Part shown: positions 1 through 64,000 of the stretch, piece by piece
Layout: the number at the start of each line of letters is the position of its first letter
Numbering within the stretch: position 1 is the stretch's first letter
Assembly (NCBI RefSeq): GCF_028748185.1
Contig: NZ_CP118164.1
Span: 5,295,814-5,359,813, forward strand
DNA length: 64,000 nucleotides
Source: Bremerella sp. P1
GTDB lineage: Bacteria > Planctomycetota > Planctomycetia > Pirellulales > Pirellulaceae
Direction: 5' to 3'
The notes under the pieces: model-generated
The model's database searches: none
What the model saw: the letters and a program-made list of their open reading frames with translations, nothing else
Told to the model about the DNA's origin: nothing
Position numbers and translations under genes: made by a program

Positions 1-1043
1 CCGAGGAAGTCGTCGCGGAAGAGCCTCCGAAGCCGAAAAAGAAGAAAGCGAAGAAACGCAGCCACTGGGCGTCTCTGTCCTCGATGCTCGGCCTTGCCTC
101 TCCTGAAGAAGAAGAGGAGGAGGATGAAGAGGAGGACGAGGAAGAAGCACAGGCTGAAGAAGAGATCAAGGTAACGGTCAAAGAGGAACAGCCTGTTGCC
201 AAGAAGGACGAAGGCAAAGAGGAAAGCCCTCATCTGGCTGCTTTCAAGAAACCGCTAGAGCGTTCGCCCGAAGAGGCCCGGGCATCCGAGATCATCGGCA
301 GTCCTGCTGCTAAGTCTCGTCCGACAAGTGATGACGACTTCGAAGGTTTCGACGGTATCTTTCTGGACGAAGGAACTCGCGAAACGGATGCCATGGACGC
401 TGATGTCGGCGAAGACGATCAGGACGAAGAAGAGGAACGCGCTCCGCGAAAAGAGCGTCGCGGACGAACACGTGGTCGCCGACGCGGACGACGCTCTCGC
501 AGCGATGAAGATGTAAAGGTTCGCGAAGCTACTCCCGAAGACGAAGATCGCGACGAAGACCTGGAAGACGAAGTTGAGAGCCGCGATTCTCGTTCCGACC
601 AGGACGAGGGCGACGAAGAGCAACGACCAACACGCCGCCGCCGCCGCCGTCGTCGTTCACGTAAGGCATCCGACTCGGAGTCGACGCAGGAAGAAGCCCC
701 GCGTAGTCGCCGCTCGAGTCGCTCGGAAGATGAAGACTACGACGATGATGACGACGATGACTCGGATATCGATGTCGACAACGAGGATGATCGCGAAGAT
801 GCCCCGCGTGGTCGTCGTCGACCCTCACGTCGCCGTCGTAGCGATTCCGACGAGGAGGATAAGCCGAAGGACAAGCACAAGAAGATTCCTTCGTGGACCG
901 ATGCCGTGACTGCAATGGTTGATAAGAACATCGAGCGTCACGAGAATGCCCCACCATCCCGCCCACATGAACGGGGTGGTCGTAACAGTGGCGGTCGTCG
1001 TCGCCGAGGAGGCAGCGGCGGTGGCGGACGTGATCGACGCTGA
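1..1043 (+). CDS. C-terminal part of a low-complexity acidic/basic protein (5' end outside window)
   Basis: The reading frame is already open at base 3 and runs without a stop to TGA at 1041-1043, so the gene begins left of the window; the first in-window ATG (84) is unlikely to be the true start. The product alternates acidic runs (poly-E near the start, poly-D in the middle) with arginine-rich and RS-like stretches, and ends in a glycine/arginine-rich tail. The only part that looks folded is a short motif, IPSWTDAV, about 50 residues from the end. Such RGG/RS tails often bind nucleic acid in other proteins, but I do not recognise this family and no catalytic domain is visible in this fragment. 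A hairpin at 1078-1101 lies just after the stop. Confidence 0.75.
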   Translation, partial: EEVVAEEPPKPKKKKAKKRSHWASLSSMLGLASPEEEEEEDEEEDEEEAQAEEEIKVTVKEEQPVAKKDEGKEESPHLAAFKKPLERSPEEARASEIIGSPAAKSRPTSDDDFEGFDGIFLDEGTRETDAMDADVGEDDQDEEEERAPRKERRGRTRGRRRGRRSRSDEDVKVREATPEDEDRDEDLEDEVESRDSRSDQDEGDEEQRPTRRRRRRRRSRKASDSESTQEEAPRSRRSSRSEDEDYDDDDDDDSDIDVDNEDDREDAPRGRRRPSRRRRSDSDEEDKPKDKHKKIPSWTDAVTAMVDKNIERHENAPPSRPHERGGRNSGGRRRRGGSGGGGRDRR

Positions 1044-1063
1044 GCCGGTCTGCGAAGTCTAAG

Positions 1064-1552
1064 CTAAGTAGAAATGGCCTCTTCCTGATGGCAGGAAGAG
1101 GTTGTCTCGGGCGTCGTTTTTGACGCGGTTTCTTCCAGCTCTTCCATACGCAGGGCGATGCGATTGAATTGGTCTGCCATGTCCTGCCAGCTATCCCCAT
1201 CGCGTAGGATCAGTGGACCGGTTTTTTCTCCGTCGGCAAGTTGTTGCATCGCACGACGGAAGCGTACGACTGCTCCGACCAATTGATTGCTATGCCGTAT
1301 GGTGTCTACCAGGATGATCGGCAGCACCAATAGGCTTACCAAAACGGCTGGAACGAAGTAGTTCCACAGCATTTGTGATATGGCCGCGACAGGAGCATTC
1401 AGATCGCTAAGCGCTGCACCTAAAAGTAGAACCACACCGACACTCAAAAGGTAAGCAGCCCAGTGCATTATCGCGCGCAGGACGAGACGTCCTTGCAGGA
1501 TCGGATCTACCCAAAACAATCGGCGGCGTTGTTGCTTTACTTGCTTCGACAT
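1064..1552 (-). CDS. Two-TM protein with HAMP-like cytoplasmic segment
   Basis: 162 residues. Two hydrophobic segments (about 28-48 and 64-83) are followed by a segment that reads like a HAMP linker: Val/Arg-rich first helix, a G-x-x-G-P-L turn, then DSWQDMADQFN and an amphipathic second helix. No kinase, methyl-accepting or cyclase output follows. The preceding minus-strand gene encodes a DUF3365 haem lipoprotein; in many bacteria a DUF3365/Tll0287 sensor domain is fused directly to TM-HAMP, so these two genes may be a split version of that sensor (inference). GGGAG lies seven bases before the ATG. The family name is uncertain. Confidence 0.7.
   Translation of the reverse strand: MSKQVKQQRRRLFWVDPILQGRLVLRAIMHWAAYLLSVGVVLLLGAALSDLNAPVAAISQMLWNYFVPAVLVSLLVLPIILVDTIRHSNQLVGAVVRFRRAMQQLADGEKTGPLILRDGDSWQDMADQFNRIALRMEELEETASKTTPETTSSCHQEEAIST
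1078..1101. terminator. Hairpin between convergent genes, possible bidirectional terminator
   Basis: A perfect 10-bp stem (CCTCTTCCTG / CAGGAAGAGG) encloses an ATGG tetraloop. It sits 34 bp after the stop of the left-edge gene and inside the last codons of the minus-strand HAMP-like gene. Neither strand has a clean T-run after the stem, so an intrinsic terminator is only probable. Confidence 0.45.
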
Positions 1553-1560
1553 TCGTTAGC

Positions 1561-1588
1561 TCCCAAGGTGCCAGTAAGGTCCTTGGGA
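1561..1588. repeat. Inverted repeat in the intergenic gap 1553-1705
   Basis: TCCCAAGG and CCTTGGGA form an 8-bp stem with a 12-base loop between the DUF3365 gene and the HAMP-like gene. A second weaker dyad (GCTACA at 1642-1647, TGTAGC at 1659-1664) and the palindrome CGAATCGATTCG (1664-1675) lie closer to the DUF3365 stop. They could limit read-through or stabilise the upstream transcript; no T-tract is present. Confidence 0.35.
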
Positions 1589-1705
1589 AGCTTACGACGT
1601 GCCGGTCTATATGCCAGCAATAAGCCGTCCGTATGGCCTTCGCTACAGCAACCTCTCGTGTAGCGAATCGATTCGAGCGGATCGTAACGATTATGATGGT
1701 GCGTT

Positions 1706-2314
1706 TTAGTCCAATGGAATCCGGACAACAACGCCGCCCATGACGTCCCCTTCTTTGAATTCCGGGTAATCGTCGCCACGATCGGAGTGATTGTTGTGGC
1801 AATCCCAGCAAGCTTTGGCGACGGCCTTATCGGCATATACGGCGGTGAAGTAGGTCTTGTCGCCTAGCTTTTCTTCGCCGTAGAAGTTTTCGTCGGGATG
1901 ATCAACGATGTACTTGAGGCCTTCGATTTCCTGCGGAGACTTTGGTTCGTTCTGTGGGTTCAATGGCCAGAGCGACTTCAAGGCATAAGAGAAGCCCGCT
2001 TCCTCGTTCCCATCGACGATCTCGGCGCCCATTCGAAACATCTGTGCTGGAAGCGGAATCGTCCCTTCTTCGTCTTGCCAATATTCGCTCGCGCTGACAT
2101 CGGCGCCTTGTTCTTTAAGGCGGGTCACGATGTGCTTGGCATAAACCGTACGGTCGGCCATCATCACCGCGTGCACGGCGTTGGCAAATTGCTTGGGCGT
2201 GATTCCACCCGCAGCTTCTACAGGTGCCGGCGTGCTGTTTCCGCAGCCCGTTAGTGCTGCTACGGTACCACCAATCACAATCAATCCACAGGCCAAAGCG
2301 ATAAACTTGTTCAT
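1706..2314 (-). CDS. DUF3365 (Tll0287-like) mono-haem c lipoprotein
   Basis: 202 residues. The N-terminus is a lipoprotein signal ending in LTGC. The rest matches the DUF3365/Tll0287-like layout: helical start (ITPKQFANAVHAVM), a PAS-like middle, and one c-type haem motif CWDCHN near residue 175, then a GDVMGGVVVRIPL ending typical of the family. Such domains are periplasmic, haem-binding and often the sensory part of signalling proteins. A GGGAG site lies seven bases before the ATG. It follows the multihaem cytochrome gene by 69 bp on the same strand and probably belongs to the same unit. It could be a redox or gas sensor or a small electron carrier. Confidence 0.82.
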   Translation of the reverse strand: MNKFIALACGLIVIGGTVAALTGCGNSTPAPVEAAGGITPKQFANAVHAVMMADRTVYAKHIVTRLKEQGADVSASEYWQDEEGTIPLPAQMFRMGAEIVDGNEEAGFSYALKSLWPLNPQNEPKSPQEIEGLKYIVDHPDENFYGEEKLGDKTYFTAVYADKAVAKACWDCHNNHSDRGDDYPEFKEGDVMGGVVVRIPLD

Positions 2315-2383
2315 AGGTAGACTCCCAATTTCAATAGTTGCGTGGCAACAGGCGAATAACAGGTCATGACGGGTATGGATGAA

Positions 2384-3739
2384 TCATGGACGTCGCGATT
2401 TCCGCTCCTCGAACCATTTGCGAACCATCTCCGGGCTTTCGACCGACTGCTGCTGCGGAGCCGAGCTGAAGTTGCTTTCGATCTGGTGCGGGTCGTGCAT
2501 CGCATCGAGACTGTATTGAAGCCCGTGGCATTGCATGCAGACGCTACGGACCATTTTCTCGTTAGGTTGTAGATTGTCGTTTTGGTTGTGCTGGACTTTG
2601 ACCTTCGGGGCCTTGCTACTGCCATGCACTTCACGCGGCATGTGACAAGTCGCACACGACACGCCGCTGCCCGGCGGGAGGTCGCCGGCAAGCTCGTCCC
2701 GCCATAGCTGAGCATGAGGGGACTGCTGGTAGGCCAGCGTGTGTTCGTCGTTATGACACTTGATGCAAGAGTCGACTGCCGCAACACGCACATCCGCATC
2801 GTGCGGTGAATGACACGAACTGCACGTCAGTTCGGCATGCAGTGAAGAATGCTTCATGGGCAAACGTGCGCTACCAGGCGACATCGGTGAAAGTCCCTGG
2901 GCAAGTCGCATCCCATGCATGCCGGCAAGGAAGCCGCTCGCTTCATCTTCATGGCATTGCTGACACGTTTCATGCGACACGACGTTTTGCCACGTTTCCA
3001 GGTTCTGATCTTGGGTGTGACAGTCAGTGCAATTCACACCGACTTGCGCATGAACTGAGCCTGCCCACTCACGAATTAACTGCTCGTCTCGTTCGACGCT
3101 CGAATGAAACTTGGCATCTTTGGCCTTGAGCGGCTCAATGGGCTCTTCCTGGCTGGCCAGGTACCGGGCCAGAGCATTACGTTCTGGTACGACCTGCTCG
3201 GCCAAGTGGTCCGGCTGATCGAGGTTCTTGCCGAGGAAGTTCTCGTTGAGCGTGCGATTGTCGTGGTAGTTATGGCAGCCACTGGTTTGACAGGTGTTGA
3301 ATTCTAGATTCTTGTGGCTGGGACGCTCCTCAGCGATCTCTTGATGGCAATGGAAACAGAAGTCCTGAGGCAACGTGACACCCATCGGATGTGTTTCGTG
3401 CGGGACGTGCTCTTTGTGACAAGCGAGGCAGTTCTGGGCGTCCAGAATCGCAAGTCGCGGGGCGTTGGTCGGGTCGTTGAACTTGCTGGCCGGATGCGTA
3501 TCCAGGGCTTCCTTCAGTTCGTTCTCGTGACATTCGAGACATGATTTACTGGTGACGCCGAGTTCAGGGTCGTGACAGGCAGAACACTTCATTTCGATCT
3601 GGTAATGACCGTGCGTTGTCTTGCCAGGCAGGTACGTCTGCTTCAGTTTGCTGTCGTCAGACAACAGAACAACCCCCAGGCTACTTCCAACCAGTAGCGA
3701 CAGAGCCAACCAAACGAGGGCATAAATCCAGGAAGCCAT
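2384..3739 (-). CDS. Eleven-haem membrane-anchored or exported cytochrome c
   Basis: 451 residues. An uncleaved signal/anchor spans about residues 5-27. Ten CxxCH motifs (CSACH, CLECH, CLACH, CFHCH, CTDCH, CQQCH, CSSCH, CIKCH, CATCH, CMQCH) and one CX4CH (CQTSGCH) follow, so up to eleven c-haems in the periplasm. There is no CxxCK of the NrfA or octahaem type. The start codon lies four bases after the stop of the FAD/cytochrome-b fusion gene with no clear ribosome site, which suggests translational coupling. By position it should accept electrons from that membrane protein and pass them to, or itself reduce, a nitrogen compound; the reaction is inference. It resembles the doubled-CxxCH/cytochrome c3-like multihaem families rather than any single named enzyme. 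Confidence 0.88.
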   Translation of the reverse strand: MASWIYALVWLALSLLVGSSLGVVLLSDDSKLKQTYLPGKTTHGHYQIEMKCSACHDPELGVTSKSCLECHENELKEALDTHPASKFNDPTNAPRLAILDAQNCLACHKEHVPHETHPMGVTLPQDFCFHCHQEIAEERPSHKNLEFNTCQTSGCHNYHDNRTLNENFLGKNLDQPDHLAEQVVPERNALARYLASQEEPIEPLKAKDAKFHSSVERDEQLIREWAGSVHAQVGVNCTDCHTQDQNLETWQNVVSHETCQQCHEDEASGFLAGMHGMRLAQGLSPMSPGSARLPMKHSSLHAELTCSSCHSPHDADVRVAAVDSCIKCHNDEHTLAYQQSPHAQLWRDELAGDLPPGSGVSCATCHMPREVHGSSKAPKVKVQHNQNDNLQPNEKMVRSVCMQCHGLQYSLDAMHDPHQIESNFSSAPQQQSVESPEMVRKWFEERKSRRP

Positions 3740-3743
3740 GAAT

Positions 3744-5744
3744 TTAGAAGTAGTAGACCGTAATGATGTGAAACAGAAGCAATACCGGCAGCGGCCACGA
3801 CAGTATCAAGTGCAGCCAAACCAGACGCGGACGCCAGCGTCGAATCCAGATGCCAAGTGCTCCGGTAATGCGGTTCTCGAGTGAGACAAGCATCCCGGTG
3901 AGACTTCCAGTGAAGTTGACGACAACAAACGTTAGCGCCAACGCAAAGTTCAAGTTGGAACCAAAATGAAACCCGGTGTGCAGCACGAGACCCACGACCG
4001 CAAGTGTTGCCAGGACGGCATGGGCTACCCGCCACCAGGCAAAGTCCCCCCAGGTAATCCGCGAGATGCGTTTCCGTAGCGAAAAAGCCAAGCCTAGAGC
4101 GGTCAATCCAAAGATCGTATAGCCGGTGATTTGTTTGGGAGTTTCACTTCGCCACAGGGCATCAACGGTATGCCAGGTCGACTGAACCGAATCGGCGAAG
4201 GGGAGGGGGCCGATCGCGAGCATTGCGACAATGATCATCAAAGTCGCTACGCTGCTGGCAAGTAGAATCTGCCACGAAGCGGTCTTCGGAGGAAGATGAC
4301 GCTCACCGCAAAGTTGCCGTACAAGCGGACGGCACGTTCCACACACACTGGAGGCCCTGGTTAGCGTGGTCACCGCGGCAGCATCCGCTGCGCCGTCGCG
4401 AGTGGCCTCGCAAATCTGTCCTTTGGTGACACCAACGCAGCTGCAAATTACGGCGTTGTCGGGCCAGTCCCAGGGACTATTCAGCGTGTCTTCCGGCCAG
4501 AGTCGGCCGGTGCGGCGGAAGCGAGAAATTTGCCACGGCCACAGACGTCGCGCGTGCGTAATCAAATCGCGAACGCGATCGATCTCGTCCCACTCGCCGA
4601 CCGCGGTCGCACCGACGACGCAGTTACCCTCGAAAATGAGTTTGCGGTACGAATGTTCTGTGCTACTGGCAACGATGCGGGAGTTGGGTGTTTCGCCCAA
4701 AGCATCGCCGAGGGCCGCGACATCCACGCCCATTAACTTCAGCTTGGCCGATTGATCACCGTACAGGAACTCCTGCTTTTCGCCGCAGCAATTGGCGGCC
4801 AGCACGTCGGCCATTTGGATACCAGGGCCGACCAGTCCGTAATGCTTTTCTCGATGTACGGCACATTCGCCGATCGCGTAAATATGGGGATCGGACGTGC
4901 GAAGTTGGTCATTGACGACGACACCACCGCGATGGGCAATCTCAAGTTCCGCGTCGCGGGCCAGTTCATCCCGAGGAACGATGCCCGCCGAAATGATGAG
5001 CATATCGACGCGGAGCGTCTCGCTATTGGTGAAGTGCAACCGGAGACCCTCGCCGAAACGCTCGATTCGTTCACAACGACATAAGACATGCACATGCACG
5101 CCGAGTGATTCGACTCGCGATTTCAGTAGCGCTCCGCCAGCGGTATCGAGTTGACGAGGCATCAGGCTCGGAGCGACTTCCAGGACGTGGGCTTCGAGGC
5201 CTAGATCGAGAGCCGCCTTACCGGCTTCCAGCCCCAGCAGACCACCACCCATGATTGCGGCCGATCGGCAGTTCTCGGCATATGTGCGGATCTTTTGCAG
5301 ATCATCGAGGGTGCGATAGAGGAAGACGCCCGGTAGCTCCGCGCCTTCAATCGGCGGAACAAAAGGGCGACTACCGGTTGCCAGAACGAGACGATCGTAC
5401 GGGTAACGCTTTCCGTCTTGGCAAACGACCTCGCGATTGATGCGGTCTATCGCGTTGACTTTCTGCGAGGTCACCAGGTTCAGGCCGACCTGCTCGTACC
5501 AGGTCTTGGGCGAAAGGGTGAGGGAGGATTCTGTATCGCTGAATAGCTGAGTCAAGCGAACACGATCGTAGGCAGCGTATGGTTCCTCGCCGAAGATATC
5601 GACCTGCCATTCCTGCATCGCGCCGCGACGCACGAGCGACTGACAGAATGCGTGCCCTACCATGCCGTTACCCACGACTACCATCCGAGCGGCCTCGGTA
5701 GAGACCGACCTAGGGTTTTCGCTTTGTGTCTGTAACCTGTGCAC
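3744..5744 (-). CDS. NirB-like FAD/[2Fe-2S] oxidoreductase fused to a membrane cytochrome-b-like domain
   Basis: 666 residues, GTG start with AAGGAAAG upstream. Residues 20-300 are a pyridine-nucleotide-disulfide oxidoreductase fold: FAD site VVVGNGMVG near 22, ATGSRP, NAD(P) site IMGGGLLGLEAG near 165, and a second FAD motif ending IYAIGECA. This matches the N-terminal half of NirB/NasB. Residues 431-473 are a BFD-like [2Fe-2S] domain with Cys434, 436, 468 and 471. The sirohaem half of NirB is absent; instead residues 490-666 carry about five membrane helices with His575, 589, 593, 645 and 659, placed as b-haem ligands would be. Proposed flow: NAD(P)H, FAD, FeS, haem b, then the adjacent periplasmic multihaem cytochrome. 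It starts a unit with its own sigma-54 element. Confidence 0.85.
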   Translation of the reverse strand: MHRLQTQSENPRSVSTEAARMVVVGNGMVGHAFCQSLVRRGAMQEWQVDIFGEEPYAAYDRVRLTQLFSDTESSLTLSPKTWYEQVGLNLVTSQKVNAIDRINREVVCQDGKRYPYDRLVLATGSRPFVPPIEGAELPGVFLYRTLDDLQKIRTYAENCRSAAIMGGGLLGLEAGKAALDLGLEAHVLEVAPSLMPRQLDTAGGALLKSRVESLGVHVHVLCRCERIERFGEGLRLHFTNSETLRVDMLIISAGIVPRDELARDAELEIAHRGGVVVNDQLRTSDPHIYAIGECAVHREKHYGLVGPGIQMADVLAANCCGEKQEFLYGDQSAKLKLMGVDVAALGDALGETPNSRIVASSTEHSYRKLIFEGNCVVGATAVGEWDEIDRVRDLITHARRLWPWQISRFRRTGRLWPEDTLNSPWDWPDNAVICSCVGVTKGQICEATRDGAADAAAVTTLTRASSVCGTCRPLVRQLCGERHLPPKTASWQILLASSVATLMIIVAMLAIGPLPFADSVQSTWHTVDALWRSETPKQITGYTIFGLTALGLAFSLRKRISRITWGDFAWWRVAHAVLATLAVVGLVLHTGFHFGSNLNFALALTFVVVNFTGSLTGMLVSLENRITGALGIWIRRWRPRLVWLHLILSWPLPVLLLFHIITVYYF

Positions 5745-5795
5745 GGGGAATCTTTCCTTGCGGCATTCGCAGCGATGAAGTGATTAAGCCGAAAT

Positions 5796-5810
5796 GCAAA
5801 GGATGTGCCA
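5796..5810 (-). promoter_or_regulatory. Sigma-54 -24/-12 promoter for the FAD/multihaem unit
   Basis: Read on the minus strand this is TGGCAC-ATCCT-TTGC, an exact match to the sigma-54 consensus with GG at -24 and GC at -12. The predicted transcript would start near 5784 and give a leader of about 40 bases before the GTG at 5744. A near-identical element precedes nrtA. Confidence 0.8.
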
Positions 5811-5856
5811 CTTGGTCCGCAGCAAAACTGAAAACAAGTCGATTTGCCTTTCAAAT

Positions 5857-5872
5857 AGGACCACATGGTCCT
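5857..5872. promoter_or_regulatory. Palindrome upstream of the sigma-54 promoter
   Basis: AGGACCA-CA-TGGTCCT is a perfect 7+2+7 dyad centred about 80 bp upstream of the predicted start site, where an enhancer-binding activator or a repressor could sit. No matching copy was seen at the nrtA promoter, so the cognate regulator is unknown. Confidence 0.4.
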
Positions 5873-5901
5873 GTTTTATTTTGATGGGCTCCAATTTGAG
5901 G

Positions 5902-5918
5902 TGAACATTTTGTGTTCA
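5902..5918. promoter_or_regulatory. Dyad TGAACA-N5-TGTTCA, candidate upstream activator site
   Basis: Perfect 6-bp arms with a 5-base spacer, centred about 126 bp upstream of the predicted sigma-54 start site. This is the usual distance for activators of sigma-54 promoters. The assignment rests only on symmetry and position. Confidence 0.4.
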
Positions 5919-5925
5919 GTGCGTA

Positions 5926-5953
5926 TTGCAGAGGCAAAAGTCTGCCTCTGCAA
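5926..5953 (-). terminator. Strong hairpin after the nitrate reductase gene
   Basis: TTGCAGAGGCA and TGCCTCTGCAA make a perfect 11-bp stem with a 6-base loop, 20 bp after the stop of the nitrate reductase gene. There is no T-run on the minus strand, so it may terminate weakly or protect the upstream mRNA. It separates the two sigma-54 units. Confidence 0.5.
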
Positions 5954-5972
5954 TTGGCAGAATGCCTAATTC

Positions 5973-8198
5973 TTAAACGGTTTTCACGACGCGAACGGCC
6001 GCGTTCTTGTAAGAAGGCTGACGCGAATACGTATCGAATTGCGGGTAAGTCAACTGATTCGTTACCTCATTGTGCATCGGTAGAAAGACGTGTCCCGGTT
6101 GGACGCTCGAGGTAACATTGGCGCGGGCACGAATTTCACCGCGCGCCGACTGCACCGTGACCCAGTCGTGCGGTTCAATCATCAACGCCTCTGCATCTTC
6201 TGGGTGGATATCTACGAGCAGGGTCGTTGAATACAGCGTTCTCAGTACGGCTGACTTCGACGTCTTGGTTTGGGTATGCCACTGCGCTGCTGTTCCGCGG
6301 CCGGTCAGCAAACGCAACGGGAATTCCTCGTTGGGCACTTCGCCAGGAACTTCTGGCTGTTCGAAGATGAAGCGTGCTTTGCCGTCCTCGTGAAAGTATC
6401 GGCCATCTTCAAACAGGCGCCGCTGCGGCGCCGGCATCCAATCGTCACCGCTGCTTTCTTCTTGCTTGGTTGGCCACTGAATGCCGCGGGCGTCGTCCAG
6501 CATCCGATAGTCACGAATTCCGGTAATATCGCACGGCTGTCCCGCTGAGCACTTCTTCATTACCTGAAACACGTCTTCCGGCGTTTTCCAATCGGCAAAC
6601 ATCGAATCGCAGCCCCAGTAGTGAGACACCAGGCGGAAGATCTGGAAGTCGGCCAACGCTTCACCAGGAGCAGGCACTACTTTTTTGTGCAGTCCGTAGC
6701 GTCGCTCCGAGTTAATAAACGTTCCTTCCTTCTCGCCCCAGCCGGCCGCTGGCAAAAGGAGATCGGCAAGGACGGCTGTTTCGGTCGAGTGGTACATATC
6801 TTGAACGACCAGGAAGTCGAGCTTGTCGAGGGTTTCTTTCGCTTCCTTTTGATGAATCCAAGAGTGAGCCGGATTGGTCGCAATCACCCACAGACCGCGG
6901 ATTTCGCCGCGACGGATGCCTTCCATGATGGCGTCGTACGACCAACTGTTTTCGGTCGGGATATTGACCACGGGTATATCAAGGATGTCGGCAATCTTCT
7001 GTCGGTGTTCCGGCTTGGTGAAGTCGTGGCCACCGATCAGGTTGGTCGTGTTACTGAACAGACGCGAACCCATCGCGTTACATTGTCCCGTAATGCTGTT
7101 GGCACCGGTCCCTGGGCGGCCGATGTTGCCGGTCATCAAGGCCAGGTTGATGATGGCCTGAGCGGTGCGGACCCCTTGGTGGCTTTGGTTGACCCCCATG
7201 GTCCACCAGAAAGAAACCCGCTTGCCATCATGAATCGCCTGGATGACTTCCATGACGGCGGAGGGTTCGAGCCCGCAGTTGGTCAGGCTGTCTTCCAGCT
7301 TGTAACCTGCGACATGTTCTTTGAACTGATCGAAACCGTTGGTGTAATTGGCGATGTAGGATTCCTCGATCCAGCCTTTCTCGATCAGCACGTTGGCGAT
7401 CGTATACAGCAATGCCATGTCGGTTTTGGGACGCAGTGGCAAATGGTGCGTTGCCGCAACGGCCGTTTCCGTGCGGCGAGGATCGATCACGATGATCTTC
7501 GGATCGTGCGGATTGCGAAGGACCCGTTCCCACATGATCGGATGCGCGATGCAGAGATTGGATCCGACGAAAACGAGCACATCGGACTCTTCAAAGTCCG
7601 CATAGGTAAACGGAGGTGCATCGAAGCCGAAAGATTCCTTGTAGGAAACGACCGCGGTTGCCATGCATTGTCGCGTGTTGCCGTCGCCGTGCAGCATTCC
7701 CATGCCGAACTTGGCGAGCGAACCAAGGAAGAACATTTCTTCCGTCGCGATCTGTCCGGTGCTGAGGAAGGCGACCGAGTCGTTGCCATGCTTGGCTTGA
7801 ATGTCTTTGAAACGCGAGCAGAACGTCTTCATCGCCTCGTCCCACGAGACGGGAGCCAGCTTGCCGTCAGGCCCTTTCAGCAATGGTTGCGTGGCACGAT
7901 CATCGGCTTTGAGGATCGTGAGCGACTCCCAGCCTTTAGGGCACGCCATGCCGAGGTTCACAGGCCAGTCGACCGCTGGACTAAGATTGACCGCCTGGCC
8001 ATCCTTCAGGTGCAGTTCCAGGCCGCAGCCGGTCGAGCAGAAGCCACAGACCGAGGTGGTCGTGGCGTTGGGTTTCGAGCCGGCGGGAACTTTGCCGAGG
8101 CCATACTCTCCGGGATACAGCAGCAAGTCGCGTGTGAGGCTTCCATCCTTGGCATACATCAACTGTTGCAGCGGGTTAGTCCGCGTTGCGGTCGACAT
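5973..8198 (-). CDS. nasA: Assimilatory-type molybdopterin nitrate reductase, catalytic subunit
   Basis: 741 residues, with AGGAGG before the ATG. The N-terminus holds a [4Fe-4S] motif C-x2-C-x3-C-x27-C (CGFCSTGC ... CPKGW). The motif [13 protein letters not shown] gives a cysteine as the expected Mo ligand, as in NarB/NasA/NapA. The bis-MGD domains follow ([43 protein letters not shown]) and a C-terminal molydopterin dinucleotide-binding domain ([18 protein letters not shown]). There is no twin-arginine signal, so it works in the cytoplasm on nitrate brought in by the Nrt importer. The gene directly follows a DmsB-DmsC-like fusion, which suggests that electrons come from the quinone pool rather than from soluble ferredoxin (inference). 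An alternative substrate cannot be excluded, but the neighbours argue for nitrate. Confidence 0.93.
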
Positions 8199-8210
8199 GT
8201 CGGCCTCCTG

Positions 8211-9821
8211 TTACTTGGGTAAATTCGGCATGGCCGGGGTGGATTCAGCGGCAAAGTAAAGCCCGCGGTCAATCAGTTCGGCGGCAGCCAGGCTGGCCAA
8301 TGCTATCCCGGCACAAACGACGGAAGTGGGGCTTGCGAGGGCCATGGTTAATGCCGGTAAGACGATTCCACCGAGGATCCACAGGCCGACGCGTGCCAGG
8401 TGCCACGTTTTGAGCGGTCCGAGCAACAAGCGCGCCGAGCGGGCGATTGGATCGGTCGTCGGTCGCGATGCTTGCGAAAGGACTTGATATTCCAATGCCA
8501 AGCGTGCGATGGTTGCGGCGACGATAAGAGCCAAGCTGATAATCGACGGCGATTGACCGGCGAGTGCCGTCTCCAAATTCCAAACGGCCAGCCCCGATAG
8601 AACAATCGTAGTGCCGAACTTGCTAAAGGTAAGGGAAGACTGCCAGAACGGACGCTTCGTGACGATATAAATCATTGCGGAACAGAAGATCGTGATTGCT
8701 CCACCACCGATCGCCGCTAATGCCATCATCCCGCGAAATGGTTCCAGGAATGGAATGAAGTAGGAAGCGGTATAGCCTACAAGTGGGCCCGCGAAGGCTG
8801 GCATCAGGACCGCTTCGCGGCTGAGCCATGAAGTCCGCAAGCCGAGAAAGACTCGGAATCCATACATGGGGCGTCCGAGGTGAGCACCGGAGGCAGCGAG
8901 ACCTGCCATGGCGGCCATTGTTGCGAGCACGGCACTGACCATGCCGCCCATTCCCAACCACTGGCAAGCAGCACTGGCGATTAGCATGCCGAGTGCGGCC
9001 TGGGTAAGTGTGAGTAAACCGACCAGCGGTAGATGGGCATGGTTGGGAACGACTTCTTGGGCCCCGGCCGATACCATCTCGGCATCCAGGCGATACTTGC
9101 CTACATAACGCGTCGTGGGATTGGTGATTCTGGGATTCGCAGCCCCACGCAGGAAGTGTCCTTCTTGCGCTTCGCTGCGGATGCCTTCCTGGTCAACCAC
9201 GGTGATCTTGATGGCGCTGTTAGGACAGGACTGAACGCACGCTGGTGCTTCCCCTTCGGCCAGACGATGGCGGCACATGTCGCACTTGCGAACGATCCCT
9301 TTGGCCTCGCTGAACTTGGGGACGTCGTAGGGACACATCAGCGTGCAGTACTTGCAGCCGATGCATTGATCGTCGAGATGGACGACGATGCCCAGCTTGG
9401 GGTCTTTCTCATAGGCTTGAACGGGGCACCCCGACAGACAGCCTGGGTCGACACAGTGATGGCATGCGGTCGTCACGTGCTGCACGACCGGCTTGGATGG
9501 GATCGAGCTTTGCAGCGTACCGACACGTCGCCAGGTTTCGGATTCTTCGAGCCCGTTCATATTATGGCAGGCGACCACACATGCCTTGCAGCCGGAGCAG
9601 GCATCGAGATCGACCTCAAATGCGTACTGCTCGCCGGGACCGGGCTCAGTGAGCGGGATCAATTCGCGATAGGTCGGGGCCAACAAGGGATCGGCATGCT
9701 GATCGTGCCGCTGCGAGAATCGCTCGACCGCTGACAAGTCGCGTTGTTCGGACAACAACATTTCGACCAGATTGAATTCCGGTGCCGATTGTAACTCCGA
9801 GTTTTGTTCGCCGATGGCCAT
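8211..9821 (-). CDS. DmsB-like 4x[4Fe-4S] protein fused to a DmsC-type membrane anchor
   Basis: 536 residues. Residues about 70-210 contain four ferredoxin-type cysteine groups in the DmsB/NrfC arrangement (CSGCKACVVAC, CHHCVDPGCLSGCP, CIGCKYCTLMCP, CDMCRHR...CVQSCP). From about residue 255 on there are eight or nine membrane helices like the DmsC anchor (HLPLVGLLTLTQAALG, GAHLGRP, TSWLSREA). It lies 12 bp before nasA on the same strand. In DMSO-reductase-family complexes these two parts are separate subunits that move electrons from quinol to the molybdenum subunit. Here they are one chain with the FeS part on the same side as a cytoplasmic NasA. No signal peptide is seen. Confidence 0.88.
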   Translation of the reverse strand: MAIGEQNSELQSAPEFNLVEMLLSEQRDLSAVERFSQRHDQHADPLLAPTYRELIPLTEPGPGEQYAFEVDLDACSGCKACVVACHNMNGLEESETWRRVGTLQSSIPSKPVVQHVTTACHHCVDPGCLSGCPVQAYEKDPKLGIVVHLDDQCIGCKYCTLMCPYDVPKFSEAKGIVRKCDMCRHRLAEGEAPACVQSCPNSAIKITVVDQEGIRSEAQEGHFLRGAANPRITNPTTRYVGKYRLDAEMVSAGAQEVVPNHAHLPLVGLLTLTQAALGMLIASAACQWLGMGGMVSAVLATMAAMAGLAASGAHLGRPMYGFRVFLGLRTSWLSREAVLMPAFAGPLVGYTASYFIPFLEPFRGMMALAAIGGGAITIFCSAMIYIVTKRPFWQSSLTFSKFGTTIVLSGLAVWNLETALAGQSPSIISLALIVAATIARLALEYQVLSQASRPTTDPIARSARLLLGPLKTWHLARVGLWILGGIVLPALTMALASPTSVVCAGIALASLAAAELIDRGLYFAAESTPAMPNLPK

Positions 9822-9836
9822 GCGAATTCCGTTGAC

Positions 9837-10700
9837 TTAGCCAAAGAGTGTGAGAACTTGGACCAATCGATCGCCGTTGAATATTGGCAGTGCCAAGGCA
9901 AAGCGGGCACCCTGATCGAATAGCGGTACCAGCGATGCGTCATCCTCGGCGCTATGCATCATAACGGGAATCCGTGACGCATAGCATTGGCCAACGATGC
10001 CTTCGCCGTAGCTGACGGTCGCCCGCTGTGGCGAGGAAATACCAACGGCATAGCTGGATTGCACAAGACTGAGTTCGGTTTGGTCTTCGCTCGGCAGCCA
10101 TGTTTCCATGGCCTGTTGAAACGGGAAGTCAGCCGTACTCAGGATCACCAGCACGCATTCCAGTTCGTGCTCAGTGGCCATGATGGGAATGCCCAGGCCG
10201 TAGCGTAAGCCTTCCTTGCGAGCACCGGCGGCTCGCATGAATGCCTTTGCTTGATCAATGCGAGCAATGATACGCGACTTGCGATCGTCCCAGGTCTCGC
10301 CAGGCAGGCCAGACCCACGTGGGAACTTAACGTAAGGGCTGATCGTCTCGAAGTGAGCGAGACCACGGTAAGCCGAGTCCGCGAGTCCCAGTTCATCGCG
10401 TTCAGTTCGCGACCAGCGTTCCAAGCCAATTTTGCAATCGTCCGATGCATGAACAGTAAACAGGATCGCAGCAACGACTTCGTTGGTGATCAAAATCGGC
10501 AAGGCGATTTCAATTGTGCTGTCGTCGACGCTACGAATGGCCGAACGTCGCTCGTTGATCGATACCTGAATCAAATCATGGGTTGGCGGACCTTCCGGAG
10601 CAGCTGGGTAGCCGCAAGCAGGTGCTAGTTGTCCGGCATTTTCGTTATGAATCCAAACCGAAACGCTGGTCAACACCGAGGGTGCGATCGTTGTCGTCAT
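9837..10700 (-). CDS. GAF-domain protein in the nitrate operon
   Basis: 287 residues with what looks like two GAF modules: roughly 5-150 (hydrophobic core IALPILITNEVVAAILFTV, then PYVKFPRGSGLPGETW) and 155-287 (LRYGLGIPIM, GEGIVGQCYASRIPVMM, FALALPIFNGDRLVQVLTLFG). GAF domains bind small ligands or transmit signals. No DNA-binding, kinase or cyclase part is present, so it must act through a partner or as a metabolite sensor. It lies 24 bp after nrtD and 15 bp before the DmsBC fusion, so it is co-transcribed with transport and reduction genes. A role in tuning the pathway is inference. Confidence 0.8.
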   Translation of the reverse strand: MTTTIAPSVLTSVSVWIHNENAGQLAPACGYPAAPEGPPTHDLIQVSINERRSAIRSVDDSTIEIALPILITNEVVAAILFTVHASDDCKIGLERWSRTERDELGLADSAYRGLAHFETISPYVKFPRGSGLPGETWDDRKSRIIARIDQAKAFMRAAGARKEGLRYGLGIPIMATEHELECVLVILSTADFPFQQAMETWLPSEDQTELSLVQSSYAVGISSPQRATVSYGEGIVGQCYASRIPVMMHSAEDDASLVPLFDQGARFALALPIFNGDRLVQVLTLFG

Positions 10701-10724
10701 GTCCTTTTTGTGCCTCGTTGAAAG

Positions 10725-11627
10725 TTAAGCGTTGGCCGTAACCTTTTCGGATGCCGGTGAGTTTTCGTCGTCCGTCAGAGTTACCGTAAGTTGCGGTGCT
10801 GGCTCTTCAGGCTCCTCAGACTTTGGCTTGTGGTGCTTGTGACGTTCTTGTTCTTCCAGGAAGGAGACAAGAGAACCACGCAGTTCGTAGTAGAGCGGAT
10901 GCTCAAGGGTTTCAGCGCGATTGCGCGGACGCGGCAAAGGAAGTTCCAGAACCTGGCCAACCTTGGCATTGGGACCGTTGGTCATCATGCAGATGCGGTC
11001 GGCCATGTAGATTGCTTCGTCGACGTCGTGTGTGACGAGCATCGTCGTGATCTTTTCTTTATCGAGGATGCCCAGGATAACGTCCTGCAGTTCCATTCGT
11101 GTCAGCGAATCGAGTCGGCCAAAGGGTTCGTCCAGGAGCAACATATTGGGCTTGAGGGCAATCGCTCGGGCGATACCAACACGCTGCTGCATACCACCGG
11201 ACATTTCTCGTGGGTACTTATCCATCGAGTCGGCCAGACCAACAACGCTCAAATAGTATTCGCAGATCTGACGACGCTCAGCGCGGCTTGCGTGCGGGTA
11301 GACACGATCGACCCCCATTCGCACGTTTTGCATGGCCGTCATCCAGGGAAGCAAGCACGGAGCCTGGAACACCACGCTTCGATCCGGACCAGGTCCCGAG
11401 ATTTCCTTGCCGGCCACGACCACGCTACCGGAAGTGATCGGGTTGAGGCCCGACACCATCGTCAATACGGTCGACTTCCCGCAGCCAGAGTGACCGATCA
11501 GGCTGACAACTTCACCCTTTTTCAGGATCAGGTTGAAGCCGTCGACCACTTTCACATCGTCGCCGAACGGATTGGGGTACGCCTTGACGAGGCGGTACAT
11601 TTCGACGAAGCGGTTCTCTTGTGACAT
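10725..11627 (-). CDS. nrtD: Nitrate/nitrite ABC importer ATPase, NrtD-type
   Basis: 300 residues. Walker [11 protein letters not shown]-loop [11 protein letters not shown], signature [14 protein letters not shown], Walker [10 protein letters not shown] and H-loop LVTHDVDEA are all intact. It is of the taurine/nitrate/sulfonate importer class. The C-terminal 50 residues are a charged, proline/glutamate-rich tail not needed for ATPase function. It lies 20 bp after the other ATPase gene and starts with AAGGA before the ATG. Two different ATPase subunits beside one permease and one binding protein fit the NrtC/NrtD heterodimer plan. Confidence 0.9.
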
Positions 11628-11647
11628 GACGTTTCCTTAGGTGAACG

Positions 11648-12493
11648 TTAAGCGACGCCGATACGAATAGGCTCGACATCGGGAAGGACCACATCCGAAG
11701 CGACACGAAGCTGCTTTGCCTCTTCGTTGATGCCCATCATGTAGCGTGTGATCTCATTGCGGAGCTTCTTGAACTCTGGATTGAAGTTCAGAGTCGCTCG
11801 ATCGCGAGGTCGGTCGAGGGTGACCGGAAACTCACGACCCAACTTGGCCGAAGGTCCAGGTGTCAGCGGAACGATGCGGTCGGCCATCAGCACGGCTTCG
11901 TCCACGTCGTTGGTGACCATCACCACCGTGCGGCGGTCTTCTTCCCACAGGCGGATGATTTCGTCTTGCAGAACGCTTCGCGTGAGAGCATCCAAGGCGC
12001 TCAACGGCTCGTCCAGCAGAAGCACTTCTGGCTGCATCGACAGCGTTCGTGCTAACGACAATCGCTGTCGCATCCCGCCAGACAGTTCCGAAGGACGCTT
12101 GCCTTCACTTCCGGTCAGGCTGACCATGTCGATGTAGTGCTGGACATAGTCACGTCGCTCGCCCCGTTTCAACTTGGGGAAAACTTGCTTCACGGCCAGT
12201 TCGATGTTGCCATGAACGGTCAGCCAGGGAAGCAGTGAATAATTCTGGAAAACGATTCCACGATCAGGACCCGGCCCCTTCATTTGCTTACCTTTGAAGC
12301 GGGCTGCCCCTTCATCAGGCATAAGGAGCCCTGCCAGCAGGGAAATCAAAGTCGACTTCCCGCTGCCAGAGAATCCAATGATCGCGACGAATTCATTTTC
12401 GTTAACCGTCAGGTTGGCTTCTTCAAGCACCGTGTATCGGCGGTGTGATTCACCAAACCCGACGGTTGCGTTATCTAGTTCGAGGATTGCCAT
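11648..12493 (-). CDS. nrtC: Nitrate/nitrite ABC importer ATPase, NrtC-type lacking the extra binding domain
   Basis: 281 residues from the ATG at 12493, chosen because AAGGA lies nine bases upstream and it begins the conserved MAILEL strand; an upstream ATG at 12529 would add 12 residues. Walker [11 protein letters not shown]-loop [11 protein letters not shown], signature [14 protein letters not shown] and Walker [10 protein letters not shown] are intact. At the H-loop the sequence reads [10 protein letters not shown], with Asn instead of the usual His; that histidine normally contacts the gamma-phosphate, so this half-site may be catalytically weak and rely on NrtD. Cyanobacterial NrtC carries an extra C-terminal substrate-binding domain, which is absent here. 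Confidence 0.88.
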
Positions 12494-12532
12494 GTGGCGT
12501 TTTCCTTTAGGTGTGACGTTGGCAATCATGGA

Positions 12533-14236
12533 TTACAGGGCGGTTGGGGCACCATCGAAGCTGACCATCCGTTGGAAGACGATCATGATTCGATCAAGCA
12601 ATAGCCCAATTACACCCACAAAACCACAGGCAACGAACATCTGGGCGAACGTGGCCGACGAACCGTTGTTAAACATGTCCCACACAAACTTCCCGAGCCC
12701 AGGGCTACTGGAAAGAAGTTCCGCGGCGATCAGCACCATCCAGCCCACCCCGAGCGAGATTCGCAGGCCCGTAAAAATAAGGGGCAGGGCGGAAGGGATA
12801 ATGATCTTGGTCAAGCGATCCCATAGGCCGAGACGCAAAACCCGCGCCACATTCAGGTGATCCTGGTCGATTGCCGAGACACCCAATGCCGTATTCACCA
12901 GCGTGGGCCACAGCGAGCAAAGTGCCACGGTGATCGCCGAACTGAGGAAAGACGGTTGAATCCATGCTTCGTCGGGGCGGGTAATGAAAGCCCCCACGAT
13001 GAAGAACACAATTGGCAGCCAGACAATCGGTGATACTGGTTTGAAAAGCGAGATCAGCGGAGTCATCGATGCCATGAACACACGGCTCATACCACAGAAA
13101 ACGCCGATCGGGATGGCGATGGCCGTGGCGATGAAGAAACCGGTGAACACACACTTGAGGCTCGTCCAGATCTGATCGAAGAAGGTCGGCGGCTTGGCGA
13201 ACTCGGAACCGGCGATTGTCTTGATGCGTTCTTCACGCTGAATCAGTTGCTGAGCCAATGTGAACATTTCAGGTCCGCTGGCCGTGGCGTACTTGCGTTT
13301 CAGGTCTTCCATGTCGGACGATGCCTTGGCGACCTTCTGCTCGCGGTTGCCCTCGGTCAGCAAATTAACGCGAGTCTTCAGGAACTCGGCCTTCTGCCCA
13401 GTGGCACTGATCTGCTGTCTCAGCGATTCCACCTCCGGCAGCGATTTGCCGCGTCGCTCGGAAAGTTCCGATCGCAGTGACTTGAGATGTTCGTTCTCTT
13501 CGCCGGTCTTTTCCATGTGCTGGTTGACCAGGGAAACGTAATCGATCTTTTGCTTGTAGTCGTCGGCTGAAATCTTATCGGCCATGGCTACCAATGCCTT
13601 GGCACGCGTTTGCTGGTCTTGCTTGTAGGTCTGTTCCTGCTGGGTTACGGCAACCGACAGCTTGGACAGGCTGGCCGAGACAAACTCGGCCGAAACGCCT
13701 TCGACGAAAGCGAACTTTCGGCGAGCGGCGTCGGTTGCCGACGCCTCGGAAGCTGCCAGTTCGTCGTTAAGCTTCTTCCAGTCGCCTTCGATCTTCGCCT
13801 TCTCGGCGGTGGCTTCGGCTGGAATCATTGTTAGCAGCTTGTTGAGAAGCTCTTCGCTTTGCTGACTGATGGCTTCCCAGTCAGAGTCCAGCGACTTGAT
13901 TTCCTCCTGAGTGGCGGCGAGGGCTTTCTCTCGACCTTCACCCGATTCGTTGTAGTCGCTGACCTTGGTGTATTCGCGATTGTGGAAATCAGCGATGCCG
14001 TCGTACGCCTTGACCACCTGGCCAGGCGTGGGGACCTCGCCGGCACGCGTCTTAATGCGAGGGCCAATTTGGTCCCAAGCAACCACACAGGCAACCATTA
14101 CTAAAATAGGAATGGCAATGTAGAGGCCAATCTGTTTCAACTGCTGCTTCGGGTCTTCGCCGTAGCACAGCAGCACGACCGGCTCGAATACTCGAAGCCC
14201 GGCGACGTCCAGAATGCGGATGATTTTGTACTTCAT
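12533..14236 (-). CDS. nrtB: Nitrate/nitrite ABC importer permease with a large coiled-coil insertion
   Basis: 567 residues, about twice the usual NrtB length. One helix (36-55) and the segment [11 protein letters not shown] (68-78) match the usual N-terminus. The usual next helix ([24 protein letters not shown]) only comes at about 358. Between them lie some 270 residues rich in Glu, Lys, Gln and Ala with heptad-like pattern, almost certainly a long coiled coil. By topology this should be periplasmic, between TM1 and TM2 (inference). The C-terminal half is an ordinary binding-protein-dependent permease domain with an EAA-type loop near [23 protein letters not shown]. It is 107 bp from nrtA with a hairpin in the gap. 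Confidence 0.9.
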
Positions 14237-14263
14237 GCGAATCTTTCGTACGGTTTGTTCGGT

Positions 14264-14339
14264 GTAGTGGGTATTGCTGGCATAGTGGTAACGGGCCGGA
14301 GGTGGCTTCCGCCTGCGCCTCCCCCGGCCACCCCACTAC
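14264..14339 (-). ncRNA. Intercistronic stem-loop between nrtA and nrtB
   Basis: Outer arms GTAGTGGG (14264-14271) and CCCACTAC (14332-14339) are perfectly complementary, and an inner GC-rich stem joins GGCCGGAGG (14294-14302) with the CCTCCCCCGGCC segment (14318-14329). It fills most of the gap. Such structures after binding-protein genes often stop 3' decay or cause partial termination, giving more binding protein than permease. That role is inferred, not shown. Confidence 0.6.
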
Positions 14340-14343
14340 GCGG

Positions 14344-15837
14344 TTAGTTATCTTTGTTACCAATAGAGTGGGAATTGAGATAACCAATCGGATCGTGGCC
14401 GTCGTAAACGACCCCGTCGATGAAGTCACCCTTTTCCGTCGGCGGCTTGTAGCCGTCGGTGTCTTTGGCCGGGATTTCGTCTTCGGTCATCTGACCCGCA
14501 GCCACTAAGGTTGCCGCAGCTTTGCGATAGATGTCAGGACGATAGATCTTCTTGGCCGTTTCGTCGTACCACTCGGCCGACTTCGGTTCGGTAATCTGTC
14601 CCCAGCGTCGCATTTGCGTCAGGAACCAGACGCCGTCGCTGTACCACGGATACGTGCAGTGGTACTTAAAGAAGACATTGAAGTCGGGCATCGGACGCTT
14701 GTCCGACTTCTGGAAGTAGAAGAAGCCGGTCATCGAATTTTTGATGACGTCGTAGTCAGCACCCACGTAATTTGGCTTGGCCAGGATGCGGCAGGCCTCC
14801 TCGCGATTGACCAGCTTGCCACTCTCGTCTGTTTCATCCAACCACTTGCCGGCACGGATCAAAGCTTTGACCACGGCGATGTGGGTGTTGGGGTTTTCGT
14901 CGTTCCAACGCTTGGTAACGCCAAACACCTTTTCTGGGTTGTTCTTCCAGACGTCGTAGTTGGTAGTAACCGGAACACCGATCCCCTTGGCGACTGCTTG
15001 CTGGTTCCAAGGTTCACCGACGCAGTAGCCTTGGATGTTGCCGGCTTCCAAGACGGTAGGCATCATCGGTGGCGGCGTGACCGAAAGCAGAACGTCAGCA
15101 TTCGTTTCGCCAACCGTGTCGGTTTCGGTGTACATGCCAGGGTGGATGCCAGAGGCGGCGAGCCAGTAACGCAGTTCGTAGTTATGCGTCGAAACGGGGA
15201 AGACCATACCCATCTTCAGCGGCGTGCCGCTGGCTTTGTATTCGTCGACCACGGGGCGAAGCGAATCGGCCGAAATCGGGTGAGGTGGGGTCGGGCTCTT
15301 CAGCTTCGCATCGTTCTCCTGCATCTTTTGCCAGATGTTGTTCGATACGGTGATGCCGTTTCCATTCAAGTCCATGGTGAACGCAGTAATGATGTGGGCC
15401 TCGGTTCCGATGCCGATGGTGGCAGCGATTGGCTGGCCCGACAGCATGTGAGCTCCGTCCAATTCACCGTTGATCACGCGGTCCAGCAGCGTCTTCCAGT
15501 TTGGCTGGGCTTCCACATCAACTTGCAGGCCTTCATCGGCGAAGAAACCTTTCTCTTTCGCGATTACCAGCGGGGCACAGTCGGTTAACTTGATAAAGCC
15601 CAGCTTCAGGTTGTTCTTTTCTGGGGCGGCAACCGTGGCCACCATTTCAGGTTCAGTCGTTTTGGGGGCATCTTCCGACGTGCCAGCCTCGGGTTCGACG
15701 GTGGCCGCGAGGGCACTGAGATCTAATTCGTCCAGGCTAGGGCCAGTCGGTTTCGATTCGGAGCAGCCTACCAATAAAGCGACTGCGAGCAGTCCGGCTG
15801 CGAGTGCGTTGCGATTCCAAAGTCCGGTCCAGTTCAT
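14344..15837 (-). CDS. nrtA: Nitrate/nitrite ABC importer binding lipoprotein
   Basis: 497 residues. A lipoprotein signal ends in LLVGC, followed by a flexible Pro/Glu/Thr-rich linker to about residue 75. The mature part matches the NrtA/SsuA-like binding fold: [30 protein letters not shown], the [13 protein letters not shown] segment, and [16 protein letters not shown], all familiar from cyanobacterial NrtA. The long C-terminus (about 350-497) with [20 protein letters not shown] is also NrtA-like. It would capture nitrate or nitrite in the periplasm and deliver it to NrtB. It is the first gene of the main operon, 103 bases after the predicted sigma-54 start site, with AGGAA before the ATG. 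Confidence 0.93.
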
Positions 15838-15951
15838 GCTCGATTCCTACAAGTGTTTCGGAGTAAAGGAGGGGGCGAGGATTTTAACAATGGTGCAATG
15901 AGCGGCATTGATGCGCACGGCACCCTGGCTGACGCGGCACCGTGTAGAAAC

Positions 15952-15966
15952 GCAATGGGTGTGCCA
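15952..15966 (-). promoter_or_regulatory. Sigma-54 -24/-12 promoter of the nrt-nas operon
   Basis: Minus-strand reading TGGCAC-ACCCA-TTGC matches the sigma-54 consensus at every key base, with the correct 12-bp distance between the GG and GC pairs. The predicted start is near 15940. It shares hexamer and tetramer exactly with the second element at 5796-5810. Confidence 0.82.
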
Positions 15967-16091
15967 AAATAAAATGGCCACTTCGTAACATGCTGATATG
16001 ACAAGAGTTATGTGTTTCAGGTGTTTGGCTGCAGGGAATAAAATGACCGCGCAACCCTGCAAACCCAGTTAGCAGGTGCAGCATCCATGGA

Positions 16092-16106
16092 GCGCATTAA
16101 TTGCGC
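16092..16106. promoter_or_regulatory. Dyad GCGCA-N5-TGCGC, candidate enhancer site
   Basis: Perfect 5-bp arms and an AT-only 5-base spacer, centred about 159 bp upstream of the predicted nrtA start. The geometry resembles NtrC-type sites (GC-rich arms, short AT spacer). It could also serve the divergent porin-like gene. Confidence 0.45.
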
Positions 16107-16300
16107 GGACACATCTGGCGCGCGGTCATTCTGGTGCCACCTGCGGACACAGGATGCTCAACCCCACCACCAAAGGAACGTATTTCCATCATCCTGCCCA
16201 AATCCCCTGAAGAACCGCGAATAAAGAGGACGAACATGTGCAATACCCCACGAAACGGACTGACCTGCGGATTGAACCCTCGTTGAAGGAACAACGACCC

Positions 16301-17896
16301 ATGACCCATTCAATGACCTCATGGCTCACTGCGTTTGCAGTTTGCTTTGGTGGGGCCACACCACTCGTACTACAGGCTCAAGACCTGGTGCCGCCTCAAT
16401 CGGCACTTCTTGAGAATGCACCGGTAACGCGTGTCTCGGACGAGGCGATTTCGCCTTCCGACATGACGATTCCGGCGGTACCGATTGCGACCAGTTCTTC
16501 CAACGTCGAATATTCGGAAGCGACGACGATGGAAATGTCTGGTGCCCCTTGCTGCGACAAGAAGAAGGTCGCCGAGCTGAACAAGAAGGCGGCCGGAGCC
16601 TACAAGCCGCTCTACTTCGACAACGACTTCACCTATCTATGCGATCCGTGCTACGACGGTTGCTTGTTGGGCGAAGGCCTGAAGCGGCTATGTGTTGGCG
16701 ATTGCGGTGCTTTGGACATCGGTGGTGAATATCGTGCTCGATATCATCACGAACAGAATATGAAGCCATTTCTCAATGGCGTCGACGATGACTTCCTGCT
16801 GCACCGTCTGCGCGTTTTCGCCAACTACGAAGTCAACGAAAACGTTCGCGTTTACGCAGAAATGCTGCACGCTGTGAGCGAATTTGAAACCGCTCCGCCT
16901 CGACCGATCGACGAAAACTACTGGGAAATGAACAACTTCTTCATCGATGGGAAGTTGTTGGAAACCTGCAATGGTGCCTGGTACGGGCGCGTTGGTCGTC
17001 AGGAACTGCTTTACGGCAGCCAGCGACTCGTTTCACCTCTGGACTGGTCGAACATTCGTCGTCGCTTCGACGGTCTCAAGGCTTATTATCGCGGTGATGC
17101 GTGGGATATCGATGCTTTCCTGACGCGTCCTCTGAAAAAGAGCCTGTACGATTGGGATTCGGAAAACCAAGACCAATCGTTCTACGGCCTCTGGATGACC
17201 TACAAAAAGAGCGAACTCGGCAATATCGACCTGTACTGGTTGGGTTACGAAAACAACACCAATAACGCCGCCGGACCTTTCCGTTACCAAACCGTTGGGA
17301 GTCGCGTGAATGGTGAAAAGCACTCGATCATCTATGATCTGGAAGGTGCTTATCAGTTTGGCGAATTCCAGAACAACGATCACAACGCTGGATTCTTCAC
17401 GCTTGGTTTCGGTCACCAGTTCAAAGAAGTGTGCTGGAGCCCAAAAGTCATGGTCTACTACGACTGGGCTTCTGGCGACGCAATTCCTCGCAACGGTTTC
17501 AACCAACTGTTCCCACTGGGACATGCTTACCTGGGTTGGATGGACTTGTTTGCTCGTAACAACATCGAGGACTTCAACGTCCAGGTGACGGCCAAGCCTT
17601 GCGATTCGTGGACCCTGATCGCCTGGTACCACTTGTTCAATCGCCAAGATACGAATGACGTGCCGTACACGGTGACCAACAATCCATATCCGGGCACCAC
17701 GGCAGCCGGTTCGCGTTACTTGGGTCAGGAAATCGACTTCCTCGCCAAGTGCCAACTGACTCCACGTTCGGACATTATCTTTGGTTACTCGCACTTCTTC
17801 ACCGGAACGTACTTCCAAGATCAGAACGCTCTGAACCCAGGCGTGTTCGATGGAGATGCTGACTTCTTCTGGACGCAGTACACCCTGCGATTCTAA
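16301..17896 (+). CDS. Outer-membrane beta-barrel protein (alginate-export/porin-like)
   Basis: 531 residues from the ATG at 16301, chosen because GAAGGA precedes it and it begins a normal signal peptide ending near LQAQD; a longer frame opens at 16238. After a cysteine-rich segment with two CC/CDPC motifs (about 65-115) the chain turns into alternating amphipathic strands, starting DIGGEYRARYHH and ending in an aromatic C-terminal residue, WTQYTLRF, as outer-membrane barrels do. The pattern is that of the alginate-export-type porin family common in planctomycetes. Its position opposite nrtA suggests an outer-membrane pore for nitrate or nitrite, but the substrate is not readable from sequence. 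Confidence 0.82.
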   Translation: MTHSMTSWLTAFAVCFGGATPLVLQAQDLVPPQSALLENAPVTRVSDEAISPSDMTIPAVPIATSSSNVEYSEATTMEMSGAPCCDKKKVAELNKKAAGAYKPLYFDNDFTYLCDPCYDGCLLGEGLKRLCVGDCGALDIGGEYRARYHHEQNMKPFLNGVDDDFLLHRLRVFANYEVNENVRVYAEMLHAVSEFETAPPRPIDENYWEMNNFFIDGKLLETCNGAWYGRVGRQELLYGSQRLVSPLDWSNIRRRFDGLKAYYRGDAWDIDAFLTRPLKKSLYDWDSENQDQSFYGLWMTYKKSELGNIDLYWLGYENNTNNAAGPFRYQTVGSRVNGEKHSIIYDLEGAYQFGEFQNNDHNAGFFTLGFGHQFKEVCWSPKVMVYYDWASGDAIPRNGFNQLFPLGHAYLGWMDLFARNNIEDFNVQVTAKPCDSWTLIAWYHLFNRQDTNDVPYTVTNNPYPGTTAAGSRYLGQEIDFLAKCQLTPRSDIIFGYSHFFTGTYFQDQNALNPGVFDGDADFFWTQYTLRF

Positions 17897-17927
17897 GAAT
17901 TCGGAATAAATTTAGAGATGACTCTTG

Positions 17928-17961
17928 AAAGGGATGGCGATCAGTTCGCCATCCCTTTTTT
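17928..17961 (+). terminator. Intrinsic terminator after the beta-barrel gene
   Basis: A perfect 13-bp stem (AAAGGGATGGCGA / TCGCCATCCCTTT) with a 5-base loop is followed by a run of T, 31 bp after the stop codon. A strong intrinsic terminator. Confidence 0.9.
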
Positions 17962-18108
17962 CGTGCTTAAAAAGGTCGCACGCATCGCGTAAGAAATTGG
18001 GCACTGCGGGAAATTATACATTGGCGGCACAAATGTGCGTTTCGTAAGTTGTTTGTCAGAAAGTAGATGAGATGTGCCTGTGGTGATCACTAATGCCGCT
18101 GGTACATG

Positions 18109-18122
18109 AGTTGCATGCAACT
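18109..18122. promoter_or_regulatory. 14-bp palindrome upstream of the NtrC-like gene
   Basis: AGTTGCATGCAACT is perfectly self-complementary and lies 60 bp before the TTG start of the regulator gene, in a 286-bp gap (17897-18182). A second small dyad, GCACA-AA-TGTGC, lies at 18027-18038. Either could be an autoregulatory operator; both are supported by symmetry only. Confidence 0.35.
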
Positions 18123-18182
18123 GAGGTAGCTGCTGAGTTGGATGGGCGGAACCTCTCTATTTACATTTGATGCTGCAACAAA

Positions 18183-19670
18183 TTGACAACGCATAACTAT
18201 CTCGGGACGAAACGTGAACGCCGTGTCTTGGTGATTGATGACGATCCCAGCGTGGCGACCGTGGTTAGCACCGCATTAAGCCAGGAAGATATTCGCGTCC
18301 AGCACGCGGAGACGGGAACGACCGGTCTTCAACAACTGGTGCAATTTCGTCCCGACGTGCTTATTCTCGATCATCTCCTTCCCGACGGGGAAGGTCTGCA
18401 GATTTTGGGGCGTATCAACCGAATCGATGCCCGATTGCCGGTTCTCTTTGTGACTTCACGAAGTTCAAGCGACTTGGCTATTGAAGCCATGAAGCAAGGG
18501 GCGTTCGATTTCCTTGCCAAGCCTCTCCAGTTGGAGAAGGTTGCCGAAAAGACGCAACAGGCGCTCGAAAGCCGCCGGCTCATGCTGATGCCGGTTCAAT
18601 TGCCTTCGCAGGTCGATCCTATGATTGACGGTGCCGATCACCTGATTGGCCAATGTCTGGAGATGCAGGAAGTTTACAAATCGATTGGACGTGCTGCCGC
18701 ACACGATGTCCCAGTACTGATCGAAGGAGAGATTGGCACAGGGAAAGAGTTGGTCGCCCGAGCGATTTACCAACATGGGCGTCGTAAAGATCGCCCCTTC
18801 ATGAAGGTTGTCTGCAGCGACTTTAATGCTGAGTGGCTGGAAAGTGAACTCTTCGGGCACGAGCCCAGTGGTCTGGCTGGGGTTGGCGATCGACGTATCG
18901 GCAAGATCGAGCAATGCCACGGCGGCACGATTTTGCTGGAAGAGATTTCGGCGATTCCCCAACTTTTACAGAGCAAGTTGGTTCGCTTTATCCAGGACAA
19001 AACCTTCGAACGGGTCGGTGGGCACGAGCCGGTTCAGGTCAATACAACGCTTATTTTTACCTCCAGCAGGAACGCTGAACGGCTGACTGCCGAAGGGGTG
19101 ATTCGGCATGACCTGTTCTATCTGCTGAACGCGTTCATGATCCGCATTCCTCCCCTGCGAGAACGTGGTGCTGACCTACCGAAGTTGGTGGACCACTTCG
19201 TCGGGCAGTTCTGCCGAGTGGAACGCATTGCCCAATCGGGGGCGGTCCGCACGTCGCCAGAAGCGTTACGGCTTTTGTCCGACTACCCTTGGCCGGGTAA
19301 TGTTGCCGAACTGCGAAGCGTGCTTCGCCGAGCACTCATTGAATCGCGCGGGACCGTCATCGCGGGTGATTATCTGCGAAATGCCTTGCGGGACATGCCT
19401 CGCAACAACGACAGTTTAGAAACAAAGGTGCTTTCCTCGCATGTCTGCGACTGGGAGGATTTCATCATGGAGAAGATGGAGGCGGGCTCCAACGATCTCT
19501 ACGCCGATTCGGTTATGGAGATGGAACGTCACGTTCTGACGATTATTCTTCGGAAGACGTCTGGTAATCAGGCGAAGGCGGCCCGTATGCTTGGGATTAC
19601 GCGTACAAGTCTCCGTAAGAAGATTCACTATCTTGGGCTGGCGATCGAAGAGTTCGTGAGCACGGTTTAA
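18183..19670 (+). CDS. NtrC-family response regulator with degenerate sigma-54 contact loop
   Basis: 495 residues, TTG start (an in-frame stop lies 15 bases upstream). Order: receiver domain 14-125 with Asp63 in LILDHLLPDG and Lys in LAKPL; AAA+ domain about 155-385 with Walker A GEIGTGKE and Walker-B-like ILLEEIS; Fis-type helix-turn-helix at the end (GNQAKAARMLGITRTSLRKKI). The loop that is normally GAFTGA reads SGLAGV at about 229-234. Walker B has Glu in place of the first Asp, and FYLLN replaces the usual FYRLN arginine. These changes suggest it may not drive sigma-54 open-complex formation in the normal way. It is followed 5 bp later by a hybrid kinase, its likely partner. Confidence 0.88.
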   Translation: MTTHNYLGTKRERRVLVIDDDPSVATVVSTALSQEDIRVQHAETGTTGLQQLVQFRPDVLILDHLLPDGEGLQILGRINRIDARLPVLFVTSRSSSDLAIEAMKQGAFDFLAKPLQLEKVAEKTQQALESRRLMLMPVQLPSQVDPMIDGADHLIGQCLEMQEVYKSIGRAAAHDVPVLIEGEIGTGKELVARAIYQHGRRKDRPFMKVVCSDFNAEWLESELFGHEPSGLAGVGDRRIGKIEQCHGGTILLEEISAIPQLLQSKLVRFIQDKTFERVGGHEPVQVNTTLIFTSSRNAERLTAEGVIRHDLFYLLNAFMIRIPPLRERGADLPKLVDHFVGQFCRVERIAQSGAVRTSPEALRLLSDYPWPGNVAELRSVLRRALIESRGTVIAGDYLRNALRDMPRNNDSLETKVLSSHVCDWEDFIMEKMEAGSNDLYADSVMEMERHVLTIILRKTSGNQAKAARMLGITRTSLRKKIHYLGLAIEEFVSTV

Positions 19671-19674
19671 TTTC

Positions 19675-21933
19675 ATGACCGATCCGGGAACAGGCATTCC
19701 CACCGCAAGGTCCTCTGCCAATCGGTTGACCATTCTGTATGTGCTCGCGCTGAGTGCTGTGGCCCTGCTTACAATCTGGGGACAGTTTCTCGTTCAGCGA
19801 AGCTTAGAACAGCAACTCAGTGACTCGACCGTGATCAACATCGCTGGCCGTCAGCGTATGTTGAGCCAAAAGATAACCAAGCTGGCGTTGCAAATTCACA
19901 CCAGCGACAACCCTTACCAAAAAGCGGAGGCCCGAAAAGATCTTCGTGAGTCTCTTGAGCTGTGGGAGACCTGCCACCAAGGGCTTCAGAGGGGCAACGA
20001 AGAACTCGGGTTGCCAGGCAAAAACAGCGATACGGTTACCGAGTTATACGCCGAGTTAGAACCAAGTTTTCAAGCGATTCGTCAGGCAGCGGCAACCATT
20101 CTTTCTGCCAAAGCCGAGGAACAAGACGATCAGGACATTACCCCTTCGCTCGATATCATTCTGGCCAACGAGAAAGACTTTCTGGCGGGAATGGATCAGA
20201 TCGTCTACTCGTACGATCAAGAGGCCGAGAGTCGCGTCGCAAGTTTGAAGCAGGTAGAACGAGGACTGTTACTGATAACCCTGATCGTGCTCTTGTTCGA
20301 AGGACTCTTTATCTTTCGACCAGCCGTCAGCCAGATTCAGCGGATGGTTACGAGCCTGCGTGAGAATGCCCACGCTCTGGAAACTGCCAGGGATTCTGCG
20401 GAGGCAGCCAATCAGGAAAAGACGCGCTTCTTGGCGAAGATGAGTCACGAACTGCGGACTCCGATGAATGCCATCCTGGGGTTGTCGGAAGTGCTGCTTC
20501 GCGGACGTCTGGTCGACAACCAGAAAAATCTCCTCAACACCATTCATGATTCCGCTCAGTCACTGATGGGGTTACTGACCGATCTTTTGGACATGTCGAA
20601 GTTGGAGGTCAATTCAGACTTCAAGCTTAGGCAAGATCCGCTAAATCCCAAGCAGACTTTGGCAAAGGTCGTGGAGATGTTCACGCACCAGGCCAAGCAG
20701 CGAGGTCTGGAATTGCGACTGACGGTATCCGATGACCTGGACTTGTGGGTGTTGGGAGACGAAAACCGCCTGCGGCAGGTGCTGGTGAATCTAATTCAGA
20801 ATGCTTTGAAGTTCACGACCGAAGGCAAAGTGCTTGTCGAGGCCGATGTGCAGCGACACCATGCACACGAAGTATTGGTGAATCTTACGGTGACCGACAC
20901 CGGTCCGGGCATCTCGCTTGAAGATCAGAAATCGATCTTTGAACCATTTAAGCAAGCCGAACGTGATCGTGATAAGCACGGCGGAGCCGGTCTTGGGCTG
21001 AGCATCGCCTACCGCCTGGTAGAAGCGATGAACGGTCGGATGCGAGTGGTTAGCCAACTTGGTTCCGGCACGACGTTCATCCTGGAAGTACCATTCCAGA
21101 AGTCATTCAACGAAATCGAAATGACCGATCAGTGGCGTCATGATAAGTCTGCCCCGGCGGAAGTCATGTTGTCGCTCTCGAAAGCCAACGTGTTGGTAGT
21201 CGAAGACGTTGAGGCGAACCGCCTTGTCGTGGGATCCATGCTCGACGAGCTGGCGGTACCCCATCGATTTGCCGTTTCGATTGCCGATGGGTTTGATAAG
21301 CTCGACGAGAAGTGGCCTGAGATCATTTTGCTCGACCTGGAATTGCCCGATGGCAGTGGTTTCGACTTCTTCCAAAAGTTGATCGAACGATGCCTCGCAT
21401 CGGATCGGCCTCGCCCCACCGTGATTGCTTTGACGGCCCATGCGACGGACGAATTTCGTGAGAAAACAGAAGCCGCTGGCATGGACGGTTTCCTGACCAA
21501 GCCGGTAACGCTGGAGGGGCTTCGATCCGTTCTGCAGTTAGTGATGCCGGGCGACGTACCTGAAGAAGACCCGGAAGTCAGCACGACGGTTGAACCGCGG
21601 CCAGAGGAAGTAGTGGACCACGATCCTCTCGCTTCTTATCCCGAGGAGCTTCGCACGAAATTGATGCTCGTCTACTGCGAGCACTACCAGCAGCAATTTG
21701 CCGAACTGATTGCTGCGAAAGAGTCGGGCGATCCTAAGCAGTTTGCCTTTGCGGCCCACAAGCTTTTGGGCATGGCCGCCAATTTTGGAGTGACCTCTGC
21801 CGTCAAAACGCTACGCGAGTTAGATGACGATCAGGTCGACCTTACAGACCCATCGCTGCCAGCAACTTTAGAGTCGCTTCGCGAGGAACTCGACGCGTTG
21901 GCAGATCGCGCTCAGAAAAAGACAACTCACTAA
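19675..21933 (+). CDS. NarX/PilJ-like hybrid histidine kinase with receiver and HPt domains
   Basis: 752 residues. TM1 is at about 18-37 and TM2 at about 199-219. Between them is a periplasmic helical domain opening with INIAGRQRMLSQKITKLAL (54-72), the P-box-like motif of PilJ/NarX-type domains; in NarX and NarQ the equivalent region binds nitrate and nitrite. Then come HisKA with His258 (MSHELRTPMNAILG), the ATPase domain (NLIQNALKFT, DTGPGIS, GGAGLGLSI), a receiver with Asp554 (LLDLELPDG), and a C-terminal HPt with His695 (AAHKLLGMAANFG). All phosphotransfer residues are present. Its start is 5 bp after the regulator stop. The location makes nitrate or nitrite the leading candidate signal. 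Confidence 0.9.
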   Translation: MTDPGTGIPTARSSANRLTILYVLALSAVALLTIWGQFLVQRSLEQQLSDSTVINIAGRQRMLSQKITKLALQIHTSDNPYQKAEARKDLRESLELWETCHQGLQRGNEELGLPGKNSDTVTELYAELEPSFQAIRQAAATILSAKAEEQDDQDITPSLDIILANEKDFLAGMDQIVYSYDQEAESRVASLKQVERGLLLITLIVLLFEGLFIFRPAVSQIQRMVTSLRENAHALETARDSAEAANQEKTRFLAKMSHELRTPMNAILGLSEVLLRGRLVDNQKNLLNTIHDSAQSLMGLLTDLLDMSKLEVNSDFKLRQDPLNPKQTLAKVVEMFTHQAKQRGLELRLTVSDDLDLWVLGDENRLRQVLVNLIQNALKFTTEGKVLVEADVQRHHAHEVLVNLTVTDTGPGISLEDQKSIFEPFKQAERDRDKHGGAGLGLSIAYRLVEAMNGRMRVVSQLGSGTTFILEVPFQKSFNEIEMTDQWRHDKSAPAEVMLSLSKANVLVVEDVEANRLVVGSMLDELAVPHRFAVSIADGFDKLDEKWPEIILLDLELPDGSGFDFFQKLIERCLASDRPRPTVIALTAHATDEFREKTEAAGMDGFLTKPVTLEGLRSVLQLVMPGDVPEEDPEVSTTVEPRPEEVVDHDPLASYPEELRTKLMLVYCEHYQQQFAELIAAKESGDPKQFAFAAHKLLGMAANFGVTSAVKTLRELDDDQVDLTDPSLPATLESLREELDALADRAQKKTTH

Positions 21934-22028
21934 GTTTCGTCTCTCCACTTATTGGTTAAATGCGACGAAAAATGGTTCAACCGCATTGTAATCTTTGGTA
22001 GCCGACGCAAAAAAATACAACGGCTTAG

Positions 22029-22057
22029 TTGACACGTGAGTTGGCTCGCGATGAAAT
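22029..22057 (+). promoter_or_regulatory. Possible sigma-70 promoter for the multihaem/PA14 gene
   Basis: TTGACA, 17 bases, then TGAAAT, ending about 94 bp before the ATG at 22151. The -35 is perfect and the -10 weak. The gap 21934-22150 otherwise shows nothing. Confidence 0.35.
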
Positions 22058-22150
22058 AGGCCCGTAACCTTTCTTTCTGTGGTGCCTTATTCTCCTTCCC
22101 ATGCACGACAGATACTCGCCTTCCATATTTTTCCACAATTGGCAACACGC

Positions 22151-24883
22151 ATGATGAGCTTGTTTCGCTGGACTAGCATGGCCGCATGGATGTTCGCGGT
22201 CGTCAGTGTCGGTCCTCTTTGGGCGCAGTCGGGTCCCATCATTCCTGGATATCAGCAGTTTCATAGCCAATCGGCCGATGCTGCCGGTGGCGAGATTCTG
22301 TGGAGTGAACTGAATTGCGTCGCTTGTCACCAGCAGTCGGATGCGAAGCTCGGCAACCTCACTGCCAAGGCCGCTCCCGATCTATCGCTGGTCGGCAACC
22401 GAGTGCGTCCCGAGTATTTGCTTGAGTACCTGAAAGATCCGCACCAGCTTAAACAAGGTGCGACGATGCCAGACGTGCTGGGAAGTCTTCCTCAGGCAGA
22501 GCGAACCGACGCAATTGAAAACCTGGCTCATTTCCTGGCTTCCACAGGAAGATTACAGGAGTCGCGAAAGCGTTCCCGCGAGATCAATGAAGGCAAGAAG
22601 CTGTACCACGAAATCGGCTGTGTTGCCTGTCATGGCCCTCGTGAAGGAAGCCCCTCTGAGGCGGCTCACTTGAAGCCGCTTGGTACTTTGGAAGCCAAGT
22701 ACTCGGTTCCGTCGCTGGCAGCATTTCTGCAGGACCCACTCAAGGTTCGTGCCTCGGGCCGCATGCCGGCGCTTCGTCTCGACATGGATCAGGCAACGAA
22801 GCTCGCGCAGTACCTGCTACAGGATTTGGACGTCGACGTCCCTGCGAACTTGCAGTACACGTACTACGAAGGAAATTTCAGCAAGCTGCCGGACTTTTCC
22901 AAACTAAAGCCGAAAGAGACCGGCGAGGCCATGTCGTTCGATATTGGCCTGGCGAAGCAAGCGGACAATTTTGCTTTCGTGTTTGAAGGATTCCTGAATA
23001 TTGCACAGAAGGGGGACTACACGTTCCATCTTGCTTCTGACGATGGAAGTCGTTTGGAAATCGACGGCAAGCAGGTCGTCATCAACGATGGTATTCATCC
23101 CAAGACCCGCCGCTCGGGCAAAATCAAGCTTGAGCCAGGTATGCACGAATTGCGTGTTGAATACTTCGAGGGAGGTGGTCAGGCCGAATTCGATGTGTTG
23201 ATGGACGGCCCCAACGGAATGCGCAACGCGTACGTTTCGGATTTTGTTTTTATCAGTGATAAGAAGTCGACGTCGGAAGATGAGTCGGACCAGTTTCAGG
23301 TTGATCCACAGAAAGTCGAGAAGGGGCGAGTTCAGTTTGCCTCACTTGGATGTGCTAATTGCCATAGCGCCGGTGATATTAAGCCAGACGGCTCGGCATT
23401 ACGTGGGCCTAGCTTGGCCGATCTTGATACGACCCAAGGTTGCTTGTCCGCATCGCCTGGAAAAGCTCCTGACTACAAGCTAACCGAAGGGCAACGCCAA
23501 AGCCTGGCTTCGGCTATCAAGCGTCGCCAAGAGCCGAATGTTGCTGCCTGGGAGCCAGAGCAGCGTGTTCGTCGTCACCTGGCGACCTTCAACTGCTATG
23601 CCTGTCACCAGCGAGATGCAATTGGCGGTGTTAATGCCGATCTGAATTCGTACTTTCATACGACTCAGGCCGAGATGGGAGACGAGGGACGCATTCCGCC
23701 TACGCTTGATGGTGTCGGGGCGAAACTCACCGAGAACTGGATGGCCAAGGTATTGCGCGAAGGGGCCAAGGATCGTCCTTACATGAAGACCGTGATGCCG
23801 AACTTCGGTGGTCAAAACGTAGAGCAGTTGAAAGACCTCTTTGCAAGCCAAGATACGCTCCCAGAGCATCCGCCAATTGAAATTCCAGAGACCGAAGGAC
23901 GTATCAAGGCGACCGGTCGGCACATGGTAGGCGACAAGGTGTTCGGTTGCATCAAATGCCATACCTTCGCCGGCGAGAAGGCCTCGGGCGTTCAAGGGAT
24001 CGATATGACCCTCATGACGCGGCGGCTGAATCACGACTGGTTCTTAGCCTATGTGAAAGATCCACCGCGATTCCGCAAAGGAACCCGCATGCCGACCGCG
24101 TGGCCCAATGGTAAATCGGTCATGCGAAGTATCCTCAGTGGTGACGCCGATCAACAGATCGAGGCGATCTGGATTTATCTGAGTGATCAGGAAAAAGCGT
24201 CCAAGCCATTTGGTGTTGGCGAGCAGCCGATCGAATTGGTGGCTTGGCGAAAGGCCGTCATCTATCGCAATTTCATTCAGGGTGCCGGCAGCCGGGCAAT
24301 TGGCATTGGTTTCCCCGAGAAGGCTAACATTGCGTTTGATGCTAATGATTTGAACTTGGCCCTCATCTGGCAGGGTGCGTTCATGGACGCATCGCGTCAT
24401 TGGACTGGTCGCGGTCAAGGGTTCCAGGGTCCACTCGGCGATAACGTCGTTCAGCTTCCAGGCGGAGCTCCGTTCGCCATCCTGGACGACCCGTCCGCCA
24501 AATGGCCGGGTGAAAGCGGAAAAGAAGCGGGTTATCAGTTCCTGGGTTACCGGCTTGATGAAGTTAACAATCCGACATTCCGCTATCGTTTCGGGGAACA
24601 AACCATTTCGGACGCGATCAAAGCCGAAAAGGTGAATGAGTTCCCATCCCTGGTTCGTGAGATCACGGTTGAAGGACCATCCACCGAAAAGCCATTGGTA
24701 CTGCGAGCCTTAGCTGGCGGCGGAATTCATGCACTGGAAGATGGCTGGTATCAGATTGGGGAAGGTCTCAAGCTCCAAGTTATCGGAGCCAAAGCGACCG
24801 TTCGACCAGAGCAGAATGACCTGCTGGTCGAGGTTCCCAGCGGTGCTCAACCGGCGACCTTCCAACTGAAGTACGTTTGGTAA
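22151..24883 (+). CDS. PVC-type multihaem cytochrome c with PA14-like domain
   Basis: 910 residues from the ATG at 22151, which begins a normal signal peptide (cleavage near LWAQ); a longer frame opens at 22079. Five CxxCH sites: two CVACH near the start, CANCH, CYACH and CIKCH later, several followed by MP(x)n methionines that could be sixth ligands (GATMPDVL, GRMPALR, GTRMPTAW). Between haems 2 and 3 lies a PA14-like carbohydrate-binding module (YTFHLASDDGSRLEIDGKQVV ... GMHELRVEYFEGGGQAEFDV). The C-terminal 200 residues are a beta-rich domain without haem. It is exported and likely passes electrons from the PQQ-type enzyme encoded 54 bp downstream. Substrate unknown, probably a sugar or polysaccharide product. 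Confidence 0.85.
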   Translation: MMSLFRWTSMAAWMFAVVSVGPLWAQSGPIIPGYQQFHSQSADAAGGEILWSELNCVACHQQSDAKLGNLTAKAAPDLSLVGNRVRPEYLLEYLKDPHQLKQGATMPDVLGSLPQAERTDAIENLAHFLASTGRLQESRKRSREINEGKKLYHEIGCVACHGPREGSPSEAAHLKPLGTLEAKYSVPSLAAFLQDPLKVRASGRMPALRLDMDQATKLAQYLLQDLDVDVPANLQYTYYEGNFSKLPDFSKLKPKETGEAMSFDIGLAKQADNFAFVFEGFLNIAQKGDYTFHLASDDGSRLEIDGKQVVINDGIHPKTRRSGKIKLEPGMHELRVEYFEGGGQAEFDVLMDGPNGMRNAYVSDFVFISDKKSTSEDESDQFQVDPQKVEKGRVQFASLGCANCHSAGDIKPDGSALRGPSLADLDTTQGCLSASPGKAPDYKLTEGQRQSLASAIKRRQEPNVAAWEPEQRVRRHLATFNCYACHQRDAIGGVNADLNSYFHTTQAEMGDEGRIPPTLDGVGAKLTENWMAKVLREGAKDRPYMKTVMPNFGGQNVEQLKDLFASQDTLPEHPPIEIPETEGRIKATGRHMVGDKVFGCIKCHTFAGEKASGVQGIDMTLMTRRLNHDWFLAYVKDPPRFRKGTRMPTAWPNGKSVMRSILSGDADQQIEAIWIYLSDQEKASKPFGVGEQPIELVAWRKAVIYRNFIQGAGSRAIGIGFPEKANIAFDANDLNLALIWQGAFMDASRHWTGRGQGFQGPLGDNVVQLPGGAPFAILDDPSAKWPGESGKEAGYQFLGYRLDEVNNPTFRYRFGEQTISDAIKAEKVNEFPSLVREITVEGPSTEKPLVLRALAGGGIHALEDGWYQIGEGLKLQVIGAKATVRPEQNDLLVEVPSGAQPATFQLKYVW

Positions 24884-24937
24884 GCCCTTCCCGTAGATTC
24901 ATAATCGTTCATTCGTACGCATAGAAGGCATTAGCCG

Positions 24938-26404
24938 ATGTTTCGATATACCACCACGCTTTTAATCACGCTCTTCTCAGCCGTTGCGGCGAGTGCTCAG
25001 GAGAACGAGCAAGAGAAGTATTACCAGATTACGCCGTTGCCCATCCCCGAAGGCGTTGTGTTGGAAGTCGGCGCGATGGAGATGATGCCCGATGGCAAAC
25101 TGGCCGTTGCCACGCGCCGTGGCGAAATCTACATGGTCTCGAATCCTAAGGCGAGTTCGCCGGAAACAGACACGAGCTTCAAGCGATATGCACATGGGCT
25201 GCACGAAGTGCTCGGGCTCGCTTACCGCGACGGCTGGCTTTACGTCACGCAGCGGTGCGATGTATCACGTATTCGAGACACCGACGGCGATGGGGAAGCG
25301 GACGAGTTTGAAGTTGTATCCGATGGTTGGGGTGTCTCCGGCGACTACCACGAATACGCATTCGGTTCGCGGTTTGATAAGGAAGGGAATATTTGGGTAA
25401 CGCTTTGCCTGACCGGTTCGTTTTCGAGCCAGGTTCCCTTCCGCGGATGGTGCTTGCGAGTGAACGAAGACGGAACGACGACGCCCACGGTCAGTGGTGT
25501 TCGTAGCCCTGGCGGAATCGGCATGAACGCTGCCGGCGATGTCTTCTACACCGACAACCAGGGCCCCTGGAATGGTACGAGCGGATTGAAGCATCTGGTT
25601 CCTGGCCACTTCGTCGGTCATCCAGGCGGCAACGATTGGTACAAGTTGGCGCCTAACATGGGCAAGCGTCCGCCAGATCCAGAAAGCAACAGCCGCTTCC
25701 ATATCGAAGCCAAGAAGATCCCTGAGTACATGCCGGCAGCCGTGCTGTTTCCCTACAACAAGATGGGTAAATCGGCCAGTGGCGTCGACTATGATCGATC
25801 CGAAGGCAAGTTCGGACCTTTCGCTGGACAAATGCTCGTAGGCGATCAATCCTTCAGCACGGTCATGCGTGTGGTCCTCGAGGAAGTGAATGGCCGATAC
25901 CAGGGGGCCTGCATTCCTTTCCTGGAAGGTATTGGTTCCGGTACGTTGCCCCTTTGGATGACCGAAGACGGGAATCTGTTTGTTGGCGGAACGAACCGAG
26001 GCTGGGGCTCGCGGGGTAACAAGCCCTTCTCATTGGAACGTATCAACTGGACTGGCGTGACGCCGTTTGACCTTCTCGATGTGAAAGCCACTCCGGATGG
26101 TTTTACCATCCATTTCACAAAGCCGATCGATCCTGAATCGGCGAAGAAAGCCGACGCGATTAATGTCGATACCTACACCTATATATATCAGTCGAGCTAT
26201 GGCAGCCCCGAAGTGGATCATGCCAAGCCAGCGATCAAGAAGGTGGAAGTGGCACCGGACAACTTGTCCGTAACGATCACGCTCGACGAGTTGAACGAAG
26301 GGCATATTCACGAGATCCATTTCCCAGGCATTCGTGAGAAAAATGGCGAACCACTGTGGCACGACGTGCTTTATTACACGCTAAATCAGATACCTGGCGG
26401 CTAA
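24938..26404 (+). CDS. Exported PQQ-type sugar dehydrogenase-like beta-propeller
   Basis: 488 residues with a signal peptide (cleavage near AASAQ). The repeating blades (MMPDGKLAVATRRGEIYMV, GLAYRDGWLYVTQRCDVSRIRDTDGDGEADEF, YAFGSRFDKEGNIWVTL, RSPGGIGMNAAGDVFYTDNQG) fit the soluble-glucose/sorbosone dehydrogenase type propeller widespread in planctomycetes. A DTDGDGEADEF acidic loop probably binds calcium. The last 100 residues form an Ig-like domain. It has no haem itself and follows a five-haem partner on the same strand, so the pair likely forms a periplasmic oxidation system. PQQ use is inferred from the fold. Confidence 0.82.
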   Translation: MFRYTTTLLITLFSAVAASAQENEQEKYYQITPLPIPEGVVLEVGAMEMMPDGKLAVATRRGEIYMVSNPKASSPETDTSFKRYAHGLHEVLGLAYRDGWLYVTQRCDVSRIRDTDGDGEADEFEVVSDGWGVSGDYHEYAFGSRFDKEGNIWVTLCLTGSFSSQVPFRGWCLRVNEDGTTTPTVSGVRSPGGIGMNAAGDVFYTDNQGPWNGTSGLKHLVPGHFVGHPGGNDWYKLAPNMGKRPPDPESNSRFHIEAKKIPEYMPAAVLFPYNKMGKSASGVDYDRSEGKFGPFAGQMLVGDQSFSTVMRVVLEEVNGRYQGACIPFLEGIGSGTLPLWMTEDGNLFVGGTNRGWGSRGNKPFSLERINWTGVTPFDLLDVKATPDGFTIHFTKPIDPESAKKADAINVDTYTYIYQSSYGSPEVDHAKPAIKKVEVAPDNLSVTITLDELNEGHIHEIHFPGIREKNGEPLWHDVLYYTLNQIPGG

Positions 26405-26665
26405 TTATTTATGGCTGCTTATGTCAATAGCCCCACCGCAAAAACATTGACTATTTGTAACGAAATTGCGGATTTCCCTAATTTTCTTGCCCGCGATCTG
26501 TAGCTAGATTCCTATACTCAGTGATGAAGCTTCTACGCTTCACCTCCTCTTCTTTTATCCTCCGCTACAAGACTACTTCGCTGCACGGAACCGGCGAAAT
26601 GAGGCAATGGCACCTTAAGTAGGCGCGTAGCTTCGCAGCAACACTCAGTATGAGGCAAGGACGCT

Positions 26666-26896
26666 ATGTTAGTTCTAAGCCGCCGAGTCGGTGAGAAGAT
26701 CGAAATCGGCAACGGAATCACCGTGACCGTGCTAAGAGTCACCGGTAAGACAGTAAGAATCGGGATTGAAGCACCGGATTGTGTTTCAATACGTCGCTCA
26801 GAAATCACGCTGGATCAGCGTTGGCCAACTCCCCCTATGATGCCGACATCGGACACCGAAATGTTCAATTCGTCAGATACAGGGAGAACCGTGTAG
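26666..26896 (+). CDS. csrA: Carbon storage regulator CsrA
   Basis: 76 residues. [37 protein letters not shown] is the hallmark N-terminus; RNA-binding residues Arg6/Arg7 are present, while the C-terminal surface reads VSIRRSEI, keeping the conserved V-x-R-x-E. The C-terminus has 20 extra residues beyond the core. AAGGA precedes the ATG and contains the GGA trinucleotide bound by CsrA, so autoregulation is possible. The 260-bp upstream gap (26405-26665) has a small hairpin TGAAGC-N6-GCTTCA at 26525-26542 and no clear promoter. CsrA would repress or stabilise target mRNAs. Confidence 0.92.
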
Positions 26897-26904
26897 TCGA
26901 TTAA

Positions 26905-27804
26905 CTATCGGTGCAACGGATTCAGCCCGGTTACCGCTCGGCCGGCAGTTCGCAGGTCGAGCGATGGCTGTGCTTCGTGACTTGAAAGAGCCGATTCCGC
27001 CGCTTTCTGTAGCATGACCTGGACTTTGTGTTTGGCGATCGTCTCTTGTGGCAACTCTTTGCCAGGCGGACTTCCCCAGATGATCCGTGTTTGATCTGTA
27101 AGTTCCAGTTCGTAGTGCTGTCCTGAATCTTCCTTTAAGATGATTCGATTCAGCTTGAGGTCGCTCCAGTGCGGGAGCAGTTCGGCCGCAATCAGTGCCG
27201 CTTCGGCAACGCGTGGGTTGTCCCACTTCATGCCGGCCTCGACCATCGGTCGCTTGAGATCAATCTGAATTCGTGGATAGCGATCGTTGGCTTGGATTCG
27301 TGAGAAGTCGCCGGGCGGAAGGACCGTTCCTTCAACGTCGACCGGAATCAGTCCCCGGCGAACGGCACCTTCATCAACGAATTCTACTTCGACCATCGCA
27401 ACCGGTCGGCGGTATTCGACTTCGACAAGGACTTTCGCCGGGTATTGCTTCACGACTTTGTGGACGCTGCGAACCCAGGCGTGTGCTGAGATTGCTGCTG
27501 CGACCTTATTGGTCAGTTCCCGGTCGCGTAGATCGAGTTGATCAGGAAGATCGGCCTGTTCCACCGAATCGATCAAGACGTCCGATTGAATCCACCCTGG
27601 CGGCGGGCTGATAACGATCTCGCGCGGTGAAAGCAGGAATTCCTCGCGAGCGGCGAACTGTTCCGCGTAATGATTCCATCCGGCGATCATCAACAGCAAG
27701 AATGCTGCAACGATGACGACGCACAGCAATAGCTGTCGCCCGGCTGGTGTACCCAAGCCCAGCAAACCCGACGGGGTTTGAGTGCTGCGACCCAATGGAA
27801 GCAT
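26905..27804 (-). CDS. FtsQ/DivIB-like cell-envelope protein
   Basis: 299 residues. A short cytoplasmic N-terminus, one TM helix (about 27-47), then a periplasmic domain with POTRA-like features: PPPGWIQSDVLIDSVEQ, a TNKVAAAISAHAWVRSVHKVVKQYPAKVLVEVEYRRPVAMV core that matches FtsQ (xxHPWVxxVxVxRxWPxxLxVxVxEr.PvA), and later beta strands. It lies 250 bp after murB on the same strand, the gene order of the division and cell-wall cluster. FtsA and FtsZ are not beside it. Planctomycetes lack FtsZ, so the protein may act in peptidoglycan synthesis or an FtsZ-free division machine. The call rests on fold and context. Confidence 0.72.
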   Translation of the reverse strand: MLPLGRSTQTPSGLLGLGTPAGRQLLLCVVIVAAFLLLMIAGWNHYAEQFAAREEFLLSPREIVISPPPGWIQSDVLIDSVEQADLPDQLDLRDRELTNKVAAAISAHAWVRSVHKVVKQYPAKVLVEVEYRRPVAMVEVEFVDEGAVRRGLIPVDVEGTVLPPGDFSRIQANDRYPRIQIDLKRPMVEAGMKWDNPRVAEAALIAAELLPHWSDLKLNRIILKEDSGQHYELELTDQTRIIWGSPPGKELPQETIAKHKVQVMLQKAAESALSSHEAQPSLDLRTAGRAVTGLNPLHR

Positions 27805-27945
27805 CCTTGTGAAAGTTGGCCAATCCTTGGCTGACGGCGAGATCCGCCGCTACGACTCGAAGAGCATAATGAATCTTTCGATTCCAATAAACGCGTTTCC
27901 ACACGCTTTTATGGATTTCAAGACTTGCCCATTTAAATCAGATCG

Positions 27946-27973
27946 GCTGGTCAAGTCAGGCAACTTGACCAGC
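27946..27973. repeat. Inverted repeat in the murB-ftsQ gap
   Basis: GCTGGTCAAGT and ACTTGACCAGC pair perfectly over 11 bp with a 6-base loop. No T-run follows on either strand. Together with the hairpin at 28006-28038 it indicates that transcription from murB into the FtsQ-like gene is interrupted or regulated. Confidence 0.45.
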
Positions 27974-28005
27974 GATTCGGGAATCTTGATCTAAGGAAGA
28001 AACGC

Positions 28006-28038
28006 CTCCAAAGTAGCCCCTGTGAGGGCACTTTGGAG
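28006..28038 (-). terminator. Probable terminator after murB
   Basis: CTCCAAAGT and ACTTTGGAG form a 9-bp stem extended inside by GCCC/GGGC, 16 bp after the murB stop. On the minus strand it is followed by a modest T-rich stretch (GCGTTTCTT). Confidence 0.6.
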
Positions 28039-28054
28039 TGCTGGCAGTTTCGTG

Positions 28055-28933
28055 CTACCAAATGGTCAGCTGGCACTTAAGATCCATGCCAGTAACCTCT
28101 TTCACTCGGCTTTGTACCAATTCGGCCAGTCGAATGACATCGTTGGTGGTTGCGTCTTCACCTGCAATGACGAAGTTGGCGTGTTCTGCGCAAATCTCGG
28201 CTCCACCAACTTTTGTGCCTTTGAGGCCTGATTGCTCAATCAACGAACTTGCCGAAAGGCCTGGCGGGTCAAAAAACAAGTATCCGACGTTATCCGCGCC
28301 ACCTGGCTGGGTTGCCTTCTGGACGATCCAGAATTTTTGCATCCGGCGCGTCAGCTCTTGCGAGTCAGCCGGTTCCAACTCGAAAACGGCACTCAGGATG
28401 ACAAGTTCATCGAGGCTGCTTTGTCGGTAAGTGAATTGCAGATCCTGGGCGGTTCGCGTCTGAACTTCGCCCGATCTCGTCATGACGGTGGCTTCCACGA
28501 CGCATTGCCCGACATCCACGCCGTTCGCGCCGGCATTGCCATGCAGCGCCCCGCCGATGGTGCCAGGGATTCCGGCCAGGGCTTCCAGGCCTGCCAATCC
28601 CCCGCCCACAGCGGTACTTACGGCATGCGATAGTTTGGTACCACCGCCGGCCGTCATGCGATTGCCGTCAATCGTGATTCCGCTGAAAGTTGGGTGGCTG
28701 AGCAGAATCACCAGACCAGGCACCCCTTCATCGTGGACCAACAGGTTCGCTCCGCCGCCCAGGACCCGTGCGGGAATCTCGCTCTCGCGACAACGTTTAA
28801 CAAGGGCAGCCAACTCGTCAAGGGTCGTGGGTTCTGCGAAATATTCGGCGCTGCCACCCAGTTTCAGCCAAGTGTAGGGAGCTAACGCCTCATCCGTGCG
28901 AACGAAGTGCTCAAAGCCAGCGGTGAATTCCAT
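28055..28933 (-). CDS. murB: MurB-family UDP-N-acetylenolpyruvoylglucosamine reductase with substituted catalytic residues
   Basis: 292 residues, type II MurB layout. FAD-binding parts are normal: TWLKLGGSAEYF, VLGGGANLLVHDEG, LEALAGIPGTIGGALHGNAGANG. The substrate-domain arginine is kept (Arg170 in FTYRQSS). At the position of the proton-donating Ser (usual GSxFxNPxG) the sequence reads VGYLFFDPPG, with Tyr218, and at the usual catalytic Glu (xxEVRxxG) it reads CQLTIW, with Gln288. The homology is clear but the usual reaction would need other residues. MurB reduces UDP-GlcNAc-enolpyruvate to UDP-MurNAc in the cytoplasm. Confidence 0.85.
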   Translation of the reverse strand: MEFTAGFEHFVRTDEALAPYTWLKLGGSAEYFAEPTTLDELAALVKRCRESEIPARVLGGGANLLVHDEGVPGLVILLSHPTFSGITIDGNRMTAGGGTKLSHAVSTAVGGGLAGLEALAGIPGTIGGALHGNAGANGVDVGQCVVEATVMTRSGEVQTRTAQDLQFTYRQSSLDELVILSAVFELEPADSQELTRRMQKFWIVQKATQPGGADNVGYLFFDPPGLSASSLIEQSGLKGTKVGGAEICAEHANFVIAGEDATTNDVIRLAELVQSRVKEVTGMDLKCQLTIW

Positions 28934-29092
28934 AGATCGATCGTTCCCAAGTAGGTTGCCCCGAAAATGCTCCGTTGTCGCCCAGCAGCAGTGGATCGCT
29001 CCTTGCGCGCAAACAACGTCGCGACGATTCCCCTACGGTACCAGCAACGATTTCCCTTTGGCAACCTGGGATAAGGGGTTAAACCGAGCCGA

Positions 29093-29875
29093 TCATGCTC
29101 GTTTGGCAGCTCGCGACTTAAGAAAGTGAGGTCGACCAACGGCCTGTTTTCTGGGGGGAGAGTGCGGGTCGGTGCAGATTGCGTCTCGAAACAGATCTTC
29201 ACCGGCCAGGAATCGATTCAGACTGTTTTTTTCTGTAATGGCAGCGAGGACGGCTGAGTTGAATTCGTACAAATTGCCGTCCAAACCGTGTTCGACGAGG
29301 ATTCGCTGTAGCGTCCCCGAAATCCCACCTGTGGCCTGGATTGCGTCATTGTCCAAAGGGATGGTGCTGGAAAAATCTCCCACTTTGGCCGTCTGTTCGG
29401 CATCGAGACAGGCGTCGCGGTCGGTGGAAAAGACACCAGAACAAATAATTGGCCGAACGGGATAAACCGTACAGCGACCGTCATTTCCCAGCATCGAACA
29501 GGCCAGCGGCAGTTGCCGGGCGGTCCCCCGCATCTGATCAATTCGACGCTGCGTGCTACGTTCCAAGCGAGATTGGATTTGGCTGAGGGTTGGCCGATCG
29601 ACACATGTGCGCAAGTAGTCGCTGACAGCGATCGCCTCAATACCTGTGACGTCGACTTGAGCCGACAAGCAGCACCCCGAGCAACCTGCCTGACATTCTC
29701 TCTCCCCTTTCTGGGAACTTTTGTCGAGATACCCAAGCTGCAGTTGACGTAAGTCATCCACCCAATCCAGGCTTTCGCCGCATTGAGCAACGAGCTGGTT
29801 CACCAAGTTTCGCGCTTCCTGAGAAGCTTCGCGAAAGATGGCGGTAGTCGAAGGTGATGGGGCGTTCGAAGGCAT
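29093..29875 (-). CDS. YkgJ-type cysteine-cluster protein
   Basis: 260 residues from the ATG at 29875; a TTG 33 bases upstream would lengthen it. The CQAGCSGCC motif, followed by CSMLGNDGRCTVYPVRPIICSGVFS, is the signature of the YkgJ/UPF0153 family of proteins that bind zinc or iron through a cysteine cluster. Another Cys pair follows (DRDACLDAEQ). The function of the family is not settled; some members are linked to protein methylation or metal handling. It is a lone minus-strand gene facing cinA across a 280-bp gap. No signal peptide. Confidence 0.8.
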   Translation of the reverse strand: MPSNAPSPSTTAIFREASQEARNLVNQLVAQCGESLDWVDDLRQLQLGYLDKSSQKGERECQAGCSGCCLSAQVDVTGIEAIAVSDYLRTCVDRPTLSQIQSRLERSTQRRIDQMRGTARQLPLACSMLGNDGRCTVYPVRPIICSGVFSTDRDACLDAEQTAKVGDFSSTIPLDNDAIQATGGISGTLQRILVEHGLDGNLYEFNSAVLAAITEKNSLNRFLAGEDLFRDAICTDPHSPPRKQAVGRPHFLKSRAAKRA

Positions 29876-30158
29876 TCCTAATCCGAAATTTACCGGAGTC
29901 GGCGACAAGTAGGGCGTGGGGAGAGTCGGTGTGGGGTCATCCCCCCTAGGTGAGATCGGCAGGCCAGGTTTGCGATATTCGTATATGGGTTAAGCCGTTG
30001 AATGGATTCGCGGTTTCACACATCAAGTCATGAGGAATAGAAGTACCTTGGCGGCTTGGTAAAGTTTCGGGGTCGTGTCGAAGTGGCAAGCTTCCGTTAT
30101 CGTAAGAAGCAGAGAAAGCTCCATATCGCGAGTGCACCTTAGAAGGAAAAGACGCGGA

Positions 30159-31340
30159 ATGATCGCAGAGATAGTGGCTATCGGAGATGAATTAACCAGT
30201 GGTCAGCGTTTAGATACCAATACCCAGTGGCTCAGTCAGCAACTGGAGGCACTCGGAATTGAAGTCCTGTTTCACACGACGGTTGGAGATGATCTAGAGG
30301 CCAACATTCAGGTCATTAAGAACGCCTTGGCCCGGGCAAACCTGGTGATCTCGACTGGAGGCTTGGGGCCCACTGATGATGACCTGACCCGTCAGGCACT
30401 CGCCAATGCGACCAGTACCAAGCTGGAACTCGATAACCAGAGCCTGGAACATATTCAGCGGCGGTTCAGCATGCGAGGACGTGAGATGCCGCCAAAAAAC
30501 CAGATTCAGGCCATGTTCCCAGCAGGCAGTCGAATCATCCACAATCCTAACGGAACAGCACCCGGGATTGATCTCGATTACAGCGTAGGGCTGCATCATT
30601 CTCGCTTTATCGCGTTGCCGGGCGTGCCAGCCGAGATGAAGGAAATGTGGGCCGAAACCGTGGTCCCGTCGCTTTCCGGCAAGGGAGCCGCTAAGAAAAT
30701 CATCCGACACCATGTCGTGAAATGCTTTGGCGTTGGCGAAAGCCACATGGAAGCCTTGCTACCCGACCTGATCAAGCGAGGAAGAGAGCCACGCGTCGGC
30801 ATCACTGTGCATCAGGCCACGATTTCGCTGCGAATTACGGCCTCGGGGCAAACGTCCCAGCAATGTGAAGAGGCGATCGCGGACACGGTTAAGCAGGTCC
30901 ATGAGGCTGTTGGCGAGCTGGTATTTGGTGAAGGGGAGCAAGAGCTACAGGACGTCGTGATTCGCGACTTGTTAGCTCGCGGCGAGACACTGGCAACCGT
31001 CGAATCCTCGACGTCTGGGCTCTTGGCGTTCTGGCTTGGGGCCGTCGACACCGATCGCAAGGCTTATCTTGGTGGCACAATCGAGATGCCGGTTGAATTG
31101 GTCAGCAAAGAGAGCGTCGAGAAAGCGGCGGTTCAAGCACGCAGTGTCGGCAATGCCACCTATGGCTTGGCATTGGGAACGCTGGTCAAAGCCGACTCGG
31201 CCGACCAGTACTATGTTGCCTTGGCCACGAAAGATGGCGTCGAGTCGATCAGCAGCGGCCTGGCGGGGCATCCAGAAATCTGGGGGCCGCGGATGGCCAA
31301 GCAAGGCCTGGATCTGCTGCGAAAGAAGTTAGTCGGCTAG
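30159..31340 (+). CDS. cinA: CinA-like protein with degenerate amidohydrolase domain
   Basis: 393 residues from the ATG at 30159, chosen for the AGAAGGA ten bases upstream and for MIAEIVAIGDELTSGQ, the canonical start. Residues 1-170 are the MoCF-like/COG1058 domain (ISTGGLGPTDDDLTRQA, GTAPGI, LPGVPAEMKEMW). The C-terminal PncC-like domain is present but altered: the usual ESCTGG is ESSTSG (282-287), and the usual YSNxxK with the catalytic Tyr and Lys is replaced by an EMPVELVSK stretch. CinA acts in pyridine-nucleotide salvage, hydrolysing NMN (PncC) and ADP-ribose (COG1058). Here the NMN deamidase activity may be lost. The 3' end overlaps the convergent aat gene by 12 bp. Confidence 0.88.
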   Translation: MIAEIVAIGDELTSGQRLDTNTQWLSQQLEALGIEVLFHTTVGDDLEANIQVIKNALARANLVISTGGLGPTDDDLTRQALANATSTKLELDNQSLEHIQRRFSMRGREMPPKNQIQAMFPAGSRIIHNPNGTAPGIDLDYSVGLHHSRFIALPGVPAEMKEMWAETVVPSLSGKGAAKKIIRHHVVKCFGVGESHMEALLPDLIKRGREPRVGITVHQATISLRITASGQTSQQCEEAIADTVKQVHEAVGELVFGEGEQELQDVVIRDLLARGETLATVESSTSGLLAFWLGAVDTDRKAYLGGTIEMPVELVSKESVEKAAVQARSVGNATYGLALGTLVKADSADQYYVALATKDGVESISSGLAGHPEIWGPRMAKQGLDLLRKKLVG

Positions 31341-32027
31341 GGACGAACCGAAATACTTGATTTCGCAGAGCTGATCGCCAAAGGTCACAGGAAGATCGAC
31401 CACGTTCTCAAGAAGCGTTAGGTAATCGCTCCGCGAGATTTCGATCGCCCCCATGCTGCCGGTATGTTCGGTCCACTGTTGAATATCGAATAGCTTGTAT
31501 CCGCGTTGATTCAAGTGGGAAACGAGCGCCGCCAAGGCGATCTTCGACGCATCTCGGACAGTGTGAAACATCGACTCTCCGGCGAATAGCCCTCCAATCG
31601 CAACGCCGTAGATACCGCCGGCCAATTCCCCTTCGTGCCACACCTCAACACTGTGGGCATGGCCTTCCTCGTGCAGTTTGCAGTAGGCCTTCAGCATGGC
31701 AGACGTGATCCACGTGCCATCTTTCTTATGCCGTGGTTTCGAGCATCCTTCCATAACATCGCGAAAGGCCGTGTCGCAGGTCACCTGAAACTTTCCGCTA
31801 CGGATGGTTCGCTTCAGTCGCTTGCTCACATAGAGTCCATCCAACGGCATAATGGCTCGCGGATCTAGCGAGAACCATGTCATCGGCATCCAATCGCCCC
31901 ACATTGGCCAGGGGAATATCCCGTGACGATAGGCGTCTAAAAGCCATTCCGAGGAGAGGCGACCACCCACCATGACCAGGTCGTTTTCATCGGCTTGTTC
32001 GGCAGGAGGAAAAAAGCGGGAAGCCAA
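31329..32027 (-). CDS. aat: Leucyl/phenylalanyl-tRNA-protein transferase
   Basis: 232 residues, with TTG as the best start (no in-frame ATG before an upstream stop). Family motifs are clear: GGRLSSEWLLDAYRHGIFPWPM near the start, WFSLDPRAIMP, AYCKLHEEGHAHSVEVW, GGIYGVAIGGLFAGESMFHTVRDASKIAL and the LFDIQQWTEHTGSMGAIEISRSDY ending. It adds Leu or Phe to proteins with N-terminal Lys or Arg, making them substrates of the ClpS-ClpA(C)P N-end rule pathway. No clpS is visible nearby. The gene is divergent from dnaG. Confidence 0.93.
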   Translation of the reverse strand: MASRFFPPAEQADENDLVMVGGRLSSEWLLDAYRHGIFPWPMWGDWMPMTWFSLDPRAIMPLDGLYVSKRLKRTIRSGKFQVTCDTAFRDVMEGCSKPRHKKDGTWITSAMLKAYCKLHEEGHAHSVEVWHEGELAGGIYGVAIGGLFAGESMFHTVRDASKIALAALVSHLNQRGYKLFDIQQWTEHTGSMGAIEISRSDYLTLLENVVDLPVTFGDQLCEIKYFGSSLAD

Positions 32028-32464
32028 GTTGCAGCTCTGAATTCTGTTTACGATTTTTTCGAGAGAGATTTCCGGTTGAAGTATTCAGATTTCTTCGCGA
32101 GAGAGAATGGTGTCCTCTCGAAAAAACTTTGGACTTCGCACTTGATAATAACTCGGTTTCCCTCGTTTTAACGGGGAAAAGATCGCAGATTGTGTCTTTT
32201 CAATTCGGCGAAACTACTACGCAAAAAGTCCCAAAATCGATATTGTAAAAGATATCTGCTAGCGTGAAACCAAAAGGTTGTCGGCAGGCGTCAATGCGAA
32301 CTTGACCTAAAATTGGGAAATGGACTAAATTGCTTCCACGTGCTACGGAAGGCACGGCCCAGAATGTCGAACTCGGGCTGAGTGGTGATCGCAAGGAAGA
32401 CGCAATCACGCCGACATTTCTCGGGCATAGGGTTCCCGCAAAACCCTGGAAGGAAGTCCAAAGG
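32028..32464. other. AT-rich divergent control region between aat and dnaG
   Basis: 437 bp. AT-rich compared with its flanks, with several GAGAGA runs and a small hairpin (CGAGAG near 32098 with CTCTCG near 32117, followed by six A). I see no gene. The promoters of aat and dnaG must lie here but no hexamer pair stands out. An in-frame TTG at 32330 could also extend dnaG into this region. Confidence 0.5.
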
Positions 32465-34324
32465 TTGGCTTTTCCCCCAGACAATGACGTAAAAGAACAG
32501 GTGCGAGCCGCCTCGGACATCGTAGATGTCTTGGGTGGATACCTGAATCTGAGACGGCAAGGGCGTGGCTACGTCGCTTTGTGCCCCTGGCACGACGACA
32601 GTCGCCCAAGCTTTCAGGTCAATCCGCAGCGCCAATCGTGGCGATGCTGGGTTTGCGGTATCGGTGGCGACGTCTTTAGCTTCGTCATGCGTCGCGAGTC
32701 GATCGAGTTTCGAGAAGCTCTTGAACTATTAGCTGAACGAGCCAATATCGCCCTGCCTTCTCATGGACCGGTCGCCCCGGCTGGCAGTCCGGACGACAAA
32801 AAGTACCAATACAATGCGTTGGCCTGGGCAGAACGGTTGTTCCACGAACTGCTGTTGAACGATCCGATCGCCGACGAAGCACGCCGTTATCTGCACGATC
32901 GCGGAATGACCAAGGAAGCCATTCACCGCTTTCATATCGGTTTCTCGCCCAACGATTGGCAGTGGCTCTGCAACAAGTCGAATCAAAGCGAATACACCCA
33001 GGCCGTGCTGGAAAAGGTCGGGCTGATTGGTCAGTCGCAAGGCGGTCGTATGTACGATCGCTTCAAGGGCCGCGTGATCTTCCCGATCCGCGACGTTCAA
33101 AGCCGCCCGATCGCGTTTGGTGGACGAATTTTGCCGGCCTATGCCGATGAGAAGTCGGCCAAGTACGTCAATTCACCCGAAACAAGACTCTTCTCCAAGA
33201 GCGACAACGTCTACGCATTGGACATGGCTCGCGACCACATCACCAACAGCAAGAAGGTGATCGTCGTCGAAGGATACACCGATGTGATTGCCTTGCACGA
33301 AGCTGGCGTAAAGAACGCGGTGGCCGTGCTGGGGACTGCACTTGGTCCGCGCCATATTCAGCTGTTGCGTCGCTATGCCGACACGGTTTACCTCGTGCTC
33401 GACGGCGACGATGCTGGCCAGAAACGAACCAGCGAAGTTCTGGAATTGTTCATTGCTCAGCAGGTCGACCTGCGTATTTGCACGCTGCCTGAAAAGCTCG
33501 ATCCGTGTGACTTCGTCCAGCAGCAGGGTGCCGAAGCGTTTCGTGCTCATTTGGCCAAATCGCTCGACGCCTTGGAACATAAGATTCGCATTTCCACGGC
33601 CGGGATCGATCTGGCCAACGATCTTCACGGGGCCAACGATGCCCTGGAAGACGTACTCAATACGCTGGCAAAGGCGCCGAACCTGGCCGCGGAAACGTCG
33701 TCGGAAGTACGACTTCGCGAGCATCAGTTCCTGGCCCGAATTGCCCGTCAATTTCAAGTGGCCGAGTCGGAACTTCGTACACGGTTGTCGTCCCTGCGAA
33801 AGGCCTCAAGCACCAAGCAGCAGCGACCAGTTTCGTATGATGAAGTGCCGGTTGTGACACAGAAGATGTATCGCATTGGTGATCTCGACAACTGGGATCG
33901 CACGCTGCTCGAGTTGATGTTGGCTCTGCCGGAAACGATTGAGTGGTGTCTCGACGAGATCGGCCCAGACGAGCTGATCAGCGAAGGGGCGAAAGCCATT
34001 TACCAAGTCATTAAGTCCCGTAACGATGCCCACGAGGATTGTGGCTTCCCCGGGATTTTAGATTCGATCGAGAATGAATCATTACGGTTCTTATTGATCG
34101 AACTCGATGAGTCGGCCGCGTCGCGAGGATTTGGCGAGCCCGACGAAGAACTCAAACGCATCGTCGCTGCCTATCGAACGCGTCATGAAGATCGCTTCGA
34201 AGGACAACAGGTCGCCTCGATGCAACAGAAACAGGTTTCCCCTGAGGAGGAGCTCGACCTCCTGAAACAGATCGTCGAGCAAAAAAGAAATCGCCAGGGT
34301 ATTTCCTTTCCCACGGATGGGTAG
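32465..34324 (+). CDS. dnaG: DNA primase
   Basis: 619 residues using the TTG at 32465, which has GGAAGGAAG about ten bases upstream and gives a normal primase start (VKEQVRAASDIVDVLGGYLNL); an alternative TTG at 32330 would add 45 residues. The zinc-binding domain shows CPWH ... CWVC. The Toprim core has KVIVVEGYTDVIALHEAG with the catalytic Glu and YLVLDGDDAGQK with the metal-binding Asp pair. The C-terminal helicase-binding domain is present and divergent (from about 470). It makes RNA primers for replication. It is 101 bp before rpoD, the two forming a macromolecular-synthesis operon without rpsU. Confidence 0.93.
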   Translation: MAFPPDNDVKEQVRAASDIVDVLGGYLNLRRQGRGYVALCPWHDDSRPSFQVNPQRQSWRCWVCGIGGDVFSFVMRRESIEFREALELLAERANIALPSHGPVAPAGSPDDKKYQYNALAWAERLFHELLLNDPIADEARRYLHDRGMTKEAIHRFHIGFSPNDWQWLCNKSNQSEYTQAVLEKVGLIGQSQGGRMYDRFKGRVIFPIRDVQSRPIAFGGRILPAYADEKSAKYVNSPETRLFSKSDNVYALDMARDHITNSKKVIVVEGYTDVIALHEAGVKNAVAVLGTALGPRHIQLLRRYADTVYLVLDGDDAGQKRTSEVLELFIAQQVDLRICTLPEKLDPCDFVQQQGAEAFRAHLAKSLDALEHKIRISTAGIDLANDLHGANDALEDVLNTLAKAPNLAAETSSEVRLREHQFLARIARQFQVAESELRTRLSSLRKASSTKQQRPVSYDEVPVVTQKMYRIGDLDNWDRTLLELMLALPETIEWCLDEIGPDELISEGAKAIYQVIKSRNDAHEDCGFPGILDSIENESLRFLLIELDESAASRGFGEPDEELKRIVAAYRTRHEDRFEGQQVASMQQKQVSPEEELDLLKQIVEQKRNRQGISFPTDG

Positions 34325-34425
34325 AGGATACCACTTGACGTCGCCCCGATTGGTATGACCCGCATTCCGATCGCAGGCGAAAATGACCAAAGAGAATTTT
34401 ATGGGAAGGCAAGGAGGTCTTCACT

Positions 34426-36099
<1,674 letters not shown>

Positions 36100-36130
36100 T
36101 TGAATTCATTGTGGAAAGTGTGAACCTGGA

Positions 36131-36166
36131 AAGCCCGGAGCCTGTCCTCAGGCCCGGGCTTTTTTG
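36131..36166 (+). terminator. Intrinsic terminator after rpoD
   Basis: AAGCCCG at one side pairs with CGGGCTT at the other, with inner GCCTG/CAGGC pairs, followed by six T. It lies 32 bp after the stop of rpoD. Confidence 0.88.
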
Positions 36167-36269
36167 TTTGCCTAGTGGGGTAAAATGAAGTGGTGGCGTG
36201 TGCTAAAACCGACGCTACTGCTACATTATTTGGATTATTGAAAACCCATCACTGCCGAGTGGATAACTT

Positions 36270-36983
36270 ATGTCCGAGCGACCGTACAGCGAAGTTCTGC
36301 AGGAACTTCACCGAATCCATCGCCAATTGAGCGACCTGAGGAGTCGTCTGGCTCGATGTCCGATTCGCGTGAATGCTGCTCGTAATCGCGTCGCGGCTGC
36401 TGAGCAGACCGTCGCCGAGGTCAAAGAGTCGATTCAAAGCACCAAAATGACGGCAGATCGCAAGCAGCTTCAATTGCGTGAAAGCGAAAGCAAGATCGAG
36501 GCGATCGAGGGTAAGCTAAACGCGGCCAAGACGAACGACGAGTTCCAGATTTTCAAAGAACAGATCGCGGCGGCTCAGATGGCCAATAGTGTCATGTCCG
36601 ACGAGATCCTCGAAGCTTTGGAAAAAGTCGATCAGTTGGAAGTCAAACTGGCCGAAGCGGGCAAGGGAGTCGAATCAGCCCAAGCAGATCAGGCGAAGAT
36701 CGAAGCCGAAGTTGAGCAAGAACGAACTGGGCTGGAGTCGGAAATTGCACGCGTGCTGGAACTTCTTGAAGGGGTCGAGAAAGACATCCCGCCAGAAGTT
36801 CGAGACGACTACAAACGGGTCGTTAAAACCCGGGGCGAAGAAGCGTTGGCGGCGGTGGTCAATAACTACTGTACCCAGTGCAATGTCCAGCTGCGAATTC
36901 AAACGGTCAGCGACTTGAAGCTGGGTAAACCCGTGTTTTGTTCGTCGTGTGGGGCGTTTCTCTATATCCCTGGAACCGAGTGA
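36270..36983 (+). CDS. Coiled-coil protein with C4 zinc ribbon (PF02591/CdsZ-like)
   Basis: 237 residues. Residues 1-175 are a helical hairpin of coiled coils rich in Glu, Gln, Lys and Ala, with the family motif AAKTNDEFQIFKEQIAAAQ. The C-terminus is a zinc ribbon with CTQC and CSSC spaced by about 22 residues and ending CGAFLYIPGTE. The architecture matches the PF02591 family found in many bacteria, whose role is poorly known; links to flagellar and transport chaperoning have been proposed. No membrane segment. It is transcribed alone after the rpoD terminator. Confidence 0.85.
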   Translation: MSERPYSEVLQELHRIHRQLSDLRSRLARCPIRVNAARNRVAAAEQTVAEVKESIQSTKMTADRKQLQLRESESKIEAIEGKLNAAKTNDEFQIFKEQIAAAQMANSVMSDEILEALEKVDQLEVKLAEAGKGVESAQADQAKIEAEVEQERTGLESEIARVLELLEGVEKDIPPEVRDDYKRVVKTRGEEALAAVVNNYCTQCNVQLRIQTVSDLKLGKPVFCSSCGAFLYIPGTE

Positions 36984-37098
36984 TCTTGTGACTTTTTTCA
37001 CGGTTTTGGTGAAACAGCTAGCTCCCTAAAGAAGCTGGCTTTACAAACCCCTCATCTTTCAATAACAATAAAAGTAACAAACCAACTCAGAACGTCAT

Positions 37099-37127
37099 GC
37101 GGCCTGACCCAGGTCGCGTTTTTTTTT
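37099..37127 (+). terminator. Terminator/attenuator in the greA leader
   Basis: A GC-rich hairpin (GCG-G-CCTG-ACC-CAGG-T-CGC) is followed directly by nine T. It ends only 20 bp before the greA ATG, so the greA promoter must lie upstream of it and transcripts must read through it. It may also simply end the upstream zinc-ribbon transcript. Confidence 0.75.
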
Positions 37128-37147
37128 CCATTGAGGGAGTTCCTGAC

Positions 37148-37645
37148 ATGTCGAGCATGGCCGATCGAATGCCCATGTCCCGGAAGGGTTACGAAAAGCT
37201 GCGAGCCGAATTGCACCATTTGGAAGAGGTAGAAATGCCTGCCATCACCGAAAAGGTTGCTAACGCTCGCGCTGAAGGGGACCTTAAGGAAAATGCCGAG
37301 TACCACGGCTCGCGCGAGACGCAGGGGATGATCCAAGCCAAGATCAATCTCTTGAAGTCGAAGTTGGGCAAAGCACACATCATCGACCCTTCGTCGATCG
37401 ATACTTCCAAGGTAGGCTTCTTTGCTACGGTTACCGTCCGCGACGTCGATATGGACGAGGAAGAAGTGTACTCGCTCGTCGGTGCTGGCGAAGAAGACTT
37501 CATGAACAACAAGATTCTCATCGACAGCCCGATGGCTCAACAACTGATTGGCAAGAAGGTCGGCGACGTGGTCGATATCCCTGCACCCAAGGGATCGTAC
37601 CAACTGGAAGTGCTGAAGATCGAATACAAGTTCGACGAAGAATAA
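37148..37645 (+). CDS. greA: Transcription elongation factor GreA
   Basis: 165 residues from the ATG at 37148, with GAGGGAG upstream; an upstream ATG at 37097 lies inside the leader hairpin and is not used. The N-terminal coiled coil has the tip motif ARAEGDLKENAEYHGSRE with the acidic residues that enter the polymerase secondary channel. The C-terminal FKBP-like domain shows VTVRDVDMDEEEVYSLVGAGEED ... ILIDSPMAQQLIGKKVGDVVDIPAPKGSYQLEVLKI. It rescues backtracked RNA polymerase by stimulating transcript cleavage. Confidence 0.95.
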   Translation: MSSMADRMPMSRKGYEKLRAELHHLEEVEMPAITEKVANARAEGDLKENAEYHGSRETQGMIQAKINLLKSKLGKAHIIDPSSIDTSKVGFFATVTVRDVDMDEEEVYSLVGAGEEDFMNNKILIDSPMAQQLIGKKVGDVVDIPAPKGSYQLEVLKIEYKFDEE

Positions 37646-37677
37646 TTCTCGATTTCAGCGCGAATACGAAATTCAAG

Positions 37678-37706
37678 CGGCCTCTCTTATCGGAGAGGCC
37701 GTTTTT
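37678..37706 (+). terminator. Intrinsic terminator after greA
   Basis: CGGCCTCTC and GAGAGGCCG form a 9-bp stem with a 6-base loop, followed by five T, 32 bp after the greA stop. Confidence 0.9.
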
Positions 37707-37782
37707 ATTTGAGCTGCTTCGGTCAGGCAGATAGGCTGTAGGGACCTTCCGTAAACGTCCTACCTCGATCGGAGTCTTTGTG

Positions 37783-38745
37783 ATGGCCCGCCGCCTGCTT
37801 GTCTTGTTGCTACTGCTGTTCACAACAAACGTTGGAACTGCCGACGAAAAGCTTCCGGACGCCAAGCCTGTCCCACGCATGCAGGTATTGCCTCTGCCGC
37901 ACGATCAGGTTTCGGTCACCCGCGACGGTAAGGAGCTGACTCGCTATCACTTTGCACCAGATTTAGAGCGGCCATTTCTTTATCCGATCATCGGGCCATC
38001 GGGTCGAAGTCTCACGCGAATGGGACACCCGCACGATCCGAACGGGCACAGCCACCATAATTCTGTGTGGGTGACCCATCATGACGTGAATGGAGTCGAC
38101 TTCTGGGCCGATCGTTCGCCTGGCAAAATCCGGCACGTTCGCGTGGGGCAGTTCGTCGACGGCGACGACCAGGCCGTCATTCGCATGCACAACATTTGGA
38201 TCGATACCGACAGCGAAAAGAAACTGCTCGACGAAACTCGAACGATGACGGTCGTCCCGCTGGAAGATGATCAATGGCTGCTGGTGATCGATCTGGTGCT
38301 GACTGCTAAGAACGGATCGGTCACCTTTGGTGATACTCCGTTTGGGCCACTGGGCGTCCGAATGGCAAAGACCATTGGTGTACATGATGGCGGCGGAACA
38401 ATTCGCAACAGTGAAGGGCAAGTCGACGAGAAAGAAGTGTTTCGTCAGCCGGCACGCTGGGTCGACTATTCAGGGCCGATCACGAACGATGCCCATGAAG
38501 GGATCACCCTGATGAACCATCCCGACAATCCGACATTCCCGAGTGCTTTTCACGTTCGCAACGATGGCTGGATGGGGGCAACGATGTCGTATCAGAAGCC
38601 TGTGCATCTAAAGCAGGGCGAGTCCATCACGCTACGATACGGCCTCTTTGTTCATTCAGGTGTCCCAAGTGCAGAAAAAATTGAGCAAGCTTTTGCCGCG
38701 TTCCGCGAATTGCTGTTATTGCCCGCCCAGGAGAATCGGCGATAA
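37783..38745 (+). CDS. Exported DUF6807 (PmoA-like) protein
   Basis: 320 residues from the ATG at 37783, eight bases after GGAG. A signal peptide ends near VGTADE. The body matches the planctomycete PmoA-like/DUF6807 family: TRYHFAPDLERPFLYPIIGPSGRSLTRMGHPHDPNGHSHHNSVWVTHHDVNGVDFW near the start and WVDYSGPI, GITLMNHPDNP and RYGLFVHSG at the end. The clustered histidines (HPHDPNGHSHH, THHD) probably bind a metal. The name PmoA in databases is historical; it is not the membrane methane monooxygenase subunit. Likely periplasmic and linked to carbohydrate breakdown; reaction unknown. Confidence 0.82.
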   Translation: MARRLLVLLLLLFTTNVGTADEKLPDAKPVPRMQVLPLPHDQVSVTRDGKELTRYHFAPDLERPFLYPIIGPSGRSLTRMGHPHDPNGHSHHNSVWVTHHDVNGVDFWADRSPGKIRHVRVGQFVDGDDQAVIRMHNIWIDTDSEKKLLDETRTMTVVPLEDDQWLLVIDLVLTAKNGSVTFGDTPFGPLGVRMAKTIGVHDGGGTIRNSEGQVDEKEVFRQPARWVDYSGPITNDAHEGITLMNHPDNPTFPSAFHVRNDGWMGATMSYQKPVHLKQGESITLRYGLFVHSGVPSAEKIEQAFAAFRELLLLPAQENRR

Positions 38746-38827
38746 TCAACCGAAATCAGGGGATTATTCAACGAATCGCACTGGCCGATCGCACCGTTGA
38801 AGCGAAACACAAAAGGAGTTTGCACCG

Positions 38828-39580
38828 ATGTCCAACGATCAATTTACCGTGGAAGAACCGAAGAAATCTGGCGGCGGTTGTACCACCGCGATCATTGGCT
38901 GTCTGGTCGTGTGCCTGGTTCTCGCTGGTGTTGCCTGTGGGGTCGGTTATTACGTCTACATTAATATCGGCGTGATGGCTGCGAACGTGGCCGAGTCACA
39001 GCTGAATGCCGCCATCGACGAGTTCGATCTTCCCGACGAGCAAAAGACCGGTATGAAAGAGCAGATATCACGCGTCGCTCAAGGATTTCGTGACGGCGAT
39101 ATTTCGATGGAGCAGATTGGAAGTGTAGCCGAAAACATCCTAGAATCGCCTGCGTTCACTGCCGTTCCCGTAGAGATTGCCCGCTCGAAGTACATCGAGC
39201 CATCTGGCTTAAGTGACGAAGAGAAAGCGGACGCTAAGAAACAGCTTCAGCGGATTGCTCAGGGGGCGTTTGAGAAGAAGATCAACGAAGACGAGCTGAC
39301 GGCCTTGCTCGACGGACGTATCGCCGATGAGCAGCCTGATGGCAACCTTCAGTTCCGCGACGAAGTTCCGGATGAAGATCTTCGCGACCTGATCGCCGCT
39401 GCCAAGGCTTTGGCCGACGAGAAGGGGGTCGCCGACGAGAACTTCGAGATCGACCTCGCAGCTGAACTGAAGAAGGCGGTCGATAAGGCTTTGCTCAGTC
39501 CGGAAGATGTTGAGATCGAGATTCCCAACACCCCGATCGAAATTCCTACAGAGCCACAACTGCAGGAAACCGGCAGCTAG
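38828..39580 (+). CDS. Unrecognised single-TM protein
   Basis: 250 residues with AAGGAG before the ATG. A short polar N-terminus with GGGC, one TM helix (about 18-46), then an acidic helical domain in two similar halves: about 60-110 (LPDEQKTGMKEQISRVAQGFRDGDISMEQI) and about 128-170 (LSDEEKADAKKQLQRIAQGAFEKKINEDEL). The shared pattern suggests an internal duplication. No family recognised. It ends 13 bp before the convergent RND gene. The large domain lies outside the cytoplasm if the short N-terminus is inside. Confidence 0.75.
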   Translation: MSNDQFTVEEPKKSGGGCTTAIIGCLVVCLVLAGVACGVGYYVYINIGVMAANVAESQLNAAIDEFDLPDEQKTGMKEQISRVAQGFRDGDISMEQIGSVAENILESPAFTAVPVEIARSKYIEPSGLSDEEKADAKKQLQRIAQGAFEKKINEDELTALLDGRIADEQPDGNLQFRDEVPDEDLRDLIAAAKALADEKGVADENFEIDLAAELKKAVDKALLSPEDVEIEIPNTPIEIPTEPQLQETGS

Positions 39581-39592
39581 GCGGTTGCTTGG

Positions 39593-42500
39593 TTACGCCG
39601 TAGCAGCCGCTTTCTTATCGGCATTGAAATAGGCCAGGCTATATGCGACGGGAATGACCAGCAGGGTCAGGATCGTCGCAAAGGCCAGGCCGAAGATTAC
39701 CGCACCCGTTAGCGGTTGCCAGAATTCGGCCCCGCCGCTGAGATTCAAAAACAGCGGCAGCAAACCGCCAATCGTCGTGGCGGTAGTCAGCATCACCGGG
39801 CGAAGTCGGTTGATGCCTGCTTCGATGATCGCATCGCGAACCTTTAGTCCTCGCTTGCGGCCTTGGTTAATAAAGTCGACCACCACGATCGCATCATTCA
39901 CCACGATACCGGTCAGGCTGACCAGCCCAATGAATGTCGCCAGGCTGAACGGGAAATCGCTGATGAACATGCCGGCAACCACGCCGACAAAGCTGAGAGG
40001 TACCGTCAGCATCACGATGCATGCCTGGCGGAAACTAGCGAACTGATATACCAGGATCGCAAAGATGAGAATCACTGCGATGATCATCGACGCGCTCAAA
40101 TAGTTCATATTCTTGGCGGTCTCTTCGCTCTCACCCGTGAATTCGGCTCGCAGGCCCTCGGACGGTGTCCCGACTGTTCCGATGAATGCCATGTCCATAA
40201 AGCTCACGGCCGTTTCATTCGCCGGGCGGAAACCCAGTGACGGGAGAATATCTTCTCGTAGTCGGGAAAAGATTTTGTCGGTATCAGGATTCTCGATGAC
40301 GTCACACTTGGCAGTAACCGCACGCTTGCGGTCGTAGCGATTCACGGCGAATAGGCTTGTCGCGCGATCCAGTCTGGCCATCTGGCCGATGGGGGCCTTT
40401 TTCCCGGTGGGACTGGTGAGCATGATTCGTTCGAGCTGTTCCTTCGAGGCCCGATAATCACTCATGGCCTGCAGACGTAGCGTGACATCTTCATCGCCAA
40501 GGTTGAGTTCGATTGTGGTGTCACCATTGATGGCGGTTTGAATCGCCTGGGCGACCTGCATCTCGGACATGCCGTACATGCCGACGACTTCGGGAAAGGG
40601 CTCGACGACGATTTCCGGGTTCAAGTTTCGATAGTCGGTCTTCACGTCGACGGCACCATCGATCTGACGCATCCCATCGGTCGTGACTTCAGCAACGTAG
40701 CCCAGTTGTTCCAAGTCATCGCCGGTGAAACGTACAGCTACCTTCGCACCGCCAGGCGGGCCTTCTTCCACTTCCTGAATGGTGTAGGTCATGCCAGGAA
40801 ACTGTTTGACTGTTTGATCAAACTGTTCGCGAAGTTCGGCCAAGATGACACGCTCGTGCCGCTCGCGATCTAACGGCGAGAGCAGTTCGACCATCACGGT
40901 GCCAAACTCTGGTCCGACCGCAGGGTCATTCTCCAAACGACTCGCAAGTCCTTCGGATGACCCTAGAGCCGAAACGAAGTTGACTAACTCACTATTGGGA
41001 CGTGCACCGAGTTCACGTAAAGGTTGCTGAATGGCTTCTGCCGCAGCGATCGTCTGATGGATGCTGCTACCCAGCGGCAGTTCGTACTTCACCTCGAATT
41101 GTCCGCGGTCGCTAGGTGGGAAGAACTCTTTCTCGACATGGACCATCATGAAGCCAGCCCAGACCAGCGCGAGGACCGTACAGGTGCTGACCGCCCAGCG
41201 ATTTTGCAGAGCCCAGCGAAGGATGTAGATGTAGAACTTGGTGAACAGGCCCAAGTTCGGGCGAATGCGAATCTCCGCTTCGTCTTCATCCCTTGCGATC
41301 GCCTCGTGGACAGTCTTGTCTGGTACCACTTCGCTGGCCTTGCGGCGACCATACCAGCGGGCAGCAACCACAGGAATAAAGAAGTGATCGACCAGTACAC
41401 TGCCTAGAAGAGACACGCTGACCACTTCCGGCATCACTCGCATGAAGTCGCCCATAATGCCGGGGACCAGCAGCATCGGCAAAAACGCCGCCACAGTCGT
41501 CAGGTCAGCCATGATCACAGGCGTGCCAACTTCTTCGATGCCGATCTTGGCGGCGTCGACGGGATCTTCACCGCGTTCGATATGACGGTGGATGTTTTCG
41601 GCAACGATAATCGCTCCATCCACCACCATGCCCAGCACAAGAATGAAGGCAAAGATCACCATGTTAGAGATCGGAATGCCCAACGCGTACAGAGCGATCA
41701 AGCCAACCGCCGAACTAAGCGGAATGGCTGTCAGCACGAGGAAGGATATCCGCAGCCCCATCGTCCAGGCCAGGATCACCAACACGAGCATGGCGCCGAA
41801 GATGAAGCTTGAACCCAGCACGCGGAACATGATTGAGATTTCAGCCGACGTGTCGCGGGTAATGCGGAACTTGATATTGGGGTACTGCGGACGGAGTTCG
41901 TTGATTTTCTCCTTCACGGACATCGCTGCCGCGAGCGTGTTGATGTCAGCCTCTTTGTTGACGATGATCGTCGCGCAAGACTCGCCATTGAGCAGGGCGA
42001 CATTCTTAAGCCGGCGGTAGGTGTCTTCAACGGTGGCGACGTCGCCGATCTTGATGACCTTGCCATCCACCTGACTGATGATTGCATTGCGGATGTCGTC
42101 AACGCCACGGAACTGAGTTTCGTTACGGACACGGAAATCGAATGTGCCCGTGTCGAGTTCACCGGCAGGCATCTCGGCGTGGAAATTGGCCAAAGCACGG
42201 CGAAAGTCACCCAGAGTTAAGCCATACTCGGCTGCAAGATCGACATTAACGTTGACGTGCAGTTCACGTTCGCGACCACCGAATAACTGCGTATTGGAAA
42301 TACCCTGGATGGTTTCGAGTTCTTCCTGAACCTCTTCCGCCAGTGTCTTTAACGCCGCTTCATCGAAGCCCTTGGGGGCGGTCATGTTGACCAGCATCAG
42401 CGGTGTGTTTTCAAAGTCGATGTCTGTAACCGAAGGTTGGACTTCACGAGCGACCGGCAAGTCACGCCGGATCTCGTCGACCAGGTCCTTCACTTCGCCG

Positions 42501-42814
42501 CGTGCCTGGTCGGGATCGACCCCATCGAGGAAGATGATCTGGGTGACGCTTGAACCTCGCATGCTGGTCGAAGCGATGAAGTCAACGTTCTTCAACTTTT
42601 GCAGGGCGTCTTCGATCTTGCTGGTGATCTGTTCTTCCACTTCCACCGGCTGAGCACCAGGGTAGGGAACGGCCACCAGGACAACCGCCTTAGAGATTGC
42701 AGGCGTGCGTTGTACAGGAATGTTGAGGGCTACCATCACAACGGCCACCATCAGGATCATCGTACAGACAATCACAAATCGGGGCTGATCGATCGCGCCG
42801 GCGCTGATTTTCAT
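39593..42814 (-). CDS. RND efflux pump inner-membrane transporter (HAE1-like)
   Basis: 1073 residues, the normal size. Features of the AcrB/MexF-type fold: TM1 near 13-30, porter loops, PYPGAQPVEVEEQITSKIEDAL, the TM4 segment FILVLGMVVDGAIIVAENIHRHIERGEDP, and the TM10-11 segment GIVVNDAIVVVDFINQGRKRG...RLRPVMLTTATTIGGLLPL. The TM4 Asp pair of AcrB is reduced to Asp-Gly, and the TM10 Lys is Asn-Asp; the proton pathway must differ in detail from AcrB. It follows the adaptor gene by 18 bp. No outer-membrane channel gene is in the window. Substrate unknown. Confidence 0.92.
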   Translation of the reverse strand: MKISAGAIDQPRFVIVCTMILMVAVVMVALNIPVQRTPAISKAVVLVAVPYPGAQPVEVEEQITSKIEDALQKLKNVDFIASTSMRGSSVTQIIFLDGVDPDQARGEVKDLVDEIRRDLPVAREVQPSVTDIDFENTPLMLVNMTAPKGFDEAALKTLAEEVQEELETIQGISNTQLFGGRERELHVNVNVDLAAEYGLTLGDFRRALANFHAEMPAGELDTGTFDFRVRNETQFRGVDDIRNAIISQVDGKVIKIGDVATVEDTYRRLKNVALLNGESCATIIVNKEADINTLAAAMSVKEKINELRPQYPNIKFRITRDTSAEISIMFRVLGSSFIFGAMLVLVILAWTMGLRISFLVLTAIPLSSAVGLIALYALGIPISNMVIFAFILVLGMVVDGAIIVAENIHRHIERGEDPVDAAKIGIEEVGTPVIMADLTTVAAFLPMLLVPGIMGDFMRVMPEVVSVSLLGSVLVDHFFIPVVAARWYGRRKASEVVPDKTVHEAIARDEDEAEIRIRPNLGLFTKFYIYILRWALQNRWAVSTCTVLALVWAGFMMVHVEKEFFPPSDRGQFEVKYELPLGSSIHQTIAAAEAIQQPLRELGARPNSELVNFVSALGSSEGLASRLENDPAVGPEFGTVMVELLSPLDRERHERVILAELREQFDQTVKQFPGMTYTIQEVEEGPPGGAKVAVRFTGDDLEQLGYVAEVTTDGMRQIDGAVDVKTDYRNLNPEIVVEPFPEVVGMYGMSEMQVAQAIQTAINGDTTIELNLGDEDVTLRLQAMSDYRASKEQLERIMLTSPTGKKAPIGQMARLDRATSLFAVNRYDRKRAVTAKCDVIENPDTDKIFSRLREDILPSLGFRPANETAVSFMDMAFIGTVGTPSEGLRAEFTGESEETAKNMNYLSASMIIAVILIFAILVYQFASFRQACIVMLTVPLSFVGVVAGMFISDFPFSLATFIGLVSLTGIVVNDAIVVVDFINQGRKRGLKVRDAIIEAGINRLRPVMLTTATTIGGLLPLFLNLSGGAEFWQPLTGAVIFGLAFATILTLLVIPVAYSLAYFNADKKAAATA

Positions 42815-42832
42815 CGTGTGCGTTCTCTCTGC

Positions 42833-44173
42833 CTATTTACCTGACGGCTTACCACCAAGGCGTGAGACTTCTGCCATTGGGGGAATTTCGGAAAGAGGTG
42901 ACGAGTCCGTTGTGCCTGCTTTCATGGTGCCGCTCATGATCTCCAGCGGGCGGCCTTCGACCAGCCGATGCTGCCCTTGGACGATCAGCAGGTCATGTTT
43001 GCCGGGAAGGTCAGAAAGTATGAAGTTCCGGCCCTGCTCGATGTAGCTTGGGATTTCGATGCGATGAGCCACAAAATTTGGGACTTCCGCGACATCCATG
43101 CCGACGAAATCGACCGTCGAGGTTGCGTGTTCCGTAGCCGGTTGGGCGAAGAACAAGCTCGCGACGCGATCATTGAAGACGACGCTTTCGACTGGGACTT
43201 TATAGCCATCGATCTCTCGAATCACGAAGTCCGCTTTCGCGACGATGCCCGGCTTGAGAAGTCGGTTCGCGTTATCCAAGAGGACTTCAACTTCAAATAA
43301 GCCGTTTCGGTTATCAACCGTTTCGGCAATTCGATAGACGGTCCCTTCCAGGATCGTGTCCTTCTCTAAATTGGACGAAGTGTCAAATCTGCGAATGTAA
43401 ACCTTGAAATCGGATGTTGGGTCTGGGGTACCTGATTCCGAGTTGGAACTTGCGGTGCGCCGGGTCGCGTTGAATTGTTTCTGCATCGCGACGATGCGCG
43501 ACTCAGGTACACCAACGGTCATCAACACCTTATCAACCTGAACCAACTCGAAGACCGGTTGATGGAGATTAATGGTTTCTCCGGGATTGATCATGCGAGC
43601 TGAGATCACCCCATCAGCAGGAGCAATCAGCTGGGCATTTTCGAGGTTCTTTTCCGCGATGTCTTTCATCGCCCTCGCGACAGCTAATGCCTGTGTTGCT
43701 TGCTGGAAGGCCGTCTGCGTAACCGCACCGGGGCTCCGCTCTCGCAGATTCACCAGCCGTTGGAATTCGGTCTGGGCGTTTTCCAGATTCGCGTTCGCTT
43801 CTTCACGACGTGCAATCAAGATGCGAGTATCAAGAGTCGCCAAGATCTGTCCGGTTTTGACTCGATCACCAATATCCAGCGGGCGTCCTTGCTCGTTGGT
43901 GCCGAGCGATTCAACTTGGCCTGCCAATTGAAAGGCCAGCGAGAAACTTTCCAGCGGCTGGATTGTGCCGGCATAGCTATCGAGGATCTCGATGTGTTGC
44001 TTCTTCAGCGGCATTACCGTAACTGGAGCAAGCGTTTCCACGACGGTGTTGCCGGGATCGGTTTCCTTCTGCTGGGCACCGTAATCGTTCCGCCCGCCAC
44101 TGACGTACATGACCGCGAGTGCAAAGAGGGTCACGACGAATAGTCCGATAAGTTTTCCGACCCGCCGTTTCAT
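42833..44173 (-). CDS. RND efflux periplasmic adaptor (membrane fusion protein)
   Basis: 446 residues from the ATG at 44173, which has GGAAG five bases upstream; the frame also opens at a TTG 21 bases earlier. One N-terminal TM/signal (7-25), a barrel-sandwich segment (GDRVKTGQILATLDTRILIARREEANANLENAQTEFQRLVNLRERSPGAVTQTAF), an alpha hairpin, then LIAPADGVISARMINPGETINLHQPVFELVQVDKVLMTVGVPE and a beta-barrel with LLKPGIVAKADFVI. This is the AcrA/MexE plan. It links the inner-membrane pump to an outer-membrane channel. The two genes form an operon with dyads in the promoter gap. Confidence 0.9.
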   Translation of the reverse strand: MKRRVGKLIGLFVVTLFALAVMYVSGGRNDYGAQQKETDPGNTVVETLAPVTVMPLKKQHIEILDSYAGTIQPLESFSLAFQLAGQVESLGTNEQGRPLDIGDRVKTGQILATLDTRILIARREEANANLENAQTEFQRLVNLRERSPGAVTQTAFQQATQALAVARAMKDIAEKNLENAQLIAPADGVISARMINPGETINLHQPVFELVQVDKVLMTVGVPESRIVAMQKQFNATRRTASSNSESGTPDPTSDFKVYIRRFDTSSNLEKDTILEGTVYRIAETVDNRNGLFEVEVLLDNANRLLKPGIVAKADFVIREIDGYKVPVESVVFNDRVASLFFAQPATEHATSTVDFVGMDVAEVPNFVAHRIEIPSYIEQGRNFILSDLPGKHDLLIVQGQHRLVEGRPLEIMSGTMKAGTTDSSPLSEIPPMAEVSRLGGKPSGK

Positions 44174-44256
44174 GAGACTTCCGCGAAAAGACAAAACTAG
44201 GAAAAGGGATCAACTCGCAGGCTTACTGCCCAATCAAGCCTTGAGTTTCATGGAAT

Positions 44257-44278
44257 TTAGCATGCTAACTAGATGCTA
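44257..44278. promoter_or_regulatory. Palindromic operator candidate upstream of the efflux operon
   Basis: TTAGCATGCTAA (44257-44268) is a perfect 12-bp palindrome, and TAGCAT (44258) with ATGCTA (44273) forms an overlapping inverted repeat with a 9-base spacer. A second dyad, TGGAC-N5-GTCCA, lies at 44309-44323. They occupy the 150-bp gap before the adaptor gene, where a TetR- or MarR-type repressor would bind. No such regulator gene is nearby. Confidence 0.45.
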
Positions 44279-44323
44279 TTTCATCGCCATATCGCCATCA
44301 AGACGAAATGGACGGAATGTCCA

Positions 44324-44632
44324 CTATTCGTCCTTTAAGCCGCAATCTTTCAAGAGTTGCAACATATTTTGCGGAGAAAGATCGCGGATCAAAAGTCGTT
44401 TGTGTGAAGCGGTTTGCCCGGAAATGATTTCCAACTGCGAGCCCTTCAGGCCCCACGTTTTGCGGAGCAGAGATAAGATCGCTTTGTTGGCTTTACCCTT
44501 CTCAGCCACCTCGGTCACGCAGACTTTCAAAGCTCCGTCGTGAACGCCCCGAATTTCGGCTTTCCGGGCACCCGGCTGAGCTTTCAGGTCGAGAAGGCAA
44601 CCTTCGGGATGAGGGGTGACATTAACGCCCAC
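44324..44632 (-). CDS. DUF167/YggU family protein
   Basis: 102 residues, GTG start overlapping the end of the yggS-like gene by 11 bp. The family pattern is clear: VQPGA-like KAQPGARKAEIRGVHDGALKVCVTEVAEKGKANKAILSLLRKTWGLKGSQLEIISGQTASHKRLLI. It is a small alpha/beta protein of unknown role that is very often encoded next to yggS, as here. The overlap suggests translational coupling. Confidence 0.9.
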   Translation of the reverse strand: MGVNVTPHPEGCLLDLKAQPGARKAEIRGVHDGALKVCVTEVAEKGKANKAILSLLRKTWGLKGSQLEIISGQTASHKRLLIRDLSPQNMLQLLKDCGLKDE

Positions 44633-45323
44633 CGTCGATTCCCTCGAACAAGGTCGAACCCACGCGAACCATCGTGGCTCCTTCTCGAATTGCTAAATCG
44701 AAGTCGTGGCTCATGCCCATCGATAGCTCGTCCAGCGAAATCTCGTCAGGACAATCGGTTCGCAGTTGGTCGCGCAACTGGCGTAACGCTGCGAAATCCT
44801 TCTGGGCTTGATCGCGACCTCCCTCGAGTGAAGCCATTCCCATCAAACCAACAATCTTCAGGTGACTCAACGCGGCAATTTGTCGCAGGGCGGGCGCAAT
44901 CTCAGCGGGAGGAAAACCATGCTTAGCCGCCTCGCCTGAGATGTTCACTTCGATCAAGGCCGGCAGTGGTTCCGCATGCGGCCAGTCATCGTTGGCAGCT
45001 TTCAATAGGCGAAGGCTGTCACCGGAGTGAAGGACCGAAAGGAGGGGAATGGTACGCTTGGTCTTGTTGCGTTGCAGGTGTCCGATCATGTGCCAACGCG
45101 GCGACATATCGGCCATGGCTTCCGACTTGCTCCACAGTTGTTGCGGGCGACTCTCGCCCAGGTCATGGCAGCCTAGCTCGTAAATGGCCCGAGTAGTCTC
45201 GACGTCGACGTACTTGGTAACACCGATCAAGCAGACATCAGCGGCAACTCGGCCAGATGCCTTGGCCGCCTCGGCGATCTTTTCACGAACGCGGTCCAGG
45301 TTTTCGCGAAGTTGCGTGTGCAT
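44622..45323 (-). CDS. yggS: YggS-family pyridoxal-phosphate homeostasis protein
   Basis: 233 residues with the PLP-binding TIM barrel of the YggS/PROSC family: LIGVTKYVDVETTRAIYELGCHDLGESRPQQLW with the Schiff-base lysine (VTK), WHMIGHLQRNKTKRTIPLLSVLHSGDS, LIEVNISGEAAKHGFPP, LKIVGLMGM, and the phosphate-binding end LSMGMSHDFDLAIREGATMVRVGSTLFEG. The family has no known catalytic reaction; it buffers vitamin B6 and affects amino-acid metabolism. Confidence 0.94.
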   Translation of the reverse strand: MHTQLRENLDRVREKIAEAAKASGRVAADVCLIGVTKYVDVETTRAIYELGCHDLGESRPQQLWSKSEAMADMSPRWHMIGHLQRNKTKRTIPLLSVLHSGDSLRLLKAANDDWPHAEPLPALIEVNISGEAAKHGFPPAEIAPALRQIAALSHLKIVGLMGMASLEGGRDQAQKDFAALRQLRDQLRTDCPDEISLDELSMGMSHDFDLAIREGATMVRVGSTLFEGIDGGR

Positions 45324-45342
45324 GAGGGTACGTACGAAAGAG

Positions 45343-47154
45343 TTAGGAAGCTTCTACTTCCAGAAGTTTCTCGATATCGCCGTTTTCGTCAAATCGTGCG
45401 ACCAATGTTTCCGCAATCAAGTTGACGCCCAGGAACGTTCGACTCGCTTTTTCAGTTAGCGAGCGGTAAAAAGCCCAGTGACCGGTTCCAGTTTGAACGC
45501 GATAAGCGACCGCTCGATCTCGAGGCTGGATGACCAGCTTTTCTGCGACGGTCAGCTGTCGCCAGGTAAGGGGCTTTCCCTGTCCCTTTTTGGTCAGGTC
45601 AAAGAACATCGGAACAACCAATCCACGGCCGCTACTGGTTTGTTGCAGGGAAAGTTTCTCGTCGACCACGCCGATTTTTCCGAGCGAAGTTTCACTTTGC
45701 CATTCGTTGATTCCTACCGGGAGCAGTGTGACCTTCGAGCCGGGTAGTTCTATGAATACTTCGTTGGTTTCTGCTGCCGTGCCCAACTTGGCGTGCGAGA
45801 CGATCGGGGGTTGCGATTGGTACTGAATTTTGTCGGCCGGGCTGTCGAGCAGCACGGTATCCATCACCCACAGGAACTTGTCCTCGCGAGCCAGGAAAAT
45901 AAGTCGCTGCAGTTTAACGCCGTCGGTCCACTCTTGTTCGAGTTCCAGGTAGTCGCCGTCGTCGTCGGACTGCCAACCAACCTGTTCCCAATTTCCACTC
46001 GGAGCGATCGCAGTACTGTCGATCAGAATAGTCGTATCCCAAGTGCCGCTCATGACGATCTCTTCGCGAGATTCCAATTCGACGATCAGCGGTTCCAAGT
46101 CATGACGGACGGCCAAACGCGGACTGGTGCGAGTCCAGTCGCAACGCAGGTAGGCGAACTGGCTCCAGGCCGATTCGTAGCTGGGCGTCGGCAAATGGAG
46201 CGTGTGTCCCTTGCCTTTCATTTTGGGAAGCGTGAACTTGGCGATCTCATGGTCATCTTCGTCATCGCCCAGGTCCAATGCCGACTGCATAAGGTGGCGG
46301 TTGTAGGCACTGGAGATGCCGTGGGACAACGTTTGCGTGCCATCGGAACGTGTCAGGCGCAGCGCGTGACGTACGAGCCATTGATACTGCGTGAATGAAT
46401 CTTTCGAGAGACGCAGGCCGTCAGCCGCTTTGATCATGGCGATCGAACGTGTCCAGCACGCAAGGATCGCTCGAAGGTGTAGAAGCTGATCGACCTTGGG
46501 CATTCCTTCGCCATCGGTCAGGGCCTGCATGCCTTCATCGAGCACACGTACGGCTGGCTTGCCCAATTGGCGACAGGCCTTCAATTCAGGGAAAACGTAT
46601 GCCAGGGTTAGCGGAAGTTCTCCGGCTAGCCCTTGTTCAAAGACTTTGTTTTCAAAATTGGTAGCGACAGCATCGTTGGTGTGGCTGACAATCTTTTCCA
46701 GCAGATTCCACCAAAGCTCGGCACTGGTAACTAAAGCCAGGTTCGGCAGCGCATGGGTGACGGCCAGCAGTTCTAAAACCAGATTGCGCTCGGCGATGCG
46801 GCGTTCCAGATCGTTCAGCCAGCTTTCCAACTGCTGGATTGTATCCGCAGTCGGACGCGTCCGACCTGAGGCAATCTCACCTAATGTTTCCAGCAGGGGC
46901 AGTGTTCGCGAATCGAGCGTCTCGTCGGCAAACAGAGCCCAAGCCAACGGCGACGTCTTCTTGCCTGAGACCAGCGATTGGAGCGGCGGAACGGTATCTC
47001 GCTTCTTCAGATAGTTTTTCCACGAATCCCAGTCCTTTAGCTCGGCTCCCGATGCCGCGCCTTTTACGAGCTTGGCCCAGGCGGGAATGGGGGTAGGTGT
47101 CGTAGCTTGGTCGTCCTTGCTGCGGGGGCTAATGTCCGTGGCCATGGCTTCCAT
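45343..47154 (-). CDS. Unrecognised 603-residue protein with C-terminal beta-sandwich
   Basis: Taken from the ATG at 47154 because the frame upstream would overlap the divergent gene starting at 47287 and has no conserved look. No signal peptide. The first 330 residues are helical (GEIASGRTRPTADTIQQLESWLNDLERRIAERNLVLELLAVTHALPNLALV); the rest is beta-rich with repeating aromatic strands (WEQVGWQSDDDGDYLELEQEWTDGVKLQRLIFLAREDKFLWVMDTV). The layout faintly recalls heparinase II/III-like lyases (helical toroid plus beta-sandwich) but the catalytic His/Tyr pattern is not recognisable. I would leave it as hypothetical. Confidence 0.72.
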   Translation of the reverse strand: MEAMATDISPRSKDDQATTPTPIPAWAKLVKGAASGAELKDWDSWKNYLKKRDTVPPLQSLVSGKKTSPLAWALFADETLDSRTLPLLETLGEIASGRTRPTADTIQQLESWLNDLERRIAERNLVLELLAVTHALPNLALVTSAELWWNLLEKIVSHTNDAVATNFENKVFEQGLAGELPLTLAYVFPELKACRQLGKPAVRVLDEGMQALTDGEGMPKVDQLLHLRAILACWTRSIAMIKAADGLRLSKDSFTQYQWLVRHALRLTRSDGTQTLSHGISSAYNRHLMQSALDLGDDEDDHEIAKFTLPKMKGKGHTLHLPTPSYESAWSQFAYLRCDWTRTSPRLAVRHDLEPLIVELESREEIVMSGTWDTTILIDSTAIAPSGNWEQVGWQSDDDGDYLELEQEWTDGVKLQRLIFLAREDKFLWVMDTVLLDSPADKIQYQSQPPIVSHAKLGTAAETNEVFIELPGSKVTLLPVGINEWQSETSLGKIGVVDEKLSLQQTSSGRGLVVPMFFDLTKKGQGKPLTWRQLTVAEKLVIQPRDRAVAYRVQTGTGHWAFYRSLTEKASRTFLGVNLIAETLVARFDENGDIEKLLEVEAS

Positions 47155-47286
47155 CAAGCGAGAGTTTGTTAGAATATTTTTAACCGACGATTTCACGCGG
47201 CTTTGACTTCCACGTGGGATAGACCATCTTAGCAATGTGGGCGAAGTTTGACGCCCCCCTGAACCCCTTTTCCGCCGAGTTTTGCC

Positions 47287-48231
47287 ATGGGTACGACCTC
47301 CCGCAACCAATGCAACGTAACCTGGGCCATTCTGCCTGTTCTGATCTTAGGGCTGATCCCGACTTCGAAAATGTGGGCGCAAGACGATGCTCCTCCGGAG
47401 GAAACTGCCCAGCCAGCTGAGACTGAAAAGGAAGATGCAAAGCCAGCCGAGGAAAAGAAGCCCGCCAAACCGGCGATCCGCAAACTGATGCCCAACATGC
47501 CGGTATGGATCGATACCAAGCGGAAGATGGTCATTATGGATGGGGAGGTTTGCCTGAGGAAAGGCTCGCTGGAGATGTTCGCTTGTTTGCGAGGGACCAA
47601 AGAGCATGAGTCGGTCGTCGCGGTCGCGACGGATGCCTATGTCGTCCACGCGGGGCTGTTGGCGATTGGTGCCGAGCAGGGGAAGCCCGTTGAGTTCGAC
47701 CCAGAGTACCAACCGCCATCGGGGCAGAAGATTGAAGTCCTCGTTCAATGGAAAGACGCGGACGGCAAGGTGCAAACGCGCAGGGCCCAAGACTGGGTGC
47801 GCGATGCGCGGAATAAAAAGGTCATGACCTACGATTGGGTCTTTCCTGGCAGCTACTTCTGGAAAGACGTGCCGATCGAAGAAGTACAGAAGGCGAAGGA
47901 AGCTGGCGAAGATCCTGATAAGCTACCAGGCAAGATGGTCTATGCCGCCGAAGGTGGTGAGTTGATCTGCGTGAGCAACTTTAAGTCGTCCATGATGGAT
48001 TTGCCGGTTCCCAGCACCGACGCCAATAACGACCTTTGGTTTGAAGCATTCACGGAAAACATTCCCGCTGAAGGAACCAAGGTGCGACTCTTTCTGATTC
48101 CGGAAAAGGCCGATGAAAAGAAAGAGGCCGAGCAGAAATCGGAAGCCGAGGGAGAAAAAGAGGACAAGCCGATCGACCTGGGCGACCCTATGTTGGAACT
48201 GCCTGACTTCTCACCCGGCGTCGAAGAATAG
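47287..48231 (+). CDS. Exported YdjY-domain protein
   Basis: 314 residues. A signal peptide ends near KMWAQ, followed by an acidic, Ala/Pro/Glu-rich linker (about 33-65). The central part is the planctomycete YdjY-like pattern (KMVIMDGEVCLRKGSLEMFACLRGTKEHESVVAV, YVVHAGLLAIGAEQGKPVEF, YDWVFPGSYFW). The C-terminus is again acidic. The function of the family is unknown; it is probably periplasmic. The 3' end overlaps the convergent small membrane protein by 21 bp. Confidence 0.8.
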   Translation: MGTTSRNQCNVTWAILPVLILGLIPTSKMWAQDDAPPEETAQPAETEKEDAKPAEEKKPAKPAIRKLMPNMPVWIDTKRKMVIMDGEVCLRKGSLEMFACLRGTKEHESVVAVATDAYVVHAGLLAIGAEQGKPVEFDPEYQPPSGQKIEVLVQWKDADGKVQTRRAQDWVRDARNKKVMTYDWVFPGSYFWKDVPIEEVQKAKEAGEDPDKLPGKMVYAAEGGELICVSNFKSSMMDLPVPSTDANNDLWFEAFTENIPAEGTKVRLFLIPEKADEKKEAEQKSEAEGEKEDKPIDLGDPMLELPDFSPGVEE

Positions 48232-48663
48232 CACCACGGCAGCGGTCGTAATCGAATTTACGACCGTGAGAAGCGTCAACCAGAAGGCCAGCGTGACCAT
48301 CCATTTTCCTTGGTCCGTATAGCGGCCCAAGCGAATGGCCTTCAGGTCGTTCACCGCGAAAACCAGGGCCGGCAGGGCAATGATCCACGAGACAAGCCAG
48401 CCGAACAGGGCCAACTGCCAACCGGTTTCCGGCCAGATGTACCTGGAAAGTGGCAACGCGCTGGCTACGAACCCTGTAAGTGTCATCGAGAGCAGCAGTA
48501 CGCCGTTCGACTTACCGGCGTTTACGTAGGCTCCCCGGTAATCGACCGGTGCCTGGGCGTCCGCCTCTTTGCCTTCCGGCTTTTCTTCCGCAAACGGATG
48601 CGCCCCCTCAGTCAGTTCCGGCTTTTTGACGTCGTCGAGCTTGAGAGGGCGGTTGGGGGACAT
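48211..48663 (-). CDS. Small three-TM membrane protein
   Basis: 150 residues. A polar Lys/Glu-rich N-terminus (1-50) is followed by three hydrophobic helices (about 55-74, 84-105, 122-146). Not recognised. It lies 16 bp after hemQ on the same strand, so it may be co-transcribed with the haem-synthesis gene. Its C-terminal codons are antisense to the end of the YdjY gene. Confidence 0.7.
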   Translation of the reverse strand: MSPNRPLKLDDVKKPELTEGAHPFAEEKPEGKEADAQAPVDYRGAYVNAGKSNGVLLLSMTLTGFVASALPLSRYIWPETGWQLALFGWLVSWIIALPALVFAVNDLKAIRLGRYTDQGKWMVTLAFWLTLLTVVNSITTAAVVLFFDAG

Positions 48664-48679
48664 GCGGCGAACCTTAGGT

Positions 48680-49534
48680 TTAGTCTGCGTTTCCGATCCG
48701 GCAATGCTTCAGCATCTCTTCGGCCGTGCTGATGTAGCTGGTGTAGAAGGGACCGAACTCGGCATAACGAGCACTCGCTTCGTCGAAGCGCATCTTGTAG
48801 ACGATGTCTTTCAAGTACTCTGGGTTGCGTGCCCACAAGGTGACCCCCCATTCCCAGTCGTCCAGCCCCACGCTGACCGTGATCAGTTGCGAAACCTTGC
48901 CGGCGAACTGCATCCCGCTTTGAGCATGCTCGGCCATCAGTGCATTCCGGGCCGAGAAGGGCAACAGGAACCAGTTCTCACCCACTTTTCGCTTCTTGTT
49001 CATCGGATAGAAGCATGTGGCGGGGTAGGGGGGGAAGTCAGGTGTTAGCCGTTGGTTGTTCATCATCGGCAGACGCTTGGCGTAGGCGTTGACTTTGGCT
49101 TCGTACGACGGCGAGTCCTTTTCTTCCCCTTCCCGAATCAGACGTTCGGCATATTGTTCGATGGAAGGAACGTATTCCGAGATTTCGGTCACCGAGACGA
49201 ACGAATAAGTTGGCTGTAGAGCAGCTCCCAGGGAACTGGCCATCAAACGCTGGTGTACCGAGTCGATCACCAGCGGATCGGGGTCCATCAGCATGAGAGC
49301 AAAGTCGGCCTTGTGACCACTGACGATCGAGACCTGAAGCCGCTTGGGGCTGGCTTCCGATTCTGGATTCAAGATATCGATCAACTCTTTCGAGCCCGCC
49401 GCGAGTTCCTCGGGCGAGTACCCAGTCAGCAGGGCTCGGTCGAAGGTGTAATAAAAGTGGCTGCAGTGCCAGCCTTCGGTTGGAATGATCGAAGGATCAG
49501 GAAGCGGGGCGGAACCGGGACGGCCGTGGCTCAT
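48680..49534 (-). CDS. hemQ: Coproheme decarboxylase (HemQ, chlorite dismutase-like)
   Basis: 284 residues from the ATG at 49534; a TTG six codons earlier is possible. The C-terminal half is diagnostic: RNALMAEHAQSGMQF carries the proximal haem His, then GKVSQLITVSVGLDDWEWGVTLWA and MRFDEASARYAEFGPFYTS. The position of the chlorite-dismutase distal Arg holds Gln (VSQLI), which is the HemQ state. HemQ converts coproheme to protohaem using peroxide in the coproporphyrin-dependent pathway of Gram-positives and some others. It would supply haem for the many cytochromes here; no other haem gene is in the window. Confidence 0.9.
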   Translation of the reverse strand: MSHGRPGSAPLPDPSIIPTEGWHCSHFYYTFDRALLTGYSPEELAAGSKELIDILNPESEASPKRLQVSIVSGHKADFALMLMDPDPLVIDSVHQRLMASSLGAALQPTYSFVSVTEISEYVPSIEQYAERLIREGEEKDSPSYEAKVNAYAKRLPMMNNQRLTPDFPPYPATCFYPMNKKRKVGENWFLLPFSARNALMAEHAQSGMQFAGKVSQLITVSVGLDDWEWGVTLWARNPEYLKDIVYKMRFDEASARYAEFGPFYTSYISTAEEMLKHCRIGNAD

Positions 49535-49693
49535 AAATCGGACTTCTCGCAAGGGACCAGTTGTGGCTAACCAAGCGATCAGTCTATCAAATCCCTTCGT
49601 CCCATCGAAGTAGTGGCGAGTAATAAGAGCTTTGCCACCTGCACTCCCAGAGGGTACCCCATCTTTGTTTTTGCGATGCCTCTGGGATGCCGC

Positions 49694-50161
49694 TTATTTC
49701 CGATCTTTCGGCACAGCGGCTTCGTCCAGATCGCGGCACAATCGCTCGAATGATTCCCGCGTGAGGTTGATGTCGTCGTTCTCCCGAGATTTCCCCGAGG
49801 CCTGATAGCGTTCGATTGAAACGCCTTGGCTGTCGATATTTACCTCGTAGTAACGCCTCGCTTGCCCATCGGAGGATGGTTTCTGCGAGCGGATTTGAAT
49901 TTTGCTTTCACTTGGGTCGCGTTCAATGATCGCCAACGGTTCCAACAGGTAGTCGACACGGCGAACCAGGTTTTCCGCAACGTCACTTGCCCCTTCATGA
50001 CTTTTGGCCTCGTTGAATCGGTAATCGATTTGGCGTGTTGATACGCCGACTTTTTCGACCGTCAGGTCGGTGGCCGTGACCTTTCCCTGGTTTAGCGCCG
50101 TTTCGAACTTCCTGTTCGGCGCCACGTGGCTATCCAGGCGTTGTCTTATATCTTGAGACAT
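49694..50161 (-). CDS. Unrecognised 155-residue soluble protein
   Basis: AGAGGAGG precedes the ATG. The chain is polar, mixed alpha/beta, with no membrane segment, signal or cysteine. It ends the minus-strand series prkA, yeaH, small gene, spoVR, 52 bp after spoVR, so it may belong to that stress operon. No family recognised. Confidence 0.75.
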   Translation of the reverse strand: MSQDIRQRLDSHVAPNRKFETALNQGKVTATDLTVEKVGVSTRQIDYRFNEAKSHEGASDVAENLVRRVDYLLEPLAIIERDPSESKIQIRSQKPSSDGQARRYYEVNIDSQGVSIERYQASGKSRENDDINLTRESFERLCRDLDEAAVPKDRK

Positions 50162-50213
50162 GATTGTGCCCTCCTCTAATGTTTGCCTTTCTCTGCAAGG
50201 GGATCGGCTATGG

Positions 50214-51740
50214 TTAATTGGATTCCAGTTTCACGCATTCATGATGCGTTCCGTCCCAGCTGAGCAGTACTTCCTGGTCGTCCAGGATCGACTGAATATG
50301 CACGGGACGTTTCCAAAGTGAATACAAGTTGGTTAGCGTATCACGGGCATAGTCCATCTTGAGTTCAATTCCGTGATGCCGGTGCGAGAGCAACAGCTCG
50401 CCGCGGTTTTTGTAGTTGCCGTCGGTCACGAAGATTTCGGGACGCCCCATGTTGGTCAAGCTGAATAGCAGTTGCTGCTTGACCTTGGGGAACTCGCGAC
50501 TCTCAATTTCGTAATATTCGGTCGACTCGTTGTAGCCGAACTGGAACATCTTGTAGCGTCGGCAGAAATCGAGCGTGAAGAACTCGTCGATGAACGTCAG
50601 GTCGTTGTGGATGCGACGAACCTCGAAGATCTTTTCGCGTCCCAGGCCCACTTCGGTATTCCAGTTTTGTCGCTCGATGAAGTCATCGCAGTCGTCGTAA
50701 TCTTGTCCGTAGCAGCCGCGATTCCAGCGGTCTTCGATGTCTCTCAGTAGTTCCAGGCCCAGCTTGTATGGGTTCAGTCGCGTCGGGCTGCTGGCCAGGG
50801 TGCCGGACGTATGATCGGCGTAGTTGATCACTTCCGATGCATGCAAGCCGTGGCGAGTCATGATGGTCGAGTGCCAGTAGGTGGCCCAACCTTCGTTCAT
50901 GATTTTTGTCTGCCCCTGGGGAGCGAAGTAGTACGCTTCGTCCCGAATCATCGAAAGGACATCCAACTGCCAGGGACGCAGCGGAGCGTACTGCAAGAGG
51001 AACAGCATCACGTCCTTGGTGGGTTCGTCCGGAACGGGAATCGCAACGGCGGGACGTGGTGCTTCTTCATCGTCCGATGGTTTTTTTTTCGGATTGATAA
51101 AGTTGTCCATATACCCTTTGGCCGGCAGTTTGTAGTCGCGAGCCGGCTGCCCCGAATCATCCCCTTCGGTGTTGTAATGGAACTTGTACCGGTCCTCTCC
51201 GCGGGATCGCTGGATGAAGGGGGAATGAATGTCGATCAGATCTTCAATGCTCAGGCAGGCATCAATAAAGTTCTCGACTTCGCTAACACCAAAACGATTC
51301 ATGTAGCGGCGAATGCGGTTGCCATGGTTAGCCATCTGATCGATCATCTTGCGATCGGTCTTGCTGAACCATTGATTGCATTTGAAGAAATCGCAGTGCC
51401 CGTAGACGTGGGCCATCACCAGCTTGTGATCGGCGTAGTGATTGCTGGCCAGCAGGTACGCGTAGCACGGGTTGTTGTTGATGACCAGTTCGTAGATTTT
51501 CTGCAGTCCGTAATGGTATCCCTTAGATAACCGCTCGAACTCCATGCCGAAACGCCAGTGCGGATAGCGTGTCGGAAAACCACCCATCGCGGCAATCGCA
51601 TTGAGTTGCTCGACATCGACCAACTCGAAGATCGTGGGGAAGAAGTCCAAGCCGTAGTCGAGCGCATGTTGCTCGATTTCGACCTGCACTTCGGCCAGTT
51701 CTTCCGGCAAATTGGCGAAGCTGCGATGCGTGATGGGCAT
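50214..51740 (-). CDS. SpoVR family protein (YcgB-like)
   Basis: 508 residues with AAGGAGG before the ATG. Family features: HWRFGMEFERLSKGYHYGLQKIYELVINNNPCYAYLLASN near the start, HVYGHCDFFKCNQWF, MIRDEAYYFAPQGQTKIMNEGWATYWHSTIMT with an HExxH-like but non-identical centre, and RHHGIELKMDYARDTLTNLYSLWKRPVHI at the end. SpoVR/YcgB is encoded with PrkA and YeaH in many bacteria. In Bacillus it affects spore cortex formation; in enterics its role is linked to nitrogen and stationary-phase stress. Soluble. Confidence 0.93.
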   Translation of the reverse strand: MPITHRSFANLPEELAEVQVEIEQHALDYGLDFFPTIFELVDVEQLNAIAAMGGFPTRYPHWRFGMEFERLSKGYHYGLQKIYELVINNNPCYAYLLASNHYADHKLVMAHVYGHCDFFKCNQWFSKTDRKMIDQMANHGNRIRRYMNRFGVSEVENFIDACLSIEDLIDIHSPFIQRSRGEDRYKFHYNTEGDDSGQPARDYKLPAKGYMDNFINPKKKPSDDEEAPRPAVAIPVPDEPTKDVMLFLLQYAPLRPWQLDVLSMIRDEAYYFAPQGQTKIMNEGWATYWHSTIMTRHGLHASEVINYADHTSGTLASSPTRLNPYKLGLELLRDIEDRWNRGCYGQDYDDCDDFIERQNWNTEVGLGREKIFEVRRIHNDLTFIDEFFTLDFCRRYKMFQFGYNESTEYYEIESREFPKVKQQLLFSLTNMGRPEIFVTDGNYKNRGELLLSHRHHGIELKMDYARDTLTNLYSLWKRPVHIQSILDDQEVLLSWDGTHHECVKLESN

Positions 51741-51765
51741 TGGATATCCTCCTTGGGCTCGACAA

Positions 51766-51966
51766 TCAGTCGAGTTCCTTAACCTCGAACTTGCTTTCCG
51801 ATAGGGAACTGATCACGTCCCACATACGGGGAAAATCGCGGCGCAGCTGCTTCTTGGCGCGTTCGATTGCTTCGGCTGCGGTCTGGCAAACGACCGTGAT
51901 CTGGTTGTGTCCCACACGTACGAGGTACGTATGCGGCGTTTCGGGATTCAAATCTGCTGTCGACAT
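51766..51966 (-). CDS. Small unknown protein between yeaH and spoVR
   Basis: 66 residues from the ATG at 51966, with GAGGTAG upstream. It starts MSTADLNPETPHTYLVRVGHN and continues with a YLVRVGHNQITVVCQTAAEAIERAKKQL pattern, a small beta-beta-alpha fold. It lies tightly between two conserved partners (23 bp after the yeaH stop and 25 bp before spoVR), so it is real and probably part of this system in the lineage. No family recognised. Confidence 0.75.
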   Translation of the reverse strand: MSTADLNPETPHTYLVRVGHNQITVVCQTAAEAIERAKKQLRRDFPRMWDVISSLSESKFEVKELD

Positions 51967-51989
51967 AAAAACTACCTCAGGGAAAAACC

Positions 51990-53093
51990 TCACTTACCTT
52001 TACCTAGGAATTGCTTGATGGAGTCGTATATCGCATCTTTGTCTTCAATGTGAGACAAGATCAGGGTTTCGTGGTTCTTGCCGAATTGGTTGACAAGCGA
52101 CTTCATGTATTCGCCGCTGCCATAGGGGCTTTCGACCTGGCCATAACAGAACAAGTTGCACGCCGGAATCAGCGTGCTCTGGAGCATCTTCATGCAGGCG
52201 CGGTTATCTTCGCCCCAGTTATCGCCATCGGAAAATTGGAAGCAGTAAATGTTCCATTCTGAAATGGGGAATTCCTTTTCCAGGATCTGTTGGGCGACCT
52301 TGTAGGCCGAACTGATTCGCGTGCCGCCACTTTCCCGGGTGTGATAAAAGGTGTGCTCGTCGACCTCTTTCGCGCCCGCGTCGTGGATGACATAGCGTCG
52401 TTCGACCCCTTTGTATTGGCTACGCAGCCAGGTATCGATCCAGAATGCCTCGGTACGGACGATCTCCTTCTGATCGTCGGTCATCGAACCGGAGACATCC
52501 ATGATGTAGATGATCGCCGCGTTCGCTTCCGGCTGCGGAATACTAGTCCAGCTGCGGTATCGCGTGTCTTCGCGTACCGGAATAATGATCGGGTTTTTCG
52601 GGTTATAAACCCCGGAGGCAATCTGCCGCCGTAAGGCTTTTACGTAAGTGCGGCGGAAATGGCGAAGCGATTCCGGGCCGGTCGAGCGGATGCTGTCGTA
52701 CCGATTTTTGTATTGGGAGATGTTGGCGTCGCCTTTCGGTTCGATCTTGGGAAGCTCGAGTTCGTCACCAAGCATCGCCGCGAGTTCGTCGAGCGGGACA
52801 TCGACTTCGAGGATATGCTGGCCTGCGTCTTTTCCAGCCTGGCCACCTCCGTCGCCGTCATCTCCTTTACCGACGGGATCGCCGACCTCGCCTTCTCCTT
52901 GGCCGACGCCCCCTTTGTTTTTGCCATATTTGAAATGAGGGACATCCAGGCTGGGGACCGGAATGCTAACCAAGTCCTTCCCCTTCCGGCCGATCATCTC
53001 GCCGTGGGTGATGTACTTCCGAAGATTATCACGAATCCGGCCGCGGACAATCTCGCGGAAGCGGTGTACGTCGCGATCAATCTTCAGCCCCAT
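51990..53093 (-). CDS. YeaH/YhbH family protein (DUF444, vWA-like)
   Basis: 367 residues with AAGGAG before the ATG. The middle third is a von Willebrand A-like domain with the metal-site motif [15 protein letters not shown] and a later [14 protein letters not shown]. The first part holds the [25 protein letters not shown] family signature preceded by a Gly/Asp-rich linker. It is encoded 174 bp after prkA and is the usual companion of PrkA and SpoVR; the functional link is established by gene association, while its biochemical role is unclear. Confidence 0.93.
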
Positions 53094-53183
53094 GGTATTT
53101 CTCCTTGCTCACGCCGGTGGGTGAAGTTGTGGAAAGTGGTGTGCCACTTGGGTTCATTCCCGTGGCCGATAACGGGCGGGATC

Positions 53184-53231
53184 CCCAGCCTGATCCCCTC
53201 GCCCCCAAGGGAGAGAAAGGACCAGGCTGGG
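53184..53231. repeat. REP-like palindromic element between prkA and yeaH
   Basis: CCCAGCCTG and CAGGCTGGG form a 9-bp outer stem around a C-rich, then purine-rich centre (CCCCTCGCCCCCAAGGGAGAG) that can pair internally. Its look is that of the dispersed GC-rich intergenic repeats seen in many genomes. In the transcript it would be a stable stem between prkA and yeaH, able to alter their ratio. Confidence 0.55.
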
Positions 53232-53266
53232 TAATCCACACCACGTTGTCTCGCTGCTAAGTTTGC

Positions 53267-55321
<2,055 letters not shown>

Positions 55322-56098
55322 ATGTTGATCCCTCCTGCGATTAGGAACCGAGTCCCACTCGGTGAACCTGTGGTGGACACAGTCCGCAGCCCAGATCGCA
55401 AGCCAATCTTCGGCTACGAAACGTTTGGGGATGGGGCGATGGCGTCTTGTATGACGAATTCTGCGATTCTTGCCAAGTCGTATCTTTCCTGCTTATTCTG
55501 TCGGTCCGCGCAGGCGCACACACTTCTCGGAAAAAAAGTCTGCCAAACGCCGAGCGCGATTGAGAAAGAACGTCGCGAAGAAAGAACAAATGGGAAGAAT
55601 GCGAGTCGGATCGGCTACAAGATCACTTTGCCTTCCCTTCATTGAAGTATCGACCGAAGTTTGGATATAAGCAATAGAAAGATTACGGCGTTTTCGGCGA
55701 GATTAACACTTGTGAAAAATAGTACGAATTCTAAAGTCCCAAATTAATTGAAGTTCGGTACTGTCGATTACTACGGAACGGTCACCCGTAATTTTTTTAA
55801 AATGGATAAGATCGACAGATCGTTATGCACTAGAAAGGGTGCTAGTGAGCAGCAAATAGCCAGAAATTGCCTGGGCTCACTACGTTTGCTAGACGGCGCG
55901 AATCTCGTGAGATGCGCTGGCATTTTGCGTTACGGTTGGGGACCGTGAATCCAAAGGAGACCCTTTTCGGAAAGGCAACTTCTAGTAGGAGACGTACCTT
56001 CCATCTCATTCAGATATCGAATCGACCCGCACGCTTCCCGAATCGTGGGACGCATGCGTCCGTAGATTGGAAGGGACGCGCAGGCTGCTTTGAGAATA
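55322..56098. other. 777-bp non-coding stretch upstream of prkA
   Basis: No credible gene on either strand. It must hold the prkA promoter; no sigma-54 element was found, unlike enteric yeaG. A small hairpin (CACTAG/CTAGTG, 55828-55847) and a perfect 14-bp palindrome GGACGCATGCGTCC (56048-56061) are present, the latter just after the stop of the convergent-side receiver gene. The middle (about 55660-55800) is clearly AT-rich. Confidence 0.5.
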
Positions 56099-56488
56099 TT
56101 AACCAATCAGCTTAGCAACCGCCCCAAGCAATCGATCCATCGCGAATGGTTTGCGGATGTAATCGTCCACACCCAGCATCTCAGCGTAGGCCTTGTGGCG
56201 ATTCCCTTCGTTGCCCGTAACCATGATGACTTTGGTCGGGATCTTGTGCGTTTGACGCAATTTTTCCAGAACCAAAAAACCGCTGCGTTTGGGCATCATC
56301 ATGTCCAGCACGATCAAATCGGGATCGTCGCGTTCGGCCAATGCCAGACCTTGATTGCCGTCTCGAGCAACCAGCACGCGATACCCTTTCGCTTCGAGGG
56401 CAAAACGCATGGTTTCCACGATTTCGGTATCGTCGTCCACCAGCAGGATGGTCTTATCCTCGGCCTTCTTGGCTTCCTGTTCGCTCAT
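56099..56488 (-). CDS. Stand-alone receiver-domain response regulator
   Basis: 129 residues. Complete CheY-like fold: ILLVDDDTEIV (acid pocket), Asp in LIVLDMMMPKRSG as the phosphorylation site, VTGNEG for the switch Thr, and Lys in YIRKPFAMD. There is no output domain, so it signals by protein contact. The N-terminus has a short charged extension (MSEQEAKKAEDK). No kinase is adjacent; the partner is not visible here. Confidence 0.88.
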   Translation of the reverse strand: MSEQEAKKAEDKTILLVDDDTEIVETMRFALEAKGYRVLVARDGNQGLALAERDDPDLIVLDMMMPKRSGFLVLEKLRQTHKIPTKVIMVTGNEGNRHKAYAEMLGVDDYIRKPFAMDRLLGAVAKLIG

Positions 56489-56765
56489 GCGGGCGGCTGC
56501 TTTGTGAATGGAGAGTTATCGAAGGGGGTAATTCGTTCATCGGTAATTTAATACAACTACTCGATTTAGCACCAAATCGCAACGGTAGGCAGGCGATTTA
56601 GGAGCCACCTTTTACCACGACAAGGCTTTCCTAATAGGTACGACCTACCTAGATAGAAGGGGGCGAAGAGTTTCCATCGGTCGTTTTATGGCTTTCTGGA
56701 CGATTCTCATTAGACGCGTCGATGGGAGCTAGGCGAATATAACTTTGGCCGGGGCAAACCGGATG

Positions 56766-57527
56766 TTACTTGTCTGACTGGTAGACGAACGCTTCTTCGT
56801 CCAGTGGTTTCACCCAAACATTGCGGAACCGCACTGCGTTGTCGTGGTCTTGGAGAAAAACCGGGCCCACGCTGGTCTGCTTTTGTTTTTCCCAGATCGT
56901 TTTTAGGTAGTCGGTCGTATTGTAACGGTACGGATGGTACTTCGACCGGGGATCTCCCAGCTTGGTCCCCTCTTGCACTTTTTGACCATTGAGCCAAGCG
57001 GTAATCGTGCCTTCTTCGACGATCTTGCCCGATTCATCGCGGCGTGGGGCTCGGTATCGGATATCGTAAACCTGCCACTCGCCGGGGGCCTTGCCGGCAT
57101 TCACCTTGGCAGCGGCAAAGCCGTACACCGCACCAATGTCGCCTTGGTCGAGTTTTTCTTTACCGGTGGAATTGATGATCTGAAGCTCGTAGTTGCCGTG
57201 AATATAGATGCCGCTATTGCCGCTGCCTTTTTTGGGCAAATTAAACTCAACGTGGATGTCGGCGTCGCGGAAGTGCAGCTTGGATACGATGTGATTTGAC
57301 CGTCCTTCCCCACGTGTCGAAGTCAGTACGCCTTCTTCCAGCGGCCAATTGATTTCATCGCCCGTCTTACTAAGGAACTCGCTGGTATCACTATCCAGTA
57401 AAACGATCGCGCCTTCCGGAGGTGGCAACTGCATCTCGCTTTGATTGGGCTGGAAGTCGTCCGCGCGAAGTGCGACAGGCAGTACTGCGACGGCGAGAAG
57501 CAGAAGGAAGAGATTCGGTTTCGGCAT
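56766..57527 (-). CDS. Exported DUF1080 (3-keto-disaccharide hydrolase-like) protein
   Basis: 253 residues, signal peptide ending near ALRADD. The concanavalin-like fold of the DUF1080/PF06439 family is evident: ILLDSDTSEFLSKTGDEINWPLEEGVLTST, FRDADIHVEFNLPKKGSGNSGIYIHGNYELQIINS, GEWQVYDIRYRAPR, GTITAWLNGQKVQEG, PVFLQDHDNAVRFRNVWVKPL. Some members hydrolyse 3-keto-glycosides. The family is strongly expanded in planctomycetes. Single gene, divergent from the hydrolase at 57694. Confidence 0.88.
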   Translation of the reverse strand: MPKPNLFLLLLAVAVLPVALRADDFQPNQSEMQLPPPEGAIVLLDSDTSEFLSKTGDEINWPLEEGVLTSTRGEGRSNHIVSKLHFRDADIHVEFNLPKKGSGNSGIYIHGNYELQIINSTGKEKLDQGDIGAVYGFAAAKVNAGKAPGEWQVYDIRYRAPRRDESGKIVEEGTITAWLNGQKVQEGTKLGDPRSKYHPYRYNTTDYLKTIWEKQKQTSVGPVFLQDHDNAVRFRNVWVKPLDEEAFVYQSDK

Positions 57528-57693
57528 GATTAGGCCTCAGTGTGAGGGGCGGGAAAGGAGGAAGCAGATTTAAGGTAATCAATTTCAGAACGATTGCAAT
57601 TATGCGTCGCCGGCGACTGGAAATCGCTTGGCCGATAAGTCAAACTAAATCTCCCCACCTCAAGTTACCCTCCCTTTTACTTAGGAAAGCCCC

Positions 57694-59031
57694 ATGCGCT
57701 GCCTGTTGCTGCTTCTCTTGCTGTCCACGACTGCCATCGCCCAGGAAAAAGAGAATCCCTACAACGACCCAGTGCCCGTCGAGCCCCCTTACTACCGCGT
57801 TCGTTACGAGGCTTCGACGAAAGAGGGGGAACTCCAATTCCCGGTCAACTACACGCTGTGGCTGCCTGAAGGGGTTGAAACGCTGCGGGGCGTCGTGGTT
57901 CATCAACATGGTTGCGGCATCGGCTCATGCCGATCCGGGCAGACTGGGGCATTCGATCTCCATTGGCAGGCCTTAGCGAAGAAGCACGATTGCGCTTTGT
58001 TGTCGCCTGTTTACGAACAGCCTGAATCGGCGAACTGTCAGCTATGGTGTGACCCACGTAACGGTTCATCCGATGCGTTTCAAAAAGGGCTTGCTGATTT
58101 CGCCAAGCAGACCGGGCACTCCGAACTGGCGACCGTTCCTTGGGCTATTTGGGGACATAGCGGTGGTGGGCACTGGTGCGGGGGCATGGTGCTGCTGCAT
58201 CCCGAGCGTGTAGCTGCAGCCTGGCTGCGTAGTGGTGTGCCGCTGTTTGAGGAGAAAGAAGGTCGCAACATTGTTCCTTACGCGAGTGTTCCAACTGCGG
58301 CGTTAGGCGTGCCGGTCATGTGCAATCTGGGGACCCAGGAAGGCTACTCGGTTACTGAAGGCCGCTTCTCGGGAGTATGGCCTGGCGTACAGAAGTTCTT
58401 CGGCAAAATGCGTGAAGAAGGCGGGCTCGTGTCCGTATCGGTCGATCCGCTCACGAGTCATCAATGCGGGAATCAACGCTACCTGGCCATCCCCTGGTTG
58501 GATGCCTGCCTGACGCTTCGCCTGCCCAAGCAAGATGGTCAGCCGCTAAAACAGTTGGATGAATCGGAAGGGATGCTTGTTTCCCTGCCCATGCCCGGCA
58601 ACGAAATTGATCCCCCGGTGCCTGCGAAGACGTTTGCCGGCACGAAGGAGAAGTCGATCTGGTTTCCAAGTAACGCGATTGCCCAGGCCTGGGTGCAGTA
58701 CATGCACGACACACAAGTCACCGATAAGACCCCGCCGCCAGCCCCGACTGATGTGCAAATCGAGGGTAACGTGATTACCTGGGACGCCGAGGCTGACCTC
58801 GAGAGCGGTGTGGCAAGTTTCACGATCCTGCGTGATGGAAAGCCAATTGCTACCCTGCCAGAGAAGTCTCGCAATCCCTTTGGTCGGTCAATTTTCCAGG
58901 GACTGCAATACAGCGATACGCCGAATCAGCCGCTGTTTGAGATGAAGTATGTCGATAAGACGGCGGAAGCAGGCAAGTCGTACAAGTACGAAATCATTGC
59001 CGAAAATACCGTTGGGATGAAGTCGAAGTAA
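57694..59031 (+). CDS. Exported alpha/beta hydrolase with C-terminal Fn3-like domain
   Basis: 445 residues, signal peptide ending near TAIAQ. An alpha/beta-hydrolase fold is seen with [13 protein letters not shown] as the oxyanion segment and [15 protein letters not shown] as the nucleophile elbow (Ser in GHSGG). The likely His is in SHQCGNQRY. The last 110 residues ([42 protein letters not shown]) form a fibronectin-III-like domain. Probably a periplasmic esterase or carbohydrate-related hydrolase; substrate unknown. Confidence 0.75.
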
Positions 59032-59034
59032 CGC

Positions 59035-59715
59035 TCAAGTTCGCTTACCAATCGCTTCCAGCCCAAAGAGCATCAGGTCGACGGTTGCCTTGTGGAGTTT
59101 TACCAATTCCTTCACCACGGTACCGTCGATCCATGCCTTCTTCGTTTGATTCTGCGAGACGATCAGGGACTTCATCTTCAGGAAGCCGGCGTGTTCGTGG
59201 TCGGCGTGCTGAGCGTATCCGCGCGGCATCGATTTGAGCGGTTCGATCTCCGAGAATTCGTAGCCGTCCTTGCCAATCTTGCGGGTAATCGTGCGAAAAG
59301 TCTTGGCGTCTTCGATCATCCGATCGCGGATCTTGTTGAGGTCTTTCGTTTCCAGACGGTAAAAGCCTGAGGCAATGAATCCTCCGTCTGATCCCAGGTG
59401 GGCATACATCAGTGCCGTGTCTTCCTTCTTATTGCCGGAAGGTGTGAGCAGACCGCCAACATGTTCTTTGTAGGGACGCTTGTCTTTGGAAAAGCGGGTG
59501 TCACGGTACAGACGGAACATCGTCTGCTTACTACCCGAGAATGGACGCTTCGCATTTTTCAACTTCGCGGATGTAGCTTCCAAAATCTCGGCAAACGGAT
59601 CGAGTAGTTGCTCGCGAAGCTCTTCTTTGTGCTCGTGGTACCATTCGCGATTGTTGTTTGCCGCCAACTGGTCGAGAAGTTTGAACGATTTCGGAGTGAT
59701 GCCAAACGCGGTCAT
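59035..59715 (-). CDS. DUF2461 (TIGR02453) family protein
   Basis: 226 residues. The start FGITPKSFKLLDQLAANNNREWYHEHKEEL and the stretch FRLYRDTRFSKDKRPYKEHVGGLL are the family signature; a GFYRLETKDLNKIRDRM segment and PRGYAQHADHEHAGFLKMKSL follow. Soluble, function unknown, common in bacteria and fungi. It ends 3 bp after the stop of the convergent hydrolase gene. Confidence 0.88.
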   Translation of the reverse strand: MTAFGITPKSFKLLDQLAANNNREWYHEHKEELREQLLDPFAEILEATSAKLKNAKRPFSGSKQTMFRLYRDTRFSKDKRPYKEHVGGLLTPSGNKKEDTALMYAHLGSDGGFIASGFYRLETKDLNKIRDRMIEDAKTFRTITRKIGKDGYEFSEIEPLKSMPRGYAQHADHEHAGFLKMKSLIVSQNQTKKAWIDGTVVKELVKLHKATVDLMLFGLEAIGKRT

Positions 59716-59868
59716 GAAAGAGGATCCAAGAGAGTGATTCGCAGATAATTGTCCTCAGGATAACCGTGGGGCGAGGAGTCTCTCAACCATCCGAACGATT
59801 TTGCAGGCAAAGACTCGACGAATCGGTGAAGTGGTTCACAAGGTGGTTGCCGCTCGGCAGCACACCAT

Positions 59869-59899
59869 AAAAAACGCCCCTGAGGTCATCAGGGGCGTT
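59869..59899 (-). terminator. Intrinsic terminator of the 598-residue protein gene
   Basis: On the minus strand AACGCCCCTGA pairs perfectly with TCAGGGGCGTT over 11 bp with a 5-base loop, followed by six T. It lies 28 bp after the stop at 59928. Confidence 0.9.
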
Positions 59900-59927
59900 A
59901 ACGCTTGGCTGAGTTGAATCGCGGTGA

Positions 59928-61724
59928 CTACTCGGTGTCGCGTTTGAGCGAAAAGCCGATCCAGTGGAGCCCGGTTTCGTCGTCGACCATAATCGCTCCG
60001 CTGGGAGCCAGGTACTGGCTGATGACGTTGAAGTCAGGCAGAGGGTTGGCATCGAGGTTGCCTTGCAGGTTCTTGAAGAAGTCGTTCCGCTCGGCACGCT
60101 GGCCGATAAAGTTCTTTGTCGACTCGGCTTGGACTAACTCGTAGACCATACGCAAGCTCTCTTCCGGTCGAGCAAAGCTGACCATGGCGACTTTCCGTTC
60201 ACCTGCGTGATCTTGCAGCTTATTCAGGACGAGCTTGAAGCTTAGGTCCTCGGCCAGTCGCGGGGCATCGCCGCCGTAGGTCATGGTGACATGCTCGACG
60301 ATACCAGGGCGATCGGCGAAGAAGAGGTAGTCGCCAATCAGACCAAAGCAAGGTGTGGGACGTAGTGCCCGGCGGTTCTCCATCCGGCGACGTCGATCTT
60401 CCGGTACGTCTTCAGGAATCGGGGCATCGGCAACGTTGGCCTGATAAAAGGTCGCATCCCCGAAGTTGCGCTTCTCAACCACATCGTTGAGCCGAGGCAA
60501 CGACTCGACAATCCGATCAAGGGTCTTCTGCATCATGGCTCGGTCTTTGATCTTGGCCGCAACGAAGGTGGCCTGGCTGTTGATACGTGCTGGCGGCTCG
60601 TACCACTGCACCAGTGTGAACTTGCCTTCGAGGTTGTCGATGATTTCGGTTTTGAAATCGATGCCGGTTCGCTGGTTGATGCGGCGATCGATGTCCTCGG
60701 CTAGTTTGCCGTCACCGAAGATGCTGTCGTAGAGGTTTTCCAGGGCACCGTAGCTCTTCTCAACGTCCCAGTTGCTGGTCATGTAGTTGGTGACGTCTTC
60801 AGGGACCCAGCCTTCGGGTTCAGTCGAGGCGTTTTTCAGGGCGATCATTTCGATCACGCCTGTCCGCGGACGTTCCAGCATGATATGCAGGTGACCGATC
60901 GTATCGAAGTCTTCCGTTGCGGCGATGTAACTTCCGCCGATGGCTTTCACCCCATCCAGTCCCAGGACCGGCAGGAAGCCCATGACGTAGCTGCCACCAG
61001 ATTGGTTCTTCGTAATGGTTCGCAGACCGTCGATCGGATTGATGTACCAGATCAACTGGGCAGGCTCATCCTTCGTGCCACGGGACGAAGAAACGATGGT
61101 GCTGAAACGATCGTCCGATGCCAGGCTGTCTTCCCGGTCGCCCGACCAATGTTCCAAGGTGTCTTCGACGACTTCAATACGATTGGAAAGAAGCAGTACG
61201 TTTTCATGGATGCAAATGGCCAGGGGGCCGTTGTTGCCGCGAATCAAGGTGATCTCTGCATCTTTAAACTCGCTCCGCTCGATCAGGGCACCGTCGTTGC
61301 CGGCAACCGTTTCCAGCAAGCTGACGACCCGCTCTATCACTCGGGTGTCCTCACCAAGGTCGCAAAAGATGACGACGCCTGGGTTGCCTTCCTGCATGGC
61401 AACCATACCGGCTGCCAATTCTCCCTGGGGAATGCTCAGAAGTTCCTCAAGCTTGATACCACTGCGTTCTTCAGCATTGGCCGCTGACTGCTTCAGGGTC
61501 TGCCAGATTCCACTGACGAACGGCTGCATCTGAGGGTCATTGGCAGCTTTTCCAATGGCCGTCTGCTCCATTTTCGCAATAAAATCTGGCGTGTTAGCGA
61601 CCCGCAGGAAAGCGAACGTCTGATCCGAGACAATTCGGGCCGCATTGGGGCGTTCGGCCCAGCCGCTCGATACGAGCATTGCCGATAGCAGAAGGCCTAG
61701 AAGTGGGGTGAGGCGGAATTTCAT
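59928..61724 (-). CDS. Exported 598-residue protein of unknown function
   Basis: AAGGTG lies before the ATG. A signal peptide ends near SGWAERP. The chain has repeated patterns of secreted planctomycete proteins: FLRVANTPDFIAKMEQTAIGK, LEELLSIPQGELAAGMV, LAICIHENVLLLSNRIEVVEDTLEHWSG and again GDYLFFADRPGIVEHVTMTYGG, which look like two copies of one fold (display of a value, then a mask by norm). No catalytic motif or cysteine cluster is seen. Not recognised. Confidence 0.75.
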   Translation of the reverse strand: MKFRLTPLLGLLLSAMLVSSGWAERPNAARIVSDQTFAFLRVANTPDFIAKMEQTAIGKAANDPQMQPFVSGIWQTLKQSAANAEERSGIKLEELLSIPQGELAAGMVAMQEGNPGVVIFCDLGEDTRVIERVVSLLETVAGNDGALIERSEFKDAEITLIRGNNGPLAICIHENVLLLSNRIEVVEDTLEHWSGDREDSLASDDRFSTIVSSSRGTKDEPAQLIWYINPIDGLRTITKNQSGGSYVMGFLPVLGLDGVKAIGGSYIAATEDFDTIGHLHIMLERPRTGVIEMIALKNASTEPEGWVPEDVTNYMTSNWDVEKSYGALENLYDSIFGDGKLAEDIDRRINQRTGIDFKTEIIDNLEGKFTLVQWYEPPARINSQATFVAAKIKDRAMMQKTLDRIVESLPRLNDVVEKRNFGDATFYQANVADAPIPEDVPEDRRRRMENRRALRPTPCFGLIGDYLFFADRPGIVEHVTMTYGGDAPRLAEDLSFKLVLNKLQDHAGERKVAMVSFARPEESLRMVYELVQAESTKNFIGQRAERNDFFKNLQGNLDANPLPDFNVISQYLAPSGAIMVDDETGLHWIGFSLKRDTE

Positions 61725-62058
61725 TGAGGCACCTTAAGTGGTGAGGAGTTAACCGTTTGTGTCCCTGGGAACTCATCTGAAATACCCATTCCGGTCAGGC
61801 AAAGTTTCAAGATTGTTCGGGAATCTTCTGCTGGGAAATCCGTTCCGCATGGATGACTCCTGGCGGCGGCACGCATTGTACGGCCAAGACCGGTGTTTCA
61901 AGCTCTAGGGAGTGGGGGGCGTCGATACTAGATGTAAGCGTCCCTGCGCGGAAAAACCAAAATCACTTGGTTTCACGGAACCTTTTCGCGATAATGGGGA
62001 TTCATGTTATCTGGCGCGGTTTCCATTGACCAAATGTTCGCCAAGGATGAGAGAGATC
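61725..62058. other. 334-bp divergent gap before the BON-domain gene
   Basis: No gene. It carries the candidate promoter at 61967-61995 and a small hairpin (AAACCAA at 61954-61960, TTGGTTT at 61967-61973) overlapping its -35 box. Nothing else stands out. Confidence 0.45.
61967..61995 (+). promoter_or_regulatory. Possible sigma-70 promoter for the BON-domain gene
   Basis: TTGGTT, 17 bases, GATAAT, with the -10 ending 63 bp before the ATG at 62059. Confidence 0.4.
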
Positions 62059-62799
62059 ATGCGATTTAGCCGAATTGATACTATTTGCCTGGCAATCTGT
62101 GGTGCGCTGACCTGCGGTCTGACATTTGCCAATGCCCAGGGGCAATCCATCAATTCAGACACGTTGCAGCAGCCGAGTAGCAACTTCGGTTCTAGCTTGA
62201 ACTCGAATACCGGTGGGTCGATCAGTAGCCCTGGAACGAATATGTTCTCGACGCCGCTGCCCGCCCCTTCGTTCTCGAACGATTCCTCATCGGGGACATC
62301 AGGTTCAACCGGGACCAGTGGTCTGGGCGGGACGGGAGATGCCAGCGCGGCTTCTTCGCTGATGCAACAGAACCAGCTTAATCCATTTGGTGGTGGTACT
62401 ACCGGAACGGGACAGCTTGGCTCAGGTGGTCTCAATTCGGGCCGGAATAGCAGCTTTGGTCGGTTCGGCGCCTTTGGAAACCTGTTCAACAATCAGGCAT
62501 TCCAGAATGGCTTCGGTCAGAATGATACACCGCGCCTGCCGACGAAATTAACCGTGAAGTTTAATCATCCCACAATCCCAACCGATTTGGTCAGTTCCGA
62601 CATCACACACCGGATTCGCAAGATCGGCCGCTTCCCAGGCGTTATCGTGTCTGTGGAAGACCGGGTGGCCACAGTGTCGGGGATTGTGGAGTCTGAAGAT
62701 GATTTGCGGTTGGTCGAACGGTTTGTGTCCCTGGAAGTTGGGGTGTCATCGGTGGTGAACCAGCTTGAATTGCAGGAGCCATCACCGGCTGACCAGTAA
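62059..62799 (+). CDS. Exported BON-domain protein
   Basis: 246 residues from the ATG at 62059 (GAGAGAG upstream); ATG at 62047 is possible. Signal peptide ends near FANAQG. Then about 110 residues of Ser/Gly/Asn/Thr low complexity, and a C-terminal BON domain (about 175-240): KFNHPTIPTDLVSSDITHRIRKIGRFPGVIVSVEDRVATVSGIVESEDDLRLVERFVSLEVGVSSVVNQLEL. BON domains bind phospholipid and occur in envelope proteins such as OsmY. Its last 158 bp are antisense to the C-terminal codons of the next gene. Confidence 0.83.
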   Translation: MRFSRIDTICLAICGALTCGLTFANAQGQSINSDTLQQPSSNFGSSLNSNTGGSISSPGTNMFSTPLPAPSFSNDSSSGTSGSTGTSGLGGTGDASAASSLMQQNQLNPFGGGTTGTGQLGSGGLNSGRNSSFGRFGAFGNLFNNQAFQNGFGQNDTPRLPTKLTVKFNHPTIPTDLVSSDITHRIRKIGRFPGVIVSVEDRVATVSGIVESEDDLRLVERFVSLEVGVSSVVNQLELQEPSPADQ

Positions 62800-63787
62800 T
62801 CTGCTGGCCGCTTGCCAGGTAGTTGCTGTAAGCCTTCGAGTCTGCAAAGTCTGGCCGAAACGTCTGAAGATTGACGCCCGGCTTCAATTGCAGGGATTGC
62901 GGGGCCCGACTCTGATACGGCCCCCCTTGGTATTGAGCCGATGCCTGATCCATTAGCGGCTGAGAAGGTTGCTGTTGCATCGCCGGAAATTGAGACATAA
63001 CCGGCTGCTGTGGATATTGCGAAGGCATCATCGTTTGTGGAGACGTCGGCGAATGGTTCGGAACGACGTAACGCAATCGTTCTTTCATGGTCGACGGTAG
63101 CTGAATCGTCGTCGTGTTAAGCTGTGATGTCTGCTGCTGAGGCATCTGCGTCTGCTGAACTTGAGTCGGTGCCGGAGCAACGTTTCGCTGGAAGTTGACT
63201 TGCGCTACTTCCGGCATGACTTGATCGCTCGGGCTTGGTTGGTATTGAGGTTGGGGAGCTTGGTTCTCCTCCTTTTTGGCAACGCCCATCAGCAAGTGTT
63301 TGCTTTGCTCGCTCATGATGACTTGGCCCATCTCTGTGCGGAAGAACGGAGCAAGGGTGATTTCCTTCTGCTCGCCCCCGGCCCGGTCCCATGGGATCCA
63401 GAAGCTGTACGAATGACCCAGCTTCGACATGCTGTAGTGGGATTGCATCTTCTCAGCATCGAAAACAAACTTGCGGTCCGGTCGTTCGGTATCGATATCG
63501 CCGTGGCGTGCGTCGTCATAGCCATAAATGGTCAGGCTACCCTGAACTCGCACAGGCTTCTGTGTTTCGTCATAGAAATGTATACGACCACCAAAGCCGC
63601 GTGTGGGGGGGTCGTTCGGGTTATAGCGAACGGCGTCTTTCCACGTGACGACCATCTTCAGGGGGACTTTGTATTCTGGTTCTTCATCTTCCCAGGGCAT
63701 CGATGGCATCTTGCCCAACGAAGAGCAGCCACTCGCTGCGAGAACCGTCAGGCAAACCAAACTCAGCGCGAATGCAGTACGTTGCAT
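62642..63787 (-). CDS. Q/P-rich envelope lipoprotein
   Basis: 381 residues from the ATG at 63787, which has AAGGA nine bases upstream; an ATG at 63796 is too close to that site. A lipoprotein signal ends LAASGC. Residues 30-165 are a folded beta-type domain (VVTWKDAVRYNPNDPPTRGFGGRIHFYDETQKPVRVQGSLTIYGYDD, LGHSYSFWIPWDRAGGEQKEITLAPFFRT). The rest is a Gln/Pro/Met-rich disordered tail, with the C-terminal 50 residues opposite the BON-domain codons. No function known. The neighbour to the right ends in a similar tail. Confidence 0.75.
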   Translation of the reverse strand: MQRTAFALSLVCLTVLAASGCSSLGKMPSMPWEDEEPEYKVPLKMVVTWKDAVRYNPNDPPTRGFGGRIHFYDETQKPVRVQGSLTIYGYDDARHGDIDTERPDRKFVFDAEKMQSHYSMSKLGHSYSFWIPWDRAGGEQKEITLAPFFRTEMGQVIMSEQSKHLLMGVAKKEENQAPQPQYQPSPSDQVMPEVAQVNFQRNVAPAPTQVQQTQMPQQQTSQLNTTTIQLPSTMKERLRYVVPNHSPTSPQTMMPSQYPQQPVMSQFPAMQQQPSQPLMDQASAQYQGGPYQSRAPQSLQLKPGVNLQTFRPDFADSKAYSNYLASGQQITGQPVMAPAIQAGSPPMTPQLPGTQTVRPTANHLQTPQSPTLWPPGLPQTR

Positions 63788-63819
63788 GGTTGACATTCCT
63801 TGTTGTTCTGTGCGAGCGA

Positions 63820-64000
63820 TTAGCGAACCGGCTGTTGCGGCATCGGTTGTTGAGAGTACTGCGAGTACTGCGTGACCGGCCCTTGCGGCGGCTGTTGAGG
63901 CTGTTGGGCTGGCGGTTGTTGAGGGTAGCCTTGCCCTGGCTGCATTTGCGGTGGCATTGCCTGGTAACTCTGCTGGAAGTTCACGGGACGAACTTCAACT
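63820..64000 (-). CDS. C-terminal end of a second Q/P-rich protein (runs off right edge)
   Basis: The minus-strand frame is open from the right edge to TAA at 63820-63822 (60 codons). It reads VEVRPVNFQQSYQAMPPQM, then alternating Gln/Pro/Gly and QYSQYSQQPMPQQPVR. The motif EV..VNFQ recurs in the adjacent lipoprotein (PEVAQVNFQRNVAPAP), so the two genes are probably tandem paralogues. The gap to the next start is 32 bp. The main domain lies outside the window. Confidence 0.75.
   Translation of the reverse strand, partial: VEVRPVNFQQSYQAMPPQMQPGQGYPQQPPAQQPQQPPQGPVTQYSQYSQQPMPQQPVR

Follow-up and report, generated by a model that had tools for sequence, protein, structure and literature searches.

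To our knowledge, direct routes from NADH to periplasmic multihaem cytochromes have rarely been described. Dihaem membrane domains of the NOX pattern have two helices, each with a pair of histidines spaced 14 residues apart. For nitrate assimilation, a related arrangement is the narK-bjgb-flp-nasC cluster of Bradyrhizobium. The published account (PMC4724949) states that Bjgb and Flp, encoded together with NasC, protect against nitric oxide (NO), that Flp is needed for growth on nitrate and not on nitrite, and that Flp, described as typical of cytoplasmic oxidoreductases, is the proposed electron donor to NasC. For Tll0287-type proteins, another report (PMC12889525) indicates that about half of the domains are fused to signalling outputs, that a signalling-fused protein bound NO tightly, and that NO binding by a stand-alone protein, judged to be redox-like, was weak.

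We analysed a block of genes in a 64,000-nt stretch of the Bremerella sp. P1 genome (hereafter, the window; Table 1). Our preferred reading, which we regard as plausible while stopping short of calling it probable, is that their products form a transmembrane NADH:cytochrome c oxidoreductase for the management of a nitrogen oxide, most likely NO, during nitrate assimilation. The anatomy of a predicted haem wire leading from NADH to the periplasm is well supported, and domains, candidate ligands, gene linkage and co-occurrence with nitrate assimilation could be demonstrated at the level of sequence. Among the literature matches listed, no title or abstract start described this module, most subscription journals lying outside the search.

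Table 1. Features of the block and of the adjoining nitrate-assimilation genes, in positions of the window.
Feature	Position	Strand	Size or residues	Description
Gene 1	3744..5744	minus	666 aa, GTG start	NirB N-half/[2Fe-2S]/cytochrome b fusion; from ORF, domains and homologues
FAD/NAD(P)H-binding domain of gene 1	4848..5687	minus	residues 20-299	Pyr_redox_2, 177.7 bits
BFD-type [2Fe-2S] domain of gene 1	4311..4451	minus	residues 432-478	C434, C436, C468, C471
Cytochrome b domain of gene 1	3747..4277	minus	residues 490-666	putative bis-His pairs H575/H645 and H589/H659
Gene 2	2384..3739	minus	451 aa	membrane-anchored undecahaem cytochrome c
Gene 3	1706..2314	minus		Tll0287-like (DUF3365, sCache_heme) monohaem c protein; PF11845, 67.7 bits
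Small membrane protein	1064..1552	minus		HAMP/PilJ-like, weak match below cut-offs; last gene of the block
Nitrate reductase, assimilatory, NasA/NasC-like	5973..8198	minus		context; no NCBIfam cut-off reached
Fe-S/DmsC fusion	8211..9821	minus		context; likely quinol-linked donor to NasA
GAF protein and nitrate ABC transporter nrtD, nrtC, nrtB, nrtA	9837..15837	minus		context; named by gene order except 10725-11627

Results

Genomes and conserved unit

The gene 1 fusion was counted in 44 genomes of the family, against 197 others, and 20 genomes gave weak matches only; the family genomes are related and co-occurrence was counted by hand, so Fisher and binomial values computed from these counts exaggerate how independent the samples are. 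A phylum-wide homologue search sampled 392 genomes. The 40 distinct related loci compared below came from 36 of the 43 other fusion-bearing family genomes (G517, G535, G537, G541, G542, G591 and G596 were left out), three loci elsewhere in the phylum, outside this family, and a single contig from Verrucomicrobia; L041 and L042 were dropped as duplicates of L028 and L092.

Genes 1, 2 and 3 were adjacent in all 40 related loci. The co-occurrence of genes 1 and 2, proposed as a check in the first-pass annotation, was thus borne out, and the system described there as a pair is a conserved unit of at least three genes. It was found in two phyla, Planctomycetota and Verrucomicrobia, the latter represented by the single contig.

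Gene 1

Gene 1 aligned with the first 465 of the 794 positions in the NirB model TIGR02374 and scored 446 bits, under the cut-off of 578.35, and is therefore not a NirB. A profile scan placed Pyr_redox_2, Rubredoxin_C and Fer2_BFD above their cut-offs; the sirohaem half was absent, with PF01077 (NIR_SIR) and PF03460 unmatched at E 0.1. Across 41 aligned sequences, G166, G167, G168 and G171 were kept in 40 (one gap), and residue 189 was Glu in 39, Asp in one and a gap in one. By rule, an acidic residue at such a nucleotide-binding position goes with a preference for NADH, which suggests that gene 1 uses NADH. The cysteines C434, C436, C468 and C471 were kept in 40, 41, 41 and 41 of the 41 sequences, respectively, the one exception being L088, a broken gene aligned as its open piece.

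The first-pass annotation had described a NirB half, a [2Fe-2S] domain and a five-helix domain with five suitably placed histidines. This architecture stood; the count of histidines did not, as only four were conserved. H575, H589, H645 and H659 were present in all 41 sequences and, as candidate ligands, fit two bis-His b haems, in which H575/H645 would be the cytoplasmic-side pair and H589/H659 the periplasmic-side pair. The fifth histidine, H525, was rejected as a ligand (12 of 41 sequences). In the predicted structure, the last 191 residues formed an all-helical bundle (pLDDT 90.5), and the model and hydropathy taken together suggest five hydrophobic membrane helices. Loops 2 and 4 of this domain were rich in Lys/Arg; the segment ahead of the first helix, expected to be cytoplasmic, was Lys/Arg-poor (0.93).

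Searches with the cytochrome b domain returned little. Against the PDB, its profile gave 0 matches at E 10 and its single sequence gave one, at E 0.7. A fold search with the model gave 203 matches at E ≤ 10 and none at E ≤ 0.001; DUOX1 and SpNOX ranked fourth and fifth (E 0.65 and 0.71, not significant). PF01794 was unmatched by gene 1 at E 0.1 and was matched weakly, below cut-off, by two stand-alone cytochrome b relatives. In a FastTree tree of 40 fusion heads, 7 NirB heads from one genus only and 2 outgroups, with one broken fusion gene dropped, the fusions did not form a single clade (the two nodes listed had support of 0.891 and 0.782).

Gene 2

The two open reading frames of the first-pass annotation were confirmed in place, both on the minus strand and 4 bases apart, as was its account of gene 2 as a cytochrome with ten CxxCH motifs and one CX4CH, at residue 150; a predicted N-terminal helix (residues 2-26) would anchor it in the membrane. 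In 2000 composition shuffles, the mean number of CxxCH was 0.09 and the maximum three. All but one of the 40 homologues had 11 haem sites, the exception being L043 with 10. We considered the CX4CH as a special catalytic site and rejected this; the homologue L094 has 11 CxxCH and no CX4CH, which makes this motif an ordinary haem site. Twelve extra histidines were conserved for the 11 haems, and 10 for the 10-haem homologue L043. As these numbers roughly follow the number of haems, no open catalytic haem is evident. CxxCK was absent from gene 2 of the window.

The best PDB matches of the gene 2 profile were octahaem nitrite reductase and NrfA. With a model of medium quality (pLDDT 72.9), the top four fold matches were hydroxylamine oxidoreductases (Foldseek; best E 0.0063, TM 0.31, none at E ≤ 0.001). 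PF02335 (NrfA) was unmatched at E 0.1, and hhalign with the family NrfA aligned only 74 columns, a local likeness around the haem motifs. The score to TIGR03508, the DmsE decahaem family, was 54.9 bits, below the cut-off of 192.2.

Taken with the conserved Cys and His residues and the loop charges of gene 1, the anchor helix of gene 2 fits the path from cytoplasmic NAD(H) to periplasmic haems that the first-pass annotation had implied.

Nitrite reductases

As had been noted, the window holds no sirohaem nitrite reductase: the three NIR_SIR matches of the genome, a single contig, all lie outside. Elsewhere in this genome lie genes for NrfHA, for a sulfite reductase of the CysI type and for a full-length NirBD, which scored 1076 bits against TIGR02374. 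NirB or NirA was present in 41 of the 44 family genomes with the fusion, and on the verrucomicrobial contig the unit adjoins NirA. The proposal that the pair serves as nitrite reductase for want of another therefore falls, and we rejected replacement of nitrite reductase as the main reading. The full-length NirBD is also the first half of what had been named as refuting that proposal, a sirohaem enzyme elsewhere with the pair dispensable.

NrfA was found in 31 of 44 genomes with the fusion versus 46 of 197 without it. It was missing at E 1e-30 from 13 of the 44, three of them 99% complete (G394, G542 and G601). For this reason, electron supply to NrfA was not favoured; it is still conceivable, since NrfA is commoner where the fusion occurs.

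The 11-haem cytochrome might itself be a periplasmic reductase of nitrite or hydroxylamine that draws on NADH electrons, in keeping with its distant likeness, in profile and fold, to NrfA, HAO and octahaem nitrite reductase. We consider this quite unlikely: most genomes with the fusion already have NirB or NirA (41 of 44) and NrfA (31 of 44), CxxCK is lacking, the conserved extra histidines are about as many as the haems (12 for 11 haems, 10 for 10 in L043), and the likeness to NrfA is confined to the surroundings of the haem motifs.

Gene 3 and the small membrane protein

PF11845 was matched by all 38 gene 3 family sequences scanned, the window's among them; three truncated sequences were omitted, and in L078 and L095 the contig ends within the Tll0287 gene. 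The gene 3 product is probably a lipoprotein, with the lipobox Cys in 38 of 41 sequences. The CXXCH (C169, C172, H173) was present in 40 of 41. No cysteines other than these were conserved in the family, which makes the Cys/His ligation reported for Tll0287 unlikely here. The gene 3 profile gave 0 PDB matches at E 0.01. The small HAMP/PilJ-like gene was found in only three of the 40 related loci (L025-L027), with no match in L107, L108 or L109, and its place in the haem-wire system is uncertain.

These two genes bear on a role in redox or NO sensing, in which the haem chain would control how reduced the Tll0287-type protein is and the signal would pass through another membrane protein. The fusion of about half of such domains to signalling outputs, according to the report cited above (PMC12889525), and the HAMP-like gene that follows in the window's clade are compatible with it. 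Gene 3 products stand alone, however, the HAMP-like gene occurs in three of 40 related loci only, and an 11-haem cytochrome would be a costly sensor input; we regard sensing as very improbable.

Globin

A single-domain globin was encoded beside the unit in 33 of the 40 related loci and, by coordinates, within 3.5 kb of the fusion in 35 of the 44 family genomes. Y28, Q49, H81 and Y91 were present in all 33 sequences; from their spacing, we take them to be the B10/E7/F8/G5 positions of Hmp. Position 131, where Glu is expected, was Glu in eight and Asp in 10 of the 33. The window genome gave no globin match at E 0.01, and the globin was also absent from the three closest relatives with the block; it therefore cannot be required for the system. 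Where it is encoded with the unit, as in most relatives, the flavo-Fe-S head could also reduce it.

Nitrate-assimilation genes

The transporter gene at 10725-11627 scored above the TIGR01184 cut-off. Of the family genomes, 41 of the 44 that carry the fusion had NasA and three did not, compared with 60 of the 197 genomes that lack the fusion. NasA lay within 20 kb of the fusion in 16 of the 41 genomes, and in four genomes the block stood directly downstream of NasA. An Fe-S/DmsC partner adjoined NasA in all 15 nas loci compared. Within the window's genus, three of seven collinear nas operons were without the block and otherwise whole.

The flavo-Fe-S head might pass NADH electrons to NasA, with the membrane haems exchanging electrons with the periplasm. 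Its position downstream of NasA in four genomes, the presence of NasA in 41 of the 44 and the requirement for Bradyrhizobium Flp on nitrate and not nitrite, as reported (PMC4724949), all speak for this. We nevertheless hold it unlikely, because all 15 nas loci compared pair NasA with an Fe-S/DmsC partner, the whole nas operon stands without the block in three genomes of the genus, and NasA and the fusion each occur without the other (60 of 197 and three of 44 genomes, respectively).

A gene for Alginate_exp (PF13372), an outer-membrane barrel, was found in 14 of the 40 loci and in none of the stretches examined at the other 26. In 13 of the 14 it lay on the other strand, and it occurred mainly where nrt genes are near; for these reasons it seems to belong to the nas locus. 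The same facts weigh on a role as electron sink or in extracellular electron transfer, whereby surplus NADH would be oxidized and the wire would carry its electrons out to metals or other external acceptors. Such a barrel could be the outer-membrane partner, and the same cytochrome b domain stands alone just before multihaem genes at L037-L040. With the barrel gene not shown in 26 of 40 loci and, where present, tied by strand and position to the nrt genes, we find this role decidedly improbable.

Discussion

Under the preferred reading, NADH would reduce the FAD of the NirB-derived head. By way of the [2Fe-2S] cluster, the electrons would reach a stacked pair of bis-His b haems, which would hand them on, outside the inner membrane, to the Tll0287-type protein and the anchored 11-haem cytochrome. 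Where a globin is encoded, the flavo-Fe-S head could also reduce this cytoplasmic protein with its Hmp-like pocket. We infer this topology, the bis-His pairing, the direction of electron flow and the reduction of the globin from the predicted parts.

The neighbouring genes suggest NO rather than replacement of a nitrite reductase, and NO would be the substrate or ligand. We also count in favour of this reading the Hmp-like globin pocket, the frequency of NasA alongside the fusion, the Bradyrhizobium precedent, the tight NO binding of a signalling-fused Tll0287-type protein, and the gene 2 matches to nitrite reductases and hydroxylamine oxidoreductases. Among the matches listed for the window genome, its four COX1-family proteins match oxidases and no NO reductase model appears.

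Several observations run against the preferred reading: the window's clade is free of globin, gene 3 stands alone, as does the Tll0287-type protein that bound NO weakly, the gene 1 segment ahead of the first membrane helix is Lys/Arg-poor, position 131 of the globin is Glu in only eight of 33, and three of 44 genomes lack NasA. Gene 2 shows no evident open haem, and the fold matches are not significant. Gene neighbourhood by itself does not show the substrate.

A bolder form of the NO reading, possible and in our view rather doubtful, is an unrecognized NO-handling complex of Planctomycetota and Verrucomicrobia, built from a NirB-derived NADH head, a ferric-reductase-like dihaem domain and an 11-haem wire. 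It would reduce NO or another N-oxide in the periplasm and, in genomes with the globin, turn NO into nitrate in the cytoplasm, in one circuit of assimilation and recycling.

In the locus described here, the parts of an NADH-to-multihaem route are explicit, conserved in sequence and, in two phyla, tied to nitrate assimilation. Should the NO reading hold, the module offers a testable account of NO handling in nitrate-assimilating planctomycetes such as the window's, which shows neither a globin nor a haem-copper NO reductase, and adds to the Bradyrhizobium example a design that spans the membrane. Otherwise, the module is still a case of half a NirB reused as an electron-input head.

Comparison with Known Systems

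Gene 1 resembles the NADH nitrite reductase NirB/NasD in its FAD, NAD(P)H and BFD [2Fe-2S] domains, over the 465 N-terminal model positions, and differs in that a cytochrome b replaces the sirohaem half. With Bjgb, Flp and NasC of Bradyrhizobium, the system shares an NAD(P)H flavoprotein and a nitrate reductase in one locus, and a globin in 33 of 40 related loci. Unlike Flp, which we compared by description, the gene 1 head bears a cytochrome b and is joined by an 11-haem cytochrome and a Tll0287-type protein; unlike in the Bjgb system, a globin is missing from the window's own clade.

The cytochrome b of gene 1 is like that of NOX and ferric reductases in that each of two helices bears two histidines at a spacing of 14, whereas its flavoprotein part is of NirB type. 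Gene 3 is like DUF3365/Tll0287 (sCache_heme) proteins in its PF11845 match and CXXCH, and is a stand-alone protein; the Cys/His ligation reported for Tll0287 itself is unlikely in gene 3. The planctomycete sets of cytochrome b and multihaem c genes at L037-L040 share the same four histidines in four aligned stand-alone cytochromes b, which are followed by genes with at least 6, 5, 6 and 11 CxxCH, respectively. In contrast to gene 1, their cytochrome b is a separate gene, and no NirB half lies upstream in the three sets scanned, where the upstream proteins are an Fe-S protein with a weak cNMP domain, a cNMP/Fe-S protein and a thioredoxin-reductase-like flavoprotein.

Architecture of the fusion and its partner cytochrome

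The fusion protein of gene 1 matched positions 1–465 of the 794 of NirB (446 bits, not reaching the cut-off of 578.35). Pyr_redox_2, Rubredoxin_C, and Fer2_BFD domains were identified and no sirohaem domain was found at E 0.1, in line with the first-pass annotation, which had described a NirB half without the sirohaem part. The last 191 residues were predicted to form an all-helical bundle (pLDDT 90.5, model built from 41 sequences). Five histidines had been proposed for this domain; four of them (H575, H589, H645, and H659) were conserved in 41/41 sequences, that of the window included, but the fifth, H525, was present in 12 only. H575 and H589 are 14 residues apart, as are H645 and H659, and we infer bis-His pairing of H575 with H645 and of H589 with H659. 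Lys and Arg were concentrated in loops 2 and 4 of the membrane domain (means 4.27 and 4.95), with loops 1 and 3 poor in both (1.90 and 0.76). A cytoplasmic flavin head would be expected to give this charge pattern, although the stretch immediately before the first membrane helix is Lys/Arg-poor (0.93).

The haem count proposed earlier for gene 2 was recovered exactly: 10 CxxCH motifs and one CX4CH. Eleven haem sites were retained in 39 of 40 homologues (ten in L043); the L094 homologue has 11 CxxCH and lacks CX4CH. A further 12 histidines were conserved in 40 or 41 of 41 sequences, approximately one candidate distal ligand per haem, which makes gene 2 look like a wire. Its full-length model was of medium quality (pLDDT 72.9, poorest at approximately residues 38–162); the N-terminal helix was modelled confidently and is probably a membrane anchor.

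The proposed anatomy holds up, and it extends beyond two genes. When 40 distinct related loci were compared for gene content, a Tll0287-type c-haem gene accompanied the pair in all 40, and a single-domain globin accompanied these three genes in 33. The Tll0287-type gene is broken in L088, and in L078 and L095 it runs past a contig end. The order was pair, Tll0287, globin in 30 of the 33 and Tll0287, globin, pair in three (L085, L100, and L101). No globin was seen in L025, L026, L027, L078, L095, or L102, L078 and L095 being short contigs. By coordinates, the globin lay ≤3.5 kb from the fusion in 35 of the 44 fusion-bearing genomes of the family. The best PDB matches of its profile were 3wfw, 3s1i, and 3ubc, which we take to be Hell's Gate globins, followed by neuroglobin and Vitreoscilla haemoglobin. 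Tyr28, Gln49, His81, and Tyr91 were invariant (33/33); at position 131, where Glu is expected, Glu was found in eight sequences and Asp in 10. A globin search of the window's own genome gave no match. Because the window's clade lacks the globin, the three-gene core must act in some way by itself.

Where the globin normally lies, L091 (genome G394) has only a short fragment of 38 aligned residues, which resembles the remnant of a decayed gene. In L088 (genome G589), both gene 1 and gene 3 occur as two separate open frames, reflecting a broken copy or sequencing errors.

Stand-alone cytochromes b were reached from five weak matches of the phylum search (L036–L040). The four that were aligned share the four histidines of gene 1, and each is followed by a multihaem c gene that extends past the stretch examined (at least six, five, six, and 11 CxxCH in L037, L038, L039, and L040, respectively). 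Of four cytochromes b scanned against Pfam, two had no match at E 0.01 and two had sub-threshold matches only. The upstream proteins, scanned for three, were an Fe-S protein with a sub-threshold cNMP domain (L037), a cNMP/Fe-S protein (L039), and a thioredoxin-reductase-like flavoprotein (L040). These four-His proteins form an unnamed family beside multihaem c genes with varied cytoplasmic input proteins, and gene 1 thus belongs to a broader cytochrome b/multihaem c theme in which the input heads are exchangeable.

Genomic context and distribution

Features of the locus in the window, minus-strand genes in order of transcription; several gene names were inferred from this order
Feature	Position	Strand	Remark
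nrtA, nrtB, nrtC, nrtD		-	
GAF-domain protein	9837-10700	-	perhaps regulatory
Fe-S/DmsC fusion	8211-9821	-	
NasA-type nitrate reductase	5973-8198	-	
Gene 1 (fusion)	3744-5744	-	
Gene 2 (multihaem cytochrome c)	2384-3739	-	
Gene 3 (Tll0287-like)	1706-2314	-	
Small HAMP-like membrane protein		-	
Alginate_exp-family gene	16238-17896	+	PF13372, 267.6 bits
The preceding gene with the sigma-54-type response regulator and PilJ-domain hybrid sensor kinase that follow it	16238-21933	+	consecutive; may be the nas locus's porin for nitrate and its regulators

The Fe-S/DmsC fusion and the assimilatory nitrate reductase were neighbours in 15/15 nas loci compared, a pairing under which quinol would be a likelier donor to the reductase than NADH or ferredoxin. 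The Alginate_exp-family gene was present in 14 of 40 related loci, mainly where nrt genes were near, and may belong merely to the nas locus rather than being an outer-membrane partner of the haem system. In 14/15 nas loci, nrtD and the Fe-S/DmsC gene flanked the GAF-domain protein, which was not seen in L121.

With a cytochrome b profile match at E < 1e-40 taken as presence, 44 of 241 genomes of the family carry the fusion, as do seven of 392 genomes sampled across the phylum. NasA (E ≤ 1e-100) was detected in 41 of the 44 fusion-bearing family genomes versus 60 of the 197 others, the three without a match being G452, G510, and G518; it lay within 20 kb of the fusion in 16 of the 41 genomes having both. 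Members of the window's genus differ in whether they carry the block: it lies downstream of NasA in G000, G003, G006, and G007, and is absent from G001, G004, and G008, where the genes are collinear as far as NasA. G005 carries the unit with a globin approximately 75 kb from NasA, and neither NasA nor the fusion was found in G002. One strand of a verrucomicrobial contig carries, in order and with a few other open frames interspersed, nrtABCD, the pair, the Tll0287 gene, a globin, NirA, and the Fe-S/DmsC gene; NasA had no match in the examined part of this contig.

Nitrite reductases and a possible role in NO handling

The first-pass annotation had seen no sirohaem nitrite reductase in the window and had suggested that the pair may reduce nitrite or another nitrogen oxide, or serve as an electron sink. 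The window's genome (a single contig of 6.96 Mb, 99.7% complete) encodes NirBD (1004 aa; TIGR02374 1076 bits, NirD 117 bits), a CysI-type sulfite reductase, and NrfHA, and NirB including the sirohaem half, or NirA, was found in 41 of 44 fusion-bearing family genomes. The pair as a substitute for nitrite reductase, and its proposed nitrite role, are thus without support. Neither protein was found in G510, G518, or G598 (83%, 93%, and 85% complete, respectively). NrfA was present in 31/44 family genomes with the fusion versus 46/197 without.

All 30 NrfA sequences examined from the family (L004, L122–L150) have five CxxCH and no CxxCK, and their catalytic haem is thus probably of the CxxCH type.

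In the mechanism we propose, NADH would reduce the FAD of gene 1 and then its [2Fe-2S] cluster, from which electrons would pass to the two b haems, on to the eleven c haems of gene 2, and then to the Tll0287-type protein, the chain serving NO or other reactive nitrogen formed in nitrate assimilation. The NO role is our best-supported guess, and a tentative one, a little short of probable. Four COX1-family proteins are encoded in the window's genome (one CtaD over the cut-off, two CtaD-like under it, and one cbb3 oxidase); none of them matched an NO reductase model at E 1e-40. PMC12889525 describes tight NO retention by a signalling-fused Tll0287-type protein and weak NO binding by a stand-alone one, so this evidence points both ways. 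The nearest tested precedent is the Bradyrhizobium Bjgb/Flp/NasC system (PMC4724949).
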